From Roseivivax sp. THAF197b (lineage in GTDB: Bacteria > Pseudomonadota > Alphaproteobacteria > Rhodobacterales > Rhodobacteraceae), in the NCBI RefSeq assembly GCF_009363255.1, contig NZ_CP045318.1, positions 1,601,501-1,665,500 on the forward strand: a stretch of DNA of 64,000 bases. Direction: 5' to 3'. The notes below the pieces were generated by a model. That model did no database searches. It was not told where the DNA came from and was given only the letters and a program-made list of their open reading frames with translations. This document shows positions 1-64,000 of this stretch, piece after piece (the stretch's first letter is position 1; the number at the start of each line of letters is the position of its first letter). The position numbers were made by a program, and so were the translations under genes.

Positions 1-878
1 CGCGGCAGGTCGAAGCTGCCATCCACGAAGGCATAGGCGCGTACCCCGTCAAACAGCGAGTCGCGGCTCGTGGCGGTATTCACTGTGATATTGCCGTAGC
101 GGAAGGCGCGGCGATAGCGCAGCTCGAGCGTGGAGCTTTCGGTCGAGAGATACGGCGTGACGGTGATGTCCTGATGCGGGCCGAGCGGGATGAAATACGG
201 CACCTTGATCCCGAACCCCAGAAGCGAGGAGGTGCGGAATTCCGGCGGCAGGAAGCCGCGCGCCCGTGCCAGCGTCGGGTCGGGAATGCGCAGGCGCGGG
301 AAATACAGCACCGGCACATCGAGGACGTGGAAGGTGGCATTGTCGAAATAGATCTGCCGCTCTTCCTCGTCATGGATGACGCGGCCCGCCCGGATCTGCC
401 AGAGCGGCGTGCGGTTGCGTCCGCAGACCTGGCAGGAGGTCACCGCCACCTTCGACAGCTGCGTATAGCGTCCGCCCAGCCGCCGGGCCTCGACCGCGGC
501 CAGCTGCAGCTGTTCATCCAGCACGATGCGCGCGCCCGCCAGAATGCCGTTGCGAAACCCGTCATCGAGGGTGGCGGAGGTCGCGGTCAGAACATCACCA
601 TTGGCCTCCACGATGCGGATCGGACCGTCGAGCGAGAGGGTCCCGGCCTCCTGATCGAAGACGATGCGGTCGGCGGTCAGGCTGCGGCCCTGGTAGATCG
701 CCTCGACATTGCCTTCGGCGATGAGGACGCTGTCGGCCTCCACATAGACGATATCGGCCACCAGTAGCGCTGTGTCGGGCGGCTCGGCCGCGGGGTTTGG
801 CGGCGTTTGCGCGATGGCGGGCGCGGTAACGAGGCACAGCGTCATCAGGAAGGCGACAAGCAATCGGCGCATCTTCAT
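1..878 (-). CDS. lptD: LPS-assembly outer membrane protein LptD (3' end off window)
   Basis: LptD is the outer-membrane beta-barrel that inserts lipopolysaccharide into the outer leaflet. The visible N-terminal ~292 residues begin with a signal peptide (MKMRRLLVAFLMT..., ending near APAIAQ), followed by an OstA/LptA-like beta-jellyroll. A CQVCGR cysteine pair resembles the disulfide cysteines of the family. The barrel continues beyond the left edge, so the gene is partial. The ATG at 876-878 overlaps the lptG stop by 4 bp (ATGA), giving the order lptF-lptG-lptD, the usual alphaproteobacterial LPS-export operon. The start two codons later (870-872) is possible, but the coupled ATG fits better. 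Confidence 0.9.
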   Translation of the reverse strand, partial: MKMRRLLVAFLMTLCLVTAPAIAQTPPNPAAEPPDTALLVADIVYVEADSVLIAEGNVEAIYQGRSLTADRIVFDQEAGTLSLDGPIRIVEANGDVLTATSATLDDGFRNGILAGARIVLDEQLQLAAVEARRLGGRYTQLSKVAVTSCQVCGRNRTPLWQIRAGRVIHDEEERQIYFDNATFHVLDVPVLYFPRLRIPDPTLARARGFLPPEFRTSSLLGFGIKVPYFIPLGPHQDITVTPYLSTESSTLELRYRRAFRYGNITVNTATSRDSLFDGVRAYAFVDGSFDLP

Positions 879-1972
879 CCGTCCTCCCTTTGCAACAAGA
901 ACCCGAGCGCCAGCAAAAGCGACGCGAAGGGTGGCACCCAGGCGGCCACCAATGGATCAAGCTGGCCGCTTTCGCCGAGGATTTGCGCGAAATTTCGGAC
1001 ATAGAACAGCCCGAAACCGATCAGGACCGCAGAAAGAACCGCAATTCCCGTGCGCGCGATGCGGGCATGCTCCATCGTGAAGGCCGCGGCCACCAGGATC
1101 AGCGACACGAGGAAGATCGGGCGTGCCAGCTCCATCTGGAACCAGACGGTGTGGCGGCGGGCGGAAAAGCCGGCCTGTTCCAGGTCCGAAATGAAGCGCG
1201 GCAGGTTCCAGATCGAGATCGCGGAGGGCTGGCCGAAGCGGTCGCGTATGCGCTCGCGCGTCAGGGTCGAGGGGATTTCGAGCGTGTCGTAATCGCGGGC
1301 ATTGGCCTCTGCATTGACGCCGGGGCCCAGCGGCCAGGTCTTGACCGTTCTCAGAACCCAGGCGCCGTCGACGAGTTCGGCCTCGTCCGCCATGAGGCGG
1401 CGCACCGGTCCGATCTCGTCGCGATATTCGAGGAAGGAGACGTCATAAAGGCGCGTCGCGTCGGCATTGGCGCGGCTCGCGCGGATCACCGTCTGACCGG
1501 TCTCGTCGCCCTGGCGCAGCCACAGCCCGCCGGAGCCGATGGAGATGACGGAACGGCGGCCATCCTCGTAGAGCTCCTTCAACTCGCTATAGCGCAGCGA
1601 GGTCGCCGCCACGATCGGGTTCATTGCAGCGACGGCAATACCGCCCACGATCAGTGCCACGAGCATCGGGCCCACCAGAGACACGATGCCCGAGCGGCCC
1701 GCGGCCCGCGCGATCACCAGCTCCGAGGAGCGCGACAGCCCGAGAAAGAGCGCAATCGACGACAGGATCATGATCAGCGGCAGCATCTCGTAGAGAGAGC
1801 CGGGCAGGTTCAGCAGCGTCAACTGCACCAGCGCGCCGAAGGCCACGCCCTCGTCGTCGAACCGGCGGATCTGCTCCACAAGATCGAGGATGAAGACGAA
1901 CGCGCCAAAGCCCCCGAAGATGCCCAGGAAGGTCATCAGGAAGCGCCGCGCGAAATAGACATGCAGGGTCAT
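875..1972 (-). CDS. lptG: LPS export ABC transporter permease LptG
   Basis: Inner-membrane permease that, with LptF and the ATPase LptB, extracts LPS and pushes it along the LptCAD bridge. It has 365 residues, normal for the family. Membrane segments lie near residues 12-35 and 60-85, then a periplasmic jellyroll (about 130-265), then three C-terminal membrane helices. It overlaps lptF by 4 bp upstream and lptD by 4 bp downstream, so the three are translationally coupled. Assignment as LptG rather than LptF rests on operon order and the shorter N-terminal region. Confidence 0.92.
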   Translation of the reverse strand: MTLHVYFARRFLMTFLGIFGGFGAFVFILDLVEQIRRFDDEGVAFGALVQLTLLNLPGSLYEMLPLIMILSSIALFLGLSRSSELVIARAAGRSGIVSLVGPMLVALIVGGIAVAAMNPIVAATSLRYSELKELYEDGRRSVISIGSGGLWLRQGDETGQTVIRASRANADATRLYDVSFLEYRDEIGPVRRLMADEAELVDGAWVLRTVKTWPLGPGVNAEANARDYDTLEIPSTLTRERIRDRFGQPSAISIWNLPRFISDLEQAGFSARRHTVWFQMELARPIFLVSLILVAAAFTMEHARIARTGIAVLSAVLIGFGLFYVRNFAQILGESGQLDPLVAAWVPPFASLLLALGFLLQREDG

Positions 1973-3108
1973 GCGGGCGCTCCGTTGGTATCGGCGGAGG
2001 CTTTCCCCGGTTTTCGGGGCCGGGCGGCGGAGCGCAACAGGAGCGCCGTCATCGAAAAGCCCACCACGCTTGGCACGAAGATGAGGAAGGCGGCGGGCAC
2101 GGAATCCTCGGACGGGCCCTGCACGGCGCTTTCGAATACGTAGACCAGCACCACAAGCCCCACCGCGACGAACATCTGCCGGGTGACGCCGAAGCGCGAA
2201 AACTCACCCGTCAGAAGCGTTGCAAAACCGATGGAGGCCGCGACCATGGCCAGAAGCGGCTGCTGGATGCGCGAGAAGAGGGCGGCCAGAAGTTCCGCCG
2301 GGCGGTCGCCGGTGCGGGCCATGACACCGCTGAAATCGGTCAGCATCTCCAGCGATGTGGTGGATTCGAGCCGCTGGCGATCCGTGGTCGACCGGTCGAT
2401 CAGGCTGGAGACGCTGTAGGTCAGATCTGCAAACGTCGTCGTGGACAGGCGGCCCGTTTCGAGATCGAGCGTCTGGGCCAGCCCGCTCATCATCACGATA
2501 TTGGCCTCTTCGGGCGTGTCGCCGACGACGAAGGCGCGCTCTGCGGTATAGGTGACCTCGCGCCCGGTCTGGCGGCGGTCGGACAGAAAGATATCGCGCA
2601 ACTCGCCGGTGTCGGTGATGTCGCGGATGTAGAAGGTCAGATCCGAGGACGGGCTGAGAAAGACGCCTTCGCGCAGAAGCCGGGCGGAGGCTGCGTTCGA
2701 TATCTCGGCCTCGCGCAGACGCAGCTGTTCAAGACTTTGCGGCACCAGAAGGTGGGTGAGGATCATCATCATCGTGGCGACCACCGCGCCGAAATAGATC
2801 ACCGGACGGGCCAGCCGCCAGGGCGAGTAGCCGGTGGCCTGCACCACCGTCAGCTCCGAATCCGAGATCAGCCGCTGGGTGAGGTAGAGCGCTGCCACGA
2901 AGGCCGAAAGCGGCAGAACCCGGGCGATGGTGCCGGGCAGGGACAGGGCGGTGAATTCCAGGAAAACGCCCGCGGAATGGCCGTCCGAGATCAGCTGCTC
3001 GAACAGGATCACGGCCTGGTTGACCCAGTAGACCGAAACCAGGACCAGCGCGAAGAAGCCAAACAGCACCATGAGGCGCGACAGCAGGTATCTGTCGAAT
3101 TTCGCCAC
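1969..3108 (-). CDS. lptF: LPS export ABC transporter permease LptF
   Basis: Partner permease of LptG (379 residues, YjgP/YjgQ family). The N-terminal membrane helix (residues about 9-30) is followed by helices near 50-75 and 95-125, a periplasmic domain (about 130-265) and a C-terminal membrane bundle. It is the first gene of the minus-strand LPS-export operon. The 131-bp spacer to divergent pepA should hold both promoters. No sequence oddities were seen. Confidence 0.92.
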   Translation of the reverse strand: MAKFDRYLLSRLMVLFGFFALVLVSVYWVNQAVILFEQLISDGHSAGVFLEFTALSLPGTIARVLPLSAFVAALYLTQRLISDSELTVVQATGYSPWRLARPVIYFGAVVATMMMILTHLLVPQSLEQLRLREAEISNAASARLLREGVFLSPSSDLTFYIRDITDTGELRDIFLSDRRQTGREVTYTAERAFVVGDTPEEANIVMMSGLAQTLDLETGRLSTTTFADLTYSVSSLIDRSTTDRQRLESTTSLEMLTDFSGVMARTGDRPAELLAALFSRIQQPLLAMVAASIGFATLLTGEFSRFGVTRQMFVAVGLVVLVYVFESAVQGPSEDSVPAAFLIFVPSVVGFSMTALLLRSAARPRKPGKASADTNGAPA

Positions 3109-3239
3109 CGATCCCCCAGATCGTTTCTGTCGTTTTGCGCGACCCTAGCCCATCGGATCGGGGCGCGAAAGGTGCCTCTGGCCAAGGGGGCGTGTGGCCG
3201 CTACCTCTGGGGCAAACGGATTTCAGACAGGAGAATGGC

Positions 3240-4709
3240 ATGACCGAATTGCGCGGGATCACGGTAGAGCAGACCGATCTCGAAAGCCTGGCCGATGCGG
3301 AGGGCCGCGTCGCGGTCTGCGTCAGCCCCGATGGCAAGATGAGCCCCGGCGCGCGGCGCCTCAATCGTCTGTCCAAGGGCGCCGTGAAGCGCGCGGTGGA
3401 GAGCGCGGCCTTCGAGAAGGCGAAAGCGGGCGATGTCCTGTCGCTGGCCTACCCGGCGGGCATGGCGGCCGAGGCGATCAATCTGGTCAAGCTCGCGCGC
3501 GCGCCGGGTCAGGAAGAGGCGCGCCGCGCCGGCGCCGCACTCGCGAAATCCTCCCGCAGCGCGGTGGTTCTGTTGGCAGAGACGACGAAGCGCGCTGCCG
3601 ATATCGCGCTTGGGCTCGTGCTGCGGTCCTACGCGTTCAGCGACCACAAATCCGACAAGGGCGAGGCTTACGCGCCGGTCACGCTGATGGTGTCGAAGCC
3701 CGACGAGGTGAGCGCGGAGGTCGAGACCGCGCTGGCCGTCGCGGGCGGCGTCGTCTTCACCCGCGATCTGGTTTCCGAACCCGCGAATGTGCTGACCACG
3801 ACCGAGTTCGCCAACCGCCTCAAGGATCTCGAGGCGCTCGGCGTCGAGGTCGAAGTGGTCGAGGAAGACCGCATGGCCGAGCTCGGCATGAATGCGCTCC
3901 TGTGCGTCAGCCAAGGCTCCGAGACGCCCGCGAAGATGGTCATCATGCGCTGGAAGGGCGGCGCGGAGGGCGAGGCGCCACTGGCCTTGGTGGGCAAGGG
4001 CGTGGTATTCGACACGGGCGGCATCTCGCTGAAACCGGCCGCGGGCATGGAAGACATGACCATGGATATGGGCGGTGCCGGCGTTGTCGCGGGCGTCATG
4101 AAGGCGCTGGCCGCGCGCAAGGCCCGTGCGAACGTGACGGCCCTTGTGGGCCTCGTGGAGAACATGCCCGACGGGCGCGCGACCCGGCCCGGCGATATCG
4201 TGACCTCCATGAAGGGCGACACGATCGAGGTGATCAACACCGATGCCGAGGGGCGGCTCGTTCTGGCGGATGTGCTCTGGTATGCGCAGGAGCATGAAAA
4301 CCCCGCCGCGATGGTCGATCTGGCCACGCTGACCGGCGCCTGCATCATCGCCCTCGGGCACGAGAATGCGGGCTATTTCGCCAATGACGACGATTTCCAT
4401 CGCGCCTTCGAGAAGGCCGCCGCTGCCGAGGGCGAGGGTGCCTGGCGCCTGCCGTTTGGCGCGGGCTACGCCAAGCAGATCGAGACGCCGCTCGCGGATA
4501 TCAAGAACACCGGCGGCCGACCCGCAGGCACGATCACCGCAGCCGAGTTCCTCAAGGTCTTCGTGAAGGACGAGGTGCCGTGGATCCATATCGACATCGC
4601 GGGCGTCGCCAAGGTGGCAAAGGACACGCCGCTGGCACCCAAGGGCGCGACGGGCTGGGGCGTGATGGCGCTGAACCGGCTGGTTGCGGATCGGTTCGAA
4701 ACGGAGTGA
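3240..4709 (+). CDS. pepA: Leucyl aminopeptidase (M17)
   Basis: Cytosolic M17 leucyl aminopeptidase, a two-metal hexameric exopeptidase removing N-terminal residues. It has 489 residues, typical length. The family signature NTDAEGR is at about residues 333-339. Metal and catalytic residues are also visible in the KGVVFDTGGISLKP stretch (about 252-265). The start is the ATG at 3240, preceded by an ACAGGAG ribosome site. A longer in-frame start at 3135 gives a low-complexity extension unlike the family, and the ATG at 3235 is in another frame and stops immediately. Followed directly by holC. Confidence 0.95.
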   Translation: MTELRGITVEQTDLESLADAEGRVAVCVSPDGKMSPGARRLNRLSKGAVKRAVESAAFEKAKAGDVLSLAYPAGMAAEAINLVKLARAPGQEEARRAGAALAKSSRSAVVLLAETTKRAADIALGLVLRSYAFSDHKSDKGEAYAPVTLMVSKPDEVSAEVETALAVAGGVVFTRDLVSEPANVLTTTEFANRLKDLEALGVEVEVVEEDRMAELGMNALLCVSQGSETPAKMVIMRWKGGAEGEAPLALVGKGVVFDTGGISLKPAAGMEDMTMDMGGAGVVAGVMKALAARKARANVTALVGLVENMPDGRATRPGDIVTSMKGDTIEVINTDAEGRLVLADVLWYAQEHENPAAMVDLATLTGACIIALGHENAGYFANDDDFHRAFEKAAAAEGEGAWRLPFGAGYAKQIETPLADIKNTGGRPAGTITAAEFLKVFVKDEVPWIHIDIAGVAKVAKDTPLAPKGATGWGVMALNRLVADRFETE

Positions 4710-4713
4710 TCCC

Positions 4714-5172
4714 GTGGGCGCGGCCTATTTCTACCACCTGACCCGTCGTCCGCTCGAGGAGACGTTGCCCACGCTCCTCGAGAAGGCGCGCGGGGCCGGG
4801 TGGCGTGTGGCCGTGCGCGGCGCGGATGCGGCCCGGCTCGACTGGCTGGACGAAAAGCTTTGGCTCGGGCCTGAGGAGGGGTTTCTGCCCCATGGACGCG
4901 CGGGCGGGCCGCATGACGCGGCCCAGCCCATATTGCTGACCACGGAAGCCCGGGCGGCCAATGCGCCCGATTGCGTCATGGCAATCGACGGGGCGGAGGT
5001 GGCCGCAGACGAGGTGCAGGCGCTGGCGCGGGTCTGCGTGCTCTTTGACGGCAATGATCCGTCGGCGGTTCAATCGGCGCGGGTGCAGTGGAAGGCGCTG
5101 ACCGATGCGGGCTGTTCGGCGCAATACTGGTCCGAGGAATCGGGCCGCTGGGAGATGAAGGCCGAAAGATAA
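4714..5172 (+). CDS. holC: DNA polymerase III chi subunit
   Basis: HolC (chi) links the clamp-loader complex to SSB during replication. The 152-residue product has the typical opening (GAAYFYHLTRRP) and length. The GTG at 4714 lies 4 bp after the pepA stop, with ACGGAG overlapping the pepA stop as ribosome site. pepA-holC adjacency is common in proteobacteria. A longer start inside pepA is possible but less likely. Two AT-rich hairpins follow the stop. Confidence 0.9.
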   Translation: MGAAYFYHLTRRPLEETLPTLLEKARGAGWRVAVRGADAARLDWLDEKLWLGPEEGFLPHGRAGGPHDAAQPILLTTEARAANAPDCVMAIDGAEVAADEVQALARVCVLFDGNDPSAVQSARVQWKALTDAGCSAQYWSEESGRWEMKAER

Positions 5173-5176
5173 CAGG

Positions 5177-5238
5177 CTGATTTTTATTAAAAATCAGATG
5201 CGTCGAGGGGGTTTGCATTTTCTTAATTTAAGAAAATG
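5177..5238. terminator. Two tandem AT-rich hairpins between convergent genes
   Basis: The first hairpin is CTGATTTTT / AAAAATCAG (5177-5197, 3-nt loop). The second is CATTTTCTT / AAGAAAATG (5216-5238, 5-nt loop). They sit between holC (+) and the aspartic protease (-), which converge. The T-runs are inside the stems, so each could act as a terminator for either strand. Their AT-richness stands out against the surrounding DNA. Confidence 0.55.
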
Positions 5239-5253
5239 ATCCCGTGGCAGGCG

Positions 5254-5835
5254 TCAGCGCGTCAGGATCAGCTGTCTGTCCGCGATTTCGATCTTCGCAT
5301 AGCGTTGCAGATAGCTCATGCCCAGCAAAGACTGACCGAGCGCCCCTTCGTTTACGTAAGCGCGCACATTCCGGTCGGTGAAGGGACCAAGCGCCACATT
5401 GTCGAGCGTCACGGGCGCGGTCCGCACGATCCCATTCGCCGTCTGTGCCGTGCTGATATAATCGAGCGTGTCTGGCGCGAGGCCGATCCGTTCGGCATCC
5501 TCGGCGCTGAGGACCGTTCCCGTGGCGCCGGTATCCACCAGGAAGGAGACGGGCGTTCCGTTCACATCGAGCCGGGCGTGATAATGCCCGTCTGCCTGGA
5601 GCGGCAGCACGATCCTGCCCTCGCCTTGCATGACCTGCTGCTGCGGGGCGACCGTGCTCCGGATATCATCCCAAAGCCCGATCACCGCGATCACGCCGAC
5701 AAAGATGAAGCCCCAGGCCGCCAGCGCCTTGACCTTCGTGCCGAGCCCCGCGCGATCCTGCACGAAGAACCAGAAGATCAGGACCGCGCCCAGAAGAACG
5801 AGATAGCCCAGCTGTCCGTAGGAAATGTTGTCCAT
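5254..5835 (-). CDS. Membrane-anchored retropepsin-like aspartic protease
   Basis: A 193-residue protein with two N-terminal membrane segments (about residues 9-26 and 38-55) and a C-terminal aspartic protease domain of the clan AA type. The catalytic motif DTGATG starts at Asp101, preceded by the usual hydrophobic strand FLV. A second conserved region (LLGMSYLQRYA) matches the flap/C-terminal part of TIGR02281-like proteases. One Asp per chain implies an active homodimer. The substrate is unknown; such proteins are widespread in alphaproteobacteria. Confidence 0.82.
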   Translation of the reverse strand: MDNISYGQLGYLVLLGAVLIFWFFVQDRAGLGTKVKALAAWGFIFVGVIAVIGLWDDIRSTVAPQQQVMQGEGRIVLPLQADGHYHARLDVNGTPVSFLVDTGATGTVLSAEDAERIGLAPDTLDYISTAQTANGIVRTAPVTLDNVALGPFTDRNVRAYVNEGALGQSLLGMSYLQRYAKIEIADRQLILTR

Positions 5836-5874
5836 GTCCGGGAGATAGGCATCCGGATGCGGCTTGGGAAGAGA

Positions 5875-6507
5875 TCAGAGCGTGGGCGTGCCGAAGCCGA
5901 ACGCCAACAGCCCGTCCGCCACGAATTGCACCGACAGCGCGGCCAGTAGCAGACCCAGAAGGCGGGTGATCACGGTGATGCCGATCTTGCCGAGCGCGCG
6001 CTCGATCCAGCCGGAGATGAGCAACAGGACGAGCGCGATCAGCAGAACCCCGAACAAAACGCCCATGATCGTGGCCATCGCCTCGGCGCTGGCGGCCTCG
6101 CTTGTCAGCAGAATGACCGAGGTGATCGCCCCCGGCCCCGACAGGAGAGGAATGGCCAGCGGAAAGACCGACGGGTCGGGCATGTCCTCTTCGGCCTCGC
6201 TGGCCTGATCGTTACGGCGCTTCGTGCGGCGTTCGAACAGCATGTCGAGCGCGGTCAGGAACAGCAAAAGCCCGCCCGCGATGCGGAAGGCGGGCATGGT
6301 GATCCCGACAAAGCCCAGAACCGCCTCGCCGGCGAAGGCAAAAAGGCTGAGGATCGCGGCGGCGACGAGGCAGGCGCGCAGAGCGATGGCGCGCTTCAGG
6401 CGCGCCGACATCCCGCGGGTGAGAGCGATGAAGACCGGGGTGGTGCCGATCGGATCGATGACCACGAACAGCGTCGTGAGCGTGGTGATGATGAGCGCGA
6501 TATCCAT
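5875..6507 (-). CDS. MarC family integral membrane protein
   Basis: A 210-residue protein with six predicted membrane segments. It has the family features VVIDPIGTTPVFIAL near the N-terminus and LAIPLLSGPGAITSVI in the middle. A charged linker (about residues 108-130) separates the two halves. MarC/UPF0056 proteins were once linked to multiple antibiotic resistance, but their transport role is unproven. The ATG at 6507 is the only good start. It runs in the same direction as the aspartic protease 39 bp downstream. Confidence 0.88.
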   Translation of the reverse strand: MDIALIITTLTTLFVVIDPIGTTPVFIALTRGMSARLKRAIALRACLVAAAILSLFAFAGEAVLGFVGITMPAFRIAGGLLLFLTALDMLFERRTKRRNDQASEAEEDMPDPSVFPLAIPLLSGPGAITSVILLTSEAASAEAMATIMGVLFGVLLIALVLLLISGWIERALGKIGITVITRLLGLLLAALSVQFVADGLLAFGFGTPTL

Positions 6508-6824
6508 GGGCGCGGCCTAATCCGGGTGCCGCGTCGCGGCAAGAGGTTTCGACGCCAGGGCTGGGCGTTCGGGGTGTTTGGTTTCGCAGGGTGCGGACTG
6601 CGCGCGTTTCCTAGCAGGCAGGCGCACAAATCCGGTGGCAGCGCGAGCGGGAAGCGGCGTGTTTGCGTTTTATTGGAAAGGTGAAGCAGGGCTGGCGCAC
6701 CAAGGGTGGCATGGCCTGCGCTTTCGTGAGGGTGCGGGGTCCGCAGGGCGCGCGGCAAGGCGCGGTTGAACGACGGGGCGCCTGGCCTTGCCTTGGGGCC
6801 GGGGGCCCGAGCGCCGGGGAGGTG
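6508..6824. other. Intergenic region without a recognisable gene
   Basis: 317 bp between marC and the ABC-F gene, both on the minus strand. I see no ORF here that does not look like a shadow of a neighbour. It holds one degenerate copy (6671-6690) of a GGAAAG-R-TGAAGCAGG motif seen again at 20081-20102. The promoter of marC is probably in the marC-proximal part, but no clear boxes were found. Confidence 0.4.
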
Positions 6825-8681
6825 TCAGGCCGCCTCGGCAGCGTCGAGCTTCTCCTGCGCCTGCATCCAAAGCGCTTCGGCCTTTTCCAGCCCTTCCATC
6901 ACCTCGGCATATTTCTTGTTCCAGGTGGCGAGCTGATGTTTCTGGGCGTCCTCGTAGAGCGCGGGATCGGCGAGTTTCTTGGCCAGTTTCTCGCGCATCT
7001 CCTCGATCTTCTGAACCCGCGCTTCGCATTTGCGGACGTCCGAGCGCAGGGCGAGGATCGCATCCCGAGAGGGTTTCGGAGCCTTCGGGGCCTCGGCCTT
7101 GCGCGGCTTCTGCGCGGGTTTGTCGGGCTCCAGAAGCGTGCGGCGGTAGGCGTCGAGATCCTGATCGTAGGGTTTGACCGTGCCGTCCTTCACGATCCAG
7201 AGCCGGTCGGCCACGAGGCTGAGAAGATGCATGTCGTGGCTGACGAGGATCACCGCGCCGGTATAGGCATTGAGCGCCTCCATCAGCGCTTCGCGGCTTT
7301 CGATATCGAGGTGGTTCGTCGGCTCGTCGAGAATGAGCATATGCGGCGCATCGAGCGTGGCCAGCAGGAGCGACAGCCGCGCTTTCTGGCCGCCCGAAAG
7401 GCGCCCCACGGCGGTTTCGGCCTGAGCGGCCAGCAGCCCGAACCCCGCCAGGCGCGCGCGCAGCTTCGAGGGATGCTCACCTGGGCGTTCGCGCTGGAGG
7501 TGCTGCAGCGGGGTTTCGTCCACGTGCAGCTCATCGACCTGGTGCTGGGCGAAGTAGCCGACGCGCAGTTTCGAGGCCTGCGTGCGCTTGCCGGTAAAGA
7601 GCGGCAGCCGCTCGGAGAGCAGTTTCGACAGGGTCGACTTGCCCTCGCCGTTGCGGCCCAGAAGCGCGATGCGGTCGTCCTGGTCGATCCGAAGATCGAG
7701 CCGCGACAGGATCGTCGTGTCGCCATAGCCCGTGGCCCCGCCTTCGATATGCACGATGGGCGGCGACAGCTCTTCGGGTTCGGGGAAGGTGAAGACCTGC
7801 GTTGCGGCATCCTCGGGCAGGCGGATCGTGTCCATCTTCTCGATCATCTTGACGCGGCTCTGCGCCTGCTTGGCCTTGGAGGCCTTGGCCTTGAAGCGGT
7901 CGACGAAGCTTTGCAGATGCGCGCGGCGGGCGTCCTGCTTCTTGGCCTGCGCCATCAGGTTGGCGCGTTTTTCGGCCCGCTGGCGGGCGAACTGGTCATA
8001 GGGGCCCTGATAGAAGGTCAGCTGCTTTTCCGACAGGTGCAAGATGCCGCCTACTGCGCGGTTCAGAAGACCGCGGTCGTGGCTGATGACGATGACGGTG
8101 TGCGGATAGCGCGCGAGATAGCTTTCAAGCCAGAGCGCACCTTCGAGATCGAGATAGTTCGTCGGCTCGTCGAGCAGGAGAAGGTCAGGCTCGGCGAAGA
8201 GCACGCCCGCCAGCGCCACGCGCATCCGCCAACCGCCCGAGAAGGCCGAACAGGGCATGTGCTGCTGCGGCTCGTCAAAGCCGAGACCCTTCAGGATCGC
8301 GGCGGCGCGGCCCTCGGCGGACCAGGCATCGATATCGGCAAGACGGGCCTGCACCTCGGCGATGCGGTGGGCATCGGTCGCGGTTTCCGCCTCTTCCATC
8401 AGCGCGGCGCGTTCGGTATCGGCCTGCAGCACGGTCTCGAGAAGCGATGTCTCCGAGGAAGGCACTTCCTGCGCCACACCGCCCACGCGGGCCCCGCGGG
8501 GCAGGGTGATCTCGCCGCCATCGAGGGTCAGCTCGCCCCGGATCAGCTTGAACAGCGTGGTCTTGCCCGTGCCATTGGCGCCGACAAGGCCCACCTTGTG
8601 GCCTTCGGGGATCATCGCGGAGGCTTCCTGCAGGAGCGGGCGGCCTTCCACGGAATAGGAGATGTCCTGAATATTCAGCAT
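6825..8681 (-). CDS. ABC-F family ATPase, YheS-like
   Basis: A soluble 618-residue protein with two ABC domains and no membrane segments, the hallmark of ABC-F ribosome-associated ATPases. Domain 1 has Walker [10 protein letters not shown] (about residues 36-44) and signature FSGGWRMR. A linker rich in Lys and Gln follows (about 230-280), then domain 2 with Walker [10 protein letters not shown] and signature LSGGQKAR, and a C-terminal coiled coil (about 545-615). The layout is most like YheS/ABCF3. The ATG at 8681 starts the conserved sequence [10 protein letters not shown]; the longer ATG at 8762 adds an unconserved extension. Confidence 0.9.
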
Positions 8682-8881
8682 GGCGGCGCGATAGCAGAGC
8701 GCGGGCACCGCGAAAAGGCGCGAATGGCAGGCTGAAACCTGGGCGTGATCGGCGCGGCGCATGGATCAATCCACCAAGCCCGCGCTTCGCATGTTTTCAA
8801 CCCGACGAGGCCGTGATATGCGCGCCGCCAGTTACATTCCGGGACGGCCATCCGCCCTCCCGCCAGAGCAAGAGGCTAGAC

Positions 8882-9304
8882 ATGGCAACCGAACGCACGC
8901 TTTCGATCATCAAACCCGACGCGACCAAGCGCAACCTCACCGGCAAGATCAATGCCAAGTTCGAGGAAGCGGGTCTGACCATCGTGGCGCAGAAGCGCAT
9001 CCAGCTGACCAAGGCGCAGGCCGGCGAGTTCTACAAGGTGCACGCAGAGCGTCCCTTCTATGACGAGCTGTGCGAATTCATGGCCTCCGCACCGGTCGTG
9101 GTGCAGGTGCTCGAAGGGGAAGGCGCCATCGCCAAGAACCGCGAAGTCATGGGCGCCACGAACCCCGCCGATGCCGAAGCGGGCACCATCCGCGCCGAGT
9201 TCGCCGAGTCGGTCGGTGAGAACTCCGTGCACGGCTCCGACGCGCCCGAGACCGCCAAGGAAGAGATCTCCTACTTCTTCGCAGGGCTCGAAATCGTCGG
9301 CTGA
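8882..9304 (+). CDS. ndk: Nucleoside diphosphate kinase
   Basis: Transfers the gamma-phosphate from NTPs to NDPs by a phospho-histidine intermediate, keeping nucleotide pools balanced. The 140-residue length is exactly that of the family. The active-site His is His117 in NSVHGSD, and the opening [11 protein letters not shown] is canonical. The ATG at 8882 fits the family N-terminus. It is monocistronic, with a strong terminator at 9331. Confidence 0.97.
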
Positions 9305-9330
9305 TCGCGCGGCGACAGTTTGAAATAGGA

Positions 9331-9358
9331 AAGGGCACCGAAATTCGGTGCCCTTTTT
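9331..9358 (+). terminator. Rho-independent terminator after ndk
   Basis: GC-rich stem GGGCACCG / CGGTGCCC (9333-9340 and 9346-9353), extended by A-T pairs and followed by a run of five T. It lies 27 bp after the ndk stop. Confidence 0.85.
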
Positions 9359-9383
9359 CTTTGCTCAGCTATTGCGCGTGGTT

Positions 9384-9773
9384 TCAGGCCACGGGCGCGG
9401 TCCCTGCGGGGGCGCCGTGCCGGGCTTCGATATGCTCCCGCAACAGGCGTGCATTCTTCGAGTTGGACTTGAAGCCCACGTCGAAGATATCGCCCGCAAA
9501 CGGCACGAGGCCGACCAGCCAGTCGATGACGATATTCCAGATCATCTTCACCAGAAGCGATGTGGGCACGCCCATGCGCCGCGCGGTGGCCACAATATAG
9601 GCGGCGGGCAACAGGGCCACCGTGTCGCCGATACCGGGAATGAGTCCGATCAGCGAATCCCAGCCAAAGCGGATGCGCGTGCCGGGCAGGCGGAAGGCGC
9701 GGTCCATCGTCCGCGCCAGCCGCTCTATCCGGTCGACCCGGTCGAAATCACCTTGTCGGTCGGGCAGGCTCAT
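9384..9773 (-). CDS. DUF4112 domain protein
   Basis: A 129-residue protein matching the DUF4112 pattern: basic N-terminus, then RFGWDSLIGLIPGIGD, a hydrophobic hairpin, and VGLVPFAGDIFDVGFK, where two similar GLxPxxGD motifs bracket membrane-inserting segments. Function unknown; probably membrane-associated. Its start codon overlaps by 4 bp the end of the small Pmp3-like gene transcribed ahead of it, so the two are co-translated. Confidence 0.8.
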   Translation of the reverse strand: MSLPDRQGDFDRVDRIERLARTMDRAFRLPGTRIRFGWDSLIGLIPGIGDTVALLPAAYIVATARRMGVPTSLLVKMIWNIVIDWLVGLVPFAGDIFDVGFKSNSKNARLLREHIEARHGAPAGTAPVA

Positions 9774-9943
9774 GCGGTGCGCGGACCGGTCTTTGCGATG
9801 ATCCAGACGGCATGCACGATGCCGGGGATATAGCCCAGGAGCGTCAGCAGGATGTTGAGCCAGAAATGCTTGCCGAGGCCGACCTGAAGGAAGACGCCGA
9901 GCGGCGGCAGGATGACGGCGAAAATGATGCGAATGAGGTCCAT
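9770..9943 (-). CDS. YqaE/Pmp3 family small membrane protein
   Basis: A 57-residue protein with two membrane helices and the Pmp3/YqaE signature (ILPPLGVFLQVGLG then WLNILLTLLGYIPGIVHA). Homologues are stress-linked proteolipids that affect membrane potential. The ATG at 9943 is preceded by AAAGG; an upstream ATG at 9958 would add five residues. Co-translated with the DUF4112 gene. Confidence 0.85.
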   Translation of the reverse strand: MDLIRIIFAVILPPLGVFLQVGLGKHFWLNILLTLLGYIPGIVHAVWIIAKTGPRTA

Positions 9944-9996
9944 GTCATAGCCTTTCATGCCAAATGCGTTGCTGACATAACGTGGCTGTGAGCGGG

Positions 9997-10353
9997 CTAG
10001 TTCCGATCTTCCGTAGATCTGCGCGGACGGGTGCCCATCGCGTCAAGCGCATCGGAGAGGTCAGATGGCAACCCGTCCGCATCCGCGCGGGGGGCGGCCA
10101 TCAGCGCATCGAACCGTTTGCGGAAGGCAGCCTTCTCATCGCCCTTGAGGTCATTCCAGGGTCGGCCCTGCAATGCCATGTGCAGCGCGTAATAGCCGAT
10201 GAAATGGGGCCGCGTTCCTGCGGCGACCATGCGCCTGTAAGCCTCGTCGCCGCCCAAGGCGCGCAAAGCCGCGGCGCTGTCAATGCCCGCGCGAGCACAG
10301 GCCGTCTCCATCGCTGCCCCGAGACCGCGGATCGAGGAGACGGGCGCGCTCAT
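9997..10353 (-). CDS. TfoX/Sxy C-terminal domain protein
   Basis: A 118-residue protein made only of the TfoX C-terminal helical domain. It has the typical SIRGLGAAME start, a central ALRALGGDEAYRRM segment and ALQGRPWNDL. TfoX/Sxy activates competence genes in gammaproteobacteria, but there the N-terminal domain is also needed; short stand-alone versions in alphaproteobacteria have no assigned role. Its start overlaps the aminotransferase stop by 4 bp. Confidence 0.75.
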   Translation of the reverse strand: MSAPVSSIRGLGAAMETACARAGIDSAAALRALGGDEAYRRMVAAGTRPHFIGYYALHMALQGRPWNDLKGDEKAAFRKRFDALMAAPRADADGLPSDLSDALDAMGTRPRRSTEDRN

Positions 10354-11537
10354 GCCAGCGCTGTGGCCTCGGCGGCAAACTCCGCCAGCCGGACGAGGGC
10401 GGCCTCGAATGCCGCATCCTCCACCGTCATGGCCACGCGGACATGGCCCGCAGCCGCCGCGCCGAAGCTTTCTCCGGGCATCACCGCAATCCCGGCCTCA
10501 TCCAGAAGCCGCGTCGCGAAATCGGTGCCGGACATGCCCGTAGGACGGATATCGAGCATGAGATACATCGCCCCCTGCGCGGGCAGCAGCGTAAGAGCGG
10601 GCGCGTCTGCCAGGACCCGCTCGGCGATGGCACGGCGGCGGGAGAAGGGCGCTGAGACCTCGGTCTCGAGCGTGTCGCCTGCGCGCAGCGCGAAAAGCGC
10701 CGCATCCTGGATGAAGCCCGGAACCCCGTAGGTCGTGACCGTCGCCAGATCGATGAGATGCGCGATGGCGGCTTCCGGCCCGATCATCCAGCCCAGCCGC
10801 GCCCCGGTCATGGCATGGCCCTTGGACATAGAGCCGATGACCAGCGTGCGCTCCGCCATGCCGGGCAGGGCGCGCGGGCTGAGATGCGTGCCCTGCCAGA
10901 TCTGACCCTCATAGACCTCGTCCGACAGGATCCAGAGGTCGCGGGCCCGGGCCACCTCGGCGATGCCCTCGAGCGTGGCGCGGGGATAGACCGCGCCGGT
11001 GGGATTGTTCGGCGTGTTGATCAGGAGGGAGCGCGCGCCGGTCTCGGCGGCGGCGGCGTCCAGATCGGCGGGATCGGGCAGGAAGCCCGCCTCGGACCGC
11101 GTCTCAACGGGCACGGCACGGGCGGAGGCGGCGCGGATCGTGCCGGGATAGGTCACGTAGAAGGGATCAACATAAAGCGCCGCATCGCCCGGCGCGCAGA
11201 CCAGCATATGCGCCGCGAAAAGCCCCGCCTGGGCGCCCGGCGTGACCAGTACGTTCTCGGGGCCTGTGGCGACACCCGTCCGCGTCTGCACCCGGTCGGC
11301 AATGGCCGCTCGCAGCCCGTCCGTTCCGGGCACGGCGGCGTAGCCCGTATGCCCGCCGCGCGCCGAGCGGTGCATCGCGTCGAGGATGGCGGGATCGGTG
11401 CCGATGTCATGCTCGCCGATGGTCAGTTCGGTCACCGCCTCGCCCGATGCGGCCATGGCGCGGGCTCGGTAGAACACCTCCCACCCATCGGAGCCGCCTG
11501 CGTTCATCTGTGTAATGCGAGGGGCGATCTGTGGCAT
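10350..11537 (-). CDS. Class I/II PLP-dependent aminotransferase
   Basis: A 395-residue fold-type I aminotransferase, probably acting on an amino acid with 2-oxoglutarate or pyruvate. Visible landmarks are the NTPNNPTGAVY loop, the LSDEVYEG motif and the PLP-lysine motif SMSKGHAMTGARLGW. The ATG at 11537 has GGAGA four bases upstream; starts at 11552 and 11615 exist but give no conserved sequence. Substrate not predictable from sequence. Coupled to the TfoX_C gene. Confidence 0.85.
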   Translation of the reverse strand: MPQIAPRITQMNAGGSDGWEVFYRARAMAASGEAVTELTIGEHDIGTDPAILDAMHRSARGGHTGYAAVPGTDGLRAAIADRVQTRTGVATGPENVLVTPGAQAGLFAAHMLVCAPGDAALYVDPFYVTYPGTIRAASARAVPVETRSEAGFLPDPADLDAAAAETGARSLLINTPNNPTGAVYPRATLEGIAEVARARDLWILSDEVYEGQIWQGTHLSPRALPGMAERTLVIGSMSKGHAMTGARLGWMIGPEAAIAHLIDLATVTTYGVPGFIQDAALFALRAGDTLETEVSAPFSRRRAIAERVLADAPALTLLPAQGAMYLMLDIRPTGMSGTDFATRLLDEAGIAVMPGESFGAAAAGHVRVAMTVEDAAFEAALVRLAEFAAEATALA

Positions 11538-11776
11538 GGGCTCTCCGGTCATCTGCGTGTCCGGGCCGTAATGCCCCGCCGCGCCGCGCGGGACAACACC
11601 CGAGAGACTTGCCAAAACGCGTCCGCGCGGTTACGCCCCTCGCATGAGCACGGCACGCATCACCCCCTGTTGCATTATCCGCTGAACTTCCGGCGGGCCG
11701 TCTTTTCCTTTCCCAGAACATGACGCGACCTGGACCCGCCCCACGGCACGACGGGATCCAAAGGCTTGAGGCACGT

Positions 11777-13141
11777 ATGGAACTGAGTTTCACCAACACC
11801 AAGACGCGGCGGAAAGAGCCGTTCACGCCGATCGATCCCGACAATGTGCGGATGTATGTCTGCGGGCCCACGGTCTATGACCGGGCGCATCTGGGCAATG
11901 CGCGGCCCGTGATCGTGTTCGATCTGCTCTACCGGCTGTTGCGGCATGTCTACGGGGAGGAACACGTCACATACGTGCGCAACTTCACTGACGTCGACGA
12001 CAAGATCAACGCAAGGGCCGCCGAGAGCGGACGCTCGATCGGGGAGATCACCGAGGAGACGATTGGCTGGTATCTCGACGATATGGGCGCAGTCGGCGCG
12101 CTCGAGCCCACGCATATGCCGCGCGCGACGAGGTACATTCCCGAGATGGTCGCGATGGTCGAGGACCTGATCGCCAAGGGTCACGCCTATGCGGCCGAGG
12201 GCCATGTGCTCTTCGCGGTGGAGAGTTATGAGGATTACGGCAAATTGTCTGGCCGCGCGGTCGAGGACATGATCGCAGGCGCGCGGGTCGAAGTGGCGCC
12301 CTACAAGCGCAACCCGATGGATTTCGTGTTGTGGAAGCCGTCGGAGGAGGGGCTGCCGGGATGGGAGAGCCCTTGGGGGCGGGGGCGTCCGGGCTGGCAT
12401 ATCGAATGCTCGGCCATGGCGGATGCACTTCTTGGGGCGGAGTTCGACATCCACGGCGGCGGCAATGACCTGATGTTCCCGCACCACGAGAACGAGATCG
12501 CGCAAAGCTGCTGCGCGCATGAAGGCGGCGGATTTGCACGGGTGTGGCTGCACAACGAGATGCTGCAGGTCGAGGGCAAGAAGATGTCCAAGTCGTTGGG
12601 CAACTTTTTCACCGTGCGAGACCTGCTCGATCAGGGCGTGCCGGGCGAGGTGATCCGCTTCGTGATGCTGTCCACCCATTACCGCAAGCCGATGGATTGG
12701 ACCGATGTGAAGCGCCGCGAGGCGGAGGCGACGCTTCGAAAGTGGCGGGCGATGTGCGACGGTATCGAGGCCGGCACGGTCCCGGATGGGGTGGTGTCGG
12801 CGCTGGCGGATGATCTCAACTCTGCAGGGGCGCTCACCATCCTGCGGCAGGCGGCGAATGACGGTGATGCGGCTGCGCTGAAGGCCGGTGCGCAAATGAT
12901 GGGGCTGTTGACGGACGCCCTGGGCGGTTGGGACGCCGCCCCGGAGGCTGATTTGTCGAGTTTGGAAATGTCGCTCACCAATGCGCGGGCTGCGGCGATG
13001 GAGACCAAGGATTTCACCGAGGTGGACCGGCTCAAGTCGGCGCTTGTCGCGGCGGGCGTCGAGGTGCGCATGTCGAAGGCGGGGGTGGAACTGGTGGCGG
13101 GGCCGGATTTCGATGCGGGCAAGCTCGATGGGATCGTTTGA
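11777..13141 (+). CDS. cysS: Cysteinyl-tRNA synthetase
   Basis: Class I aminoacyl-tRNA synthetase charging tRNA-Cys. It has 454 residues. The HIGH-type motif appears as AHLGNARP (about residues 36-43), zinc ligands include the Cys of [10 protein letters not shown] and the Cys/His of WHIECSAM, and the KMSKS loop is at about residues 269-273. The ATG at 11777 gives the canonical start; the upstream in-frame ATG at 11720 adds an unconserved extension. Followed by a repeat-filled spacer rather than an operon partner. Confidence 0.96.
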
Positions 13142-13554
13142 GTTAGCGTTCGTAGGAGGAAGCCCGTTGACGCGAAGTCGACATGTAGGGTGGGTGAAAA
13201 CCCACCATGTAAGGGAGAAGACGTAATGCGCGTGACGGTGGATATGTGCAGCGCCCGGCCCCCGCGGGGCGGGGTCGGGCTGCGCGATTTCGGACCCCAA
13301 AGCATTGACGGGTCGGCGGCAGAGACGACTTCGCCAGAAGCGCCCGCCCCGTGGGGGGGCGGGTCGGGCGCTGTCTCGATTGCGGGCAATCGAGACATTG
13401 TTGCGCGTGCGTCGAACCAAGAGATGTCATCGTCGGGCTTGACCCGACGACCTCGCAACGCAGCGAAAGCCAAGGATGATCATCTCCTCGGGTCAAGTCC
13501 GAGGATGACCGCTTTCCGTTCGACCTGGCGCGCCATCCTGCCGGAGGTCCGCCC
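13142..13554. repeat. Intergenic mosaic of inverted repeats
   Basis: 413 bp with no credible gene but at least five dyads in a row. (1) 13189-13206: GGTGGGT / ACCCACC with a GAAA loop. (2) 13248-13285: a GC-rich imperfect dyad. (3) 13339-13372: AGCGCCCG / CGGGCGCT. (4) 13372-13397: TGTCTCGATTGC / GCAATCGAGACA, a perfect 12-bp repeat. (5) 13425-13510: a composite palindrome whose arms (GTCATCGTCGGGCTTGAC and the reverse of its near copy) each form a hairpin (13431-13449 and 13485-13505). Elements 1 and 5 resemble intergenic repeats common in Rhodobacteraceae. Confidence 0.75.
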
Positions 13555-15195
13555 ATGACCGACCGCCTCTACCTCTACGACACCACGCTGCGCGACGGGC
13601 AGCAGACGCAGGGCGTGCAATTCTCCACGCCAGAGAAGCTGAAGATCGCAGGCGCGCTCGACGCGCTCGGGCTCGATTACATCGAGGGCGGCTGGCCCGG
13701 CGCCAACCCCACCGACAGCGCATTCTTCGAGGCCGCCGAGACCAAAGGCGCCACGATGACCGCCTTCGGCATGACGAAGCGCGCGGGCCGCTCGGCGGAG
13801 AATGACGACGTGCTGGCCGCCGTGCTCAACGCCGGCACCAAGGCGGTTTGTCTCGTCGGCAAGAGCCACGATTACCACGTCGAAACCGCACTCGGCATCA
13901 CGCGCGAAGAAAACCTCGACAACATCCGCGCCTCCATCGCCCATTGCGTGGCGGAAGGGCGCGAGGCGCTCTTTGATGCGGAGCATTTCTTCGACGGATA
14001 TGCCTCCGATCCCGGCTATGCGCGTTCCTGTCTTGAGGCCGCTCTTGAAGGGGGCGCGCGCTGGGTTGTGCTCTGCGATACCAATGGCGGCACGCTGCCC
14101 CTGGCGATCGGCGATGTCGTGGCGGACCTGATCGCGCAGGGCATCCCCGGCGACCGGCTGGGCATCCACACCCATAACGACACCGAAACGGCGGTGGCCG
14201 GATCGCTCGCGGCCGTCGATGCGGGCGCGCGGCAGATCCAGGGCACGCTGAACGGGCTGGGCGAGCGCTGCGGCAACGCGAACCTCGTCTCGCTTCTGCC
14301 CACGCTTCTGTTGAAGGCGCCCTATGCCGACAGCCTCGAGACAAGCGTCAGCCGCGACGCGCTCAAGGATCTCACGCGGATCAGCCGGATGCTGGATGAT
14401 GTGCTTAATCGCGTGCCGATGAAGCAGCTGCCCTATGTGGGCTCCTCGGCCTTTGCGCATAAGGCGGGGCTGCATGCCTCGGCGGTGATCAAGGCACCGG
14501 ACCTCTATGAGCATGTCGATCCCGGCGCGGTGGGCAATGCGCGGATCGTGCCGATGTCGAACCAGGCCGGGCGGTCGAACCTGAAGCGGCGTCTGGCCGA
14601 GGCGGGGATCGAGGTGGCCGAGGACGACCCGCGGCTGGCGCGCATTCTCGACCGGGTGAAAGAGCGCGAGGATGAGGGCTATGCCTATGACACGGCACAG
14701 GCTTCCTTCGAGCTTCTGGCGCGCGAGGAGCTTGGGCTGATGCCGCAATTCTTCGAGGTCAAGCGCTACCGCGTCTCCGTCGAGCGGCGGAAGAACAAGC
14801 GCAACCGCATGGTGTCCTTGTCCGAAGCGGTCGTGGTGGTGAAGGTCGATGGCGAGAAGAAACTGTCGGTCAGCGAGTCGATGGACGAGACCGGATCGGA
14901 TCGCGGCCCCGTCAACGCGCTGTCGAAAGCGCTCGCGAAGGATCTCGGGCGCTACCAGGAGATGATTGAGGATATGCGCCTCATCGACTTCAAGGTGCGG
15001 ATCACTCAAGGCGGGACCGAGGCCGTGACCCGCGTGATCATCGACAGCGCGGACGGGCAGGGGCGGCGCTGGTCCACGGTGGGCGTGTCGGCGAATATCG
15101 TCGACGCCTCCTTCTCGGCGCTCATCGACGCGGTGAACTGGAAGCTCTGTCGCGACGTGGCGGATGCGCCTTCCCGCGCGGCGATCCCGGCCTAG
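13555..15195 (+). CDS. cimA: (R)-citramalate synthase
   Basis: Condenses acetyl-CoA and pyruvate to (R)-citramalate, a threonine-independent entry to 2-oxobutyrate and isoleucine. The 546-residue protein has the DTTLRDGQQ catalytic start, GGWPGANPTD, the metal motif HTHNDTE (about residues 203-209), NGLGERCGNANL, and a C-terminal LeuA-type allosteric domain (about 400-530). GGWPGANP and the overall length favour CimA over LeuA or homocitrate synthase. The ATG at 13555 has GGAGG upstream. Confidence 0.9.
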   Translation: MTDRLYLYDTTLRDGQQTQGVQFSTPEKLKIAGALDALGLDYIEGGWPGANPTDSAFFEAAETKGATMTAFGMTKRAGRSAENDDVLAAVLNAGTKAVCLVGKSHDYHVETALGITREENLDNIRASIAHCVAEGREALFDAEHFFDGYASDPGYARSCLEAALEGGARWVVLCDTNGGTLPLAIGDVVADLIAQGIPGDRLGIHTHNDTETAVAGSLAAVDAGARQIQGTLNGLGERCGNANLVSLLPTLLLKAPYADSLETSVSRDALKDLTRISRMLDDVLNRVPMKQLPYVGSSAFAHKAGLHASAVIKAPDLYEHVDPGAVGNARIVPMSNQAGRSNLKRRLAEAGIEVAEDDPRLARILDRVKEREDEGYAYDTAQASFELLAREELGLMPQFFEVKRYRVSVERRKNKRNRMVSLSEAVVVVKVDGEKKLSVSESMDETGSDRGPVNALSKALAKDLGRYQEMIEDMRLIDFKVRITQGGTEAVTRVIIDSADGQGRRWSTVGVSANIVDASFSALIDAVNWKLCRDVADAPSRAAIPA

Positions 15196-15205
15196 CTGGG
15201 CCGTC

Positions 15206-15982
15206 ATGGAATTTGATGATGATCTGATCGCCTGCGCCGCGCTGGTGGAGCGGGGCGACCCCGCCCGTTTCCGCGCTGTCATGGCCGCGCCGGTGCCCGC
15301 CCGCGCTCGGCTTTTCCCGATCTATGCCTTCAACCTCGAAGTGGCGCGCGCGCCCTGGGTGACCTCGGAAGCGATGATCGGCGAGATGCGCCTGCAATGG
15401 TGGCGCGACGCGCTGGCCGAGATCGCGGCAGGCGGCATGGTGCGGCGGCACGAGGTGGTCACGCCGCTCGCCCTGTCGCTGGCACCGGGCATGGCCGAGC
15501 GGCTGGATCTGTCCGTGGGGGCGCGGCGCTGGGATCTCTATCGCGACGCCTTCGAGGATCAGGCGCATCTGGAGCGATATATCGAGGAGACGGGCGGATT
15601 GCTTCTGGAAGCCGCTGCCTCGGCGCTGGGATTCGTGGATGGCGCCGTGGCGCGGGATGCGGGCTATGCGGCGGGGCTCGCGGCCTTTCTGCGCGCGGTG
15701 CCGGAGCTGGAAGCAAAGGGCCGCCGCCCGCTGGTCGATGGGCGCCCCGCAGCCGTGGCTTCCCTTGCCAAAGGGGGCCTTGAGCGGCTGAAGCGTGCGC
15801 GAGCCGGGCGCGGGGCGGTCTCCTCCGAAGCGGCACCAGCCTTTCTCGCGACCTGGGAGGCCGAGCCGATCCTGAAACTCGCGGCCCGCGATCCGGCCCG
15901 GGTGGCGGATGGGACGCTGGAGTTGAACCCCGCGCGCAGTGCCGCGCGGCTGGCCTGGATCCGCGCGACGGGGCGCTGGTAG
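15206..15982 (+). CDS. Squalene/phytoene synthase-like protein
   Basis: A 258-residue helical protein of the trans-isoprenyl diphosphate synthase (PSY/SQS) superfamily. It has an Arg-Leu-Gln-Trp-Trp-Arg-Asp-Ala box (about residues 59-66) like the first substrate-binding helix. The Asp-rich motifs are weaker than in real phytoene synthases. It is shorter than CrtB and closer to NDUFAF6-like proteins linked to complex I assembly, so synthase activity is uncertain. The start 10 bp after cimA suggests co-transcription. No carotenoid genes are nearby. Confidence 0.75.
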   Translation: MEFDDDLIACAALVERGDPARFRAVMAAPVPARARLFPIYAFNLEVARAPWVTSEAMIGEMRLQWWRDALAEIAAGGMVRRHEVVTPLALSLAPGMAERLDLSVGARRWDLYRDAFEDQAHLERYIEETGGLLLEAAASALGFVDGAVARDAGYAAGLAAFLRAVPELEAKGRRPLVDGRPAAVASLAKGGLERLKRARAGRGAVSSEAAPAFLATWEAEPILKLAARDPARVADGTLELNPARSAARLAWIRATGRW

Positions 15983-16006
15983 CGGCCGCGCGGGTCACTT
16001 GACGGC

Positions 16007-17212
16007 CTATTCGGCGGCTTGTGCGCGGGGCCGGAGCGCCAGCCAGATCAGAGCGGCACCAGCCAGCGTCAGAAGCGGGATCATCGCGATATTGACCGCC
16101 GCCCAACCGGCCTCCGCCGTCCCGCCGGAGCAGTTCATCAGCCCGCCCGAAGAGAGCGACGCGAAGGTCACGCCGCCGAAGACGATCACGTCATTGAGGC
16201 CCTGCATGCGGCCACGCTCCTCGGGGCGGTGGCTGCCCGCAAGCATCGTGGTCGCGCCGATGAAGCCGAAATTCCAGCCGATGCCCAGAAGGACGAGCGC
16301 CACGTAGAAGTTCTCGAGCTCGACGCCTGCAAGCGCGACGACGCCTGCCGCGGCCAGGATGGCCAGGCCCGCACCCATGATCTTCTCCACGCCGAAGCGC
16401 GCGATCAGATGGCCGGTGAAGAACGAGGGCACATACATCGCCAGCACATGCGCGGAGACGATATTGGCCGCATCCGCCTTGTCATATCCGCAGCCCACGA
16501 CCGCAAGCGGGGTCGAGGTCATCACGAGGTTCATGAGCGCGTAGGAGACCATGGCGCAGATCACCGCAACGGCGATGCGCGGAGTCTTCAGAAGCTCGAT
16601 CCGGCTGCGGCCCACGGGGCTGTCCGCGGCGGGCGGGGCAGGCTTCGGAATGTCGAGGAAGATGAACAGGAACGCGCCCAGCACGTTGACCGCGATCACC
16701 GCGAGATAGGTGCCGATGAAGGGGATCACATAGGCATCGGCGGTGAATTTCACCACCTGAGGCCCGATGATCGCCGAGACGAGCCCGCCTGCCAGCACGT
16801 AGGAGATCGCTTTCGGGCGGAACGCCTCGGACGCGGTATCGGCGGCGGCAAAGCGGTAGAAGTTATGCGCGGCGAAATAGACGCCCGTGAAGAGGCTGCC
16901 CACGAGGAATATCGGGAAGGAGGCGAGGTAGAGCCCGTAGGCCCCGATCAGGCCGCCGAGCGCGCCCCCGGCGGCGCCCACAAAGAAGCCGGCTCGGCGC
17001 CCGAAACGCTGCATGAAGGACGACAGCGGCGAGGCCGAGAGCATAGAGCCCAGGATGATGAGCGAAATGGGCAGCGTCGCGAAACAGACATTCGAGGCGA
17101 GCGATTGCCCGGCCAAACCGCCAATGGTGAAGATCATCGGCATCTGCGCGCCAAGCACCGCCTGCGCGGCGACCAGGACGGCAACATTGCGTTTTGCGCG
17201 GGTCTGTTCCAT
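16007..17212 (-). CDS. MFS transporter
   Basis: Major facilitator permease with 12 predicted membrane helices over 401 residues. The loop between helices 2 and 3 carries the basic motif QRFGRRAGF typical of MFS proteins, and a longer cytoplasmic loop lies near residues 190-210. Substrate unknown. It converges with the PSY/SQS-like gene and diverges from the cobK-like operon. Confidence 0.85.
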   Translation of the reverse strand: MEQTRAKRNVAVLVAAQAVLGAQMPMIFTIGGLAGQSLASNVCFATLPISLIILGSMLSASPLSSFMQRFGRRAGFFVGAAGGALGGLIGAYGLYLASFPIFLVGSLFTGVYFAAHNFYRFAAADTASEAFRPKAISYVLAGGLVSAIIGPQVVKFTADAYVIPFIGTYLAVIAVNVLGAFLFIFLDIPKPAPPAADSPVGRSRIELLKTPRIAVAVICAMVSYALMNLVMTSTPLAVVGCGYDKADAANIVSAHVLAMYVPSFFTGHLIARFGVEKIMGAGLAILAAAGVVALAGVELENFYVALVLLGIGWNFGFIGATTMLAGSHRPEERGRMQGLNDVIVFGGVTFASLSSGGLMNCSGGTAEAGWAAVNIAMIPLLTLAGAALIWLALRPRAQAAE

Positions 17213-17295
17213 TCCGCCTTGCTAGACGGGGCCGGACGCGGCGGCAAGAGCGTGCGTTCGCGGAGTGGGTTTGCGAATGTGCGGGGCAGGGGGCA

Positions 17296-17958
17296 ATGAC
17301 GGGGGCGGAGATCGGGATCGTGACCGGAAGTGCGGAGGCCGAGGCCCTTGTGCGGCATCTGCCGGATGCGCGGATTCTGCGGCCCGGCCGGGTGGAGGGT
17401 GCCGCGCTGGACGGTCTGCGCGCGCTTGTGGACGGGGCGCATCCGTTCGATCACGCCACCCATTGGCAGCTGCACCGCATGGCGGAAGCGCGGGGTTTGC
17501 CTGTCGTGCAATTGCGCAGGCCGGGCTACCGGCGGCAGCGCGGCGATCATTGGACCTACCTGCCGAATATCCGCTCGGCGGCGCAGCTCATCCGCGCGGA
17601 TGCGCGCGTCTTCGCCACGACGGGCGGCGAGGATCTGGCGGCCCTTCGGCGTCTCAAGGCGCGGCTGTTCATTCGGCGCAGGGCCGAAAGGCCCGGGCCC
17701 TGTCCGCTGCGCGGCGCGGTTTATCTCGGCGGCGCCGGGCCCTTCGGCATCGCGCAGGAAATGCGGCTGATGCGCCGATACCGCATCGATTGGCTCATCA
17801 CCCGTGACGCGGGCGGCACGGGCAGTTATCCCAAGCTTGCAGCAGCGCGACGCTTGGGGATTCGCGTGGCGCTGATCGCGCGGCCCGCAGCCCCGCCGGG
17901 GCCGATTGCGCGCACAGCCGAGGAGGCAATGTCATGGCTTACCAGGGCCGGATCATAA
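17296..17958 (+). CDS. cobK: Precorrin-6A reductase-like protein (CobK/CbiJ)
   Basis: CobK/CbiJ reduces precorrin-6A with NADPH in cobalamin synthesis. The 220-residue product has the family motifs DGAHPFDHATH (about residues 52-62) and RDAGGTGSYPKLAAARRLG near the C-terminus. It lacks the glycine-rich N-terminal opening of many homologues, starting directly at the first strand. No other cob gene is in the window, so it stands apart from the main corrin cluster. The ATG at 17296 follows a GCAGGGGG ribosome site. Its end overlaps the glycosylase gene by 25 bp. Confidence 0.75.
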   Translation: MTGAEIGIVTGSAEAEALVRHLPDARILRPGRVEGAALDGLRALVDGAHPFDHATHWQLHRMAEARGLPVVQLRRPGYRRQRGDHWTYLPNIRSAAQLIRADARVFATTGGEDLAALRRLKARLFIRRRAERPGPCPLRGAVYLGGAGPFGIAQEMRLMRRYRIDWLITRDAGGTGSYPKLAAARRLGIRVALIARPAAPPGPIARTAEEAMSWLTRAGS

Positions 17959-18569
17959 GGACCGAGGATTGCGTGGCCGAGGGCGCGGACTTCCTCTGTC
18001 GGGCCGAGCCGCGCTTTGCCACCGCGCTTGCAGAGACCGGCAAGCTGCCGCTTCGGCGCAATCCCGACGGGTTCGGCCAGCTTCTGTCGGCCATCGTGAG
18101 CCAGCAGGTTTCGGTGGCGTCTGCGCGCGCGATCAAGGCGCGGCTGGAAGCGGCGGGCTATCTCGACGAGGCCGCAATCCGGGGCGCGACCGAGGAAGAC
18201 CTGCGCGCCGTGGGCTTGTCGCGGCAAAAGGCGCGCTATGCCAAGGCGCTTGCGGAGGCGGAGATCGATTTCGACGCCCTGCGCGACGCGCCGACCGAAG
18301 AGGTCGTGGCGACGCTCACGCAGGTGAAGGGAATCGGCGTCTGGACGGCGGAGATCTATGCGATGTTCTCGCTGGGCCATGCGGATGTCTTCGCCCCGGG
18401 CGATCTGGCCTTGCAGGAATCCGCGCGGCTGCTCTTCGATCTGCCCGAACGGCCCAAGGAACGCGCATTGCGCGAGATGGCGCAGGATTGGTCGCCCTGG
18501 CGGTCGGTTGCAGCCCGCGCGCTCTGGGCCTACTACCACGTAGCTAAGGATCGAGAGGGAATTGCATGA
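17934..18569 (+). CDS. DNA-3-methyladenine glycosylase (AlkA-type)
   Basis: Base-excision repair glycosylase of the HhH-GPD superfamily, 211 residues, removing alkylated purines. The helix-hairpin-helix is VKGIGVWTAEIY (about residues 129-140) and the catalytic Asp follows in FAPGDLALQ (near 155). It lacks the iron-sulfur Cys cluster of Nth/MutY, which supports AlkA. It overlaps the cobK-like gene by 25 bp and the esterase by 4 bp, forming a coupled three-gene operon. Confidence 0.88.
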   Translation: MAYQGRIIRTEDCVAEGADFLCRAEPRFATALAETGKLPLRRNPDGFGQLLSAIVSQQVSVASARAIKARLEAAGYLDEAAIRGATEEDLRAVGLSRQKARYAKALAEAEIDFDALRDAPTEEVVATLTQVKGIGVWTAEIYAMFSLGHADVFAPGDLALQESARLLFDLPERPKERALREMAQDWSPWRSVAARALWAYYHVAKDREGIA

Positions 18570-19231
18570 CGCGGGTGTTGCAAGCCGAACGGAAAGAGCC
18601 GCAATCGGGGGAGACGCGCTCCGTCGTGGTGTTCCTGCATGGATACGGCGCGAATGGCGCGGACCTTCTGGGCCTGGCTGATCCCCTGGGTGAGCATCTG
18701 CCCGACACGCTCTTCGTGGCGCCCGACGCGCCCGAGGCCTGTGCGGGCGCACCCTTCGGCTTCCAGTGGTTCCCGATCCCCTGGATCGACGGATCGAGCC
18801 AGGAGGACAGCGAAGCGGGCATGCTGGCCGCAGCCGAAGATCTCAATGCCTTTCTCGACACGCTGATGGTCGATGAGGACGTGATGCCCGAACAGGTCGC
18901 CGTGTTCGGCTTCAGCCAGGGCACGATGATGAGCCTGCAGGTCGTGCCGCGCCGCGAAGACGCGGTGGCGGGCATCGTGGGCTTCTCGGGTCGGCTGTTG
19001 CGGCCGGAACTTCTGGTCGACGAGGCCGTGGTGCGCCCGCCCGTGCTGCTGATCCATGGCGATCAGGATGACGTGGTGCCGCCGCAATCCCTGCCCGAGG
19101 CCGCGGAGGCGCTGCAGAAGGCCGGCTGGAGCGAGGTCTATGCCCATGTCATGAAGGGCACGGCTCACGGGATCGCCCCCGATGGCCTTGGCGTGGCCCT
19201 CGCGTTCCTGCGCGACAAGTGCAACTTTTGA
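18566..19231 (+). CDS. Phospholipase/carboxylesterase family hydrolase
   Basis: A 221-residue alpha/beta hydrolase of the carboxylesterase 2 group. The oxyanion segment is FLHGYGANGADL, the nucleophile elbow GFSQG is near residue 114, the acid is in HGDQDDVVPP and the catalytic His in GTAHGIAPDG. Likely a cytosolic short-chain esterase; the natural substrate is unknown. Its ATG overlaps the stop of the AlkA-like gene (ATGA). Confidence 0.85.
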   Translation: MTRVLQAERKEPQSGETRSVVVFLHGYGANGADLLGLADPLGEHLPDTLFVAPDAPEACAGAPFGFQWFPIPWIDGSSQEDSEAGMLAAAEDLNAFLDTLMVDEDVMPEQVAVFGFSQGTMMSLQVVPRREDAVAGIVGFSGRLLRPELLVDEAVVRPPVLLIHGDQDDVVPPQSLPEAAEALQKAGWSEVYAHVMKGTAHGIAPDGLGVALAFLRDKCNF

Positions 19232-19304
19232 GCACCCGGCGGTCCGTCACACAGCCGTTACCCGCATCCGCTAGGTCTTTGCCGGACCACTAGCCATGCG
19301 AGGC

Positions 19305-19332
19305 TTGTCAGAAGCCCAACGCGATATATAGT
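19305..19332 (+). promoter_or_regulatory. Candidate sigma-70 promoter for the HNH gene
   Basis: TTGTCA (19305-19310), a 16-bp spacer and TATAGT (19327-19332), 75 bp before the HNH nuclease ATG. The pattern is good for a GC-rich genome, but no transcript data support it. Confidence 0.45.
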
Positions 19333-19406
19333 GGTCGTGAAGCTGGGGCGGGTCTCCCCGCTCTGGTGCTTGCGAGGGGCAGACAGGGCGAGGAACGAGT
19401 CAGGCG

Positions 19407-19991
19407 ATGGATGGCGATTTCAGAACGCATTTCGTACGTGAACCGGGCAGCTTGCGGCAGCATCCCGCGCTTGTCCTGAACGCGGATTACAGGCCGCTCT
19501 CCTATTATCCGCTGAGCCTGTGGCCATGGCAGGAGGCGGTGAAGGCCTCGTTCCTGGACCGGGTGGATATCATCGCCGAATATGACGAGGTGGTGCGAAG
19601 TCCCTCCATGACGCTGAAGATACCCAGCGTTGTCGTCCTGAAAGATTACGTCAAACCTCAAAAGCGCGTGGCCTTCACGCGCTTTAATTTATTTCTGAGG
19701 GACGAATTTCGCTGCCAGTATTGCGGATCGAAGGGGGATCTGACCTTCGATCACGTAGTCCCACGCGCCAGCGGCGGCGTGACGAGCTGGGAGAACGTGG
19801 TCGCGGCCTGTGCCCCGTGCAACCTGAAGAAAGGCGCCAAGGCGCTGCACCGGTCGGGCCTGTCCCTGCGCAAGCCGCCACGCCAGCCCGGCGCGGAAGA
19901 GCTGCGCAACATGGGGCGGAAATTCCCGCCGGGCCATCTGCATGAAAGCTGGCTGGATTTCCTCTATTGGGACGCGGAGCTCGAGGCGTGA
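19407..19991 (+). CDS. HNH endonuclease family protein
   Basis: A 194-residue protein with a C-terminal HNH domain. CQYCG and CAPCNLKKG form the structural zinc knuckles, and FDHVVPRASGG holds the catalytic His. The N-terminal ~95 residues (LNADYRPLSYYPLSLWPWQEAV) match a conserved family of stand-alone HNH proteins in alphaproteobacteria, not restriction systems. Role unknown. No methylase or mobile element is adjacent. Confidence 0.85.
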   Translation: MDGDFRTHFVREPGSLRQHPALVLNADYRPLSYYPLSLWPWQEAVKASFLDRVDIIAEYDEVVRSPSMTLKIPSVVVLKDYVKPQKRVAFTRFNLFLRDEFRCQYCGSKGDLTFDHVVPRASGGVTSWENVVAACAPCNLKKGAKALHRSGLSLRKPPRQPGAEELRNMGRKFPPGHLHESWLDFLYWDAELEA

Positions 19992-20023
19992 TCGTTTGGG
20001 CCTGACCTGATTGGCGGCCCGAT

Positions 20024-20068
20024 CCCGGCATCGAGCCGGGACCGGCCCGACGAGAGGCCGGCCTCTCG
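20024..20068. terminator. Two GC-rich hairpins after the HNH gene
   Basis: CCCGGC / GCCGGG (20024-20040, 5-nt loop) is followed by the perfect 18-bp palindrome CGAGAGGCCGGCCTCTCG (20051-20068). They lie between the convergent HNH and bactofilin genes. No T-tract follows, so intrinsic termination is possible but not certain. Confidence 0.35.
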
Positions 20069-20080
20069 TGCTCTCCGACG

Positions 20081-20102
20081 TTTTCGGGAAAGATGAAGCA
20101 GG
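20081..20102 (+). repeat. Short intergenic motif, second copy
   Basis: TTTTCGGGAAAGATGAAGCA followed by GG, related to TATTGGAAAGGTGAAGCAGG at 6671-6690. From memory, a sequence of this kind recurs after genes in many Rhodobacteraceae genomes. Both copies lie in gene-free spacers. Confidence 0.45.
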
Positions 20103-20215
20103 GGCGGGGCGCGGTTCGGTCCGAGCGTGGCGCGGGCGCCCGGGTGCAGGGTCCGAGGTCGGCCAAACAAGTCGCGTTCGGGATGCCTGGCGCGACGGAT
20201 CGGTCGGGATAAGAA

Positions 20216-20240
20216 AAAGGCCGCTCGGGGAGCGGCCTTT
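20216..20240 (-). terminator. Rho-independent terminator for bactofilin operon
   Basis: Stem AAAGGCCGCT / AGCGGCCTTT with a CGGGG loop. Read on the minus strand, it ends in a T-run, 31 bp after the bactofilin stop. Confidence 0.85.
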
Positions 20241-20270
20241 GCGGTGAGCTGAGATCCCGGATTGTGGGGG

Positions 20271-20795
20271 TCAGGATTGCGCTTTCTGGGGCGCGGGAGC
20301 TGCCTGCTGCTGCGGAGCTGCGCCGCCGCTTTTGCCCTTGGTGGAGAGCGGATCATCCTGACGCTGCACGGAGCCTTCGAAATGGGCGCCCGACTCGATG
20401 GCGATGGTCTTGTGGATGATGTCGCCTTCGACCCGCGCGGTCGCGGTCAGGCGGACCTTGAGGCCCCGGACGCGACCCACGATGCGGCCGTTGATCACCA
20501 CGTCATCGGCGATGACCTCACCCTTGATCGTGGCGGATTCACCGATGGTCAGAAGATGCGCGCGGATGTCGCCTTCGACGGTGCCTTCGACCTGGATGTC
20601 GCCGGTCGTCTTGAGGTTGCCCGTCACATGCAGGTCTGCGGACAGGGTCGATGCGGGCGGCTTGGCCTTGGGCGCCGACGGTTTGAAGTCCGATTTGTAA
20701 TCGGGTGCCGCGGGGCGCGCGCTGTCTGCCTGTGCCGCGGGCTTTGCATCCTCTGCCTTCGGGGCAGGGTCGTTGATCTTGCTTTTAGAAAACAT
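20271..20795 (-). CDS. Bactofilin
   Basis: Polymer-forming cytoskeletal protein of 174 residues. The central DUF583/bactofilin beta-helix (about residues 50-140) shows the repeating VEGTVEGDI...GEVIADDVVINGRI...VRLTATARVEGDI pattern. It is flanked by Pro/Ala-rich disordered tails, as usual. It overlaps the M23 peptidase gene by 11 bp; bactofilin-M23 pairs are common and couple the scaffold to local peptidoglycan cutting. Confidence 0.92.
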   Translation of the reverse strand: MFSKSKINDPAPKAEDAKPAAQADSARPAAPDYKSDFKPSAPKAKPPASTLSADLHVTGNLKTTGDIQVEGTVEGDIRAHLLTIGESATIKGEVIADDVVINGRIVGRVRGLKVRLTATARVEGDIIHKTIAIESGAHFEGSVQRQDDPLSTKGKSGGAAPQQQAAPAPQKAQS

Positions 20796-22095
20796 CGTTC
20801 GCAGCCTTGATGTAGGTCATGGGGTTCACGGGTTTCCCACCGACGCGCACTTCGTAATGCAGATGCGTGCCGGTAGACCGTCCGGTGTTCCCCATAGCAG
20901 CAATCTTCTGACCGCGCGAGACCCTTTGACCGACCTGAACGTGCAGTTTGGAATTATGTGCGTAGCGGGTCTCGATTCCGAACTCGTGCTGGATCTTCAC
21001 GAGCCGCCCGTAACCCGATTGCCAACCCGCATGGGTGACGACGCCATCGGCTGTCGAATAGATCGGCGTGCCGTGCGGTGCAGCGAAATCGGTGCCCGCG
21101 TGCAACCGGCCCCAGCGGCGCCCGAACCCGGAGGTGAAGCGGAACGGATCCTTCAGCGGGGAGGCAAACGGCGCCTTCTCGGCCGCGATGCGATAGAGGT
21201 TCAACCGGTCCATCTGACCGAGGATGTTGTTGGCGCGCTCGGCTTCCTCGGAGGGCTCCTCGCCGCGGGTGGAGAAGGAGAGTGGTGTCAGCGGACCGCC
21301 TTGGCCGGAATAGCCGCGGCGCACTTGGTTCAGCACGTTGTCGGGATCCATGCCCGCGGCCTTGAACATCTTGTCGAGCGGCTTGACCGACACGGTCATC
21401 GCCTCTTCGAGCTGACGGAAGATCATGTCGTTCTTCTCTTCCATCAGGCGGATCTCGGTCGCCATCTCGTCGGCGCGGATCAGAGCGTCCTGGGCGTCGG
21501 CAACGACCTGGTCGCGCTCCTCTGCGGTGCGGGAGAGCGCGTCCGTGAGGAAGGCCACGGTTTCGTTGTCGGCCTCGTCGGAGGCGAGCACGGTGCCGCC
21601 TTCCTCGATCTGGCCGCGCAGGGCGGCATATTTGTCGCGAACCGCCTCGCGCTCCTTGATCGTGGCGCCGAGGGTCGATTGCACGAGATCGAGGCCGGTG
21701 CGCAATTCGCGCGCGGTATTCTGCGTCTTGAGCAATTCGGACTGCATCATCGAGACCTGCTCGAGTGCGGCGTTGAAGCGCTCCTGCGCGGCGCGGGCTT
21801 CGGCGGCGCGGGCATCCCGCTCGTTCGACAATTCGTTGAGGCGCTGTTCGTAGCTTCGCTGGTCCCGCAGGGCCTGATCGCGGAAGCTGCCCGCACCGAT
21901 CGAGTCCATGAGCATCACGGCGGTCGCGATGATCGTCCAAGCGATCACGGCCCCGCCGCCGAGCGCGGCAACGGCCTGCGTTTCGGATCGCAGGCGGATG
22001 AACCGTGTATCGGTCTCCGATTTCAGAAAGAGTCTACGTTCAGGAAAAATGCGCTCCATGGCTGAATGGAGCTTGATCGCAATCTGCGTCCGCAC
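20785..22095 (-). CDS. M23 family metallopeptidase, membrane-anchored
   Basis: Cell-wall endopeptidase of 436 residues. One membrane helix (about residues 37-58) is followed by a long periplasmic coiled coil (about 65-250) and a C-terminal LytM domain. Zinc ligands are in HAGTDF and HLHYEV. All three key ligand positions look intact, so it is probably active rather than an EnvC-type degenerate. The GTG at 22095 has GAGG eight bases upstream and gives the conserved N-terminus; the ATG at 22188 adds an unlikely extension. Partner of the bactofilin. Confidence 0.88.
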   Translation of the reverse strand: MRTQIAIKLHSAMERIFPERRLFLKSETDTRFIRLRSETQAVAALGGGAVIAWTIIATAVMLMDSIGAGSFRDQALRDQRSYEQRLNELSNERDARAAEARAAQERFNAALEQVSMMQSELLKTQNTARELRTGLDLVQSTLGATIKEREAVRDKYAALRGQIEEGGTVLASDEADNETVAFLTDALSRTAEERDQVVADAQDALIRADEMATEIRLMEEKNDMIFRQLEEAMTVSVKPLDKMFKAAGMDPDNVLNQVRRGYSGQGGPLTPLSFSTRGEEPSEEAERANNILGQMDRLNLYRIAAEKAPFASPLKDPFRFTSGFGRRWGRLHAGTDFAAPHGTPIYSTADGVVTHAGWQSGYGRLVKIQHEFGIETRYAHNSKLHVQVGQRVSRGQKIAAMGNTGRSTGTHLHYEVRVGGKPVNPMTYIKAANDVF

Positions 22096-22219
22096 GTGTC
22101 TATCCTCTATCCCGTCCCAATCACGGCGCTCGTTTCCCCAAACCGGCACCTTGGCAAACGGGGTACTTAGTCCTTCGATGGATCGCAACTTTTTCGATCA
22201 CGCATGGGTGTGAAACGGC

Positions 22220-22238
22220 CCAAAAGCCGGACTTTTGG
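22220..22238 (-). terminator. Weak hairpin after the DUF455 gene
   Basis: CCAAAAG / CTTTTGG with a 5-nt loop, 38 bp past the DUF455 stop on the minus strand. The stem is short and lacks a tailing T-run. Confidence 0.3.
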
Positions 22239-22275
22239 CAATAATCCGCCGATGTTTTCGGGGCTTAACCGGATG

Positions 22276-23106
22276 TTAGCGGTCGCGAGCACTGCCCGAT
22301 TGATGTGCAAGCGGCCAGTAGAAGTCGGGTGCAAGCCCCGCCTCGGCGCGCTTTTCCTCGTTGAAGGGCGGCTTCAGCGCGCCCTTGAAATAGTGGCGCA
22401 CGAGGCGCTGGAACTCGGGTGTGGGATCGATCCCGCCCGCGCCGCAGAGATAATGAAACCATTTCGAGCCGTAGGTGACATGGCCCACTTCCTCGGCATA
22501 GATCGTCTCGAGCGCGGCCACCGCCTCCTTGGCGCCTGCCTTGCGAAAGACCTCGATCATGCCCGGGGTGACATCGAGGCCGCGCGCCTCCAGCACCATG
22601 GGGACCACGGCCAGCCGGCCTGCGAGGTCGTCAACCGTGTCCTCGGCTGCGCGCCACATCCCGGCATGGGCGGGCAGGGCGCCATAGAAAGAGCCCGCCG
22701 CCTCGAGGCAATCGCACATGAGATTGAAATGCTTGGATTCCTCGTCCGCGGCTTTGACCCAATCGTCGTAGAAGCCGGGCGGCATCTCGATATGGGCGAA
22801 GCGCGGGATGATGTCCCAGTGTAGATCCACGGCATTGAGCTCGATATGGGCGACCGCGTGCAGGAGCGCGATCCGGCCCTCGGGGCTGCCCGGTCGGCGG
22901 CGCGGCACGTCGCGCGGATCGAGAAGGGCCGGCGCCTCGGGGCGGGCGGGGCGCAAGGGCGCCGCCGCGCGGCCCACGGGCAGGCGCTGCCCGGCATCGC
23001 GGGCGGCAAACCAGCGCGACGCATGGGCGCGCGATTTTGCGGTCTTCTCGCGGCCATCCGCCGTTGTCAGGACATCGACGGCCATCTCGGCCAGGGTGTC
23101 GGGCAT
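22276..23106 (-). CDS. DUF455 ferritin-like domain protein
   Basis: A 276-residue helical protein with the carboxylate/His pattern of ferritin-like di-iron proteins: HAVAHIELNAVDL, DEESKHF, and a later YAEEVGHVTYG repeat of the E..H motif. DUF455 proteins have no firmly assigned activity. The ATG at 23106 has AAGGA upstream; longer starts run into the Bcp gene. It follows bcp by 35 bp on the same strand. Confidence 0.82.
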   Translation of the reverse strand: MPDTLAEMAVDVLTTADGREKTAKSRAHASRWFAARDAGQRLPVGRAAAPLRPARPEAPALLDPRDVPRRRPGSPEGRIALLHAVAHIELNAVDLHWDIIPRFAHIEMPPGFYDDWVKAADEESKHFNLMCDCLEAAGSFYGALPAHAGMWRAAEDTVDDLAGRLAVVPMVLEARGLDVTPGMIEVFRKAGAKEAVAALETIYAEEVGHVTYGSKWFHYLCGAGGIDPTPEFQRLVRHYFKGALKPPFNEEKRAEAGLAPDFYWPLAHQSGSARDR

Positions 23107-23141
23107 AGGAGGCGTCCTTTCGTCTTCCTCCCATCCGCCTA

Positions 23142-23603
23142 TCAGAGCGCTTTCGCGGCCTCCAGCACCGCATCGGCATGACCGGGTACCTTCACTTTGG
23201 GCCAGGCCTCGGCGATCTTGCCTTCGGCGTCGATCAGGAAGGTCGACCGCTCGATCCCCATGAAGGTCTTGCCGTACATCTTCTTCTCCTTCCACACGCC
23301 GTAGCGTTCGCAGACATCGCCCTCGGCATCCGACAGAAGCGGCACGGTGAGCGACTTCTTGGCCATGAACTTGTCGTGGCTGGCGATGCTGTCTTTCGAC
23401 AGGCCGAAGACCTTGACGCCCAGCTCCTCGAAGGCGGGCAGGAGGCGGGTGAAATCCTCGTTCTCCTTGGTGCAACCGGACGTGTCGTCGCGCGGGTAGA
23501 AAAACAGCACGACCGGGCTGCCCTTGAGATCCGCAAGGCTGACCTCCGTATCGCCGGTGGCGGGCAGGGTGAATTCGGGGGCTGTATCGCCGGTCTGCAG
23601 CAT
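23142..23603 (-). CDS. bcp: Thioredoxin-dependent thiol peroxidase (Bcp/PrxQ)
   Basis: Peroxiredoxin of 153 residues reducing H2O2 and organic peroxides. The peroxidatic Cys is in DDTSGCTKENEDF (near residue 45). The resolving Cys five residues later, found in E. coli Bcp, is absent here; the only other Cys is in GDVCERYG. The enzyme may thus work as a 1-Cys or atypical form. The ATG at 23603 has AAAGGAG upstream. The AsmA-like gene diverges from it. Confidence 0.9.
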   Translation of the reverse strand: MLQTGDTAPEFTLPATGDTEVSLADLKGSPVVLFFYPRDDTSGCTKENEDFTRLLPAFEELGVKVFGLSKDSIASHDKFMAKKSLTVPLLSDAEGDVCERYGVWKEKKMYGKTFMGIERSTFLIDAEGKIAEAWPKVKVPGHADAVLEAAKAL

Positions 23604-23707
23604 GGTCACTCCTTTATCGGTCAAACGTAAAACCCGGTTTTGCATGGGCCGGGTGGATGGGATACCTCTGTCGTGATGAAGGGTAACGCAGGCGGGGCGC
23701 GCTTCCA

Positions 23708-26700
23708 GTGGTGAATGAGCCTGAGCAGGATCGCCGCCGTTCCGTGGGCGCGCGGGCCGCGCGGTTCGGCGGATGGACCTTGGGGCTTCTGGCCACGGTC
23801 GCGGCGGCGCTTGCATTGATCCTCTGGTCGGCCCTCGACCGTCCGCTCAACGCGCCGGACTGGCTGCGCAAGGAGGTCGAGGCCCGGATCGACCGGGCGC
23901 TTCCGGGCTTCGATATCGGCTTTTCCGACCTTCGCTTCCAGGTTCTGAGCGAAGGCCTCGTGCGGATCGGGCTCAGCAATGTCACCGTGGCGACAGATGC
24001 AGGCGAGCAGGTGGGCGCGCTGACCGAGATACGGGCGGGCCTGTCCGCGCGGGCGCTCGTGTCGCGGCAATTGGCGCTGCGCGAGGCGCAGGCCTCGGGG
24101 CTGTTCCTGAGCCTCGAGCGTGACCGGACGGGCGCGCTCAGCCTTGGGCTCGGTCTTGGGCCGCGGGAGAGGCCGCGCCCCGATCTGCCCACCGTTCTGG
24201 CTCAGGTGGACCGCGCGCTCAATGCGCCGCTTTTGTCCGGGCTGGACGAGGTGACGCTCGATGCCATCACGCTGCGCTATGACGATGCGCGGGCGGGCCG
24301 CGGATGGACCGCCGATGGCGGGCGCATGGTCGCGCGCAGGCAGGACGGGCGGCTGCGCCTCGAAGGGGATGTGGTCCTCCTGGGCGGCGCGGCGGGGCTG
24401 GCCAATGTCACGGTCAGCGCCGAGAGCGATATCGGCGCGCAGGATCTGAGCTTTGCTCTGAGCCTCGAAAACCTCGCCTCCACCGATATCGCGACGCAAA
24501 GCCCGGCCCTTGCGTGGCTCGGTGCGCTTCGGGCGCCGATTTCGGGCGATCTCGGCGGATATCTCGACAGCGACGGCACGCTGGGCGGGCTCGACGTGGT
24601 GCTGGCCATCGATGCAGGCGCGCTGCAACCCAATCCCAACGCCGAGCCCGTGGAGTTCGCCAGCGCGCGCACGTCCTTTTCCTTCGCGCCGGAAAGCCGG
24701 ATCCTGCAATTCTCCGAGATCGCCGTGGACAGCGCGGTGGGCCGCGCCCGGGCGGAGGGGCAGGTATCGCTGCAAGGCGGGCGGATCGGGCCCGGGGATA
24801 CGGGGCTGGAACCTGCGTCTTTCGTGGGTCAATTCACGCTGTCCGATCTCGCGGCCAATCCTCGCGGGCTGTTCGAAGCACCGATCGAGATCGCGGAGGC
24901 GGAAACGGATCTGCGCCTGAGCCTCGATCCCTTCTCGCTCGATATCGGGCGGCTGCGCATCGTCGACGAGGAGGTGCCCTTGCGCGCCAAGGGCCGTGTG
25001 TCGGCCGGCCCCGAGGGCTGGGATGTCGCGCTGGACGCAACGCTTGCGCGGACCGATCCCGCATCGCTGGCGCAATACTGGCCCGCAGCGCTCGCGCCAC
25101 AGACGCGCGACTGGTTCACCACGAATGTCATGGGCGGTGCGGTCCGGGATGCGCAGATCGCGCTGCGGCTCGATCCTGCATCGGGACGCCTCGACCGGCA
25201 TATCGACCTGCGCTTCAAGGATGCCGAGGTCCGGTTCGCGCAAACCTTGCCTTCCATCGAGGCCGCGGACGGGCAATTGGTGATCGCGGGCGAGCGTTTG
25301 ACCGTCATGCTGGAGCGCGGGCAGGCGGTTCCGCCCGAAGGCGGGGCCGTGGATGTGTCAGGCTCGTCCTTCGTCATCGCCGATACCGGGCAGAAGCCTG
25401 CGACCGGTGACATCCGGTTGGCCACGCGCTCCAGCGTGACCGCGCTTCTGTCCTTTCTGGACCAGGAGCCGCTGCGGCTCATGGCGCGGGCCGAGCGGTC
25501 CCCGGACCTGATCGAAGAGGGACAGATCACCGCTGAGGGCCGCCTGACATTGCCCCTGAAAAGCGGGATCCAGTTCTCCGATCTGACCATCGACCTTGCG
25601 GGCGAGGTGACCGGGGCGGAAAGCAGCCAGGTCGTGCCGGGGCGCGTCTTGCGGGCAGAGCGGCTGGCGGTGCGCGTGACGGAAAGCGCGCTCGAGGTTG
25701 CAGGCGATGCGTCCCTTTCGGATGTGCCCGCAAGCGGCACGTTCCGCCTGCCCATCGGGGAGGCGGTCACCACACCGGCGACCGTCACCGCGCGGATCGC
25801 GCTTTCCGATGCGGCGGCCCGAGCCTTTGGCGTGGCATTGCCCTCAGGCCTGCTGAGCGGCTCGGGCTCGGGCGATTTCGCCATGAGCCTGCCGCGGGAC
25901 GGGGCGCGGCCGCGCTTCACGCTGTCCTCGGATCTGCGCGGCCTTGCGTTGTCGGTTCCGGCCCTGGGCTGGCGGTTGGGCGCGCAGCAAAGCGGACGGT
26001 TCGAGATCGCGGGCCGCCTCGGCTCCCAAGTCACGCTGGACGGGCTGTCGCTGTCGGGGGCGGGCCTGTCGGCGCAGGGGAACGTGATCCTGACCGAAGC
26101 AGGCGGGTTCCGCAGGTTGGAATTGCCGCAGGTGTCGCTCGGCAATTGGTTCGACGGGGCGGTCACGCTGATTGCGCGGGGGGCCGGGCAGGTTCCGGCC
26201 ATCGTCGTCAGCGGCGGGCGGCTGGATCTGCGCCGGGCGACATTCGGCACGGGCAATGGCGGTGGCGGCGGAGGCGGATCCGGTGGCTTCCCGCTCAGCG
26301 TGGCGCTGGACCGGCTCGTGGTGACCGAGGGCATCGTCTTTCGCGATCTGGAGGGCGATTTCCAGGTGACGGACGGGCTGAACGGGCGGTTCCGCACCGG
26401 GATCGTAGGCAAAAGCACGCGGCTGACCGGAGCGGCGCGCCCCCAGAACGACGGCACGGCGATCCAACTGCAATCGGACGATGCGGGCGCGATCCTCGAG
26501 GCGACGGGCCTCTTTCAGAACGTTGATGACGGCACGCTCGATCTGACGCTCATTCCGGTGCGCGGCGCCACGGGGACCTATGACGGAAAGCTGCGAGTGC
26601 GCGAGGCCCGGCTGCGCGAAGCGCCGGCCCTTGCCGCGATGCTCGATGCGGTCTCGGTGGTGGGGCTACTCGACGAATTGAACGGGGCCGGCATCTATTT

Positions 26701-27031
26701 CACCGATGTTCAGGCCGATTTCCGGCTGACCCCCCGGCAGGTGATCCTGCGGCAATCCTCGGCGACGGGGCCCTCCATGGGAATCTCGGTCGACGGCTAT
26801 ATCGACCTTGCCACCAAGGCGCTCGATCTGCAGGGGGTGTTCTCCCCGCTTTATTTCATCAACGCGGTGGGTCAGGTGCTGACGCGGCGCGGCGAGGGGC
26901 TCTTCGGGTTCAACTTCAACATCGACGGGACGGCGGATCAGCCGAGGGTTGCGGTCAATCCGCTTTCGGTGTTCACCCCCGGCATGTTCCGGGAGATCTT
27001 CAGGCGCCCGCCGCCCTCGACCGGGAACTGA
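23708..27031 (+). CDS. AsmA/YhdP-like (DUF3971) envelope protein
   Basis: A 1107-residue protein with one N-terminal membrane helix (about residues 20-42) and a long periplasmic beta-rich region of the AsmA/YhdP/TamB-like class. Such proteins are thought to form bridges carrying phospholipids between membranes. The AsmA-type C-terminal part (about 950-1090) includes GGLLDELNGAGIYF-like and LQGVFSPLYFINAV segments. A glycine stretch, GNGGGGGGGSGG, sits near residues 849-860. The start is a GTG at 23708 (a second GTG follows directly); the ribosome site is weak. Confidence 0.8.
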   Translation: MVNEPEQDRRRSVGARAARFGGWTLGLLATVAAALALILWSALDRPLNAPDWLRKEVEARIDRALPGFDIGFSDLRFQVLSEGLVRIGLSNVTVATDAGEQVGALTEIRAGLSARALVSRQLALREAQASGLFLSLERDRTGALSLGLGLGPRERPRPDLPTVLAQVDRALNAPLLSGLDEVTLDAITLRYDDARAGRGWTADGGRMVARRQDGRLRLEGDVVLLGGAAGLANVTVSAESDIGAQDLSFALSLENLASTDIATQSPALAWLGALRAPISGDLGGYLDSDGTLGGLDVVLAIDAGALQPNPNAEPVEFASARTSFSFAPESRILQFSEIAVDSAVGRARAEGQVSLQGGRIGPGDTGLEPASFVGQFTLSDLAANPRGLFEAPIEIAEAETDLRLSLDPFSLDIGRLRIVDEEVPLRAKGRVSAGPEGWDVALDATLARTDPASLAQYWPAALAPQTRDWFTTNVMGGAVRDAQIALRLDPASGRLDRHIDLRFKDAEVRFAQTLPSIEAADGQLVIAGERLTVMLERGQAVPPEGGAVDVSGSSFVIADTGQKPATGDIRLATRSSVTALLSFLDQEPLRLMARAERSPDLIEEGQITAEGRLTLPLKSGIQFSDLTIDLAGEVTGAESSQVVPGRVLRAERLAVRVTESALEVAGDASLSDVPASGTFRLPIGEAVTTPATVTARIALSDAAARAFGVALPSGLLSGSGSGDFAMSLPRDGARPRFTLSSDLRGLALSVPALGWRLGAQQSGRFEIAGRLGSQVTLDGLSLSGAGLSAQGNVILTEAGGFRRLELPQVSLGNWFDGAVTLIARGAGQVPAIVVSGGRLDLRRATFGTGNGGGGGGGSGGFPLSVALDRLVVTEGIVFRDLEGDFQVTDGLNGRFRTGIVGKSTRLTGAARPQNDGTAIQLQSDDAGAILEATGLFQNVDDGTLDLTLIPVRGATGTYDGKLRVREARLREAPALAAMLDAVSVVGLLDELNGAGIYFTDVQADFRLTPRQVILRQSSATGPSMGISVDGYIDLATKALDLQGVFSPLYFINAVGQVLTRRGEGLFGFNFNIDGTADQPRVAVNPLSVFTPGMFREIFRRPPPSTGN

Positions 27032-27067
27032 ACCACGATCATTCGCAAAGTGCCGGAGCGCGCGCCC

Positions 27068-28126
27068 ATGCAGCTGTCCGATTTCGACTTCGAGCTTCCC
27101 GAGGAGCGCATCGCCACACGGCCCGCACGGCCGAGATCCTCCGCGCGGCTTCTGGTAGCGGAGGGAGATCGAGCGATCACCGATGCCGTGGTCCGCGACC
27201 TGCCCGATTGGCTGCGTCCGGGGGACCGGCTGGTTCTGAACGACACGAAGGTGATCCCGGCGCGCCTGTCGGGAATGCGGCGGCGCGAGACCGGGCAGGG
27301 TGTGAGCGAGGCGAAGATCGAAGTGACCCTGCTGGAGCCTGCCGCCGATGGCGGCTGGACCGCGCTGGTCAAGCCGCTGAAGAAGCTGGGGCTGGGCGAA
27401 GAGGTGGTCTTCTCGTCCGCCCTGTCGGCCGTCCTCGAAGCCAAGGAGGAAGGCCAGGCGCGGCTGCGCTTCAACCTTGCGGGCGATGATTTCGACGCGG
27501 CACTGGCCGAGGCCGGCGCCATGCCGCTGCCCCCCTATATCGCGGCAAAGCGGCCCGCCGATGCGCAGGACCACGAGGATTACCAGACGATCTGGGCCGA
27601 GCGCGCCGGGGCAGTCGCGGCCCCCACGGCGTCCTTGCATTTCGACGCGCCCCTTCTGGCAACGCTTGCCGCGCGGGGCATCGCCTTCACCCATGTCACG
27701 CTGCACGTGGGCGCGGGCACCTTCCTGCCCGTGAAGGTCGAGGATGTGACCACCCACAAGATGCATTCCGAATGGGGCGAGGTGAGCGCCGAGGCCGCAG
27801 CCGAGATCCAGGCCACGAAAGAGGCAGGCGGCCGGATCATCCCGGTGGGCACCACGGCGCTGCGCCTGATCGAGACCGCGGCGCGCGAGACCGGACGGAT
27901 CGCGCCCTTCGAAGGCGACACCGATATCTTCATCTATCCCGGCTTCGCATTCCGCGTGACCGACGCGCTGATGACCAATTTCCACCTGCCGAAATCGACG
28001 CTGATGATGCTGGTCTCGGCATTGATGGGGCGGGACCGGATCATGGAGATCTACAACCATGCGGTGAGAGAACAGTACCGCTTTTTCTCCTATGGCGATG
28101 CCTCGCTGCTGATCCCCGACCGCTGA
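27068..28126 (+). CDS. queA: S-adenosylmethionine:tRNA ribosyltransferase-isomerase
   Basis: QueA transfers and rearranges the ribosyl group of SAM onto preQ1 in tRNA, giving epoxyqueuosine. The 352-residue length is normal. Typical segments are the opening [31 protein letters not shown], and [15 protein letters not shown] near the C-terminus. The ATG at 27068 gives the canonical start; a GTG at 27050 is in frame. No other queuosine gene is in the window. Confidence 0.95.
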
Positions 28127-28222
28127 GGTCCGAAACCGACACGAAACGGTCGTTATCGCGTTGAGCCTCTTCAGAGAATCGCGATAGGGCGCCCGTGGAA
28201 ACGATGATCGGAGATGCGGGCG

Positions 28223-29509
28223 ATGCTGGTAGTCCTAAACAGATCCTGGGCGCTGCTTCTCGGGATGCTTTTGCTGATGGTGGGCAACGGACTGCAGGGA
28301 TCGCTGCTGGGGGTCCGGGGCGCCGAGGCGGGCTTTTCGCCCTTCGTGATGTCGATCGTGATGTCGGCCTTCTTCTTCGGCTTCATCATCGCCTCGCAGG
28401 TCGCGCCCCTGATGATCCAGCGGGTGGGTCACGTGCGGGTCTTCGCGGCCCTGGGCTCGATCATCTCGGCGGTGCTGATCCTGTTTCCGGCGCTGCCCTA
28501 TGCGGGCTTCTGGATCGCGGGCCGGATCGTTCTGGGGTTTGCGTTCTGCGGGCTATACGTGACCGCGGAAAGCTGGCTCAACAACGCCTCGACCAATGCG
28601 ACACGGGGGCAGGCGCTGTCGCTCTATATCATTGTGCAGATGCTGGGCGTGATCGCGGCGCAGGCGCTGTTGAACCTGCCTGATCCGTCGGGCTTTCTGC
28701 TCTTCGTGATCCCGTCGGTTCTGGTCTCGCTGGCCTTCGCGCCGATCCTTTTGACGGTCACACCGACGCCGGCCTTCGAGAGTACCAAGCGCATGACCCT
28801 GCGGGAGCTCTTCACCTCCTCGCCCCTGGGCTGCATCGGCATGGCGTTGATGGGCGTCGTCTTCGCGCTGCAATACGGCATGGCCGCCGTCTATGCCGTC
28901 GAGGCGGGGCTGACCCTGGCGCAGACGTCGATTTTCATCGCGGCCTTCTATGTGGGCGCGCTGATCTTCCAATACCCGCTGGGGATGCTGTCGGACCGGA
29001 TCGACCGCCGGATCGTCATTGCCTTCACCGCCGCGATGGGCGGCATCGCGGCCACAACGGCGGCGCTCTTTTCGGGCAATTTCAGCGTGCTCGTGGCGGC
29101 GGCTGTTCTGATCGGTGGTGCGGCCAACCCGCTCTATTCGCTGCTGATCGCCCATACGAGCGATTTTCTGGATTACGAGGACATGGCGGCGGCTTCGGCG
29201 GGTCTGCAATTCCTCAATGGCATCTTCGCCGTGATCGGTCCGTTGGTGACAGGCTACCTGATGGTGCAGACCGGCCCGCAGGCATTTTTCGTCCTGATCG
29301 CACTGCCGATGCTGCTGTTGGTGGGCTACGCGCTCTACCGTGCGACGCGGCGTCCGGTGGCCGAAGATACCAACGAATTCGTGCCGATGCTCCATACGAG
29401 CTCGGTCATGTCGCTGGAGGCGGCGCAGGACATCTGGACCGAAGACGAGCCCGATGAGGCGGACGCCTCCGACCCAGGCGACGGTGCGGCCCGGCCGCAA
29501 GTGGCGTGA
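28223..29509 (+). CDS. MFS transporter
   Basis: A 428-residue major facilitator permease with 12 predicted helices and a hydrophilic acidic C-terminal tail (about residues 385-428). The central motif MLSDRIDRRIVI is the MFS loop between helices 8 and 9, and ESWLNNAST is a motif of the YcaD-like subgroup. Substrate unknown. The ATG at 28223 has GGAG nine bases upstream; the ATG at 28214 is too close to it. Confidence 0.85.
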   Translation: MLVVLNRSWALLLGMLLLMVGNGLQGSLLGVRGAEAGFSPFVMSIVMSAFFFGFIIASQVAPLMIQRVGHVRVFAALGSIISAVLILFPALPYAGFWIAGRIVLGFAFCGLYVTAESWLNNASTNATRGQALSLYIIVQMLGVIAAQALLNLPDPSGFLLFVIPSVLVSLAFAPILLTVTPTPAFESTKRMTLRELFTSSPLGCIGMALMGVVFALQYGMAAVYAVEAGLTLAQTSIFIAAFYVGALIFQYPLGMLSDRIDRRIVIAFTAAMGGIAATTAALFSGNFSVLVAAAVLIGGAANPLYSLLIAHTSDFLDYEDMAAASAGLQFLNGIFAVIGPLVTGYLMVQTGPQAFFVLIALPMLLLVGYALYRATRRPVAEDTNEFVPMLHTSSVMSLEAAQDIWTEDEPDEADASDPGDGAARPQVA

Positions 29510-29621
29510 TCCCGCGTGAGCCTGTCGAAGCGCGTTGACATAAAAGGTGATTTCATGCGGCAGGCGCGGCTTCGTAGGGTTGAGGCAGTGGGGTGTGTGA
29601 GTGAAGGGGAGGAGTGACGCC

Positions 29622-30203
29622 ATGACCGGACCAAAGGAAATCCTGGCTTTCTGGCTCGACGAGGTCGGTCCCAAGGGGTGGTACAAACAGGACGATGCAT
29701 TAGATGCGACGATCCGGGAGCGCTTTCTTCCGGTCCTCGAGGAGGCGATGGAAGGCCGCTTTGCGCTCTGGCTGACCTATCCGTCGGGGGTGCTCGCCTA
29801 TATCATCCTGCTGGATCAGTTTCCGCGCAACATGTTCCGGGGGGAGGCGCGGGCCTTCGCTTCGGACCCGGTGGCACTGGCTGCGGCCAAACAGGCGGTG
29901 CGGCGCGAATGGGATCTCAGGATCGACGCGCCCGCGCGGCAGTTTTTCTACCTGCCGATGATGCATTCGGAGAACCTGTGCGATCAGGAGCATTGCATCC
30001 GGCTGGTCAAGGATCGCATGCCGAATGCGGGCGGCGACACGCTGCTGCATGCCCGCGTGCATCGCGAAGTCATCCGGCAATTCGGGCGCTTTCCCTATCG
30101 CAATGACGCTCTGTCGCGGACCTCGACCGCGTCGGAGAGCGCCTTCATGGATGAGGGCGGATACGGCGAAATCCTGCGCGAGATGCAAAAGGAAGCCGCC
30201 TGA
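29622..30203 (+). CDS. DUF924 family protein
   Basis: A 193-residue, all-helical protein with the DUF924 signature: WLDEVGPKGWYKQD, then LILLDQFPRN (here IILLDQFPRNMFRG) and FFYLPMMHSE. The fold is TPR-like; function unknown. The ATG at 29622 follows a strong GGGGAGGAG site. A terminator overlaps the stop codon. Confidence 0.85.
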   Translation: MTGPKEILAFWLDEVGPKGWYKQDDALDATIRERFLPVLEEAMEGRFALWLTYPSGVLAYIILLDQFPRNMFRGEARAFASDPVALAAAKQAVRREWDLRIDAPARQFFYLPMMHSENLCDQEHCIRLVKDRMPNAGGDTLLHARVHREVIRQFGRFPYRNDALSRTSTASESAFMDEGGYGEILREMQKEAA

Positions 30204-30227
30204 CTCGCGGGGAGCAGGCGGCGTTTT
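30195..30227 (+). terminator. Terminator overlapping the DUF924 stop
   Basis: Stem GCCGCCTG / CAGGCGGC (30195-30202 and 30215-30222) followed by GTTTTC. The 5' arm includes the last codons and part of the stop codon. Confidence 0.7.
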
Positions 30228-30302
30228 CTGTCAGCTTTTCGGTGTGACGCGGACGGTGTGACGCGCAACGGCGGCCGTCCGGCCCGCACCCAAGCGAATA
30301 CG

Positions 30303-30554
30303 TCAGGTCTCGGGGGCGTCGGTCCCGTCCACCGCGCGCGAGCGGGCTTCCTTGGCAAGCTTGGTCAGGAAGGCGCGACCGCGCCGCTCGGCCAGACGCA
30401 CGCGGATGCAGGTGAGATATTCCTCTTCCATCGTGGTGGACGCGGCGGCGAGCACCTCGGCCACCTCGACATAGAGGCGGTCCTGCCCGGTCGCATCCAT
30501 GACCTTGAGCGTGTCGCGCGCCAGATCGTCGGCCAGATCGGTGATGAAGGACAT
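30303..30554 (-). CDS. Small conserved-looking protein of unknown function
   Basis: An 83-residue, charged, helical protein without membrane segments or motifs I recognise. It starts 10 bp after the alpha/beta hydrolase stop on the same strand, so it is probably co-transcribed. Coding character is supported by tight spacing and the lack of a competing ORF. Confidence 0.6.
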   Translation of the reverse strand: MSFITDLADDLARDTLKVMDATGQDRLYVEVAEVLAAASTTMEEEYLTCIRVRLAERRGRAFLTKLAKEARSRAVDGTDAPET

Positions 30555-30564
30555 GGGGCCGGAC

Positions 30565-31218
30565 CTAGCGTGTGGTTTCCGTGAGGCGGCGCTTCACGTA
30601 TTCGCTCACATTGCCGATCATCGTGTCCATATGCGGCTCTTCGAAGAAGTGGCCCGAACCCTCGATCTGCTGGTGGGTGATCGTGATGCCCTTCTGGTCC
30701 TGCAGCTTGCCCACGAGCGTCTCGGTATCGGCAGGCGGCGCCACGCGGTCGGCGGTGCCGTTGATGATCAGGCCCGAAGACGGGCAGGGCGCCAGGAACG
30801 AGAAGTCGTACATGTTGGCGGGCGGCGAGACCGAGATGAAGCCCGTGATCTCGGGGCGGCGCATCAGGAGCTGCATGCCGATCCAGGCACCGAAGGAGAA
30901 ACCGGCGACCCAGCAATGCTTCGAGTTCGAATTCAGCGATTGCAGGTAATCGAGCGCCGCGGCCGCATCGGACAATTCGCCGACGCCCTGGTCATATTCG
31001 CCCTGGCTGCGACCCACGCCCCGGAAATTGAAGCGCAGGACGGTGAAGCCCATGTTGTAGAAGGCGTAATGCAGGTTGTAGACGACCTTGTTGTTCATCG
31101 TCCCGCCGAATTGCGGATGCGGATGAAGCACGATCGCGATGGGCGCATCGCGGTCCTTCTGCGGATGGTAGCGGCCTTCCAGGCGGCCTTCGGGTCCGGG
31201 AAAGATGACCTCGGGCAT
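30565..31218 (-). CDS. Alpha/beta hydrolase, UPF0227/serine-hydrolase type
   Basis: A 217-residue alpha/beta hydrolase. It has an oxyanion His pair in LHPHPQFGGTMNN, FNFRGVGRSQG, a nucleophile elbow GFSFGA, and the catalytic His in GSGHFF. The pattern matches the family often annotated as dienelactone hydrolase-related or COG2945. Substrate unknown. The ATG at 31218 has GGAG 11 bases upstream; the ATG at 31263 would extend over the iscR promoter and is unlikely. Confidence 0.82.
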   Translation of the reverse strand: MPEVIFPGPEGRLEGRYHPQKDRDAPIAIVLHPHPQFGGTMNNKVVYNLHYAFYNMGFTVLRFNFRGVGRSQGEYDQGVGELSDAAAALDYLQSLNSNSKHCWVAGFSFGAWIGMQLLMRRPEITGFISVSPPANMYDFSFLAPCPSSGLIINGTADRVAPPADTETLVGKLQDQKGITITHQQIEGSGHFFEEPHMDTMIGNVSEYVKRRLTETTR

Positions 31219-31250
31219 GGGGGTCTTGGCTCCTTCAGAGTGCGGAATTC

Positions 31251-31279
31251 TTGACGAATTCAATCAAGCACTTTAGAAC
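31251..31279 (+). promoter_or_regulatory. iscR-suf promoter
   Basis: TTGACG (31251-31256), a 17-bp spacer and TAGAAC (31274-31279), leading to iscR about 165 bp downstream. The -10 box lies inside the palindrome at 31272-31288, an arrangement that allows simple repression. Confidence 0.65.
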
Positions 31280-31288
31280 AGTTCTAAA
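31272..31288. promoter_or_regulatory. Palindromic operator, probable IscR (Iron-Rhodo-box type) site
   Basis: TTTAGAACAGTTCTAAA is a perfect 17-bp dyad around a central A. It covers the -10 box of the iscR promoter. Rhodobacteraceae IscR is known to control iron-sulfur genes through a palindrome called the Iron-Rhodo-box; identity of this dyad with that box is my inference. A similar dyad is at 32731-32747. Confidence 0.65.
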
Positions 31289-31454
31289 TCCGGGCCATGA
31301 GGCGGCGACCGGCGCTTTGACGCAGATATGCAACCGGGTAGATGAGGTCAATCGTTTAAGGCGTTTGGGCCGTGGCAGGGTCCTTGATCCGCGGCATTGC
31401 GCGGGCGGCGACAGACGGCACGGGATCGGCAAGAGACGGCATGAGGGGTGTGAG

Positions 31455-31916
31455 ATGAAGCTCAGCACGAAGGGGCGGTACGCGATGGTGGCCCTCGTCG
31501 ATATCGCGATGCAGCCCGAGGATGGTCTGGTGACCCTGTCGGATATCTCGCGGCGGCAGGATATCTCCCTGCCGTATCTCGAGCAGCTGTTCGTGAAGCT
31601 GCGGCGGGCGAAGCTCGTGGCATCGGTGCGCGGGCCGGGGGGCGGCTACCGGCTGTCGCGGCCTGCGACCGAAATCCGGGTCGTGGATATTCTGGCCGCC
31701 GTCGACGAGACGGTTGACGCCATGCACAAGGGTGCAGGCGCGTCGGGTGGCGCATCGGGATCCAAGGCGCAATCGCTGACCAACCGTCTTTGGCAGGGGC
31801 TTTCGGCGCATGTCTACGTCTTCCTGCATCAGACGCGCCTGTCGGATGTGGTGAGCAATGCGATGGTTCCGTGCCCGGCTGTGCCGTCGCTCTTTTCCGT
31901 GGTGGATGAGGGGTGA
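31455..31916 (+). CDS. iscR: Rrf2 family regulator IscR (single-cysteine type)
   Basis: A 153-residue Rrf2 regulator with an N-terminal winged helix (MKLSTKGRYAMVALVDIA; recognition helix near residues 30-52). The C-terminal part matches IscR (LTNRLWQGLSAHVYVFL), but the three cluster-ligand cysteines of E. coli IscR are missing (HKGAGASGGASGSKAQ). The only Cys is Cys140. This matches the Rhodobacter sphaeroides type, reported to bind a cluster through one Cys. It heads the suf operon, with a palindromic operator over its promoter, so autoregulation is likely. Confidence 0.9.
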   Translation: MKLSTKGRYAMVALVDIAMQPEDGLVTLSDISRRQDISLPYLEQLFVKLRRAKLVASVRGPGGGYRLSRPATEIRVVDILAAVDETVDAMHKGAGASGGASGSKAQSLTNRLWQGLSAHVYVFLHQTRLSDVVSNAMVPCPAVPSLFSVVDEG

Positions 31917-32037
31917 GCCGCTTGTCCATCCCTTGCGGGCTGTCCGCGCCTGTGGCTGAAGACGCGGGCGGATCGTGGCGCGCTGCAGGTGGCTGCGCGC
32001 AGGGTCTTTGCGAAGGGACAGAACAGACGTGGCACGC

Positions 32038-33081
32038 ATGAGCCGGACCTATCTCGACTGGAATGCCACGGCGCCGTTGCGAACCGAGGCGCGCGACGCG
32101 ATGGTCGCGGCGATGGATGTGGTGGGCAATCCGTCCTCCGTTCACGCGGAAGGACGCGCCGCAAAGGGCCTGGTCGAACGCGCCCGGCGACAGGTCGCCA
32201 CGGCGCTTGGCGCGGACGGGGCCGATATCGTCTTCGTCTCGGGTGCGACCGAGGCGGCAGCACTGGCCATGGCCGGGCGCGATCTGCACGGCGCGAAGGT
32301 GGAGCATGACGCGGTTGCGGCCTGGTCGGACGGGACGCTGGCAGTGGACCGGCATGGCCGTGTGCATGTGCCCGATCCGGCAATGAGCGTGCTTCAGGCG
32401 GCCAATAGCGAAACGGGTGTGGTGCAGACGCTGCCAGAGGGCTTGGCGCTGACCGATGCGACGCAGGTCTTCGGCAAGCTGCCCTTCGCCTTCAACTGGT
32501 CCGGGGCCGAGATGGCCATCGTGTCCGCGCACAAGCTCGGTGGTCCGAAAGGCATCGGCGCGCTGGTGATGAAGCGCGGCACCGACTTGGCCGCGCAGAT
32601 CCGCGGCGGGGGTCAGGAGATGGGCCGCCGGTCGGGTACCGAAAACGTCATCGGGATCGCGGGCTTTGGTGCCGCGGCGGAGGCGGCAATGGGTGATCTC
32701 GATACCGGTCGATGGGCCGAGGTCGAGAAACTTAGAAACATTCTAGAAAATGTCATTGCAGCGGGCGCCAAAGAAACTAAATTTGTCGGGAATGACACGA
32801 CGCGGCTGCCCAACACCTCCTGCATCATCGCGGAAGGCTGGAAGGGCGAGACACAGGTCATGGCGATGGATCTCGCCGGATTTGCGATCAGCGCCGGGTC
32901 GGCCTGTTCCTCGGGAAAGGTGCGGGCCAGCGCCGTGCTGACGGCGATGGGCTATAGCGAGGCCGAGGCCGCATCGGCCATCCGGGTCAGCCTGGGGCCG
33001 GAGACGAAAGAAGACGACGTGATGCGTTTTGCCGAAACCTGGCTGAAGCATCTGGAGAAACATCGCGCGAAGGCGGCCTGA
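32038..33081 (+). CDS. Cysteine desulfurase (IscS/NifS-like)
   Basis: PLP enzyme taking sulfur from cysteine for Fe-S assembly. It is short (347 residues). It opens with TYLDWNATAP, has the PLP lysine in SAHKLGGPKG and the catalytic Cys at about residue 290 in SAGSACSSGK (class I loop). A GTG at 32029 with AAGGGA upstream is an equally good start and would add three residues. The gene contains a TAGAA-N3-TTCTA palindrome at 32733-32745. A second, SufS-type desulfurase closes the operon. Confidence 0.88.
   Translation: MSRTYLDWNATAPLRTEARDAMVAAMDVVGNPSSVHAEGRAAKGLVERARRQVATALGADGADIVFVSGATEAAALAMAGRDLHGAKVEHDAVAAWSDGTLAVDRHGRVHVPDPAMSVLQAANSETGVVQTLPEGLALTDATQVFGKLPFAFNWSGAEMAIVSAHKLGGPKGIGALVMKRGTDLAAQIRGGGQEMGRRSGTENVIGIAGFGAAAEAAMGDLDTGRWAEVEKLRNILENVIAAGAKETKFVGNDTTRLPNTSCIIAEGWKGETQVMAMDLAGFAISAGSACSSGKVRASAVLTAMGYSEAEAASAIRVSLGPETKEDDVMRFAETWLKHLEKHRAKAA
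32731..32747. promoter_or_regulatory. Second TAGAA-N3-TTCTA palindrome, inside the desulfurase gene
   Basis: CTTAGAAACATTCTAGA shares the half-sites TAGAA and TTCTA with 3-bp spacing with the operator before iscR. In frame it uses AGA and CTA, which look rare in these genes. No TTGACA-like box lies 17 bp upstream, so it is more likely a roadblock or secondary binding site than a promoter. Confidence 0.4.
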
Positions 33082-33126
33082 CGCCGCTTCCTGCGCTAGA
33101 GGATCGAACACGAGAAGGGTCGGACA

Positions 33127-34665
33127 ATGGCAGCTCTGGACACTCCCCAAATCAAGGATGGCGAAGTCAAGGACGGCGTCGACCAGGAAACGGTCGACAA
33201 GGTCCGCACCTTGGGCGGCAAGTACAAGTACGGTTGGGAAACCGACATCGAGATGGATTACGCCCCGAAGGGTCTGAACGAGGATATCGTTCGGCTGATC
33301 TCGGAGCGGAACGAGGAGCCGGAATGGCTGCTGGAATGGCGTCTCGAGGCGTTCCGCCGCTGGCAGGAACAGCCCGAACCCGACTGGGCCATGCTCAACA
33401 TCGAGCCGATCCCCTACCAGGAGCAGTATTACTACGCGCGTCCGAAATCGATGGAGGAGAAGCCCAAATCCCTCGATGACGTCGACCCCAAACTGCTCGA
33501 AACCTACAAGAAGCTCGGGATCCCGCTGAAGGAGCAGATGATCCTCGCAGGCGTCGAGGGCGCCGAGGACGCGCCCGCTGAAGGCCGCAAGGTCGCGGTC
33601 GATGCGGTCTTCGACTCGGTCTCCGTGGGCACGACCTTCCAGAAGGAGCTGGAGAAGGCGGGCGTCATCTTCTGCTCGATCTCGGAGGCGGTGAAGAACC
33701 ACCCCGATCTGGTGAAGAAATACCTCGGGACGGTCATTCCGAACTCCGACAACAAGTTCGCGACGCTGAACGCCGCTGTCTTCTCGGATGGCTCGTTTGT
33801 CTACATCCCGCCGGGGGTGCGCTGCCCGATGGAACTGTCCACCTATTTCCGCATCAACGCGGAAAATACCGGCCAGTTCGAGCGGACGCTGATCGTCGCC
33901 GACAAGGGCTCTTACGTGTCCTATCTCGAAGGCTGCACCGCGCCCCAGCGCGACACCTCGCAGCTGCACGCGGCCTGCGTGGAACTCGTGGCGCTCGAAG
34001 ATGCGGAGATCAAGTATTCCACCGTTCAGAACTGGTATCCCGGTGACGAGGACGGCAAGGGCGGCATCTACAACTTCGTCACCAAGCGCGCCGATTGCCG
34101 CGGCGACCGCTCCAAGGTGATGTGGACTCAGGTGGAGACAGGCTCGGCCATCACCTGGAAATACCCGTCCTGCATCCTGCGCGGCGATGACAGCCAAGGT
34201 GAGTTCTACTCGATCGCCATCACCAACAACTGGCAACAGGCCGATACCGGCACGAAGATGGTGCATCTGGGCAAGAACACCCGCAGCCGGATCGTCTCCA
34301 AGGGGATCTCGGCCGGGCAGGCGCAGAACACCTATCGCGGCCTCGTCTCGATGCACAAGAAGGCCACCAATTCGCGCAACTACACCCAGTGCGACAGCCT
34401 TCTGATCGGCGACAAATGCGGGGCGCACACGGTCCCTTATATCGAGGTGAAGAACAACTCGAGCCGGGTGGAGCATGAGGCCACGACCTCCAAGGTCGAT
34501 GACGACCAGATGTTCTACTGCCAGAGCCGCGGCATGGACGAGGAAGAGGCTGTAGCGCTGATCGTGAACGGCTTCGCCAAGGAAGTGCTTCAGGCGCTGC
34601 CGATGGAGTTTGCGATGGAAGCGCAGCAGCTCGTTGCGATTTCGCTCGAAGGGTCGGTGGGCTAA
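33127..34665 (+). CDS. sufB: Fe-S cluster scaffold subunit SufB
   Basis: Core scaffold of the SufBC2D complex, on which clusters are built. It has 512 residues. The conserved C-terminal beta-helix is present, with [15 protein letters not shown] and [11 protein letters not shown]. The ATG at 33127 has AGAAGGG upstream. It follows the desulfurase by 45 bp. It is separated from sufC by five small genes. Confidence 0.96.
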
Positions 34666-34710
34666 GGCCCCCGATCTTCCGATCTGGCCGAGGCGGGGCG
34701 GAGCAGGACG

Positions 34711-34890
34711 ATGATGAAACTCGCACTTCTGCCAGCGGTACTGACCGGGGCGTTCTGTGTGATCTTTTCGATCGTCGTCAATGCTTTGGCGGGCGCGCTT
34801 GATATGGCGCTGTTCTTGGGCGTGTCCTTCGTGTCGGGCTTTCTCGGAAACCTGTTCGCGCAGGCTGTGACAGGAGGGCGGCGCAAATGA
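34711..34890 (+). CDS. 59-residue two-helix membrane protein
   Basis: Starts [13 protein letters not shown] and ends GGRRK; two hydrophobic segments (about residues 3-27 and 30-50). GGAGCAGGA precedes the ATG. The stop overlaps the next gene by 4 bp (ATGA), the same coupling used by the following genes, which supports it as real. No family recognised. Confidence 0.65.
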
Positions 34891-35099
34891 GCGCGCAGCT
34901 GCTGATCTACCTCGTGATGAAGAGCGCAGGCGCCGGAATCGGCGTCTTCCTCGGCACATTCGTGGGCTTCGTGATCCGCGCCCGCAAAGGCAAGACCGAC
35001 GGGATGATCCGTGGCTCTGCCACCCTGACGGCGCTCGCTGCCGGTGGAGCCGCGCTTCTGATCATGATGGTTGTGAATTACGTAAGGTTGCCCGGATGA
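34887..35099 (+). CDS. 70-residue membrane protein of unknown function
   Basis: Two membrane segments (about residues 5-29 and 45-65) around a basic loop, RARKGKTDG. Coupled by 4-bp overlaps to both neighbours. No recognised domain. Being in the suf operon may mean only co-expression. Confidence 0.65.
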
Positions 35100-35419
35100 T
35101 TGTCTCGACCACCAACAGCCTCGAAGGCTACCGCATCCTTGAATACCGCGGCGTTGTCGTTGGTGAGGCGATCATGGGCGCGAACGTGTTCCGCGATCTC
35201 TTCGCGCAGGTGCGCGATATCGTCGGCGGGCGTTCGGGGGCCTATGAGGCAAAGCTGGCCGATGCACGGGAGACGGCCATGGCCGAGCTGACCGAACAGG
35301 CGCGCCTGCGCGATTGCAACGCCGTGGTCGGCGTGGATATCGACTACGAGGTGGTGGGCGACTCGATGCTCATGGTGTCGGTCTCGGGTACAGCCGTGGT
35401 GACGGAGCGGCTGGCATGA
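35096..35419 (+). CDS. YbjQ/UPF0145 family protein
   Basis: A 107-residue protein of the heavy-metal-binding-domain/UPF0145 type: [21 protein letters not shown], then ARETAMAEL and [11 protein letters not shown]. Members form homopentamers; metal binding is suggested but not proved. Coupled by 4-bp overlaps to both neighbours. Confidence 0.85.
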
Positions 35420-36309
35420 ACGCGGCAGCCCATGCAAAACGCATCGAGACCCTGCGCGGCTTGCTGGCTCCGGAGCGGCTGACCGAGATCATCGATGTCG
35501 GCGCCAACCCGACCGAACTGCCGCTCTACATGCCGCTTGTCGATGCCAAAGCCGCACGCGTCACCGGCTTCGAGCCGCAGCCCGCAGCCTTTGAGGCGCT
35601 CGGTCCGCGCCAAAGTGCCTATGAGCGCTACCTGCCTTACGCAGTGGGCGACGGGCAGCCCGGAACGCTGCATATCTGTCGCAAGGACGGCTTCACGTCG
35701 CTCTTGGAACCGGAGCCGATCACCCGCACCTATCTCTGGCGTCCGTGGTGGTCCCGAATGACCAAGGTTCTCGATAAGATCCCGGTCGAGACGCGGCGGC
35801 TGGACGACATGGAGGAGATTGAGGCGCTCGATCTGCTCAAGATCGACATTCAGGGCGGCGAGCTTTCAGTGTTTCAGAACGGCCGAGAAAAACTGGCCAA
35901 TGCACTGGTCGTCGTGACCGAAGTGGCGTTCATGCCGCTCTACAAGGATCAGCCGCTTCTGGACCAACAGATGACAGAGTTGCTGTCGCAGGGTTTTCTG
36001 CTGCATTCCTTCCGCGGAATGGTCGACTCCGCGCTGTTCGATGCACGCTACATGCATGTCCCGCGCGGACACCACAAATACGGCCAGCTCATCGACAGCG
36101 ACGCGATCTTCCTGCGTGATCCGCGCCGCATGACGGCCTTCGGCGACGACCAGCTCAAGCATTACGCGCTGCTTGCCGACGGGGCGCTCGACATGCCGGA
36201 CCTTGCTGCGCGTTGCCTGACCGAGCTCGTGCGGCGAGAGGCCATCCCGGCGGCGGCGCTCGACGCCTATCGCCAGATGCTGAGCGAGAGCGAGGGCGCG
36301 CCTACATGA
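35416..36309 (+). CDS. FkbM family methyltransferase
   Basis: A 297-residue SAM methyltransferase. Motif I is [14 protein letters not shown] (about residues 25-38), and the conserved [15 protein letters not shown] segment (near 144-158) marks the FkbM family. FkbM enzymes O-methylate small molecules and glycans; the substrate here is unknown. The ATG overlaps the YbjQ-like stop (4 bp). A Suf role is not evident. Confidence 0.82.
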
Positions 36310-36908
36310 ACGAGGTCGCCACCATACCGCGACCGGAGCTGACGCTGCCCGACGCGGAGGCGGCCTTGGTGCGCGCGGAATATGCCGAGGCGGAGGTGAT
36401 CCTCGAATACGGCTCCGGCGGCTCCACGGTGATGGCGGCAGAGATGCCGGGCAAGCGCGTGTTCACCGTCGAGAGCGACCGCGCCTGGGCCGAGATGATG
36501 CGCGGCTGGTTTGCTGCGAACCCGCCGGCCCAAGGCTCCGAGGTGAACGTGATCTGGTCCGATATCGGCCGGACACGCGATTGGGGACAGCCCGTTGACG
36601 ACACGGAATGGCGGCGTTACCCGCGCTATCCGCTCGAGGTCTGGGGCCTGCCGGAATTTCGTCAGCCGCAGGTGGTGCTGGTCGACGGACGCTTCCGGCA
36701 GGGATGCGCACTTGCGGCGAAATACCTCGCGCATGGCCCTGTCACATTGCTCTTCGATGATTACCTCCATCGTAAGCATTATCACCAGGTCGAGGCGTTC
36801 CTCGGCCGTCCCGAAATCACCGGGCGCATGGCCCGGTTCGAGATCACGCCGGAGCCGATCCCACCGGACCGCCTGCTTCGGATCATGCAATTGATGGTGC
36901 GGCCCTGA
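36306..36908 (+). CDS. Rossmann-fold methyltransferase-like protein
   Basis: A 200-residue protein with a SAM-binding-like strand-loop, VILEYGSGGSTVMAAE (about residues 28-43), followed by an acidic residue at the end of strand 2 (FTVESD). Resembles class I methyltransferases of unknown substrate. Coupled by 4 bp to the FkbM-like gene; 32 bp before sufC. Confidence 0.65.
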   Translation: MNEVATIPRPELTLPDAEAALVRAEYAEAEVILEYGSGGSTVMAAEMPGKRVFTVESDRAWAEMMRGWFAANPPAQGSEVNVIWSDIGRTRDWGQPVDDTEWRRYPRYPLEVWGLPEFRQPQVVLVDGRFRQGCALAAKYLAHGPVTLLFDDYLHRKHYHQVEAFLGRPEITGRMARFEITPEPIPPDRLLRIMQLMVRP

Positions 36909-36940
36909 CCCACCGCCACGCGACGAGAAAGGAAAGAATT

Positions 36941-37695
<755 letters not shown>

Positions 37696-37696
<1 letters not shown>

Positions 37697-38979
37697 TGGC
37701 AGCCCCCCAGATCAAATTTGACCAGACCGAAGAGCGGTTGTCCGGCCTGACTCTGCCCGAAGGCGGCTGGAGCATGGCCGCGCGGCGCGATGCGCTGGCC
37801 CGCGTGCAGGCGATGGGCCTGCCGCATGCGCGGGACGAGTATTGGAAATACACCAAGCCCGCGACGCTGGTACAGGCCGAAGCGCCGAAAGCGGCGCTGT
37901 TCCAGGGCGAAGAGACACCGATTTTTGACGAAGTCGACCGTCTGAAGGTCGTTTTCGTCGATGGCGTCTTCGATGCGGAGGCCTCGGACGACCTTTCGAT
38001 GGAAGGCATCAAGATCGAGCGGCTGGCCGACAGCCCGGCGGATATCCACTGGGCGCGCGATCTCTACGGCACGCTCGAACTGGCGGCGCAGACGCCGGTC
38101 GAACGTCCATTGGCGGCGCTCAATACCGCCTTTGCAACGGACGGCGTTCTGATTCATGTCACAGGCAAGGCCTCCAAGCCGGTCAACCTGATTTACAACC
38201 ATAAATCAGAGACTTCGGATGCGATCCTTCACCACTGCATCAAGTTGGACGAAGGTGCGGAGCTGACCGTTCTGGAAAACGGTCCGGCTGCGGCACGGTT
38301 CAACAAGGTGATGGAAGTGGATGTCGCCGACAACGCGACCTTCCACCATATCCGCACCCAGGGCCGTGACCATGAACGCCGTGCGGCCACGCATATCTTC
38401 GGCCGTCTCGGGCAGGAATCGACCTTCAAGTCGTTCACGCTGACCGCCAATGGCGTGCTGACGCGTAATGAATGCGTGCTGGAGCTGACAGGCGACGACG
38501 CAGTGGCGCATGTTGCGGGTGCCTGCATGGGCGACGGCGATTTTCACCATGACGACACCGTCTTCATCACCCATGACGCGGTGAATTGCGAAAGCCGTCA
38601 GGTTTTCAAGAAGGTGCTGCGCAACGGTGCGACGGGCGTGTTCCAGGGCAAGATCTTGGTGAAGGACGGCGCGCAGAAGACGGACGGCTACCAGATCAGC
38701 CAGTCGCTTCTGCTGGACGATGACAGCCAGTTCCTCGCCAAGCCCGAGCTTGAGATCTACGCTGATGACGTGGCCTGTTCGCATGGCTCGACCTCCGGCG
38801 CGATCGATGACGAGGCGCTGTTCTACCTGCGCTCGCGCGGTGTGCCGCAGGGCTACGCCGAAGACCTGCTGACGCTGGCTTTCCTTGCCGAAGCGGTGCT
38901 CGAGATCGAGGATCAGGACCTGCAGGACGAGGTCAATGGCCGCATCGAGGCCTGGCTCATGCGTCGGCGGTCCGCCTGA
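37696..38979 (+). CDS. sufD: Suf assembly protein SufD
   Basis: SufB paralogue and structural partner in SufBC2D, 427 residues. The C-terminal beta-helix ends in the family motif ACSHGSTSGAIDDEALFYLRSRG with the catalytically relevant Cys and His. One-base overlap with sufC (TAATG). It continues into two membrane-protein genes and sufS. Confidence 0.95.
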
Positions 38980-38982
38980 CCC

Positions 38983-39474
38983 GTGCCGGTCACGAGCGAT
39001 ATCGTCGCGTCCTATCGCGGCCCGGGACGGGTGGTCGGTCGGCTTCTGTCTGATGGACGCCGGGAGGAGCGGGCGCTCGCCATCCTGATGGCGGCGTGCC
39101 TGCTCTATTTCCTGTCCCGGCTGCCGTCGCTCGCGCGAGATGCGCATCTTCAGGGCGAGGATCTCAATCCGCTTTTGGGCGGTGCGCTCTTTGGCTGGAT
39201 CTTCATCGCGCCGCTCTTGATGTACGGCATCGCCGGGGTCAGCCACATGCTGGCGCGGGTGCTGGGCGGCAAAGGCACATGGTTCGGCGCGCGCATGGCG
39301 CTGTTCTGGGCGCTTCTTGCCTCGTCTCCGCTCGTGTTGCTGAACGGGCTTGTGGCGGGCTTCATCGGGCCGGGGCCGGGGCTGACAGTCGTCGGCCTCC
39401 TATGGGTCGTCGTGTTCCTGTGGTTCTGGATCTCGGGCCTGCGCGTGGCGGAAAAGGGCGCGAGCCCGGCATGA
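38983..39474 (+). CDS. YIP1-like membrane protein (first of pair)
   Basis: A 163-residue integral membrane protein with four predicted helices. It starts with GTG at 38983, three bases after the sufD stop. It resembles the YIP1-type proteins often found between sufD and sufS in this group. Function unknown. Coupled by 4 bp to the next gene. Confidence 0.7.
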   Translation: MPVTSDIVASYRGPGRVVGRLLSDGRREERALAILMAACLLYFLSRLPSLARDAHLQGEDLNPLLGGALFGWIFIAPLLMYGIAGVSHMLARVLGGKGTWFGARMALFWALLASSPLVLLNGLVAGFIGPGPGLTVVGLLWVVVFLWFWISGLRVAEKGASPA

Positions 39475-40052
39475 CGCCTCTGGGGTTCCTCAGGCTGGCC
39501 TGGCAAAGCGTCATCGCCCCCCGCGAGGTGGCGCGGCTGTTGCTGTCGCTGCGGTTGGGGCACGAGGCGCTTCTCGTCTCGGCGGCGCTCGTTCTGGTGC
39601 TGAACACGGCCATTGTGCGGGCCTCGACCATCCTGACGCCGCCCGATCCGGCGATTGCACCCTTCGTGACCCAGCCTCTGACCTTCTTCATGGGGCTGGG
39701 CGGCATTCTCGCCATCGTGGCGCTCGTGCTGACCTGGTGCGGCCGCGCGGTGGGCGGCACGGGCCGGATCGAGGATGTGGGTCTCATGATGATCTGGCTG
39801 CAGGGTCTGCGTGTGATCGTCCAGCTTGTGATGCTCGTGCTGGCGCCCATCGCGGCCACGCTGGCGGCGCTTGTGTCCATCGCGGCATCGCTGGTCGGCC
39901 TCTGGATCCTCGTCAACTTCCTTGCGGAGGCGCATGAATTTCCGACGCTCGGAAAGGCGGCCTTCGTGCTGCTTCTGGCGGTCACGGGCCTCGCGCTCGG
40001 GCTTTCCTTCTTTTTCACGCTGATCGGGGCGACGGCCTCGGGGATGACCTGA
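39471..40052 (+). CDS. YIP1-like membrane protein (second of pair)
   Basis: A 193-residue protein with about five membrane helices, including FVTQPLTFFMGLGGILAIVAL. YIP1 family by layout. The start overlaps the preceding gene (ATGA), and the stop is one base before sufS. Function in the operon unknown. Confidence 0.72.
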   Translation: MTPLGFLRLAWQSVIAPREVARLLLSLRLGHEALLVSAALVLVLNTAIVRASTILTPPDPAIAPFVTQPLTFFMGLGGILAIVALVLTWCGRAVGGTGRIEDVGLMMIWLQGLRVIVQLVMLVLAPIAATLAALVSIAASLVGLWILVNFLAEAHEFPTLGKAAFVLLLAVTGLALGLSFFFTLIGATASGMT

Positions 40053-40053
40053 A

Positions 40054-41274
<1,221 letters not shown>

Positions 41275-41360
41275 TCCAGGTTGACGTGGCGCCGGGCGGT
41301 TGTACCCGGCGGTACGGTCCCTAGGGTGGTGGCATTGTTCACCATCAAGGAGCCGCCCTC

Positions 41361-42380
41361 ATGCCCGCCGACCTACTGACCGACGCCGATCAGGTATCCG
41401 ACATCGCCTTCGGGTTCATGGGGTCGAAGGCGCTTTTCGCAGCACTCGATGTCGGCATGTTCACCGCGTTGTCGGACGGGGCGCAGACGGCAGAGGAAGT
41501 GGCGGCCAAGACGGGCTTGCATCCGGCGCGGGCCGAGACCTTGATGACCGCGTTGACCGGGCTCGGGCTTTTGTCGGTCGATCAGGGGCGTTTTGCCAAT
41601 GCACCGGCGGCCGAAGCGTTTCTGGTCAAGGGCGCCAAGTACGATTTCGGCGATTACCTCAGGTTTCAGGTCGACAAGCAGATGTACCGGCTGCTCGGCC
41701 AACTGACGCCCGCGCTGACGGGCGCGCTGGGGGATGAGGCCACGAAAAGCTACGAGGCGTGGTTCGCCGATCCCGAAGAGGCGCGGCTCTATTCCGAAAG
41801 TCAGCATGCGGGCTCGACGGGTCCGGCGCGGCAACTGGCCAAACGCGTCGATCTGAGCGGTGTTTCGCGGCTTCTCGATGTGGGCGGGGGCACGGGCGCT
41901 TTTGCCATCGGGTTGTGCCAAGCCTATCCCGATCTTGAGGTGACCATCCTCGATTTTCCCAACGTGGCGACGCTTGGTCGGGATTACGTGGCCAAGGCGG
42001 GGCTCTCCGACCGCATCGCTTACGCGGAGGGCAATGCGCTCAAGGCCGAGTGGCCGGACGGGGTGGATGCCGTGTTGATGTCCTACCTGTTCTCGGGTGT
42101 GCCCGGAGAGGCGCATCCCGGACTTCTGGAAAAGGCCATGACCGTGCTCAACCCCGGCGGGTGGGTGATGGTGCACGACTTCATCGTGCATGCGGATCGC
42201 ACGGGGCCGCGCCTTGCCGCTCTTTGGCAATTGCAGCACACGGCCTTCACGCCGGAAGCCAAGTCGACTGACACGGACGGGCTGACCCGCGCCTTGGCGG
42301 ATGCGGGCTTCACGGATGTCGAAATCGGTCCGATGATCCCGGAAATGACGATGCTGGCGCTCGGGACGAAACCCGGCTGA
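41361..42380 (+). CDS. dsyB: SAM methyltransferase, candidate DsyB (DMSP synthesis)
   Basis: A 339-residue protein with an N-terminal dimerisation winged helix (about residues 12-100) and a PF00891-type methyltransferase domain; motif I is LLDVGGGTGAF (about 171-181). DsyB S-methylates methylthiohydroxybutyrate in bacterial DMSP synthesis and belongs to this family. The length, FMGSKALFAALD opening and ALWQLQH segment fit my memory of DsyB, but I cannot align it here. An O-methyltransferase for another small molecule is the main alternative. 86 bp after sufS. Confidence 0.5.
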   Translation: MPADLLTDADQVSDIAFGFMGSKALFAALDVGMFTALSDGAQTAEEVAAKTGLHPARAETLMTALTGLGLLSVDQGRFANAPAAEAFLVKGAKYDFGDYLRFQVDKQMYRLLGQLTPALTGALGDEATKSYEAWFADPEEARLYSESQHAGSTGPARQLAKRVDLSGVSRLLDVGGGTGAFAIGLCQAYPDLEVTILDFPNVATLGRDYVAKAGLSDRIAYAEGNALKAEWPDGVDAVLMSYLFSGVPGEAHPGLLEKAMTVLNPGGWVMVHDFIVHADRTGPRLAALWQLQHTAFTPEAKSTDTDGLTRALADAGFTDVEIGPMIPEMTMLALGTKPG

Positions 42381-42402
42381 GCGCAGCGCGCACCCAGCCG
42401 GG
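42372..42402. terminator. Hairpin between convergent genes
   Basis: CCCGGCTG / CAGCCGGG, 15-nt loop, overlapping the methyltransferase stop codon. No T-tract. Could end transcription from either side. Confidence 0.35.
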
Positions 42403-42415
42403 CGGGGGGCAAGCC

Positions 42416-43915
42416 TCAGCCGCCGGCCTTCAGGGCCGCGGCATGGGCGATATTGCCGCGATGCGCCTCGGCATAGGCCATCATGCCCGCCATCAGACCG
42501 CCCGCGTCATCGAACTTCGTCGAGGGATGGAAGCCCGAAGCGTGCCAGTAGGTCGTGGGATCGAGCCGCAGAAGGCGCGCGAACACGGACGCGACGATTG
42601 CCCCGCCAACACCGGTCAGCTTTCCGTGGCCGTGCTGCTCGGCCTCTTGCAGGCAGTAGAACCACAGGGGCGTCTTGACGATGCCGTTCTTCTTGAGGTC
42701 GGCATGCCGCTCCACCTCGGGCAGATCGCGGTGATGGTGGGTCTTGAACCAGTCGCGGATCTTCTCGCCGTTGGCGAGCTGATAGGTGTAGCGGTCCCGC
42801 AGCATGTTGCGCAGCGGCAGGTTACGGCTCTGATCGAGGGTCAGGGTGTGATTGATCTCTTCAAGATGGACGCGGTGGTTGATGAACATCAGGTTCGTCA
42901 GCGGCAGGCCGAGCGTGGTGCCCACGGGTCGCGCCTTCTGCGCCGCCGTACCGCCCAGGTCGAAGAACATGCGCATCTCGGCGGAGCTGTCGCGGAGCCC
43001 GAAGCCCAGGATGTCGCTCATCGAAATCTGGCCGCCGTCTTTCGCCATCGCGTAATCGGGCTGCGCCGTGGCATGGCCGAACCGGTAGGCCGCACCCGAG
43101 AATTCCACCGGCATGATCGCGGCACCCGCTCCGAAATCATCGAAGGTCATCGCGTGATCGAGGCAGGATTGCTGCACGAAGGCGGGCAGGAGTTCTGTCC
43201 AGACGGCGAATTGATAATGCATCCGCAGGAAGCGGCGGACCGCCTCGAAGATTTCCGCCTCCGAGGGCACGTGGTCGTGCCAATCGTTGGCATTCATGCC
43301 CATATGGGCGCAATCGAACACCTCCTTGCGGGTGTCGGCATCATGCTCCACCTCGGTCATCAGGATATTATGCAGGGCGATGAAATTGGCCTGGATCTGG
43401 CTGACGATGCCGTTCTCGTCATTGCGCGGATCGCCGATCAGCGCCGTGCCGTTGGGCGTGCGGGCAAGGTCGTGCTCATTGGTGGCATTGCCGTAAAGCA
43501 GATATCCCGACGCGTCGCTATTGCCGTAAAGATGCGGGCTCGCCTCGGGGCCCGAACCATAGACGCAGTCGAGATCGAGCGACGGCGTGCGCACGTTCGG
43601 GATCGTCGCGGGCACGATCCGGGTGCCCAGCGCCGAGGTTGCATCGAGCGTGATGTCATGATCGACGAACTGCCCGAAGAAGGTCAGACCCGCGGCCGCC
43701 TCGCCGGATTTGTCGGTCTTCTTGCCCATGCCGAGCGCGATGGCCTCGTAGATCTCGATGAGCTGGGGGTGGGTCAGGTTTTCGAGGTGAAGCGAATTGG
43801 CCGGAAGCAGCCTGCCGAACGTGGCGGGCAGGGGCAGGTGGCGGGCGTCCTGGGGGGCGATATGGGATTTAACAAGCTGGTCATAACGTGACAGCCCGTG
43901 ATGCACACGAGTCAT
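42416..43915 (-). CDS. Animal-type heme peroxidase family protein
   Basis: A 499-residue member of the peroxidase-cyclooxygenase superfamily. The distal His is His86 in GQFVDHDITLD. The conserved RTPNGTALIGDPRNDEN segment is near residues 152-168, and the proximal His is about His281 in EFSGAAYRFGHA. No signal peptide or calcium-binding repeats were seen, so it is probably cytosolic or secreted by an unseen route. It is the first gene of its unit, with an AT-rich upstream region. Confidence 0.85.
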   Translation of the reverse strand: MTRVHHGLSRYDQLVKSHIAPQDARHLPLPATFGRLLPANSLHLENLTHPQLIEIYEAIALGMGKKTDKSGEAAAGLTFFGQFVDHDITLDATSALGTRIVPATIPNVRTPSLDLDCVYGSGPEASPHLYGNSDASGYLLYGNATNEHDLARTPNGTALIGDPRNDENGIVSQIQANFIALHNILMTEVEHDADTRKEVFDCAHMGMNANDWHDHVPSEAEIFEAVRRFLRMHYQFAVWTELLPAFVQQSCLDHAMTFDDFGAGAAIMPVEFSGAAYRFGHATAQPDYAMAKDGGQISMSDILGFGLRDSSAEMRMFFDLGGTAAQKARPVGTTLGLPLTNLMFINHRVHLEEINHTLTLDQSRNLPLRNMLRDRYTYQLANGEKIRDWFKTHHHRDLPEVERHADLKKNGIVKTPLWFYCLQEAEQHGHGKLTGVGGAIVASVFARLLRLDPTTYWHASGFHPSTKFDDAGGLMAGMMAYAEAHRGNIAHAAALKAGG

Positions 43916-44082
43916 GGAAAGCTCCTTTTAAAAAGCGTCTTGCGTCAAAAAATGCGGATCTAAAAATACGTGATCCGAGGAGGGTCCTAGCACAACCGGG
44001 CGAATTTGTCGTGCCAAAATGCGGGAGGGCCGGGGGATGCGTCTTGCGTCCGCGCATCAAGGACGGTAGTGCACAAATCAAG

Positions 44083-44159
<77 letters not shown>

Positions 44160-44343
44160 AATTCCCTTGGCCGACATGCACATGCGCCGCTGTTTAGTGC
44201 AGGACTGCGTATCATTTCGGCGCGGGACACGCCACGAGACGCTGCATCGCGCCCATCACTCGGGCTTCTGCAAATAATCAGGCATCTTAATTTGTTTTGA
44301 TGGCGTCGCGGGATATCTTTCGGGCAACGAAAGGATCCAATTC

Positions 44344-44856
44344 ATGAACGCACCCAGTTCGAGTTTCGCACAGACCCGCGACCCGCGCGCCTTGCGCGAT
44401 TCCCTGTCGTGCTTTCCGACCGGGGTGACCGTGGTCACGGCGCGGGCGCAGGATGGGGCGCCGGTCGGTGTGACGGTGTCGTCGTTCAACGCGGTCTCGC
44501 TCGACCCGCCGCTGATCCTTTGGAGCCTGGGGTTGAAATCCGCGAGCCTTGAGGTGTTTCGCGCTGCGGATCATTTCGCGGTCAACGTCCTGTCGGAGGC
44601 GCAGGCGGATCTTCCGCGCATCTTTTCCAGCCCGGTGGAGGATCGCTTCGCAGGGCTCGACTGGCGGGACGGGATCGGCGGTGCGCCGGTTCTGACAGAC
44701 AGCACCGCGGTCTTCGAATGCCGCAGCTATGCGCGCTACGATGGCGGCGATCACGAGATCATGCTGGGCGAGGTGATGCAGCACGATTGGCGCGAAGCGG
44801 CCCCGCTGATCTTCGCCAAGGGCCGCGTGTCGACCCTTCAGGCATCGGAGACCTGA
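44344..44856 (+). CDS. Flavin reductase family protein
   Basis: A 170-residue FMN-binding split-barrel protein of the HpaC/RutF type: CFPTGVTVVTAR opening, VGVTVSSFNAVSLDPPL (FMN site), and SLEVFRAADHFAVNVL. These enzymes give reduced FMN to two-component monooxygenases. The luciferase-like monooxygenase at 57829 is a plausible partner. No operator of the TetR type is upstream. Confidence 0.88.
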   Translation: MNAPSSSFAQTRDPRALRDSLSCFPTGVTVVTARAQDGAPVGVTVSSFNAVSLDPPLILWSLGLKSASLEVFRAADHFAVNVLSEAQADLPRIFSSPVEDRFAGLDWRDGIGGAPVLTDSTAVFECRSYARYDGGDHEIMLGEVMQHDWREAAPLIFAKGRVSTLQASET

Positions 44857-44886
44857 CCTTTCGGACAGAGCCGCGAAGCCGCCCGC

Positions 44887-45306
44887 TCAGAACAGCGGCG
44901 CGTTCGCGCTGTCGAGATACTCGACAGTCGTGAAGCACAGGACCGTATCGCCGATATTCTCCAGATCGTGGGTCATGCTTTCGCCCTTGGCGAAGGTGAA
45001 ATGCTTGGTCGTGCCGACCTCGTAATCCATCTCCGACACCGTGCCATCGGAAAAGCGGGACCGCGCGCGTCCGGGGGTGGTGGCGACCCAGAAGTAATCC
45101 AGCATATGCGTGTGAAAGGGCAGGCGGTCGCCGGGCTGCATCTCGATCAGCCAGACCCGTGCGCGCGGGCTTTCGCTGACAAGGGTCGAGCCCACATTCC
45201 CGTTCGTTCCCGCGCTCTCCAATTCGGCGATCAGAGCAGGCGTCCAGTGCGGCCCCTGAAACGCATTCGCATCGGCGTCGATCCTGGTTGCGGCATTCTG
45301 TGTCAT
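44887..45306 (-). CDS. Cupin domain protein
   Basis: A 139-residue small cupin. The metal-type motif is partly present: LPFHTHMLDYFWV (two His) and MTHDLEN (one His). Such proteins are often isomerases, dioxygenases or ligand sensors. It is divergent from the FAD monooxygenase, with an operator between them. The ATG at 45306 is used; the longer ORF runs into the operator. Confidence 0.78.
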   Translation of the reverse strand: MTQNAATRIDADANAFQGPHWTPALIAELESAGTNGNVGSTLVSESPRARVWLIEMQPGDRLPFHTHMLDYFWVATTPGRARSRFSDGTVSEMDYEVGTTKHFTFAKGESMTHDLENIGDTVLCFTTVEYLDSANAPLF

Positions 45307-45330
45307 TAGAAGGCTCCCTTGCGCTCGCTT

Positions 45331-45354
45331 TTTAATTATAGAGTGATAATTAAA
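45331..45354. promoter_or_regulatory. Operator A (TetR-type), cupin/FAD monooxygenase divergon
   Basis: Perfect inverted repeat TTTAATTAT / ATAATTAAA with a 6-bp spacer. It lies 24 bp before the cupin start and 35 bp before the FAD monooxygenase start, so one bound dimer or dimer pair could control both. Same half-site design as operators at 46617, 48652, 54737 and 54817. Confidence 0.7.
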
Positions 45355-45389
45355 GAGCGCAAAGCGCAATTGCAGGGGAGGCAGGCAGC

Positions 45390-46595
45390 ATGGCAGGCAA
45401 GGCGGCAATCGTCGGAGGATCGATCGGCGGGCTGTTCGCGGCCGCCGCGCTCAAACGCGCAGGCTGGGACGTGGTGGTGCATGAACGCGTGAATGTGCCG
45501 CTTGCCGGGCGCGGGGCCGGGATCGTCACGCATCCGCAGCTCATTGACGCGCTGGAACGCGTGGGGGCCGAGACCGCCGATCTGGGCGTGCATGTGGACG
45601 AGCGTGTCGCCTTCGACCAGCAGGGCCGTGCCCATGCGCGCATGCCCTATCCGCAGGTCGTCACGTCCTGGGATCGCACGTACCAGGCCTTGCGCGCGCT
45701 GGTCCCGGATGCCCAGTATCGCCTTGGTCAGGCCCTGCACCGCTTCGATCAGGATGCGGACGGCGTCACGCTGCATTTCGAGGACGGCGCAACGGAGCGT
45801 GCGGATGTGCTGATCGGCACGGATGGGTTCCGATCCGTGGTGCGTGGGCAGATCGCGCCCGAGGTGCAGCCCGTATATGCGGGATACGTGGTCTGGCGCG
45901 CACTCGCCAATGAGGCCGATCTCGATCCGGGGATCCGCGACCGGGTCTTCGACATGTTCGGGATGTTCATGCCGAAGGGGACGCAGATCGTGGGCTATCC
46001 CATCGCTGGCGAGGGCAATGACCTGCGTCCAGGGCATCGGCGCTACAATTTCGTCTGGTACGTGCCGACGGACGTCGATGATCTGGACGATATGCTGACC
46101 GATGCGGAGGGGACGCGGCATGCGATCTCCATCCCGCCGCCACTGGTGCGGGAGGCGGTGGTGAAACGCGCCGCGCAAAGGGCTGCGGAATGGCTGCCGG
46201 ACGTGTTCGAACACGTGCTCGCGAAAAGCGAGCGGCCCTTCTTCACGCCGATCTATGACCATCTGAGCCCTGATTTCGCGCAAGGCCGCGTGGCCATCGC
46301 TGGCGATGCGGCCTGCGTGGCGCGGCCGCATGTGGGCATGGGCGTGACCAAGGCCGGGGGCGATGCCCTCGCACTCGGGCGGCACCTTTCGGGGGTGGGG
46401 CCGGAGGGTGTTGAAGCCGCCCTCGCATCCTATTCCGCGGAACGTGTGCCCGCGGCCCGCGCGGCGCATGATCGCGCGCAGATGCTGGGGCGTTACATCT
46501 TCGCTGATCCCGCAACGGGGCATAACCGCGACGGGCGCAACAATCCCAATCAGGACGAGATCCTGCGCCTCACGGCGGTGGCTGATTTCGACTGA
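45390..46595 (+). CDS. FAD-dependent aromatic monooxygenase, 2,6-dihydroxypyridine 3-hydroxylase-like
   Basis: A 401-residue class A flavoprotein hydroxylase. N-terminal GGSIGGLFAAAAL binds FAD; the second FAD motif is VAIAGDAACVARPHVGMG. Several segments (YAGYVVWRA, YPIAGEGN, YNFVWYVPTDVDDLDDML) recall 2,6-dihydroxypyridine 3-hydroxylase of nicotine degraders. It should use NAD(P)H and O2 to hydroxylate a ring. Substrate unproven. Controlled with the cupin by operator A. Confidence 0.82.
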   Translation: MAGKAAIVGGSIGGLFAAAALKRAGWDVVVHERVNVPLAGRGAGIVTHPQLIDALERVGAETADLGVHVDERVAFDQQGRAHARMPYPQVVTSWDRTYQALRALVPDAQYRLGQALHRFDQDADGVTLHFEDGATERADVLIGTDGFRSVVRGQIAPEVQPVYAGYVVWRALANEADLDPGIRDRVFDMFGMFMPKGTQIVGYPIAGEGNDLRPGHRRYNFVWYVPTDVDDLDDMLTDAEGTRHAISIPPPLVREAVVKRAAQRAAEWLPDVFEHVLAKSERPFFTPIYDHLSPDFAQGRVAIAGDAACVARPHVGMGVTKAGGDALALGRHLSGVGPEGVEAALASYSAERVPAARAAHDRAQMLGRYIFADPATGHNRDGRNNPNQDEILRLTAVADFD

Positions 46596-46616
46596 GATGC
46601 GGACGCGGCGTGATTC

Positions 46617-46637
46617 TTAATGATCGCCCGATAAATA
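46617..46637. promoter_or_regulatory. Operator E (TetR-type), before OsmC-TetR
   Basis: Read on the minus strand: TATTTAT, 6-bp spacer CGGGCG, ATCATTAA. It lies 38 bp before the OsmC start and fits autoregulation of the downstream TetR gene. Confidence 0.6.
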
Positions 46638-46674
46638 TGCGTTAAACAGGCCGGGCACAGATCAGGAGCGCGGC

Positions 46675-47169
46675 ATGGAAGATCAGGCAAGCAAGACCTT
46701 CGACGTCATCTTCGAAGGCACGGGCACCTCAAGCGGTAAGATGCGCAATGACATCGCGGTCGAATGGCCGATGATGAAGGAACGGTTCGAGCTTGCGACC
46801 GACGAGGGCCCGTTCCATGGCGGGGACGGAACCGCGCCGCCGCCTCTTGCGCTGTTCACCGCAGCCCTGACGGGGTGCCTGATGACCCAGATCCGCGCCT
46901 TCTCCAAGCGGCTTCGGATCGACATGCGCGGTGTCGAGGTCAAGGCAAAGCTGCATTGGTCGGGCGAGCAGATCGGCAACGCGCCCTATGTCACGGCGCC
47001 TGTCGGTTTTTCACTCGATGTGGATATCGACAGCGATGCAAGTCCCGAAGATCTCACGCATCTTCTTGAATGTGCCAAGAAAGGGTGTTTCATCGAGCAA
47101 AGCTTGGCGGAAGGCGTGAATGTCAGCCACCGGCTCAAGGTGAACGACGACTGGCAGGCCATTGACTGA
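46675..47169 (+). CDS. OsmC family protein
   Basis: A 164-residue OsmC/Ohr-fold protein. Two reactive Cys positions are present: ALTGCLMTQI (near residue 67) and ECAKKGCFIEQ (near 140-144). OsmC proteins reduce organic hydroperoxides or bind thiolates. It is co-transcribed with the TetR gene, with an 8-bp overlap, and preceded by operator E. Confidence 0.85.
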   Translation: MEDQASKTFDVIFEGTGTSSGKMRNDIAVEWPMMKERFELATDEGPFHGGDGTAPPPLALFTAALTGCLMTQIRAFSKRLRIDMRGVEVKAKLHWSGEQIGNAPYVTAPVGFSLDVDIDSDASPEDLTHLLECAKKGCFIEQSLAEGVNVSHRLKVNDDWQAID

Positions 47170-47827
47170 CAAGACAAAATCCAAAGGGGCGGGTGCGGAG
47201 ACCGCACCGCGCCGCAAGCGCCTTTCATCGGATGAGCGCCGCGAGGAATTCCTGGCCAAGGCCATCGAGTTCTTTGCCAAGCAGGGCTTTGAAAGTTCGA
47301 CCCGCGCGCTGGCCCGGCAATTGGGCGTCACGCAGCCGTTGCTCTATCGCTATTTCCCGTCGAAGAGCGACCTGATTTCCGAGGTCTATGACCGCGTCTA
47401 CGTCAAGCGTTGGCGCGATGAGTGGAGCGCGCTTCTCACCGATCGGGAGAAACCCGTGCGCAGCCGGCTGGTCGAGTTCTATTCCGCCTATACCGATGTC
47501 GTCTTCCATGACGAATGGATGCGGATTTTCCTGTTTTCCGGCCTCAAGGGCGAGGATATCAACCGCCGCTACATGAAGCTGGTGCGCGCCCGCATCCTGG
47601 AGCCGATCCTGCGTGAGCACCGCGTCGAGACGGGCATGGGCGAGACCGAGCCCTCAGACGAAGAAGTGGAATTCGCCTGGATCATGCATGGCGGCATTTT
47701 CTACTACGGTGTGCGGACGCTGATCTACGAAGCCTCGGTTCTGAACAACAAGGATTTCGTGATCGAGACGTCCATCGACGCGTTCCTCGGCCAGTTGCCG
47801 AAGGTGCGCGCGGCGGTGGCCGACTGA
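47162..47827 (+). CDS. TetR family transcriptional regulator
   Basis: A 221-residue regulator. The helix-turn-helix is TRALARQLGVTQPLLYRYF (about residues 47-65), and the rest is a helical ligand-binding domain. The start is a TTG at 47162 that overlaps the OsmC stop by 8 bp; no in-frame ATG or GTG lies before the HTH. The rare start would keep its level low. It is the best candidate to bind the five palindromes of this locus. The inducer is unknown. Confidence 0.85.
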   Translation: MTDKTKSKGAGAETAPRRKRLSSDERREEFLAKAIEFFAKQGFESSTRALARQLGVTQPLLYRYFPSKSDLISEVYDRVYVKRWRDEWSALLTDREKPVRSRLVEFYSAYTDVVFHDEWMRIFLFSGLKGEDINRRYMKLVRARILEPILREHRVETGMGETEPSDEEVEFAWIMHGGIFYYGVRTLIYEASVLNNKDFVIETSIDAFLGQLPKVRAAVAD

Positions 47828-47905
47828 CCGAGACCCGCTGCGCGCGTTTTCAGCCAGGCTGAGACGTGGCGGCGCGACCCGCGAAAGCAGCCGCGCCGAA
47901 ACCGC

Positions 47906-48427
47906 TCAGGCCTTCGTGCCGCGTGCCGGGTAACCCTTCGCGACCGCGCCGACCTTGCTCAGCAGGATATCGAGATTGGGTCGCGCGAAGGGCATGGTGG
48001 CGATGTCGATGAGATACAATTCGCCATCCGGCTTGACCCAGAAGGTGCCGGGCTCCGCGAAGGTGGCCGTTTCGGCCTCCTTGATCGAGCTTGAGAGATA
48101 AAGCCCCCAATTCCGCGCATCCTCTTCGGTCATGCCATACGCGATCTGCGTCTTCTCGAGCCCCCATTCGTCCTTGGCCTTCTGCGCGCGATCCTCGGGA
48201 TCCATGGAGACGGCGACGACCTTCACGCCCGCTGCCTCGAACGCCTCGATCTTGGGCTCCAGCTGATCGGCGAGGAAATCCTTGCAGACCGGGCAATGAA
48301 AGCCGCGATAGACCAGGATCATCGTGACCGTTTCGGGCGTCTGGTCGGCCAGGGTGAAGGTGCCGCCGCCCACAAGCGGAAGGGACAGGGCCGGGGCCTG
48401 CGTGCCGGGCATGATCTTGGAGGACAT
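47906..48427 (-). CDS. Peroxiredoxin-like AhpC/TSA protein
   Basis: A 173-residue thioredoxin-fold protein with the active pair in YRGFHCPVCKDF (near residues 48-51). AhpC/TSA family by fold; the CPVC arrangement is found in peroxiredoxin-like proteins of unknown specificity. AGGAG precedes the ATG at 48427. Divergent from the Mo-hydroxylase operon, with operator B between. Confidence 0.82.
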   Translation of the reverse strand: MSSKIMPGTQAPALSLPLVGGGTFTLADQTPETVTMILVYRGFHCPVCKDFLADQLEPKIEAFEAAGVKVVAVSMDPEDRAQKAKDEWGLEKTQIAYGMTEEDARNWGLYLSSSIKEAETATFAEPGTFWVKPDGELYLIDIATMPFARPNLDILLSKVGAVAKGYPARGTKA

Positions 48428-48734
48428 GTGAGAAAACTCCTGTTTTTCAGTTGGATATCGGTCGGTTGAGAGCGAAACGGCCCTGATCGCCGATGGGTTC
48501 CCGAATGCGGTGAGCGGGATGGGCGGCACGGATGGCCTTGGCGGTGGGACTGCAGGCGCTCATCGGGCAGGGCGGTCGCCTCTGCCTGAAGTAGGTCGTC
48601 CTCTTCACCATGATCCGGACCATCGCGGCCTTCCGAATTTGCGCTTGCCTGTTATTTATAAGTCGATAAATTAAGTGATACGGGAAGGGTCTGCAGAGCA
48701 CAAGGGCGCCAGTTCGGACCGGGACGGGGGGATC
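48428..48734. other. Intergenic control region with operator B
   Basis: 307 bp between the divergent peroxiredoxin and Mo-hydroxylase genes. No gene is evident. The only clear element is operator B at 48652-48674. Promoter boxes for either side were not identified with confidence. Confidence 0.5.
48652..48674. promoter_or_regulatory. Operator B (TetR-type), peroxiredoxin/Mo-hydroxylase divergon
   Basis: TTATTTAT, 6-bp spacer AAGTCG, then ATAAATTAA. It lies 61 bp before the Mo-hydroxylase operon. Confidence 0.65.
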
Positions 48735-49562
48735 ATGAAAGCTGCGGATTTCGCGTATGAAAAACCGGATAGCCTGGACGCCGCATTGGCGCTTCTGGCC
48801 GATCCGGACCGGGATGCGAGCCCCATTGCCGGTGGGCAAAGCCTTGTTCCCATGATGAATTTCCGGATGGCCATGCCGGAGCTTCTGGTCGATCTCAACG
48901 GGCTTGATGAATTACGGGGCATTTCGGCGGACGCCGGTGGCGGCCTCAGGATCGGCGCGATGACGCGTTACAGCGCGCTCGAGGCGTCCGACCTCGTGAC
49001 GGAGCGCGCGCCGATCATCGCGATGGCACTGCCGCATATCGCGCATGCCGCAATCCGCAATCGGGGCACCATCGGGGGCAGCGTCTCGCTGGCCGATCCG
49101 GCGGCGGAAATGCCCGCGCTGATGTTGGTTCTCGATGCCGAGATCGAGGTGCAATCGGCCAAGGCCCAGCGCCGCATCAAGGCGGACGAGTTCTTCACCG
49201 GCCTCTACGAGACCGCGCTTGACGAGGGCGAGTTGGTGACCGCGATCCACGTACCGGCCGCACCTTCGGGCCGACGCTTTGCCTTTTATGAACTCGCGCG
49301 ACGCCACGGCGATTACGCAATGGCAGGCGTCGCAATTGCCGGGACGGGCGACGCGCTGGAAGACCCGCGCATCGCCTTCTTCTCGGTCTCGGACCGGGCG
49401 CTGCGTGCGCGCGGCGCGGAGGCCGCCTTGGCCGCAGGCGATGTGGAGGGCGCCATCGCGGCGCTCGATGAGATCGACTTCGCGGGCGATCTCAATGCCG
49501 ATGCCAAGACCAAGCGCCATCTCGCGGGCGTGGTTCTGAAGCGCGCCCTGGGGAGGCTCTGA
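48735..49562 (+). CDS. Mo-hydroxylase FAD subunit (CoxM-like)
   Basis: FAD-binding middle subunit of a xanthine oxidase-family enzyme, 275 residues. FAD motifs are AGGQSLVP (about residues 32-39) and NRGTIGGSVSLADPAAEMP (about 110-128). It passes electrons from the 2Fe-2S subunit to an acceptor. The ATG at 48735 follows a G-rich ribosome site. One base separates it from the small-subunit gene. Confidence 0.9.
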   Translation: MKAADFAYEKPDSLDAALALLADPDRDASPIAGGQSLVPMMNFRMAMPELLVDLNGLDELRGISADAGGGLRIGAMTRYSALEASDLVTERAPIIAMALPHIAHAAIRNRGTIGGSVSLADPAAEMPALMLVLDAEIEVQSAKAQRRIKADEFFTGLYETALDEGELVTAIHVPAAPSGRRFAFYELARRHGDYAMAGVAIAGTGDALEDPRIAFFSVSDRALRARGAEAALAAGDVEGAIAALDEIDFAGDLNADAKTKRHLAGVVLKRALGRL

Positions 49563-49563
49563 C

Positions 49564-50043
49564 ATGTCCGACACACGAACGATCCGTTTGACCGTGAACG
49601 GCGAGACCGGGAGCTACACCGTCCCCGTCCGGCAAAATCTTGTCGACTTCATCCGCAACGATCTGGGCCTGACGGGCAGTCATGTGGGCTGCGAACATGG
49701 CGTCTGCGGGGCATGCTCCATCGAGGTGGATGGTGATATCGTGCGAGGCTGCCTGATGTTCGCGGTGCAGGCCGATGGGGCCGAGATCACCACGATCGAA
49801 GGCCTGGCGGAAAGCGACCGGGGCGCGGCCCTGCGTTCCGCCTTCTCGGCGCGCAACGCGCTGCAATGCGGCTATTGCACACCGGGCATGCTGGCCACGG
49901 CGCTCGATTACGTCGAAGCGGGCGGGGCCGCCGACCGGGCGGCGATCCGCGCGCATCTGTCGGGCAATTACTGCCGCTGCACAGGGTATCAATCCATCGT
50001 GGATGCGGTTTGCGACGTGATCGAGGGGAGGGTCGAGGCATGA
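49564..50043 (+). CDS. Mo-hydroxylase 2Fe-2S subunit (CoxS-like)
   Basis: A 159-residue subunit with two 2Fe-2S clusters. The plant-type cluster is in GCEHGVCGACSIEVDG and the C-terminal cluster in QCGYCTPGM and NYCRCTGYQ. Electron relay between the molybdenum and FAD subunits. Its stop overlaps the large-subunit start by 4 bp. Confidence 0.92.
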   Translation: MSDTRTIRLTVNGETGSYTVPVRQNLVDFIRNDLGLTGSHVGCEHGVCGACSIEVDGDIVRGCLMFAVQADGAEITTIEGLAESDRGAALRSAFSARNALQCGYCTPGMLATALDYVEAGGAADRAAIRAHLSGNYCRCTGYQSIVDAVCDVIEGRVEA

Positions 50044-52418
50044 GCGGCCCGCTGACCATGTTCGACACGCCGCGCGCCTATATCGGACAGCCCGTGCCGC
50101 GCGCGGATACCAAGCGGCTCCTGCAGGGGCGGGGCAAGTTCATCGACGACATTCAGCTGCCCCGGATGCTGCATGCGGCCTTCGTCCGCTCGCCCGTGGC
50201 GCATGGCACGATCACCGGGATCGACGTCGAGGAGGCGCGCGCGCTGCCCGGCGTCATCGCGGTCTATACCGGTGCGGATATCGCGCCGCACGTGGAACCG
50301 TACGTGGGCGTGCTGAGCCACCTTGCGGGACTGCGCTCGGCCCCGCAGATGCCGCTTGCGGTGGATGTGACCCGCTGGATCGGCGAGCCCTTGGTGATGA
50401 TCATCGCGCAAAGCCGCGCCGTGGCCGAAGATGCCGCAGCGCTCGTGATGGTCGATATCGATCCGCTGGACGCCGTGACGGATATGGAAACCGCCCTCGA
50501 TCCCGCGACGCCGGTGATCCATGCGGAGATGGACTCGAACCTCGCCTGGGAGCGCACCGTCGATGTGGGTGATGTGGATGCGGCCTTCGCGCGGGACGAT
50601 GTGACCGTGGTCGAGCGTCGCTTCCGCTTCGGGCGCCATACGGGCGTCACGCTTGAGACGCGCGGCGCCGTGGCGGCGTTCGATCCCTCCGAGGACGAGC
50701 TGACTTTCTGGTATTCGGGCCAGGCGCCGCACATGATGCAGTTCATCTTCGCCAAGCATCTGGGCCTGCCCGAGGAGAACGTGCGCGTCGTGAGCCAGGA
50801 TGTGGGCGGCTCCTTCGGGATCAAGATCCACACCTATGGCGACGAGATCGCGACGGCGCTGGCGGCGAAGCTGCTGGGCCGGCCGGTGAAGTTCGTGGCC
50901 GACCGGATGGAAAGCTTCCTGTCGGATATCCATGCACGCGATCACGTGGTCGACGGGCGGATCGCCGTCGATGCCGACGGCAGGATCGCCGCTTTGGCCT
51001 TCGATGACATCACCGGGATCGGGCCCTTCTCGATGTATCCGCGCACCTCGGCCATCGAGGCGAACCAGGTGCTGAACCTCACGGGCGCGCCTTACGTGAT
51101 GGAGAATTACCGCGCAAACGCCAAGGTCGTGTTTCAGAACAAGAACCTGATGTGCCAGTACCGGGCGGTGGGGCATCCCATCGCCATGGCGGTCGCGGAT
51201 GGCCTGCTGGAGGATGCCGCGCACGAGATCGGCATGGATGTGGTCGAGATCCGGCGGCGCAACCTCATCCCCGACGACGCTTATCCGACGCAATCGGCCT
51301 CTGGCATGAAGCTCGACGATCTGAGCCATCACAAGAGCTTGGAGACCCTTGTTGACGCGATGGATTACGAAGCGCGGCGGGCGGAACATGCCAAGCTGCG
51401 CGAAGAGGGCATCTATCGCGGGCTTGGTCTCATTTCGATGGTGGAGGTCACCAACCCCTCGCCGATGTTCTACGGCATCGGCGGCGCGCCTATCGCGAGC
51501 CAGGATGGCGCGACGATCCGGCTCGATGCGGGCGGCGGGGTGCATGTGTCCTCGTCGGTGACCGAACAGGGGCAGGGTACCAATGCCATTCTTGCCCAGA
51601 TCGCGGCGGATGTGTTCGGCGTACCGATCGAACGGGTCAAGGTCACCACCGGCGACACGCGGACCACGCCTTATGGCGGCGGCACATGGGCCTCGCGCGG
51701 CGCGGGCATCGGCGGGGAGGCCTGCCTGCAGGCAGCGCAGGCCTTGCGCGATCAGGTGCTCGAGGTGGCGGCGGTGATCCTTCAGTCCGAGCCCGGCAAG
51801 CTTGATATCAAGGCAGGCGCGGTGGTCGATGCCGAAGGCGGTGCGGAGCGGATGAGACTCAGCGATCTGGCGCGGACGGTCTATTATCGCGGCAACGAGC
51901 TGCCCTCGGATCTCAAGCCTGAACTGATCGCAACGCGGCATTATCGCGTGACCGACTTCCCCTTCGTCTTCACCAACGGCGCCATGGCCGCCGAGGTGGA
52001 GGTCGATCCCGAAACGGGCTTTGTGCAGGTCCTGAACTTCTGGGCGGTCGAGGATTGCGGGCGCGTCATCAACCCCGTGCTGGTCGACGAACAGGTGCGC
52101 GGCGGCGTGGTGCAGGGCATTGGCGGGGCACTTTACGAGGAATGCGTCTATGACGCGGAGGGCCAGCTGCAGAACGCGACCATGGCCGATTACCTCGTGC
52201 CGATGGCCTTCGAGATGCCGGATATCGTGGTGAAACACGTGGAGACACCGACCAAGACCTCCGTTCTGGGCGCCAAGGGTGCTGGCGAGGCCGGCACGGG
52301 CGGCGCGCCCGGCGCGGTGATGAACGCGGTGAACGACGCGCTTCGACCCCTGGGGGCGGCGATCCACCAGATGCCGATGACACCCGAGCGGGTGCTGCGG
52401 GCCTTGGGGAAGGTCTGA
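50040..52418 (+). CDS. Mo-hydroxylase molybdopterin subunit (xanthine oxidase family)
   Basis: Catalytic 792-residue subunit binding the molybdopterin cytosine dinucleotide cofactor. The base Glu is in GAKGAGEAGTGG near the C-terminus, and QDVGGSFGIK is the cofactor loop. The active-site loop reads QYRAVGHPIAMA, not the AYXCSFR loop of true CO dehydrogenase, so it is a hydroxylase of an organic (often N-heteroaromatic or aldehyde) substrate. Probably cytosolic; no signal peptide. Order M-S-L is like coxMSL. Confidence 0.88.
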   Translation: MSGPLTMFDTPRAYIGQPVPRADTKRLLQGRGKFIDDIQLPRMLHAAFVRSPVAHGTITGIDVEEARALPGVIAVYTGADIAPHVEPYVGVLSHLAGLRSAPQMPLAVDVTRWIGEPLVMIIAQSRAVAEDAAALVMVDIDPLDAVTDMETALDPATPVIHAEMDSNLAWERTVDVGDVDAAFARDDVTVVERRFRFGRHTGVTLETRGAVAAFDPSEDELTFWYSGQAPHMMQFIFAKHLGLPEENVRVVSQDVGGSFGIKIHTYGDEIATALAAKLLGRPVKFVADRMESFLSDIHARDHVVDGRIAVDADGRIAALAFDDITGIGPFSMYPRTSAIEANQVLNLTGAPYVMENYRANAKVVFQNKNLMCQYRAVGHPIAMAVADGLLEDAAHEIGMDVVEIRRRNLIPDDAYPTQSASGMKLDDLSHHKSLETLVDAMDYEARRAEHAKLREEGIYRGLGLISMVEVTNPSPMFYGIGGAPIASQDGATIRLDAGGGVHVSSSVTEQGQGTNAILAQIAADVFGVPIERVKVTTGDTRTTPYGGGTWASRGAGIGGEACLQAAQALRDQVLEVAAVILQSEPGKLDIKAGAVVDAEGGAERMRLSDLARTVYYRGNELPSDLKPELIATRHYRVTDFPFVFTNGAMAAEVEVDPETGFVQVLNFWAVEDCGRVINPVLVDEQVRGGVVQGIGGALYEECVYDAEGQLQNATMADYLVPMAFEMPDIVVKHVETPTKTSVLGAKGAGEAGTGGAPGAVMNAVNDALRPLGAAIHQMPMTPERVLRALGKV

Positions 52419-52763
52419 GCCCGGCCCATACAGCGCAGGGCGAGTAAACGCAGGACCAAGCGGGATTTGTCTGCTGATGCGCTCTGCTGGGCGTTGTTCG
52501 AAACAGCGCGTCCACAGGCGCCGCTCCTCTGAAGATGATTTCTGTTCGGACCTCGCGGCAAACCAAGCGCACAGGACGTCCGATCCGGTCGAAAAAAGCG
52601 GAGCCTGTCCACATATCCCGCCCGTGCGTACCGTCGCTTCATCCAATCAACTTGCCTCTCTGTGAACGCGTTCACAGCGTGGCTGCCTGCCATCTCCTAA
52701 AGCTTGGGTCATCGAACGGACACACAGTCCACAGCCTGAACCCAATGACCAAGGAGATTTCCG
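52419..52763. other. Intergenic region with palindromic operator
   Basis: 345 bp between the Mo-hydroxylase operon and the secreted protein gene. No convincing gene was seen. It contains the palindrome at 52660-52677 and presumably the promoter of the secreted-protein gene. Confidence 0.5.
52660..52677. promoter_or_regulatory. Perfect 18-bp palindrome, LacI-family-like operator
   Basis: CTGTGAACGCGTTCACAG has a central CG and TGAAC/GTTCA arms like many LacI/GalR-family operators. It lies 87 bp before the secreted-protein gene. No LacI-type regulator is in the window. Confidence 0.5.
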
Positions 52764-53357
52764 ATGACCAACACGATTGCCAAGAAACTCATCGCCACAG
52801 CCCTCGCGGTTTCCACGCTTGCCAACAACGCGACCACGGCGACGGCGGCCCCCCTGACCAATAATTACCGGGCCTACGAGGTATCGTTCGAGTGCCACAA
52901 GGACGGCGTGATCAATACCGGCACTCGGGACAAACTGGCGGTCAATTTCGTGACAACCGGGGGCCGGATCTACCCGGGCACGGCGATCCTTCAGCCCGGC
53001 AGCACCTGCGCGCCCGGCAGCCTTGCGGTCTATCGCTCGCCGCAGATCGCGTTGCCGAATGATGACCAATTGGCGCGGGTCACCGTGGCTGCAACTGGGC
53101 AGGATGCGATGCTCGCCACGGTGGTTCATGTGCACCAGTACGACAAGGGTGCGCCGAATACCGGCTTTCGGACGCCCTATGTGGGCCGCTGGGCCAATGG
53201 CAATGGACGGCGCGCCTATTGCTTCTCCACCGACGCCGCCGACACGACCAGCCAGGGCTGGTTCTCGAACGGAGGCGATCCGGCCCGGCATATCTGGTCG
53301 GCGGGCTGCACGAAGAAGATCACGTTCATGGTCAACGGCCCGGCCTCGCTTAACTAG
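52764..53357 (+). CDS. Secreted protein of unknown function
   Basis: A 197-residue protein with a clear signal peptide (MTNTIAKKLIATALAV..., cleavage likely near ATAAP at about residue 30). The mature part has four Cys (FECHKDG, STCAPGS, AYCFSTD, AGCTKK), suggesting two disulfides, and no domain I recognise. AAGGAG is well placed before the ATG. Flanked by a LacI-like palindrome upstream and a minus-strand TRAP gene downstream. Confidence 0.75.
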   Translation: MTNTIAKKLIATALAVSTLANNATTATAAPLTNNYRAYEVSFECHKDGVINTGTRDKLAVNFVTTGGRIYPGTAILQPGSTCAPGSLAVYRSPQIALPNDDQLARVTVAATGQDAMLATVVHVHQYDKGAPNTGFRTPYVGRWANGNGRRAYCFSTDAADTTSQGWFSNGGDPARHIWSAGCTKKITFMVNGPASLN

Positions 53358-53530
53358 AGCTCGGAAAGGCGTTTGCGCAGGTATCGTCCCCGGACGGGCC
53401 TGCGCGACAGAGCGACAGTCTCGACGTCCCTCGGTTCCCTCCGGGGCATTTTTCGCATCTGCACCCCGATTGAGGCCATGGATGCTGGCGACGAGCCTCG
53501 CGTGCCGGGTTGTCGCATGCCCCATCATGA

Positions 53531-53555
53531 AAAAGGGCGGCCCGAAAGCCGCCCC
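53531..53555 (-). terminator. Rho-independent terminator for dctP
   Basis: Stem GGGCGGC / GCCGCCC with a CCGAAA loop. On the minus strand it is followed by five T, 25 bp after the dctP stop. Confidence 0.8.
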
Positions 53556-53579
53556 GTTCGTTACGGCTGAGGCCAGACC

Positions 53580-54656
53580 TCACTCGATGGTGTAATCCAC
53601 CGGCATCTCGTAGCCCGTCGCGGCGACCGCTTCGATATAGGTCTTCATCACCTCCGTGCCGGGCATGCCGCGGCCGTCGGCGTCCTTGGCCTGCTGGTTG
53701 GGGAAGCTCACGAGGCTTTCCGCCCAGCCCGCGCGCGCCTCGGCGGACAATTCGCGGATCTCCGCACCCACTTCGCGCAGCCCTTCGAGGCCCGCGGCCT
53801 GCCGCGCGTTGTTCGAGGCACCCGACTGGTCCTCATAGGCGCGGCCCACTTCGACGATGATCTGGCGCACGTCCTCGGGCAGGCTGTCGAACTTGCGCTG
53901 GTTCATGGTCAGCGCGTTCACGCCCATCGCGCCGAAGCCGATCAGGGTGTAATAGGGCGAAGGCTCGTAGAACTTGAAGCCGAGATAGGCCGAGGGGAAC
54001 ATCAGCCAGCCGTTATAGACGCCCGTCTGCAGCGACAGGTAGCCGTCGGGCAGGGTGGATTGCACCGGCACCGCGCCCGCGAATTCGAGCCAGGGCAGGT
54101 TGGGCCCCGCGCCGCCGATCTTCACGCCCTGCAGGTCGTCCACAGTCTCCCAGGGATCGGTGGTGCCGAGGTGATAATTGTCCCAGCCATGCAGACCCAG
54201 AAGCACCTGGTCATACTCGGATGTGAATTGCTCGGTCAGCCACGGCACCGCGTCATAGGTGGCGCGCACGGCCTCCATGCCCTGTGCCGCGTCCTGCGGG
54301 CCGAAGGGCGTGTAATAGGGGAAGTTGTGCAAGAACAGCTTCGCCGGCTCGAAACAGATGCAATAGGCGCCGATATCGAGAATGCCGTTCTGCACCGACT
54401 CGAGCGTCTCGGCCACGCCCGCGATGGCACCGCCATAGCCTTCCACGAACTCGATCGTGTGCTCCGTCTCCTCGGCGACGCGGCGCTTGACCTCGGGCAC
54501 GAAGAAATCCGCCACATCCGCCACGTAGACCGCAGGCCCGTTGGGGTGTCCGGCCCCGATCCTGAGGGTGATATCCTCGGCAAGGACGGGGGTCGCCCCG
54601 AGTGACAGTGCCGTCCCGACAAGCACGCATCCGCGCGCGTAAGCCGTCTTTTTCAT
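53580..54656 (-). CDS. TRAP transporter substrate-binding protein (DctP family)
   Basis: Periplasmic binding protein of 358 residues with a signal peptide ending near TPVLA-ED. The DctP domain includes YGGAIAGVAETLESVQNGILDIG and LQGVKIGGAGPNLPWLE. The ligand-gripping Arg of classical DctP proteins is not obvious by eye, so the ligand may not be a C4-dicarboxylate. It diverges from dctQM, with operators C and D in the spacer. Confidence 0.88.
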   Translation of the reverse strand: MKKTAYARGCVLVGTALSLGATPVLAEDITLRIGAGHPNGPAVYVADVADFFVPEVKRRVAEETEHTIEFVEGYGGAIAGVAETLESVQNGILDIGAYCICFEPAKLFLHNFPYYTPFGPQDAAQGMEAVRATYDAVPWLTEQFTSEYDQVLLGLHGWDNYHLGTTDPWETVDDLQGVKIGGAGPNLPWLEFAGAVPVQSTLPDGYLSLQTGVYNGWLMFPSAYLGFKFYEPSPYYTLIGFGAMGVNALTMNQRKFDSLPEDVRQIIVEVGRAYEDQSGASNNARQAAGLEGLREVGAEIRELSAEARAGWAESLVSFPNQQAKDADGRGMPGTEVMKTYIEAVAATGYEMPVDYTIE

Positions 54657-54736
54657 CTATGTCTCCTCCCTGGTGTCGCGCAATATCGCGTGGAGCTGGC
54701 GGCCCTGGCCTGATCGGTGCTCTTGTCCGACCGGCA

Positions 54737-54757
54737 TTATTTATCGACCGCTAACTA
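54737..54757. promoter_or_regulatory. Operator C (TetR-type), on the dctP side
   Basis: TTATTTAT, 6-bp spacer CGACCG, then CTAACTA. 81 bp before the dctP start. The right half-site is the weakest of the five operators. Confidence 0.6.
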
Positions 54758-54816
54758 CCGATGACATTCCCACACATAATCCCGCACCGGTCAAGCTGGC
54801 ACATGAGCTGAGCGCC

Positions 54817-54838
54817 TTATTTATCGTTCGCTAATTAA
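54817..54838. promoter_or_regulatory. Operator D (TetR-type), on the dctQ side
   Basis: TTATTTAT, 6-bp spacer CGTTCG, then CTAATTAA. 73 bp before the dctQ start and followed shortly by TTGACC. Confidence 0.65.
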
Positions 54839-54910
54839 AGTCCTTGACCCGAAACCGAGATAAAGTAGCTTTTGCCAACCACATGGCGTCAACAGGCAGG
54901 GGAGGGTCTG

Positions 54911-55438
54911 ATGCAGGTGCCCATCAAGATTTCGAGGGCGATCCATCTGATCTCCGCGCTCTGGACGCTGGCCTTGGCGGCGCTGATCTTCGGGGACGTG
55001 ATCGGACGCACGGTCTTCACGGCGCCCATTCCGGGCACCAAGGAAATCCTGCAGAACTCCATCGTCTCCATCGCCTTTCTGCAATTGCCGCTGGCGATCT
55101 ATTCCGGCTCCATGTTGCGCACGACGATCTTTGCCGATGCGGTGCCGCCCGTCGCGCGGCGCATCCTGCGGACCGTCTCGGCGCTGCTCGGCCTCCTCGT
55201 CTTTCTCGGCCTGGTCTGGAGCACGCTGCCTGCCTTCCTCGATGCCTACCGGATCGGCGAATACGAGGGCGAGGGTTCGTTGCGGGTGCCCACCTGGCCG
55301 GTGCGCGGCGTCGTGCTGGTGATGTCGGCCTTCGTGGCGCTGGCCTATCTGCAAATGATCTGGCTCGACTGGCGCGGGCGGCTCATCGACGAGTCCGAAG
55401 CGCCCGGCGCCTTCGCCCCCCTCGGCACCGAAAAATAA
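54911..55438 (+). CDS. TRAP transporter small permease (DctQ family)
   Basis: A 175-residue membrane protein with four helices, including IFGDVIGRTVF in helix 1 and the conserved EILQNSIVSIAF segment. Forms the membrane complex with DctM. The ATG at 54911 follows GGGGAGGG; an upstream in-frame start at 54872 is less likely. 15 bp before dctM. Confidence 0.88.
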   Translation: MQVPIKISRAIHLISALWTLALAALIFGDVIGRTVFTAPIPGTKEILQNSIVSIAFLQLPLAIYSGSMLRTTIFADAVPPVARRILRTVSALLGLLVFLGLVWSTLPAFLDAYRIGEYEGEGSLRVPTWPVRGVVLVMSAFVALAYLQMIWLDWRGRLIDESEAPGAFAPLGTEK

Positions 55439-55453
55439 GAGCAGGAGCGCGTC

Positions 55454-56773
55454 ATGGGTGGGGATATCGTACTTTGGATGCTGCTTCTGCTGATCGTTCT
55501 GATCTTTCTGGGCGTGCATATCGGCGTTTCACTGGCGGTCTGCTCCGCGCTTGGCGTCTGGCTGATGCTCGGCAGTTTCGAGGCGGCGGTCTCGATCCTT
55601 GGAAACACCGCCTATGAGGCGGTGCGCAAGGACGTCTTCGCGGTGATCCCGCTATTCGTCCTGATGGGGGATTTCATATCAAGGTCAGGGGCGGCGTCCG
55701 ACCTTTACCGGATCTGCGACCGCACGCTAAAGCGCCTTCCGGGCCGACTGGCCATCGCGACCATTGCCGGAAACACCGTCTTCGCCGCCGTGACGGGCGT
55801 GTCGATCGCTGCCGCCGCCGCCTTCAGCCGCATCGCGTATCCCGAGATGAAGCGCGTGGGCTACAAGCAGACCTTCTCGCTGGGCGCGGTCGCGGGCTCG
55901 GCCTGTCTCGGCATGCTGATCCCGCCCTCGGTGCTGCTGATCGTCTGGGCAATCCTGACCGAGATGAGCGTGGGCGCCCTGTTCATCGCGGGCATCATCC
56001 CGGGCATCCTGCTGGCGCTTCTCTTCACGGCCTACGTGGTCATCTCCGCCATGCGAAAGCCCGAGATCGCGCCAGCCTTCAAGGAGGAACTGGTCCCGCT
56101 GACGCGCGAAGAGCTCCGCTCAGAGCTCGTGGGCGGGCTCGGCATCCTCGCGCTGATCCTGCTGGTGATCGGGGGCATCTGGACGGGTATCTTCACGCCG
56201 ACGGAAGCCGCCGGGTTCGGCGCCATCGGCGCGCTCATCATCGGCATCATCAAGGGCATGCGCGGCCGCGAAATCCTCGAGGCGATCTATCAGGCGGGGC
56301 GCACCACGGCGCCCATCATGTTCCTGCTGATCACGGCGCAGATGTATTCGCGCCTTCTGGCCATCGGCGGCGCGGTCAACTTCATCCAAGGGCTCTTTTT
56401 CGGCATGGGGGCGGAGCCCTGGATGATCATCGCACTGATGATGGTGATCTGGATCATCCTCGGCATGCTGGTCGATTCCGTGTCGATCATCCTGCTGACC
56501 GTGCCGATCTTCGCGCCGATGGCGGTGATCCTCGGCATCGATCCGATTGCCTTTGCGATCTTCGGCATCCTCGTGATCGAGGCAGGCCTGCTGACGCCGC
56601 CCTTCGGACTTCTGGTCTATACGGTGAAAGGCTCCGTGCCCGATCCTGACGTGACTTTGGGCCAGATCTTCGCGGGCTCGACACCCTATTTCCTGCTGAT
56701 CCTGCTGGCCGCGCTGATCGTCCTGTTCGTACCGGCGCTCGCGACCTGGATGCCGCAGGCCATGCTGAACTGA
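55454..56773 (+). CDS. TRAP transporter large permease (DctM family)
   Basis: A 439-residue ion-coupled permease with about 12 membrane helices, the normal DctM size. Family segments visible: SAAAAFSRIAYPEMKR-like stretch (IAAAAAFSRIAYPEMKRVGY), GSACLGMLIPPSVLLIV and FTPTEAAGFGAIGALI. AGGAG precedes the ATG. Second gene of the dctQM unit. Confidence 0.93.
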   Translation: MGGDIVLWMLLLLIVLIFLGVHIGVSLAVCSALGVWLMLGSFEAAVSILGNTAYEAVRKDVFAVIPLFVLMGDFISRSGAASDLYRICDRTLKRLPGRLAIATIAGNTVFAAVTGVSIAAAAAFSRIAYPEMKRVGYKQTFSLGAVAGSACLGMLIPPSVLLIVWAILTEMSVGALFIAGIIPGILLALLFTAYVVISAMRKPEIAPAFKEELVPLTREELRSELVGGLGILALILLVIGGIWTGIFTPTEAAGFGAIGALIIGIIKGMRGREILEAIYQAGRTTAPIMFLLITAQMYSRLLAIGGAVNFIQGLFFGMGAEPWMIIALMMVIWIILGMLVDSVSIILLTVPIFAPMAVILGIDPIAFAIFGILVIEAGLLTPPFGLLVYTVKGSVPDPDVTLGQIFAGSTPYFLLILLAALIVLFVPALATWMPQAMLN

Positions 56774-56790
56774 CGGAAAAGGGCGCGGCG

Positions 56791-57699
56791 TCAGGGCTCC
56801 TGCAACCCGTCGAGGTCGCGGCGGATCTCATCGAGGAAAAGATGACCCTCGGGCGCCAGCGGTCGGCGTGCGGGTTCGATCACCACGAAATCGGAATAGA
56901 GCGGCGGATCGATCAGCGGAGAGACCGTCCGGACGACGCCGCCTGCCTGGGCATCAGGCCCCGCGATGATCCAGGGCAGTATGGTGACCCAATCGCTGTT
57001 CGCGACGAGTTCAAGCGTGCCGAGCATCGCATCCATGTCCAGAAGGCGCGCGACGCGGATGCCGTTCGTTTCGAGATATTCCTCGATCTTTGCGCGGCGG
57101 ATATTGGCGCGCGCGGGCACAATCAGGTGCAAGGGGGGCAGGGAGGCCAGTGCGACGGGGCCGAGGTTTTCGAGCCCCTGGCCCGGACGCGACAGCAGCA
57201 TTTCCCGCGAGCGCACGAGCGGCGTGACCTTCAGCCCGGTCTGGCCGGAAAAGCCCGGCACCAGCGCGAAATCCAGCGCCTCGGCGCGCACCATGTCCGT
57301 GAGTGCGCCGGAATAGCCCTCGATCACCTCGATCTCGACGCCGGGATGGGCGGCGGCAAAGCGATCAAGCGCCGGGGCAAGTGCTGCACGCGTCAGGGCC
57401 GGGATCAGGCCCGCGCGGATCTTGCCGCTGATGGCGCCGCCCGCCGCCCGCGCCTCGCCGCTGGCCTGTTCCAGAAGCCTGAGCGCCTCGATGCATTGGG
57501 TGTAATAGCGCTGCCCGGCCGGCGTCGGCGTCACGCCATCGGGGCCGCGCAGGAACAAGGGCAGTCCCAGCGCCTGTTCGACCGCGGCCACATGCTGGGA
57601 AATGCCCGATTGCGTGGCATTCTCGCGTTGTGCGGCGCGGGTGAAGGACTGCTCCTCGACCACGGCCACGACGGAGCGGATCTGGCGCAGGGTGATCAT
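56791..57699 (-). CDS. LysR family transcriptional regulator
   Basis: A 302-residue LysR regulator. The winged HTH is at residues about 1-60 (ITLRQIRSVVAVVEEQSFTRAAQ), followed by the periplasmic-binding-like effector domain. It diverges from the luciferase-like monooxygenase gene, the usual layout for a LysR regulator and its target. The 129-bp spacer is AT-rich but carries no copy of the TetR-type operator. Confidence 0.9.
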   Translation of the reverse strand: MITLRQIRSVVAVVEEQSFTRAAQRENATQSGISQHVAAVEQALGLPLFLRGPDGVTPTPAGQRYYTQCIEALRLLEQASGEARAAGGAISGKIRAGLIPALTRAALAPALDRFAAAHPGVEIEVIEGYSGALTDMVRAEALDFALVPGFSGQTGLKVTPLVRSREMLLSRPGQGLENLGPVALASLPPLHLIVPARANIRRAKIEEYLETNGIRVARLLDMDAMLGTLELVANSDWVTILPWIIAGPDAQAGGVVRTVSPLIDPPLYSDFVVIEPARRPLAPEGHLFLDEIRRDLDGLQEP

Positions 57700-57828
57700 C
57701 GGCTTGCCCTCCGGTCACTTTCGAAATTGTCGCGCCATCAATAATTTTGATCCGCTTTTTTATTCATTATAATTTCACATGAGAGGCCGGCAATATACCT
57801 TCGACGCAGATCATCGAGGGAGGACGTG

Positions 57829-58932
57829 ATGGATCTGGGCTTCTTCACCATGCCGATACACCCGGTCGACAAGGACTGGCGCACATCTCTGGCCGAGGAT
57901 CGCGCGGCGTTCCTGCTGGCCGATGAGTTGGGCTTCACCGAGGCGTATGTGGGCGAGCATGTCACCGACGCGGCCGAGAACATCACCAGTTGCGCGATGT
58001 TCATTGCCTCGCTCGCCTCGGCGACCAAGCAGATCCGTCTGGGGACGGGCACGGTCAACATGCCCAACAGCCATCCCGCCGCCGTGGCCGCGCAGATGGC
58101 CATGCTCGACCACATGCTGGACGGGCGGTTCAATTTCGGCATCTCACCCGGAGGCCTCGCCTCGGATGCGGAAGTGTTCGGCAATCTCGACAAGGATCGC
58201 CCGGGCATGTTCCTCGAAGCGATCAACATGGTGCTTGAGATCTGGGCCCGCGAGGCCCCCTACAACATCAAGGGGGAGCACTGGGAGGTCTCGACCGAGC
58301 GCACGCAGATGACAGAGATCGGGCAGGGCATCATGCCGAAGCCCTTGCAGCGCCCGCATCCGCCCATCGTGGTGACTGCCGTGGCGCCGTTCTCGAAGGG
58401 CGTGACCGAGGCGGCGGCGCGCGGTTGGGACCCGATCAGCGCCAACTTCCTGATGCCGCAATGGGTCAAGAGCCACTGGCCGAAATACGTAGAAGGCTGC
58501 GAACGGGCGGGCCGTCCCGCCGATCCCGCAAACTGGCGCGTGGCGAAAAGCGTCTTCGTGGCCGACGACATGGACACGGCGCGCCGCTACGCCACCGATC
58601 CGGACAGCCCCTACCGGTTCTATTACAGCCAGCTTCTGACCAAGATGCGCAAGCATAACCGGCTGGGATTGTTCAAGGAACATCAGGATCAGCCCGATGA
58701 CGAGGTCACGCTCGATCATGTCTGCGACCGGTTGATCATCTGGGGCACGCCCGACAAGGTCACCGACGATCTGCTGGCCTTCCAGGACGAGGTCGGTCAA
58801 TTCGGCACGCTGCTCGTTGCAGGCAAGGACTGGGCCGATGTTGACCTCGCCCGCCGCTCCATGGTGCTGTTGGCCGAGAAGGTGAAACCCGCGATCGACA
58901 CGGCAACAGCGGCACAACAGGCGGCAGAGTGA
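57829..58932 (+). CDS. Luciferase-like (LLM) flavin monooxygenase
   Basis: A 367-residue TIM-barrel monooxygenase of the bacterial luciferase family that uses reduced FMN. Conserved segments: AEDRAAFLLADELGFTEAYVGEH, RLGTGTVNMPNSHPAAVAAQ and LDGRFNFGISPGG. Related enzymes open rings (RutA, trigonelline monooxygenase) or cut C-S or C-N bonds. The ATG at 57829 has AGGGAGGA upstream; the GTG three bases earlier is too close. Needs a flavin reductase, such as the one at 44344. Confidence 0.88.
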   Translation: MDLGFFTMPIHPVDKDWRTSLAEDRAAFLLADELGFTEAYVGEHVTDAAENITSCAMFIASLASATKQIRLGTGTVNMPNSHPAAVAAQMAMLDHMLDGRFNFGISPGGLASDAEVFGNLDKDRPGMFLEAINMVLEIWAREAPYNIKGEHWEVSTERTQMTEIGQGIMPKPLQRPHPPIVVTAVAPFSKGVTEAAARGWDPISANFLMPQWVKSHWPKYVEGCERAGRPADPANWRVAKSVFVADDMDTARRYATDPDSPYRFYYSQLLTKMRKHNRLGLFKEHQDQPDDEVTLDHVCDRLIIWGTPDKVTDDLLAFQDEVGQFGTLLVAGKDWADVDLARRSMVLLAEKVKPAIDTATAAQQAAE

Positions 58933-59738
58933 GCATGCAGGCAGATCTGGGCAGCGTGACGCTGCATTATCGCATCGACGGGCCCGACGGGGCGCCCTGG
59001 CTGATCCTGTCGAACTCGCTGGGCGCGGATCTGTCCATGTGGGACGACCAGATCCCGGTTCTGACCGGCACCTACCGCGTGCTGCGCTACGACACGCGCG
59101 GACATGGCGGATCCTCCACGCCCGAGGGGCCTTACAGCTTCGACGACCTTTTGGGCGATGTGCTGGGGCTGATGGACCACCTCGGGATCGAGACTGCGGC
59201 GTTCATGGGGCTGTCGATGGGCGGCATGACGGGGCTTGGCCTTGCCATTCACCACCCCGACCGGATCACGCAGGTCATCTGCGCCGATGGCCGTGCGGAT
59301 GCGCCGGAACCGTTTCGCGCCATGTGGGACGAACGGATCGCCAAGGTCGAGGCAGGCGGGCTGGAGGCCATCGCGGACGGCACGCTCGCAAGCTGGCTGA
59401 CCGAGGATTGGCGTGCGGAAAACCCCGAGCGTGTGGCGGCGATCCGGGACATGGTCCTTGCCAATGATCCTACGGGCTACATCGCCTGTTGCCGCGCGCT
59501 TCAGGGCCTCGACTACCTGCGGCATCTGCCGGAGGCCGGGGCACCCATCCTTTTCGTGGGCGGCAGCGAGGACAAGGGTGCTGCGCCCGAAGTCATGCAG
59601 GCCATGGCCGAAGCCACGCCGGGCGGCGCCTATATCGCCATTCCCGATGCGGCCCATGTGGCCAATATCAACCGGCCCGAGGCGTTCAATATCGCGATCT
59701 CGGACGTGCTGGGCCTGTCGGACGCATCGCCTGTATGA
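58929..59738 (+). CDS. Alpha/beta hydrolase, 3-oxoadipate enol-lactonase-like
   Basis: A 269-residue alpha/beta hydrolase. Oxyanion region ILSNSLGADLSMWD, YDTRGHGGSS, nucleophile elbow GLSMGG (Ser near residue 96), and catalytic His in DAAHVANIN. The pattern is PcaD-like, but the substrate may be an amide, lactone or enol product of the monooxygenase. The GTG at 58929 overlaps the LLM stop by 4 bp; an ATG at 58935 is an alternative. Confidence 0.85.
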   Translation: MSMQADLGSVTLHYRIDGPDGAPWLILSNSLGADLSMWDDQIPVLTGTYRVLRYDTRGHGGSSTPEGPYSFDDLLGDVLGLMDHLGIETAAFMGLSMGGMTGLGLAIHHPDRITQVICADGRADAPEPFRAMWDERIAKVEAGGLEAIADGTLASWLTEDWRAENPERVAAIRDMVLANDPTGYIACCRALQGLDYLRHLPEAGAPILFVGGSEDKGAAPEVMQAMAEATPGGAYIAIPDAAHVANINRPEAFNIAISDVLGLSDASPV

Positions 59739-60703
59739 GCGAAGAGGCCCGGCCCGACGTCGTGCAGACACCCGCGCTGGCCTATCTGCCGGTGGCCCTT
59801 TTCGGCATGACCATGGGGCTTCTGGGCCTTGGACTCGCACTCTACGCGGCGGGCTTTACCACGCTGTCCTTCTGGATCGGCGGGGGCGGCAGCGCGGTGC
59901 TGCTGCTTCTGCTGACGGCCTATGCGCTGAAGGCGCTGCACTATCCCGATCATGTCGCGCGCGAATGGGGAGATCCGGTGCGGTTGGCCTTCTTTCCGGC
60001 GGCCAGCCTGTCGGTGATCCTGATATCCATCCTGATCTGCCGCGATCTGCCCTGGCTCGCGCGGCCGCTCTGGATCGGCGGCGCGGCGGTGCAGGCGGTG
60101 ATGACCGTGATCGTCTTCTCGGCCTGGATATCGCATCGCGCCTTCGGGCCGGGCCATCTCTCGCCCGCATGGTTCATCCCGGCCGTGGGCAATGCCATCG
60201 TGCCGGCGGCAGGCGTGCCTTTGGGATATGTGGAGCTGAGCTGGTACTTCTTCTCCGTGGGTGTGCTCTTCTGGATCGTGCTGCTGACATTGGTTTTTAA
60301 TCGCCTGATCTTCCACGACCCGATGCCGGGCAAGATGCGCCCGACGCTGGTGATCCTGATCGCGCCGCCTGCCGTGGCCTGCCTTGCCTGGCTGCAGCTC
60401 AATGGCGGGGCGGTGGATGCGCTCGCGCGGATCTTCATCAATCTGGGCTACTTTTTCGCCGCTTTGGTGGCCATCCGTATTCCGTCGCTTCTGAAGCTGC
60501 CCTTCGCGCTGTCCTTCTGGGCGCTGTCCTTCCCGCTGGCCGCGCTGACCAGTGCCAGCTTCCAGTTCGCCGCGCTGGCGGGATCGCCACTGCATGCATG
60601 GATCGGCTGGGGGCTTCTGGTACTGCTGTGCGGGGTGATCGCCGCATTGAGCCTGCGAACACTGAAAGCGGCCCTTCGGGGGGAGATCTGCTTGCCCGAC
60701 TGA
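59735..60703 (+). CDS. TDT family transporter (TehA/SLAC1-like)
   Basis: A 322-residue membrane protein with about ten helices of the tellurite-resistance/dicarboxylate transporter family: FGMTMGLLGLGLAL in helix 1 and WFIPAVGNAIVPAAG in the middle. Likely moves small anions, perhaps the organic acid product of the locus. Its ATG overlaps the hydrolase stop by 4 bp. Confidence 0.85.
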   Translation: MSEEARPDVVQTPALAYLPVALFGMTMGLLGLGLALYAAGFTTLSFWIGGGGSAVLLLLLTAYALKALHYPDHVAREWGDPVRLAFFPAASLSVILISILICRDLPWLARPLWIGGAAVQAVMTVIVFSAWISHRAFGPGHLSPAWFIPAVGNAIVPAAGVPLGYVELSWYFFSVGVLFWIVLLTLVFNRLIFHDPMPGKMRPTLVILIAPPAVACLAWLQLNGGAVDALARIFINLGYFFAALVAIRIPSLLKLPFALSFWALSFPLAALTSASFQFAALAGSPLHAWIGWGLLVLLCGVIAALSLRTLKAALRGEICLPD

Positions 60704-60723
60704 TCCCGCTCAAGGCTTGCGCC

Positions 60724-61278
60724 TTACGGGTCGAACGGATGTTCCTCGAGCCGCGCGCGGATATCGTCGTCCAGCGGCGTGTCGAACGAGTTCAGCATGA
60801 AACCCAGCGTCGAGTAGAAGCCCACGGTGGCCATCAGGTCCAGCAGGGCCGCCTTGCCATAGCTTGCGATCATCGCGTCCCGCGTCGCGGGCGTCAGGCG
60901 CGAGGTGTCGAACAGCTCGTCCACGGCATTTGTCAGCAGAGTGTCCTCATCGCTCATGGCGGCTTTCGGCCCCATGGCCGTGGCGATGCGCGCATCCGAC
61001 AGCCCAACCTTTCGGGCCCGTTCGATATGCTGGAGCCATTCGTATTCCGACCCCAGCCGGAACCCCGTGCGCAGGATGACGACTTCACTGCGGACAGGGC
61101 CCAAGGCCGTCCCGTTGACGATATGGTCCCGCAGATCCATCCAGGCCCGCAGCAGCTCCGGATGGTGCGCCATGGTGCGATAGACGTTGAGCTGCCCGGC
61201 AAATCCGTCGCGCAGATCCGCGATCTCGCTGGGCCAGTTGCTGTCGGGCAGGGGGGCGAGGTTGTGCTCCGCCGTCAT
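60724..61278 (-). CDS. Carboxymuconolactone decarboxylase-like protein
   Basis: A 184-residue helical protein of the AhpD/CMD superfamily: VRSEVVILRTGFRLGSEYEWLQHIERAR. It has no cysteine, so the AhpD-type redox pair is absent; a decarboxylase-like or other acid-base role is more likely. The ATG at 61278 has GGGAAAG upstream. It converges with the TDT gene. Confidence 0.78.
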   Translation of the reverse strand: MTAEHNLAPLPDSNWPSEIADLRDGFAGQLNVYRTMAHHPELLRAWMDLRDHIVNGTALGPVRSEVVILRTGFRLGSEYEWLQHIERARKVGLSDARIATAMGPKAAMSDEDTLLTNAVDELFDTSRLTPATRDAMIASYGKAALLDLMATVGFYSTLGFMLNSFDTPLDDDIRARLEEHPFDP

Positions 61279-61323
61279 GTGCTTTCCCTCCATTGCGCGA
61301 TCCGGCCCGGCCAAGGCGCCGGT

Positions 61324-62919
61324 TCAGACAACGTCGAACGGTTCGAAATCATTGGCGCGCGCGCGGTGCCACCGTCCGAGATAGCCGAACTTGTCCTCCT
61401 CCTCTCGCAGGAGGAAACCGTCGGGCAGATAGGGATAGACATCCTCGCCGGTGACCATGTCGCGCGCGCTTTCGCGCATCATCAGGTGATGCGGCCGGAA
61501 ATCGCCGGGTGCCGAAAGGCCCGCGGCTCCCGTCATCTCGGCCAGCGCCTTCAACGTGTTGTTGTGGAACCGGTAGACGCGTTCGGCCTTGCCCACGGGA
61601 TCGAGCGCGCGCTGCCGCCACGGGTCCTGCGTGGCCACGCCCACGGGGCAATGGTTGGTGTGGCAGGCCTGCGCCTGGATGCAGCCGATGGCGAACATGA
61701 AGCCGCGCGCGGAATTGGCCCAATCGGCGCCCAGCGCCAGAGCCTTGGCAATATCGAACGACGTCAGAAGCTTGCCCGAAGCGCCGATCTTGATCTGGTC
61801 GCGCAGACCGGCCCCGCGCAGGGTGTTATGCGCAAAGACCAGCCCCTCGACGAGCGGCATGCCGATATGGTTGGCAAATTCCAGAGGTGCCGCCCCCGTG
61901 CCGCCTTCCTTGCCGTCGATCACGATGAAATCGGGCACGATCCCGGTCTCCAGCATCGCCTTCACGATGCACATGAATTCCCGCCGGTGCCCGATGCACA
62001 TCTTGAAGCCCACGGGCTTGCCATGGGCATGGGCGCGCATCTTGCCGATGAACTGAACAAGCTCCAGCGGTGTGGAAAACTCGGGGTTTGCGGCGGGTGA
62101 GACGCAATCCTGTCCCATCGGGATATCGCGGGCCTCGGCGATCTCGGGCGTGATCTTGGAGGCGGGCAGCATGCCGCCATGGCCGGGCTTGGCGCCCTGG
62201 CTCAGCTTCAGCTCGATGAGTTTGACCTGCGGGTCTGCCGCCTGTTCGGAGAATTTCGCAGGATCGAAGCGTCCATCCTCGGTGCGGCAGCCGAAAAAGC
62301 CGGAGCCCACCTCGTAGATCAGATCGCCGCCGCCTTCTCGGTGATAGCGGCTGATCCCGCCTTCGCCGGTGTCATGGGCAAACCCGCCCTTGGCCGCGCC
62401 GGTATTGAGCGCGAGGATCGCATTGGCCGACAGCGCGCCAAAGGACATCGCCGAGATGTTGTAGAGCGAGGCGTCATAGGGTTGCGTGCAGTCCGGTCCG
62501 CCGATGCGCACGCGGAAATCATGGTCTTCAAGATGCTTGGGCGCCACGGAATGGGTGATCCATTCGTAGCCCTGATCGTAGACCCGCTGACGGGTGCCGA
62601 AGGGGCGCTTGTCCTCGACGCCCTTGGCGCGCTGATAGACGATGGAGCGCTTGTCGCGGGAAAACGGCTCCTCGTCCTGATCGCTTTCAATGAGGTACTG
62701 GCGGATCTCCGGGCGGATGCCTTCGAACATGAAGCGCATGCGGCCCAGAAGCGGGTAGTTGCGCAGGATCGAATGGCTGTCCTGCAGAAAATCGTAGAGC
62801 CCGAGGGCTGTCAGCGCGCCGAAGATCGCGACGCCAAACCAGAACCACGCCGACCAGAACACCCCGATCAGGGAGAGAAGGGCCAGAAGGCCGACCCCGA
62901 TCAATACCGCATAACGCAT
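61324..62919 (-). CDS. FMN-binding glutamate synthase family protein
   Basis: A 531-residue protein with two N-terminal membrane segments (about residues 4-42) and a GltB2-like FMN domain. The conserved Cys cluster is CIQAQACHTNHCPVGVAT, as in 3Fe-4S glutamate synthases, and FIVIDGKEGGTGAAP binds the flavin. It lacks a glutaminase domain, so ammonia or another amino donor may be used. 27 bp after the class III aminotransferase gene on the same strand. Confidence 0.85.
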   Translation of the reverse strand: MRYAVLIGVGLLALLSLIGVFWSAWFWFGVAIFGALTALGLYDFLQDSHSILRNYPLLGRMRFMFEGIRPEIRQYLIESDQDEEPFSRDKRSIVYQRAKGVEDKRPFGTRQRVYDQGYEWITHSVAPKHLEDHDFRVRIGGPDCTQPYDASLYNISAMSFGALSANAILALNTGAAKGGFAHDTGEGGISRYHREGGGDLIYEVGSGFFGCRTEDGRFDPAKFSEQAADPQVKLIELKLSQGAKPGHGGMLPASKITPEIAEARDIPMGQDCVSPAANPEFSTPLELVQFIGKMRAHAHGKPVGFKMCIGHRREFMCIVKAMLETGIVPDFIVIDGKEGGTGAAPLEFANHIGMPLVEGLVFAHNTLRGAGLRDQIKIGASGKLLTSFDIAKALALGADWANSARGFMFAIGCIQAQACHTNHCPVGVATQDPWRQRALDPVGKAERVYRFHNNTLKALAEMTGAAGLSAPGDFRPHHLMMRESARDMVTGEDVYPYLPDGFLLREEEDKFGYLGRWHRARANDFEPFDVV

Positions 62920-62946
62920 ATGGTCCCCCTTCGTCTCGTCCGGTGC

Positions 62947-64000
62947 TCAGAGTGTCGCGGTGATGGCCCTGTTGAGCTTGTCGACCAATTCGTCGAGCTG
63001 CGCATCCTCGATGATGAAGGGCGGTGCGAGCAGGATGTGATCGCCAGTCTTGCCGTCGATCGTGCCCGACATCGGGTAGCAGACGAGGCCTTCGGCAAAG
63101 GCCGCCTTCTTCAGCGTCGCGCCCAGCTTTCGGGCGGGATCGAAGGGCGCCTTGGTGCTGCGATCCTCCACAAGCTCGATGCCACGGAACAGCCCGCGCC
63201 CCCGGATGTCGCCCACATGCGGATGCTGGCCGAAACGGTCCTGCAGGCGCGCAACCAGCTTGTCGCCCTGTTCGTTGACCCGCCGGATCAATCCGCGGTT
63301 CAGGATCGCGCTGACCACGGCGTGCCCCGCAGCCGCCGCTGCCGGGTGGCCCAGATAGGTATGGCCATGCTGGAAGAACCCGGAGCCATCGGCCAGCGTC
63401 TGATAGATCTCGGCGGTGCAGAGCATGGCCCCGATGGGCTGGTAGCCCGCACCGAGGCCTTTCGCGATGCACAGGATATCCGGCGCGATGCCGTCCTGTT
63501 CGCAGGCGTAAAGCGTGCCGGTCCGGCCCATGCCGCACATCACTTCGTCGAGGATCAGAAGGATCCCGTACTTGTCGCAGATCTCGCGGATGCGCTTGAA
63601 ATAGCCCGGCGCCGGGGCAAGCGCGCCTGCCGTGGCACCCACCACGGGTTCGGCCATGAAGGCCATGACTGTCTCTGGGCCGACGCGCAGAAGCTCATCC
63701 TCCAGCGCCTGTGCGGCACGCGCCCCGTATTCTTCAAGGCTCTCGTCGTCGCGGCGATAGCGGTATTCGTAGCAGGGATCGATATGGCTCACGTCCAAGA
63801 GAAGGGGCCCGAATTGCTGGCGCCGCCATTCATTGCCGCCCGCCGACAGCGCGCCGATCGTGTTGCCGTGATAGCTTTGCTTGCGGGCGATGAGCCGCCC
63901 GCGTTCGGGCTGGCCCTTTTCGACCCAGTATTGCCGCGCGAGCTTGATCGCGGCTTCCGTGGCCTCGGACCCGCCGGAGACGAGATAGACCCGGTCGAGA
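62947..64000 (-). CDS. Class III PLP aminotransferase (5' end off window)
   Basis: The C-terminal ~350 residues of a fold-type I, class III aminotransferase (omega-amino acid or diamine type). The PLP lysine is in CIAKGLGAGYQPIGAML, preceded by ILILDEVMCGMGRTG. The N-terminus lies past the right edge; the reading frame is open to position 64000 (LDRVYLVSGGSEATEAAIK). It is transcribed ahead of the FMN glutamate-synthase-like gene and may be coupled to it in amino-group handling. Confidence 0.88.
   Translation of the reverse strand, partial: LDRVYLVSGGSEATEAAIKLARQYWVEKGQPERGRLIARKQSYHGNTIGALSAGGNEWRRQQFGPLLLDVSHIDPCYEYRYRRDDESLEEYGARAAQALEDELLRVGPETVMAFMAEPVVGATAGALAPAPGYFKRIREICDKYGILLILDEVMCGMGRTGTLYACEQDGIAPDILCIAKGLGAGYQPIGAMLCTAEIYQTLADGSGFFQHGHTYLGHPAAAAAGHAVVSAILNRGLIRRVNEQGDKLVARLQDRFGQHPHVGDIRGRGLFRGIELVEDRSTKAPFDPARKLGATLKKAAFAEGLVCYPMSGTIDGKTGDHILLAPPFIIEDAQLDELVDKLNRAITATL

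Follow-up and report, generated by a model that had tools for sequence, protein, structure and literature searches.

A TetR-family regulator and a conserved 22-bp dyad probably form a local regulon around an oxidative locus of Roseivivax sp. THAF197b

Within a 64,000-nucleotide stretch of the Roseivivax sp. THAF197b genome (the window), a TetR-family regulator (47162-47827, + strand) probably binds in dimeric form to a 22-bp dyad, TTATTTATCRNNYGATAAATAA, which stands before four groups of transcription units, and would repress these units until a small molecule frees the DNA. The four groups are cupin / FAD monooxygenase, osmC-tetR, (peroxiredoxin /) coxMSL, and dctP / dctQM. A preliminary description of this DNA had proposed that the TetR protein governs the locus, and the proposal was supported in each computable test, namely the rarity of the sites, their conservation, their co-occurrence with the regulator, and their covariation with its recognition helix.

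The regulator gene has a TTG start and overlaps osmC, with which it shares an operon. Its product belongs to the TetR family according to the N-terminal helix-turn-helix domain TetR_N (PF00440), which scored 48.8 bits against a cut-off of 24. An AlphaFold2 model (pLDDT 77.6, from 6 sequences) consists of 10 helices, with the recognition helix at residues 58-64, and its best Foldseek match was the TetR-family regulator 2qib (E 1.5e-4, TM 0.62), giving a TetR-like all-helical fold.

All five dyads of the preliminary description were present, with ends that differed by one or two bases at most, and all five are intergenic. Scored with a matrix built from related loci only, operator A (45332-45353, TTAATTATAGAGTGATAATTAA) reached 32.2 bits and lies between the cupin-like gene on the - strand and the FAD monooxygenase gene on the + strand, while operator E (46617-46638, TTAATGATCGCCCGATAAATAT), the weakest of the five with 25.5 bits, is upstream of osmC-tetR. 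Operator B (48652-48673, TTATTTATAAGTCGATAAATTA, 36.0 bits) is upstream of coxMSL with the divergent peroxiredoxin gene opposite; since B is 225 bp from the peroxiredoxin start, the case for its acting on that gene is plausible but less strong. The dctP / dctQ intergenic region holds two sites 80 bp apart, operator C on the dctP side (54737-54758, TTATTTATCGACCGCTAACTAC, 29.4 bits) and operator D on the dctQ side (54817-54838, TTATTTATCGTTCGCTAATTAA, 33.5 bits). The plan of that description was two arms around six free bases, but the inner six bases are themselves constrained, so that the element is better described as a 22-bp dyad: in related sites position 9 is C (85%) and position 10 is G (60%) or A (39%), and the mirror image behaves likewise. 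Operator A, which had been called perfect, is so in its 8-bp arms but not in its inner six bases, which are non-palindromic.

The placement of two operators relative to possible promoters bears on the sign of regulation. Operator B overlaps a possible coxMSL promoter (TTGCCT-N16-TAAATT, 48645-48672), covering its spacer and -10 element, which suits repression, and most characterised TetR-family members repress. Operator D, by comparison, is 5 bp upstream of TTGACC-N16-TAGCTT, whose TTGA and TAGC are kept in 14 of 14 aligned regions. Both promoters were read by eye, since a sigma-70 consensus scan returned 1 promoter-like site in the region versus 2.4 in shuffles, and none at an operator. Because D is just upstream of the -35-like element, with its centre at about -51 from a presumed start, and has C as its partner, at a spacing of 79-81 bp in 9 of the 13 loci, the same TetR protein could bind these sites and activate, or act dually, at least at dctQM, as some TetR-family proteins such as FasR do. 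We consider this unlikely, and keep repression as the preferred reading.

Conservation was followed in the 16 genomes whose TetR is close (E 1e-60 or better), a cut that was chosen after the results were known and that excludes G382 (47%) and G099 (46%), which would join by identity alone. Of the 63 unit-genome cases open to testing, 58 had an operator upstream of the same unit; the scan used a matrix from the window sites, so the bit scores of these relatives do not come from an independent motif. The counterpart of operator B was present upstream of coxM in all 16 genomes, and the dctP / dctQ intergenic region carried a site in all 15 testable genomes. A site upstream of osmC or tetR, corresponding to operator E, occurred in 14 of 16 genomes, which fits autoregulation; the exceptions were G197 and the closest relative, R. 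lentus (G007), in which no counterpart of E scored 15 bits or more. For the cupin / FAD monooxygenase unit the counterpart of operator A was found in 13 genomes, leaving three of 16 without a site at the FAD monooxygenase, a gene found in all 16. One genome (G097) had its operators about 360-372 kb away from tetR, still before the same units. Orthologous loci thus keep the sites, and they do so across genera.

The pattern also follows the regulator. All 16 genomes with a close TetR had matches, as did 6 of the 28 whose TetR is distant and 14 of the 350 that have none, while a reversed-pattern control matched 8 of all 394 genomes, at one place each. One base of the dyad varies with the protein as well: the recognition helix QPLLYRYF is paired with T at half-site position 6 in 19 of 20 cases, and TQSL(L/I)F.YF with G in 23 of 26. 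Co-occurrence and covariation together tie the sites to this TetR and, with the dyad symmetry, support binding of a TetR dimer to the inverted repeats as far as sequence comparison goes. They also argue against a different regulator at the dyads, either the LysR protein encoded at 56791-57699, between dctQM and the LLM-class monooxygenase gene in the window, or another of the TetR proteins in the genome. LysR is within the locus, but the partial-genome stretches retrieved for the operator-bearing loci L038, L039, L067-L072, and L075-L077 contained no relative of it at E 1e-8. We hold a different regulator to be very improbable.

The sites proved rare in their own genome. Scanning 4.24 Mb with the arms of the preliminary description (TTATTTATN6ATAATTAA, up to 3 mismatches) gave 10 distinct places, comprising the five operators (A and D with 1 mismatch, B and E with 2, C with 3) and five places outside the locus with 3 mismatches each; at up to 2 mismatches, 4 of 4 places were within the locus. 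The reversed control gave 1 forward and 1 reverse match. A refined pattern found five places, namely B, C, D, E, and C1:1266981, with 0 in the control; operator A exceeds 3 mismatches to it and drops out. The relatives-only matrix, made from 76 sites in 19 loci of relatives with the window excluded, gave the five operators 25.5-36.0 bits and the next best place in the window 9.2, and 30 simulated 64-kb sequences (first-order Markov, 1.92 Mb in all) peaked at 11.6 bits. Intergenic regions do tend to be AT-richer, and five other places match the looser pattern, but scores of at least 25.5 bits against those two backgrounds, at positions conserved across genera, leave practically no room for the dyads being chance AT-rich sequence.

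Two further candidates were set aside. The place C1:1266981 scored 24.6 bits with the window matrix and 18.1 with the relatives-only matrix, and was treated as a chance occurrence; it lies in AT-rich sequence upstream of an ORF whose product, by eye from the translation alone, resembles a pilus-assembly (TadE-type) protein. A would-be sixth site, at 57723 between the LysR and LLM genes, was rejected: its 17.9 bits under the window matrix fell to 9.2 under the relatives-only one, and none of 15 other LLM loci scanned had a site of at least 15 bits.

The genes behind the operators suggest, on the evidence of their nearest relatives, the oxidative breakdown of an N-heteroaromatic compound. The large subunit (CoxL, 50040-52418) of the coxMSL-type molybdenum hydroxylase (48735-52418, +, by Pfam; FAD subunit 48735-49562, 2Fe-2S subunit 49564-50043) has quinoline 2-oxidoreductase (1t3q, E 2.8e-144) as its nearest solved relative, and the FAD monooxygenase (45390-46595, +, PF01494) has 2,6-dihydroxypyridine hydroxylase (2vou, E 2.9e-44); both are thus nearest to enzymes of N-heteroaromatic pathways, judged by solved relatives only. 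Unlike in the systems of those enzymes, they are joined here with TRAP uptake, an LLM-class monooxygenase, and a PcaD-like hydrolase. The TRAP genes encode the substrate-binding protein DctP (53580-54656, -, NF037995 above cut-off) and the permeases DctQ (54911-55438, +, PF04290) and DctM (55454-56773, +, PF06808). The remaining operator-linked genes encode an OsmC-like protein (46675-47169, +, PF02566), a peroxiredoxin of the AhpC/TSA family (47906-48427, -, PF00578), and a small cupin-like protein (44887-45306, -) with no Pfam match, whose nearest solved relative is the cupin type-2 domain protein 9u8n (E 2.9e-11). Homarine, which was considered as a substrate, is not claimed as such because no paper on a homarine operon was among the matches listed from the openly licensed PMC literature.

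The locus had been described as a switchable system of about 10 kb. It probably extends to 59.7 kb, because the genes for the LLM-class monooxygenase (57826-58932, +) and a PcaD-like enol-lactonase (58929-59738, +), probable pathway members that have no separate operator in the window, are directly 3′ of dctM in five relatives (L039, L040, L070, L087, and L088). All 16 genomes with a close TetR carry the LLM gene, compared to 15 of 378 others. An HpaC-like flavin reductase (44344-44856, +, PF01613), for which no operator was found and which is also present in several related loci, is likely the partner of the LLM monooxygenase.

We infer a switch in which the releasing molecule would probably be the substrate brought in by the TRAP system, or else an early intermediate. 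Once on, it would bring about TRAP uptake and hydroxylation by the molybdenum hydroxylase and the FAD monooxygenase together, with peroxiredoxin and OsmC cleaning up peroxide alongside, and the products would go on to ring cleavage, carried out by the LLM monooxygenase, its flavin reductase, and the PcaD-like hydrolase.

Several TetR-family proteins are local regulators of this kind, RutR for pyrimidine use, AcuR for acrylate use, and NicR2 for nicotine breakdown, and they have in common with the present one the TetR fold and helix-turn-helix, a position beside catabolic and transport genes, and inverted-repeat operators, putative in the present case. Compared by protein only, the regulator falls well short of the NCBIfam equivalog cut-offs of RutR (24.0 bits, cut-off 368) and AcuR (26.6, cut-off 247), and NicR2 (5fgl) came only 42nd among the fold matches (E 4.0e-3, 19% identity); FasR was likewise below cut-off (38.0 against 330). 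TetR regulons tabulated in PMC5343134 include FabR, FadP, LiuQ, PsrA, and RutR. No published description of the present regulon was found, judged by title, among the matches listed from openly licensed PMC papers, a weak kind of absence, and it is a new regulon of the ordinary local TetR type.

The closest comparison is with TQSLLF-type homologues, in which the regulator is 41-47% identical (G001, G003, and G004 of the same genus, G014, and Dinoroseobacter shibae pDSHI05). In five loci inspected it is beside molybdenum-hydroxylase and TRAP genes, and a 22-bp dyad precedes tetR there too, with G instead of T at half-site position 6 and a different helix; the pDSHI05 site is a weak one, at 12.0 bits. 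Four stretches of this type (L081 and L084-L086) yielded none of this locus's FAD monooxygenase, OsmC, or LLM genes.

Since the system type is that of a normal local TetR regulon, its interest is mainly in the substrate and in a clean comparative case. As a tentative reading, which we hold to be possible but somewhat less than even, the present TetR clade, with its 22-bp operator, may be the mark of an undescribed pathway of marine Rhodobacteraceae, in which an N-heteroaromatic compound would be imported by the TRAP system and opened by the molybdenum hydroxylase, the dihydroxypyridine-hydroxylase-like enzyme, and the two-component LLM monooxygenase, and the regulator/operator pair, parted into two specificities by a switch of helix and base, may have been recruited to further oxidative pathways among Alpha- and Betaproteobacteria. 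With its two clades, this TetR group lends itself to testing a recognition-helix change against one operator base. Annotation by itself does not name the genes of the pathway, and here the operator would help, any gene with the dyad being a candidate member even far from tetR, and, if the reading is true, operators can find other oxidative pathways run by the same pair.

Five 22-bp dyads, candidate operators of the TetR protein encoded at 47162-47827, were found within one or two bases of the limits given in the preliminary description: A (45332-45353) between the genes for a cupin-like protein and an FAD monooxygenase, E (46617-46638) upstream of osmC-tetR, B (48652-48673) between the peroxiredoxin gene and the molybdenum hydroxylase genes coxMSL, and C (54737-54758) and D (54817-54838), both between the TRAP transporter genes dctP and dctQM. 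Across the 4.24-Mb genome (window at G000:C1:1601501-1665500), the two-arm pattern of that description matched 10 distinct places with up to 3 mismatches, and its reversed control gave 1 match per strand. All four places with 1-2 mismatches lay in the window locus, so the sites are not frequent across the genome; dyad C was among the six places with 3 mismatches. A matrix derived from 76 sites (≥18 bits) in 19 related loci, excluding the window, scored dyads B, D, A, C, and E at 36.0, 33.5, 32.2, 29.4, and 25.5 bits, respectively, compared to 9.2 bits for the best remaining place in the 64 kb and a maximum of 11.6 bits in 30 Markov sequences of 64 kb. This matrix is not fully independent of the one built from the window's own five sites, because the 19 loci were selected for related genes and the window matrix served to pick the 76 sites in them; rarity and position carry more weight as evidence. 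The six inner bases, previously described as free, are not, since the relatives' sites show conservation at positions 9-10 and at the mirrored positions (C in 85%; G in 60% or A in 39%). The only other match to the refined pattern in this genome (L095, G000:C1:1266981), in an AT-rich stretch ahead of a possible pilus-assembly gene, is probably due to chance.

The refined pattern, TTATTTATCGNNCGATAAATAA, was searched with up to 3 mismatches in 394 family genomes, 44 of which had a TetR match at E ≤1e-25, including 16 at ≤1e-60 (close TetR). Of the 36 genomes that it matched, 16 were from the 16 with a close TetR, 6 from the 28 with an intermediate one (1e-60 to 1e-25), and 14 from the 350 that have none (Fisher, 4e-20 for close and 0.002 for intermediate TetR versus none, with genomes counted as independent and kinship ignored). 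In at least one of those 14, G062, the match lay about 2.1 kb from an orthologue of the LLM-class monooxygenase gene on the same contig. This LLM monooxygenase occurred in all 16 close-TetR genomes (the G165 match, at the end of a contig, is partial) versus 15 of the 378 others, and the FAD monooxygenase, searched for in the 16 only, occurred in all of them.

Operators were also conserved ahead of the same units in orthologous loci. Using the window matrix at ≥15 bits, we detected them upstream of coxM in 16/16 close-TetR genomes, between dctP and dctQ in 15/15 (excluding G418, whose contig stretch starts inside dctM), upstream of osmC or tetR in 14/16 (absent in G007 and G197), and upstream of either the FAD monooxygenase gene or the cupin gene paired with it in 13/16 (absent in G165, G197, and G216), amounting to 58 of 63 testable cases. 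The window's TetR shares 89% identity, within the aligned part, with that of G007 (R. lentus), which is placed in the same genus. In G097, tetR is located at 117 kb, and the coxMSL, TRAP, and FAD monooxygenase genes with their operators occupy about 477-489 kb of that contig; tetR is on a different contig from the TRAP unit in G007 and from the FAD monooxygenase in G316.

Within 450 bp upstream of tetR in related loci, position 6 of the half-site varied with the recognition helix: 19 of the 20 half-sites from the 10 loci with (T/K)QPLLYRYF carry T, and 23 of the 26 from the 13 loci with TQSL(L/I)F.YF carry G (Fisher, 9e-9, kinship ignored). Left out of this count were nine first-clade loci (L041-L045, L047-L050) with the site ahead of osmC, more than 450 bp away; L051 (G197), with the first-clade helix and no site in the 450 bp; L108, with sites of 21-23 bits between tetR and the next gene; L052 and L053 (TQPLIYRYF), with sites ahead of osmC; L054/L082 (SHAVIYRHF) and L096 (SQALIFRYF), with best matches of 3.3 bits; L063, for which no upstream sequence is available; and any second copy of a locus. 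Second-clade sites were taken as the best match to the window matrix, the weakest being that of D. shibae (12.0 bits); because this matrix prefers T at position 6, the G result runs against its bias. An AlphaFold2 model (pLDDT 77.6, 6 sequences) places the changed residues in helix 58-64. The operator type is older than the window locus. TetR homologues of 40-54% identity with adjoining 21-31-bit sites were observed in L102-L104 and L106-L108 (Rhizobium, Ancylobacter, Burkholderia, Marinovum, Agrobacterium, and Paraburkholderia plasmids), with various oxidative genes nearby.

From these sequence comparisons, TetR very probably binds the five candidate sites, which would form its regulon. No description of this regulon was found among the matches listed in searches of openly licensed PMC papers; systems of this kind, TetR regulons that are local but have unlinked members in certain genomes, are already known.

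In a possible promoter, TTGCCT-N16-TAAATT, both the spacer and the -10 element are covered by operator B, a position that suits repression. Operator D lies 5 bp upstream of TTGACC-N16-TAGCTT, suiting either repression or activation; TTGA and TAGC are kept in all 14 aligned dctP-dctQ regions. The two TRAP operators (54737-54838) are spaced by 80 bp (about 7.6 helix turns) in the window and by 79-81 bp in 9 of 13 two-site loci, the other four having 59, 72, 87, and 96 bp; L075, L080, and L088 have a single site of ≥15 bits there. This spacing may stem from two promoters or from cooperation. By analogy with the TetR family, we favour repression with substrate-induced release, in which TetR would repress the units until the substrate releases it, and we hold repression at every unit to be less certain than binding and the regulon itself. 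That the regulon includes genes for peroxiredoxin and OsmC would be consistent with the removal of peroxide leaked by the flavin and molybdenum enzymes.

The locus starts with a flavin reductase gene, directly upstream of which is the sole tRNA gene found in the window, tRNA-Arg (anticodon CCG, 44083-44159), where an accessory locus may have integrated. Farther out, an animal-haem-peroxidase-like protein (42416-43915, minus strand; PF03098, 47.4 bits), unusual in bacteria, adjoins an O-methyltransferase (41361-42380).

A SLAC1/TehA-like membrane protein (59741-60703), encoded downstream of the PcaD-like gene, may belong to the pathway, because relatives occur in L067 and L038 (61-62%) and L087 (87%). 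A PF04199 cyclase adjoins operator E in relatives, between the FAD monooxygenase and osmC (window 46596-46674), where GST is also found in L037 and L039. The cyclase was detected in 5 of the 7 genomes searched and not in G000 or G007, in which its step was either lost or never present. The nearest solved relatives are quinoline 2-oxidoreductase for CoxL, 2,6-dihydroxypyridine hydroxylase for the FAD monooxygenase, and 3,6-diketocamphane 1,6-monooxygenase for the LLM enzyme, and the hydrolase exceeds the PcaD cut-off (272.4 versus 255.85 bits). L092 and the Marinovum plasmid pMaD9 carry a smaller set that comprises TRAP, LLM, flavin reductase, hydrolase, GST, and TetR genes together with operators, with no coxMSL or FAD monooxygenase found in those stretches. 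Together, the enzyme relatives and the smaller set point to a pathway that would oxidise a ring compound, probably an N-heteroaromatic one.
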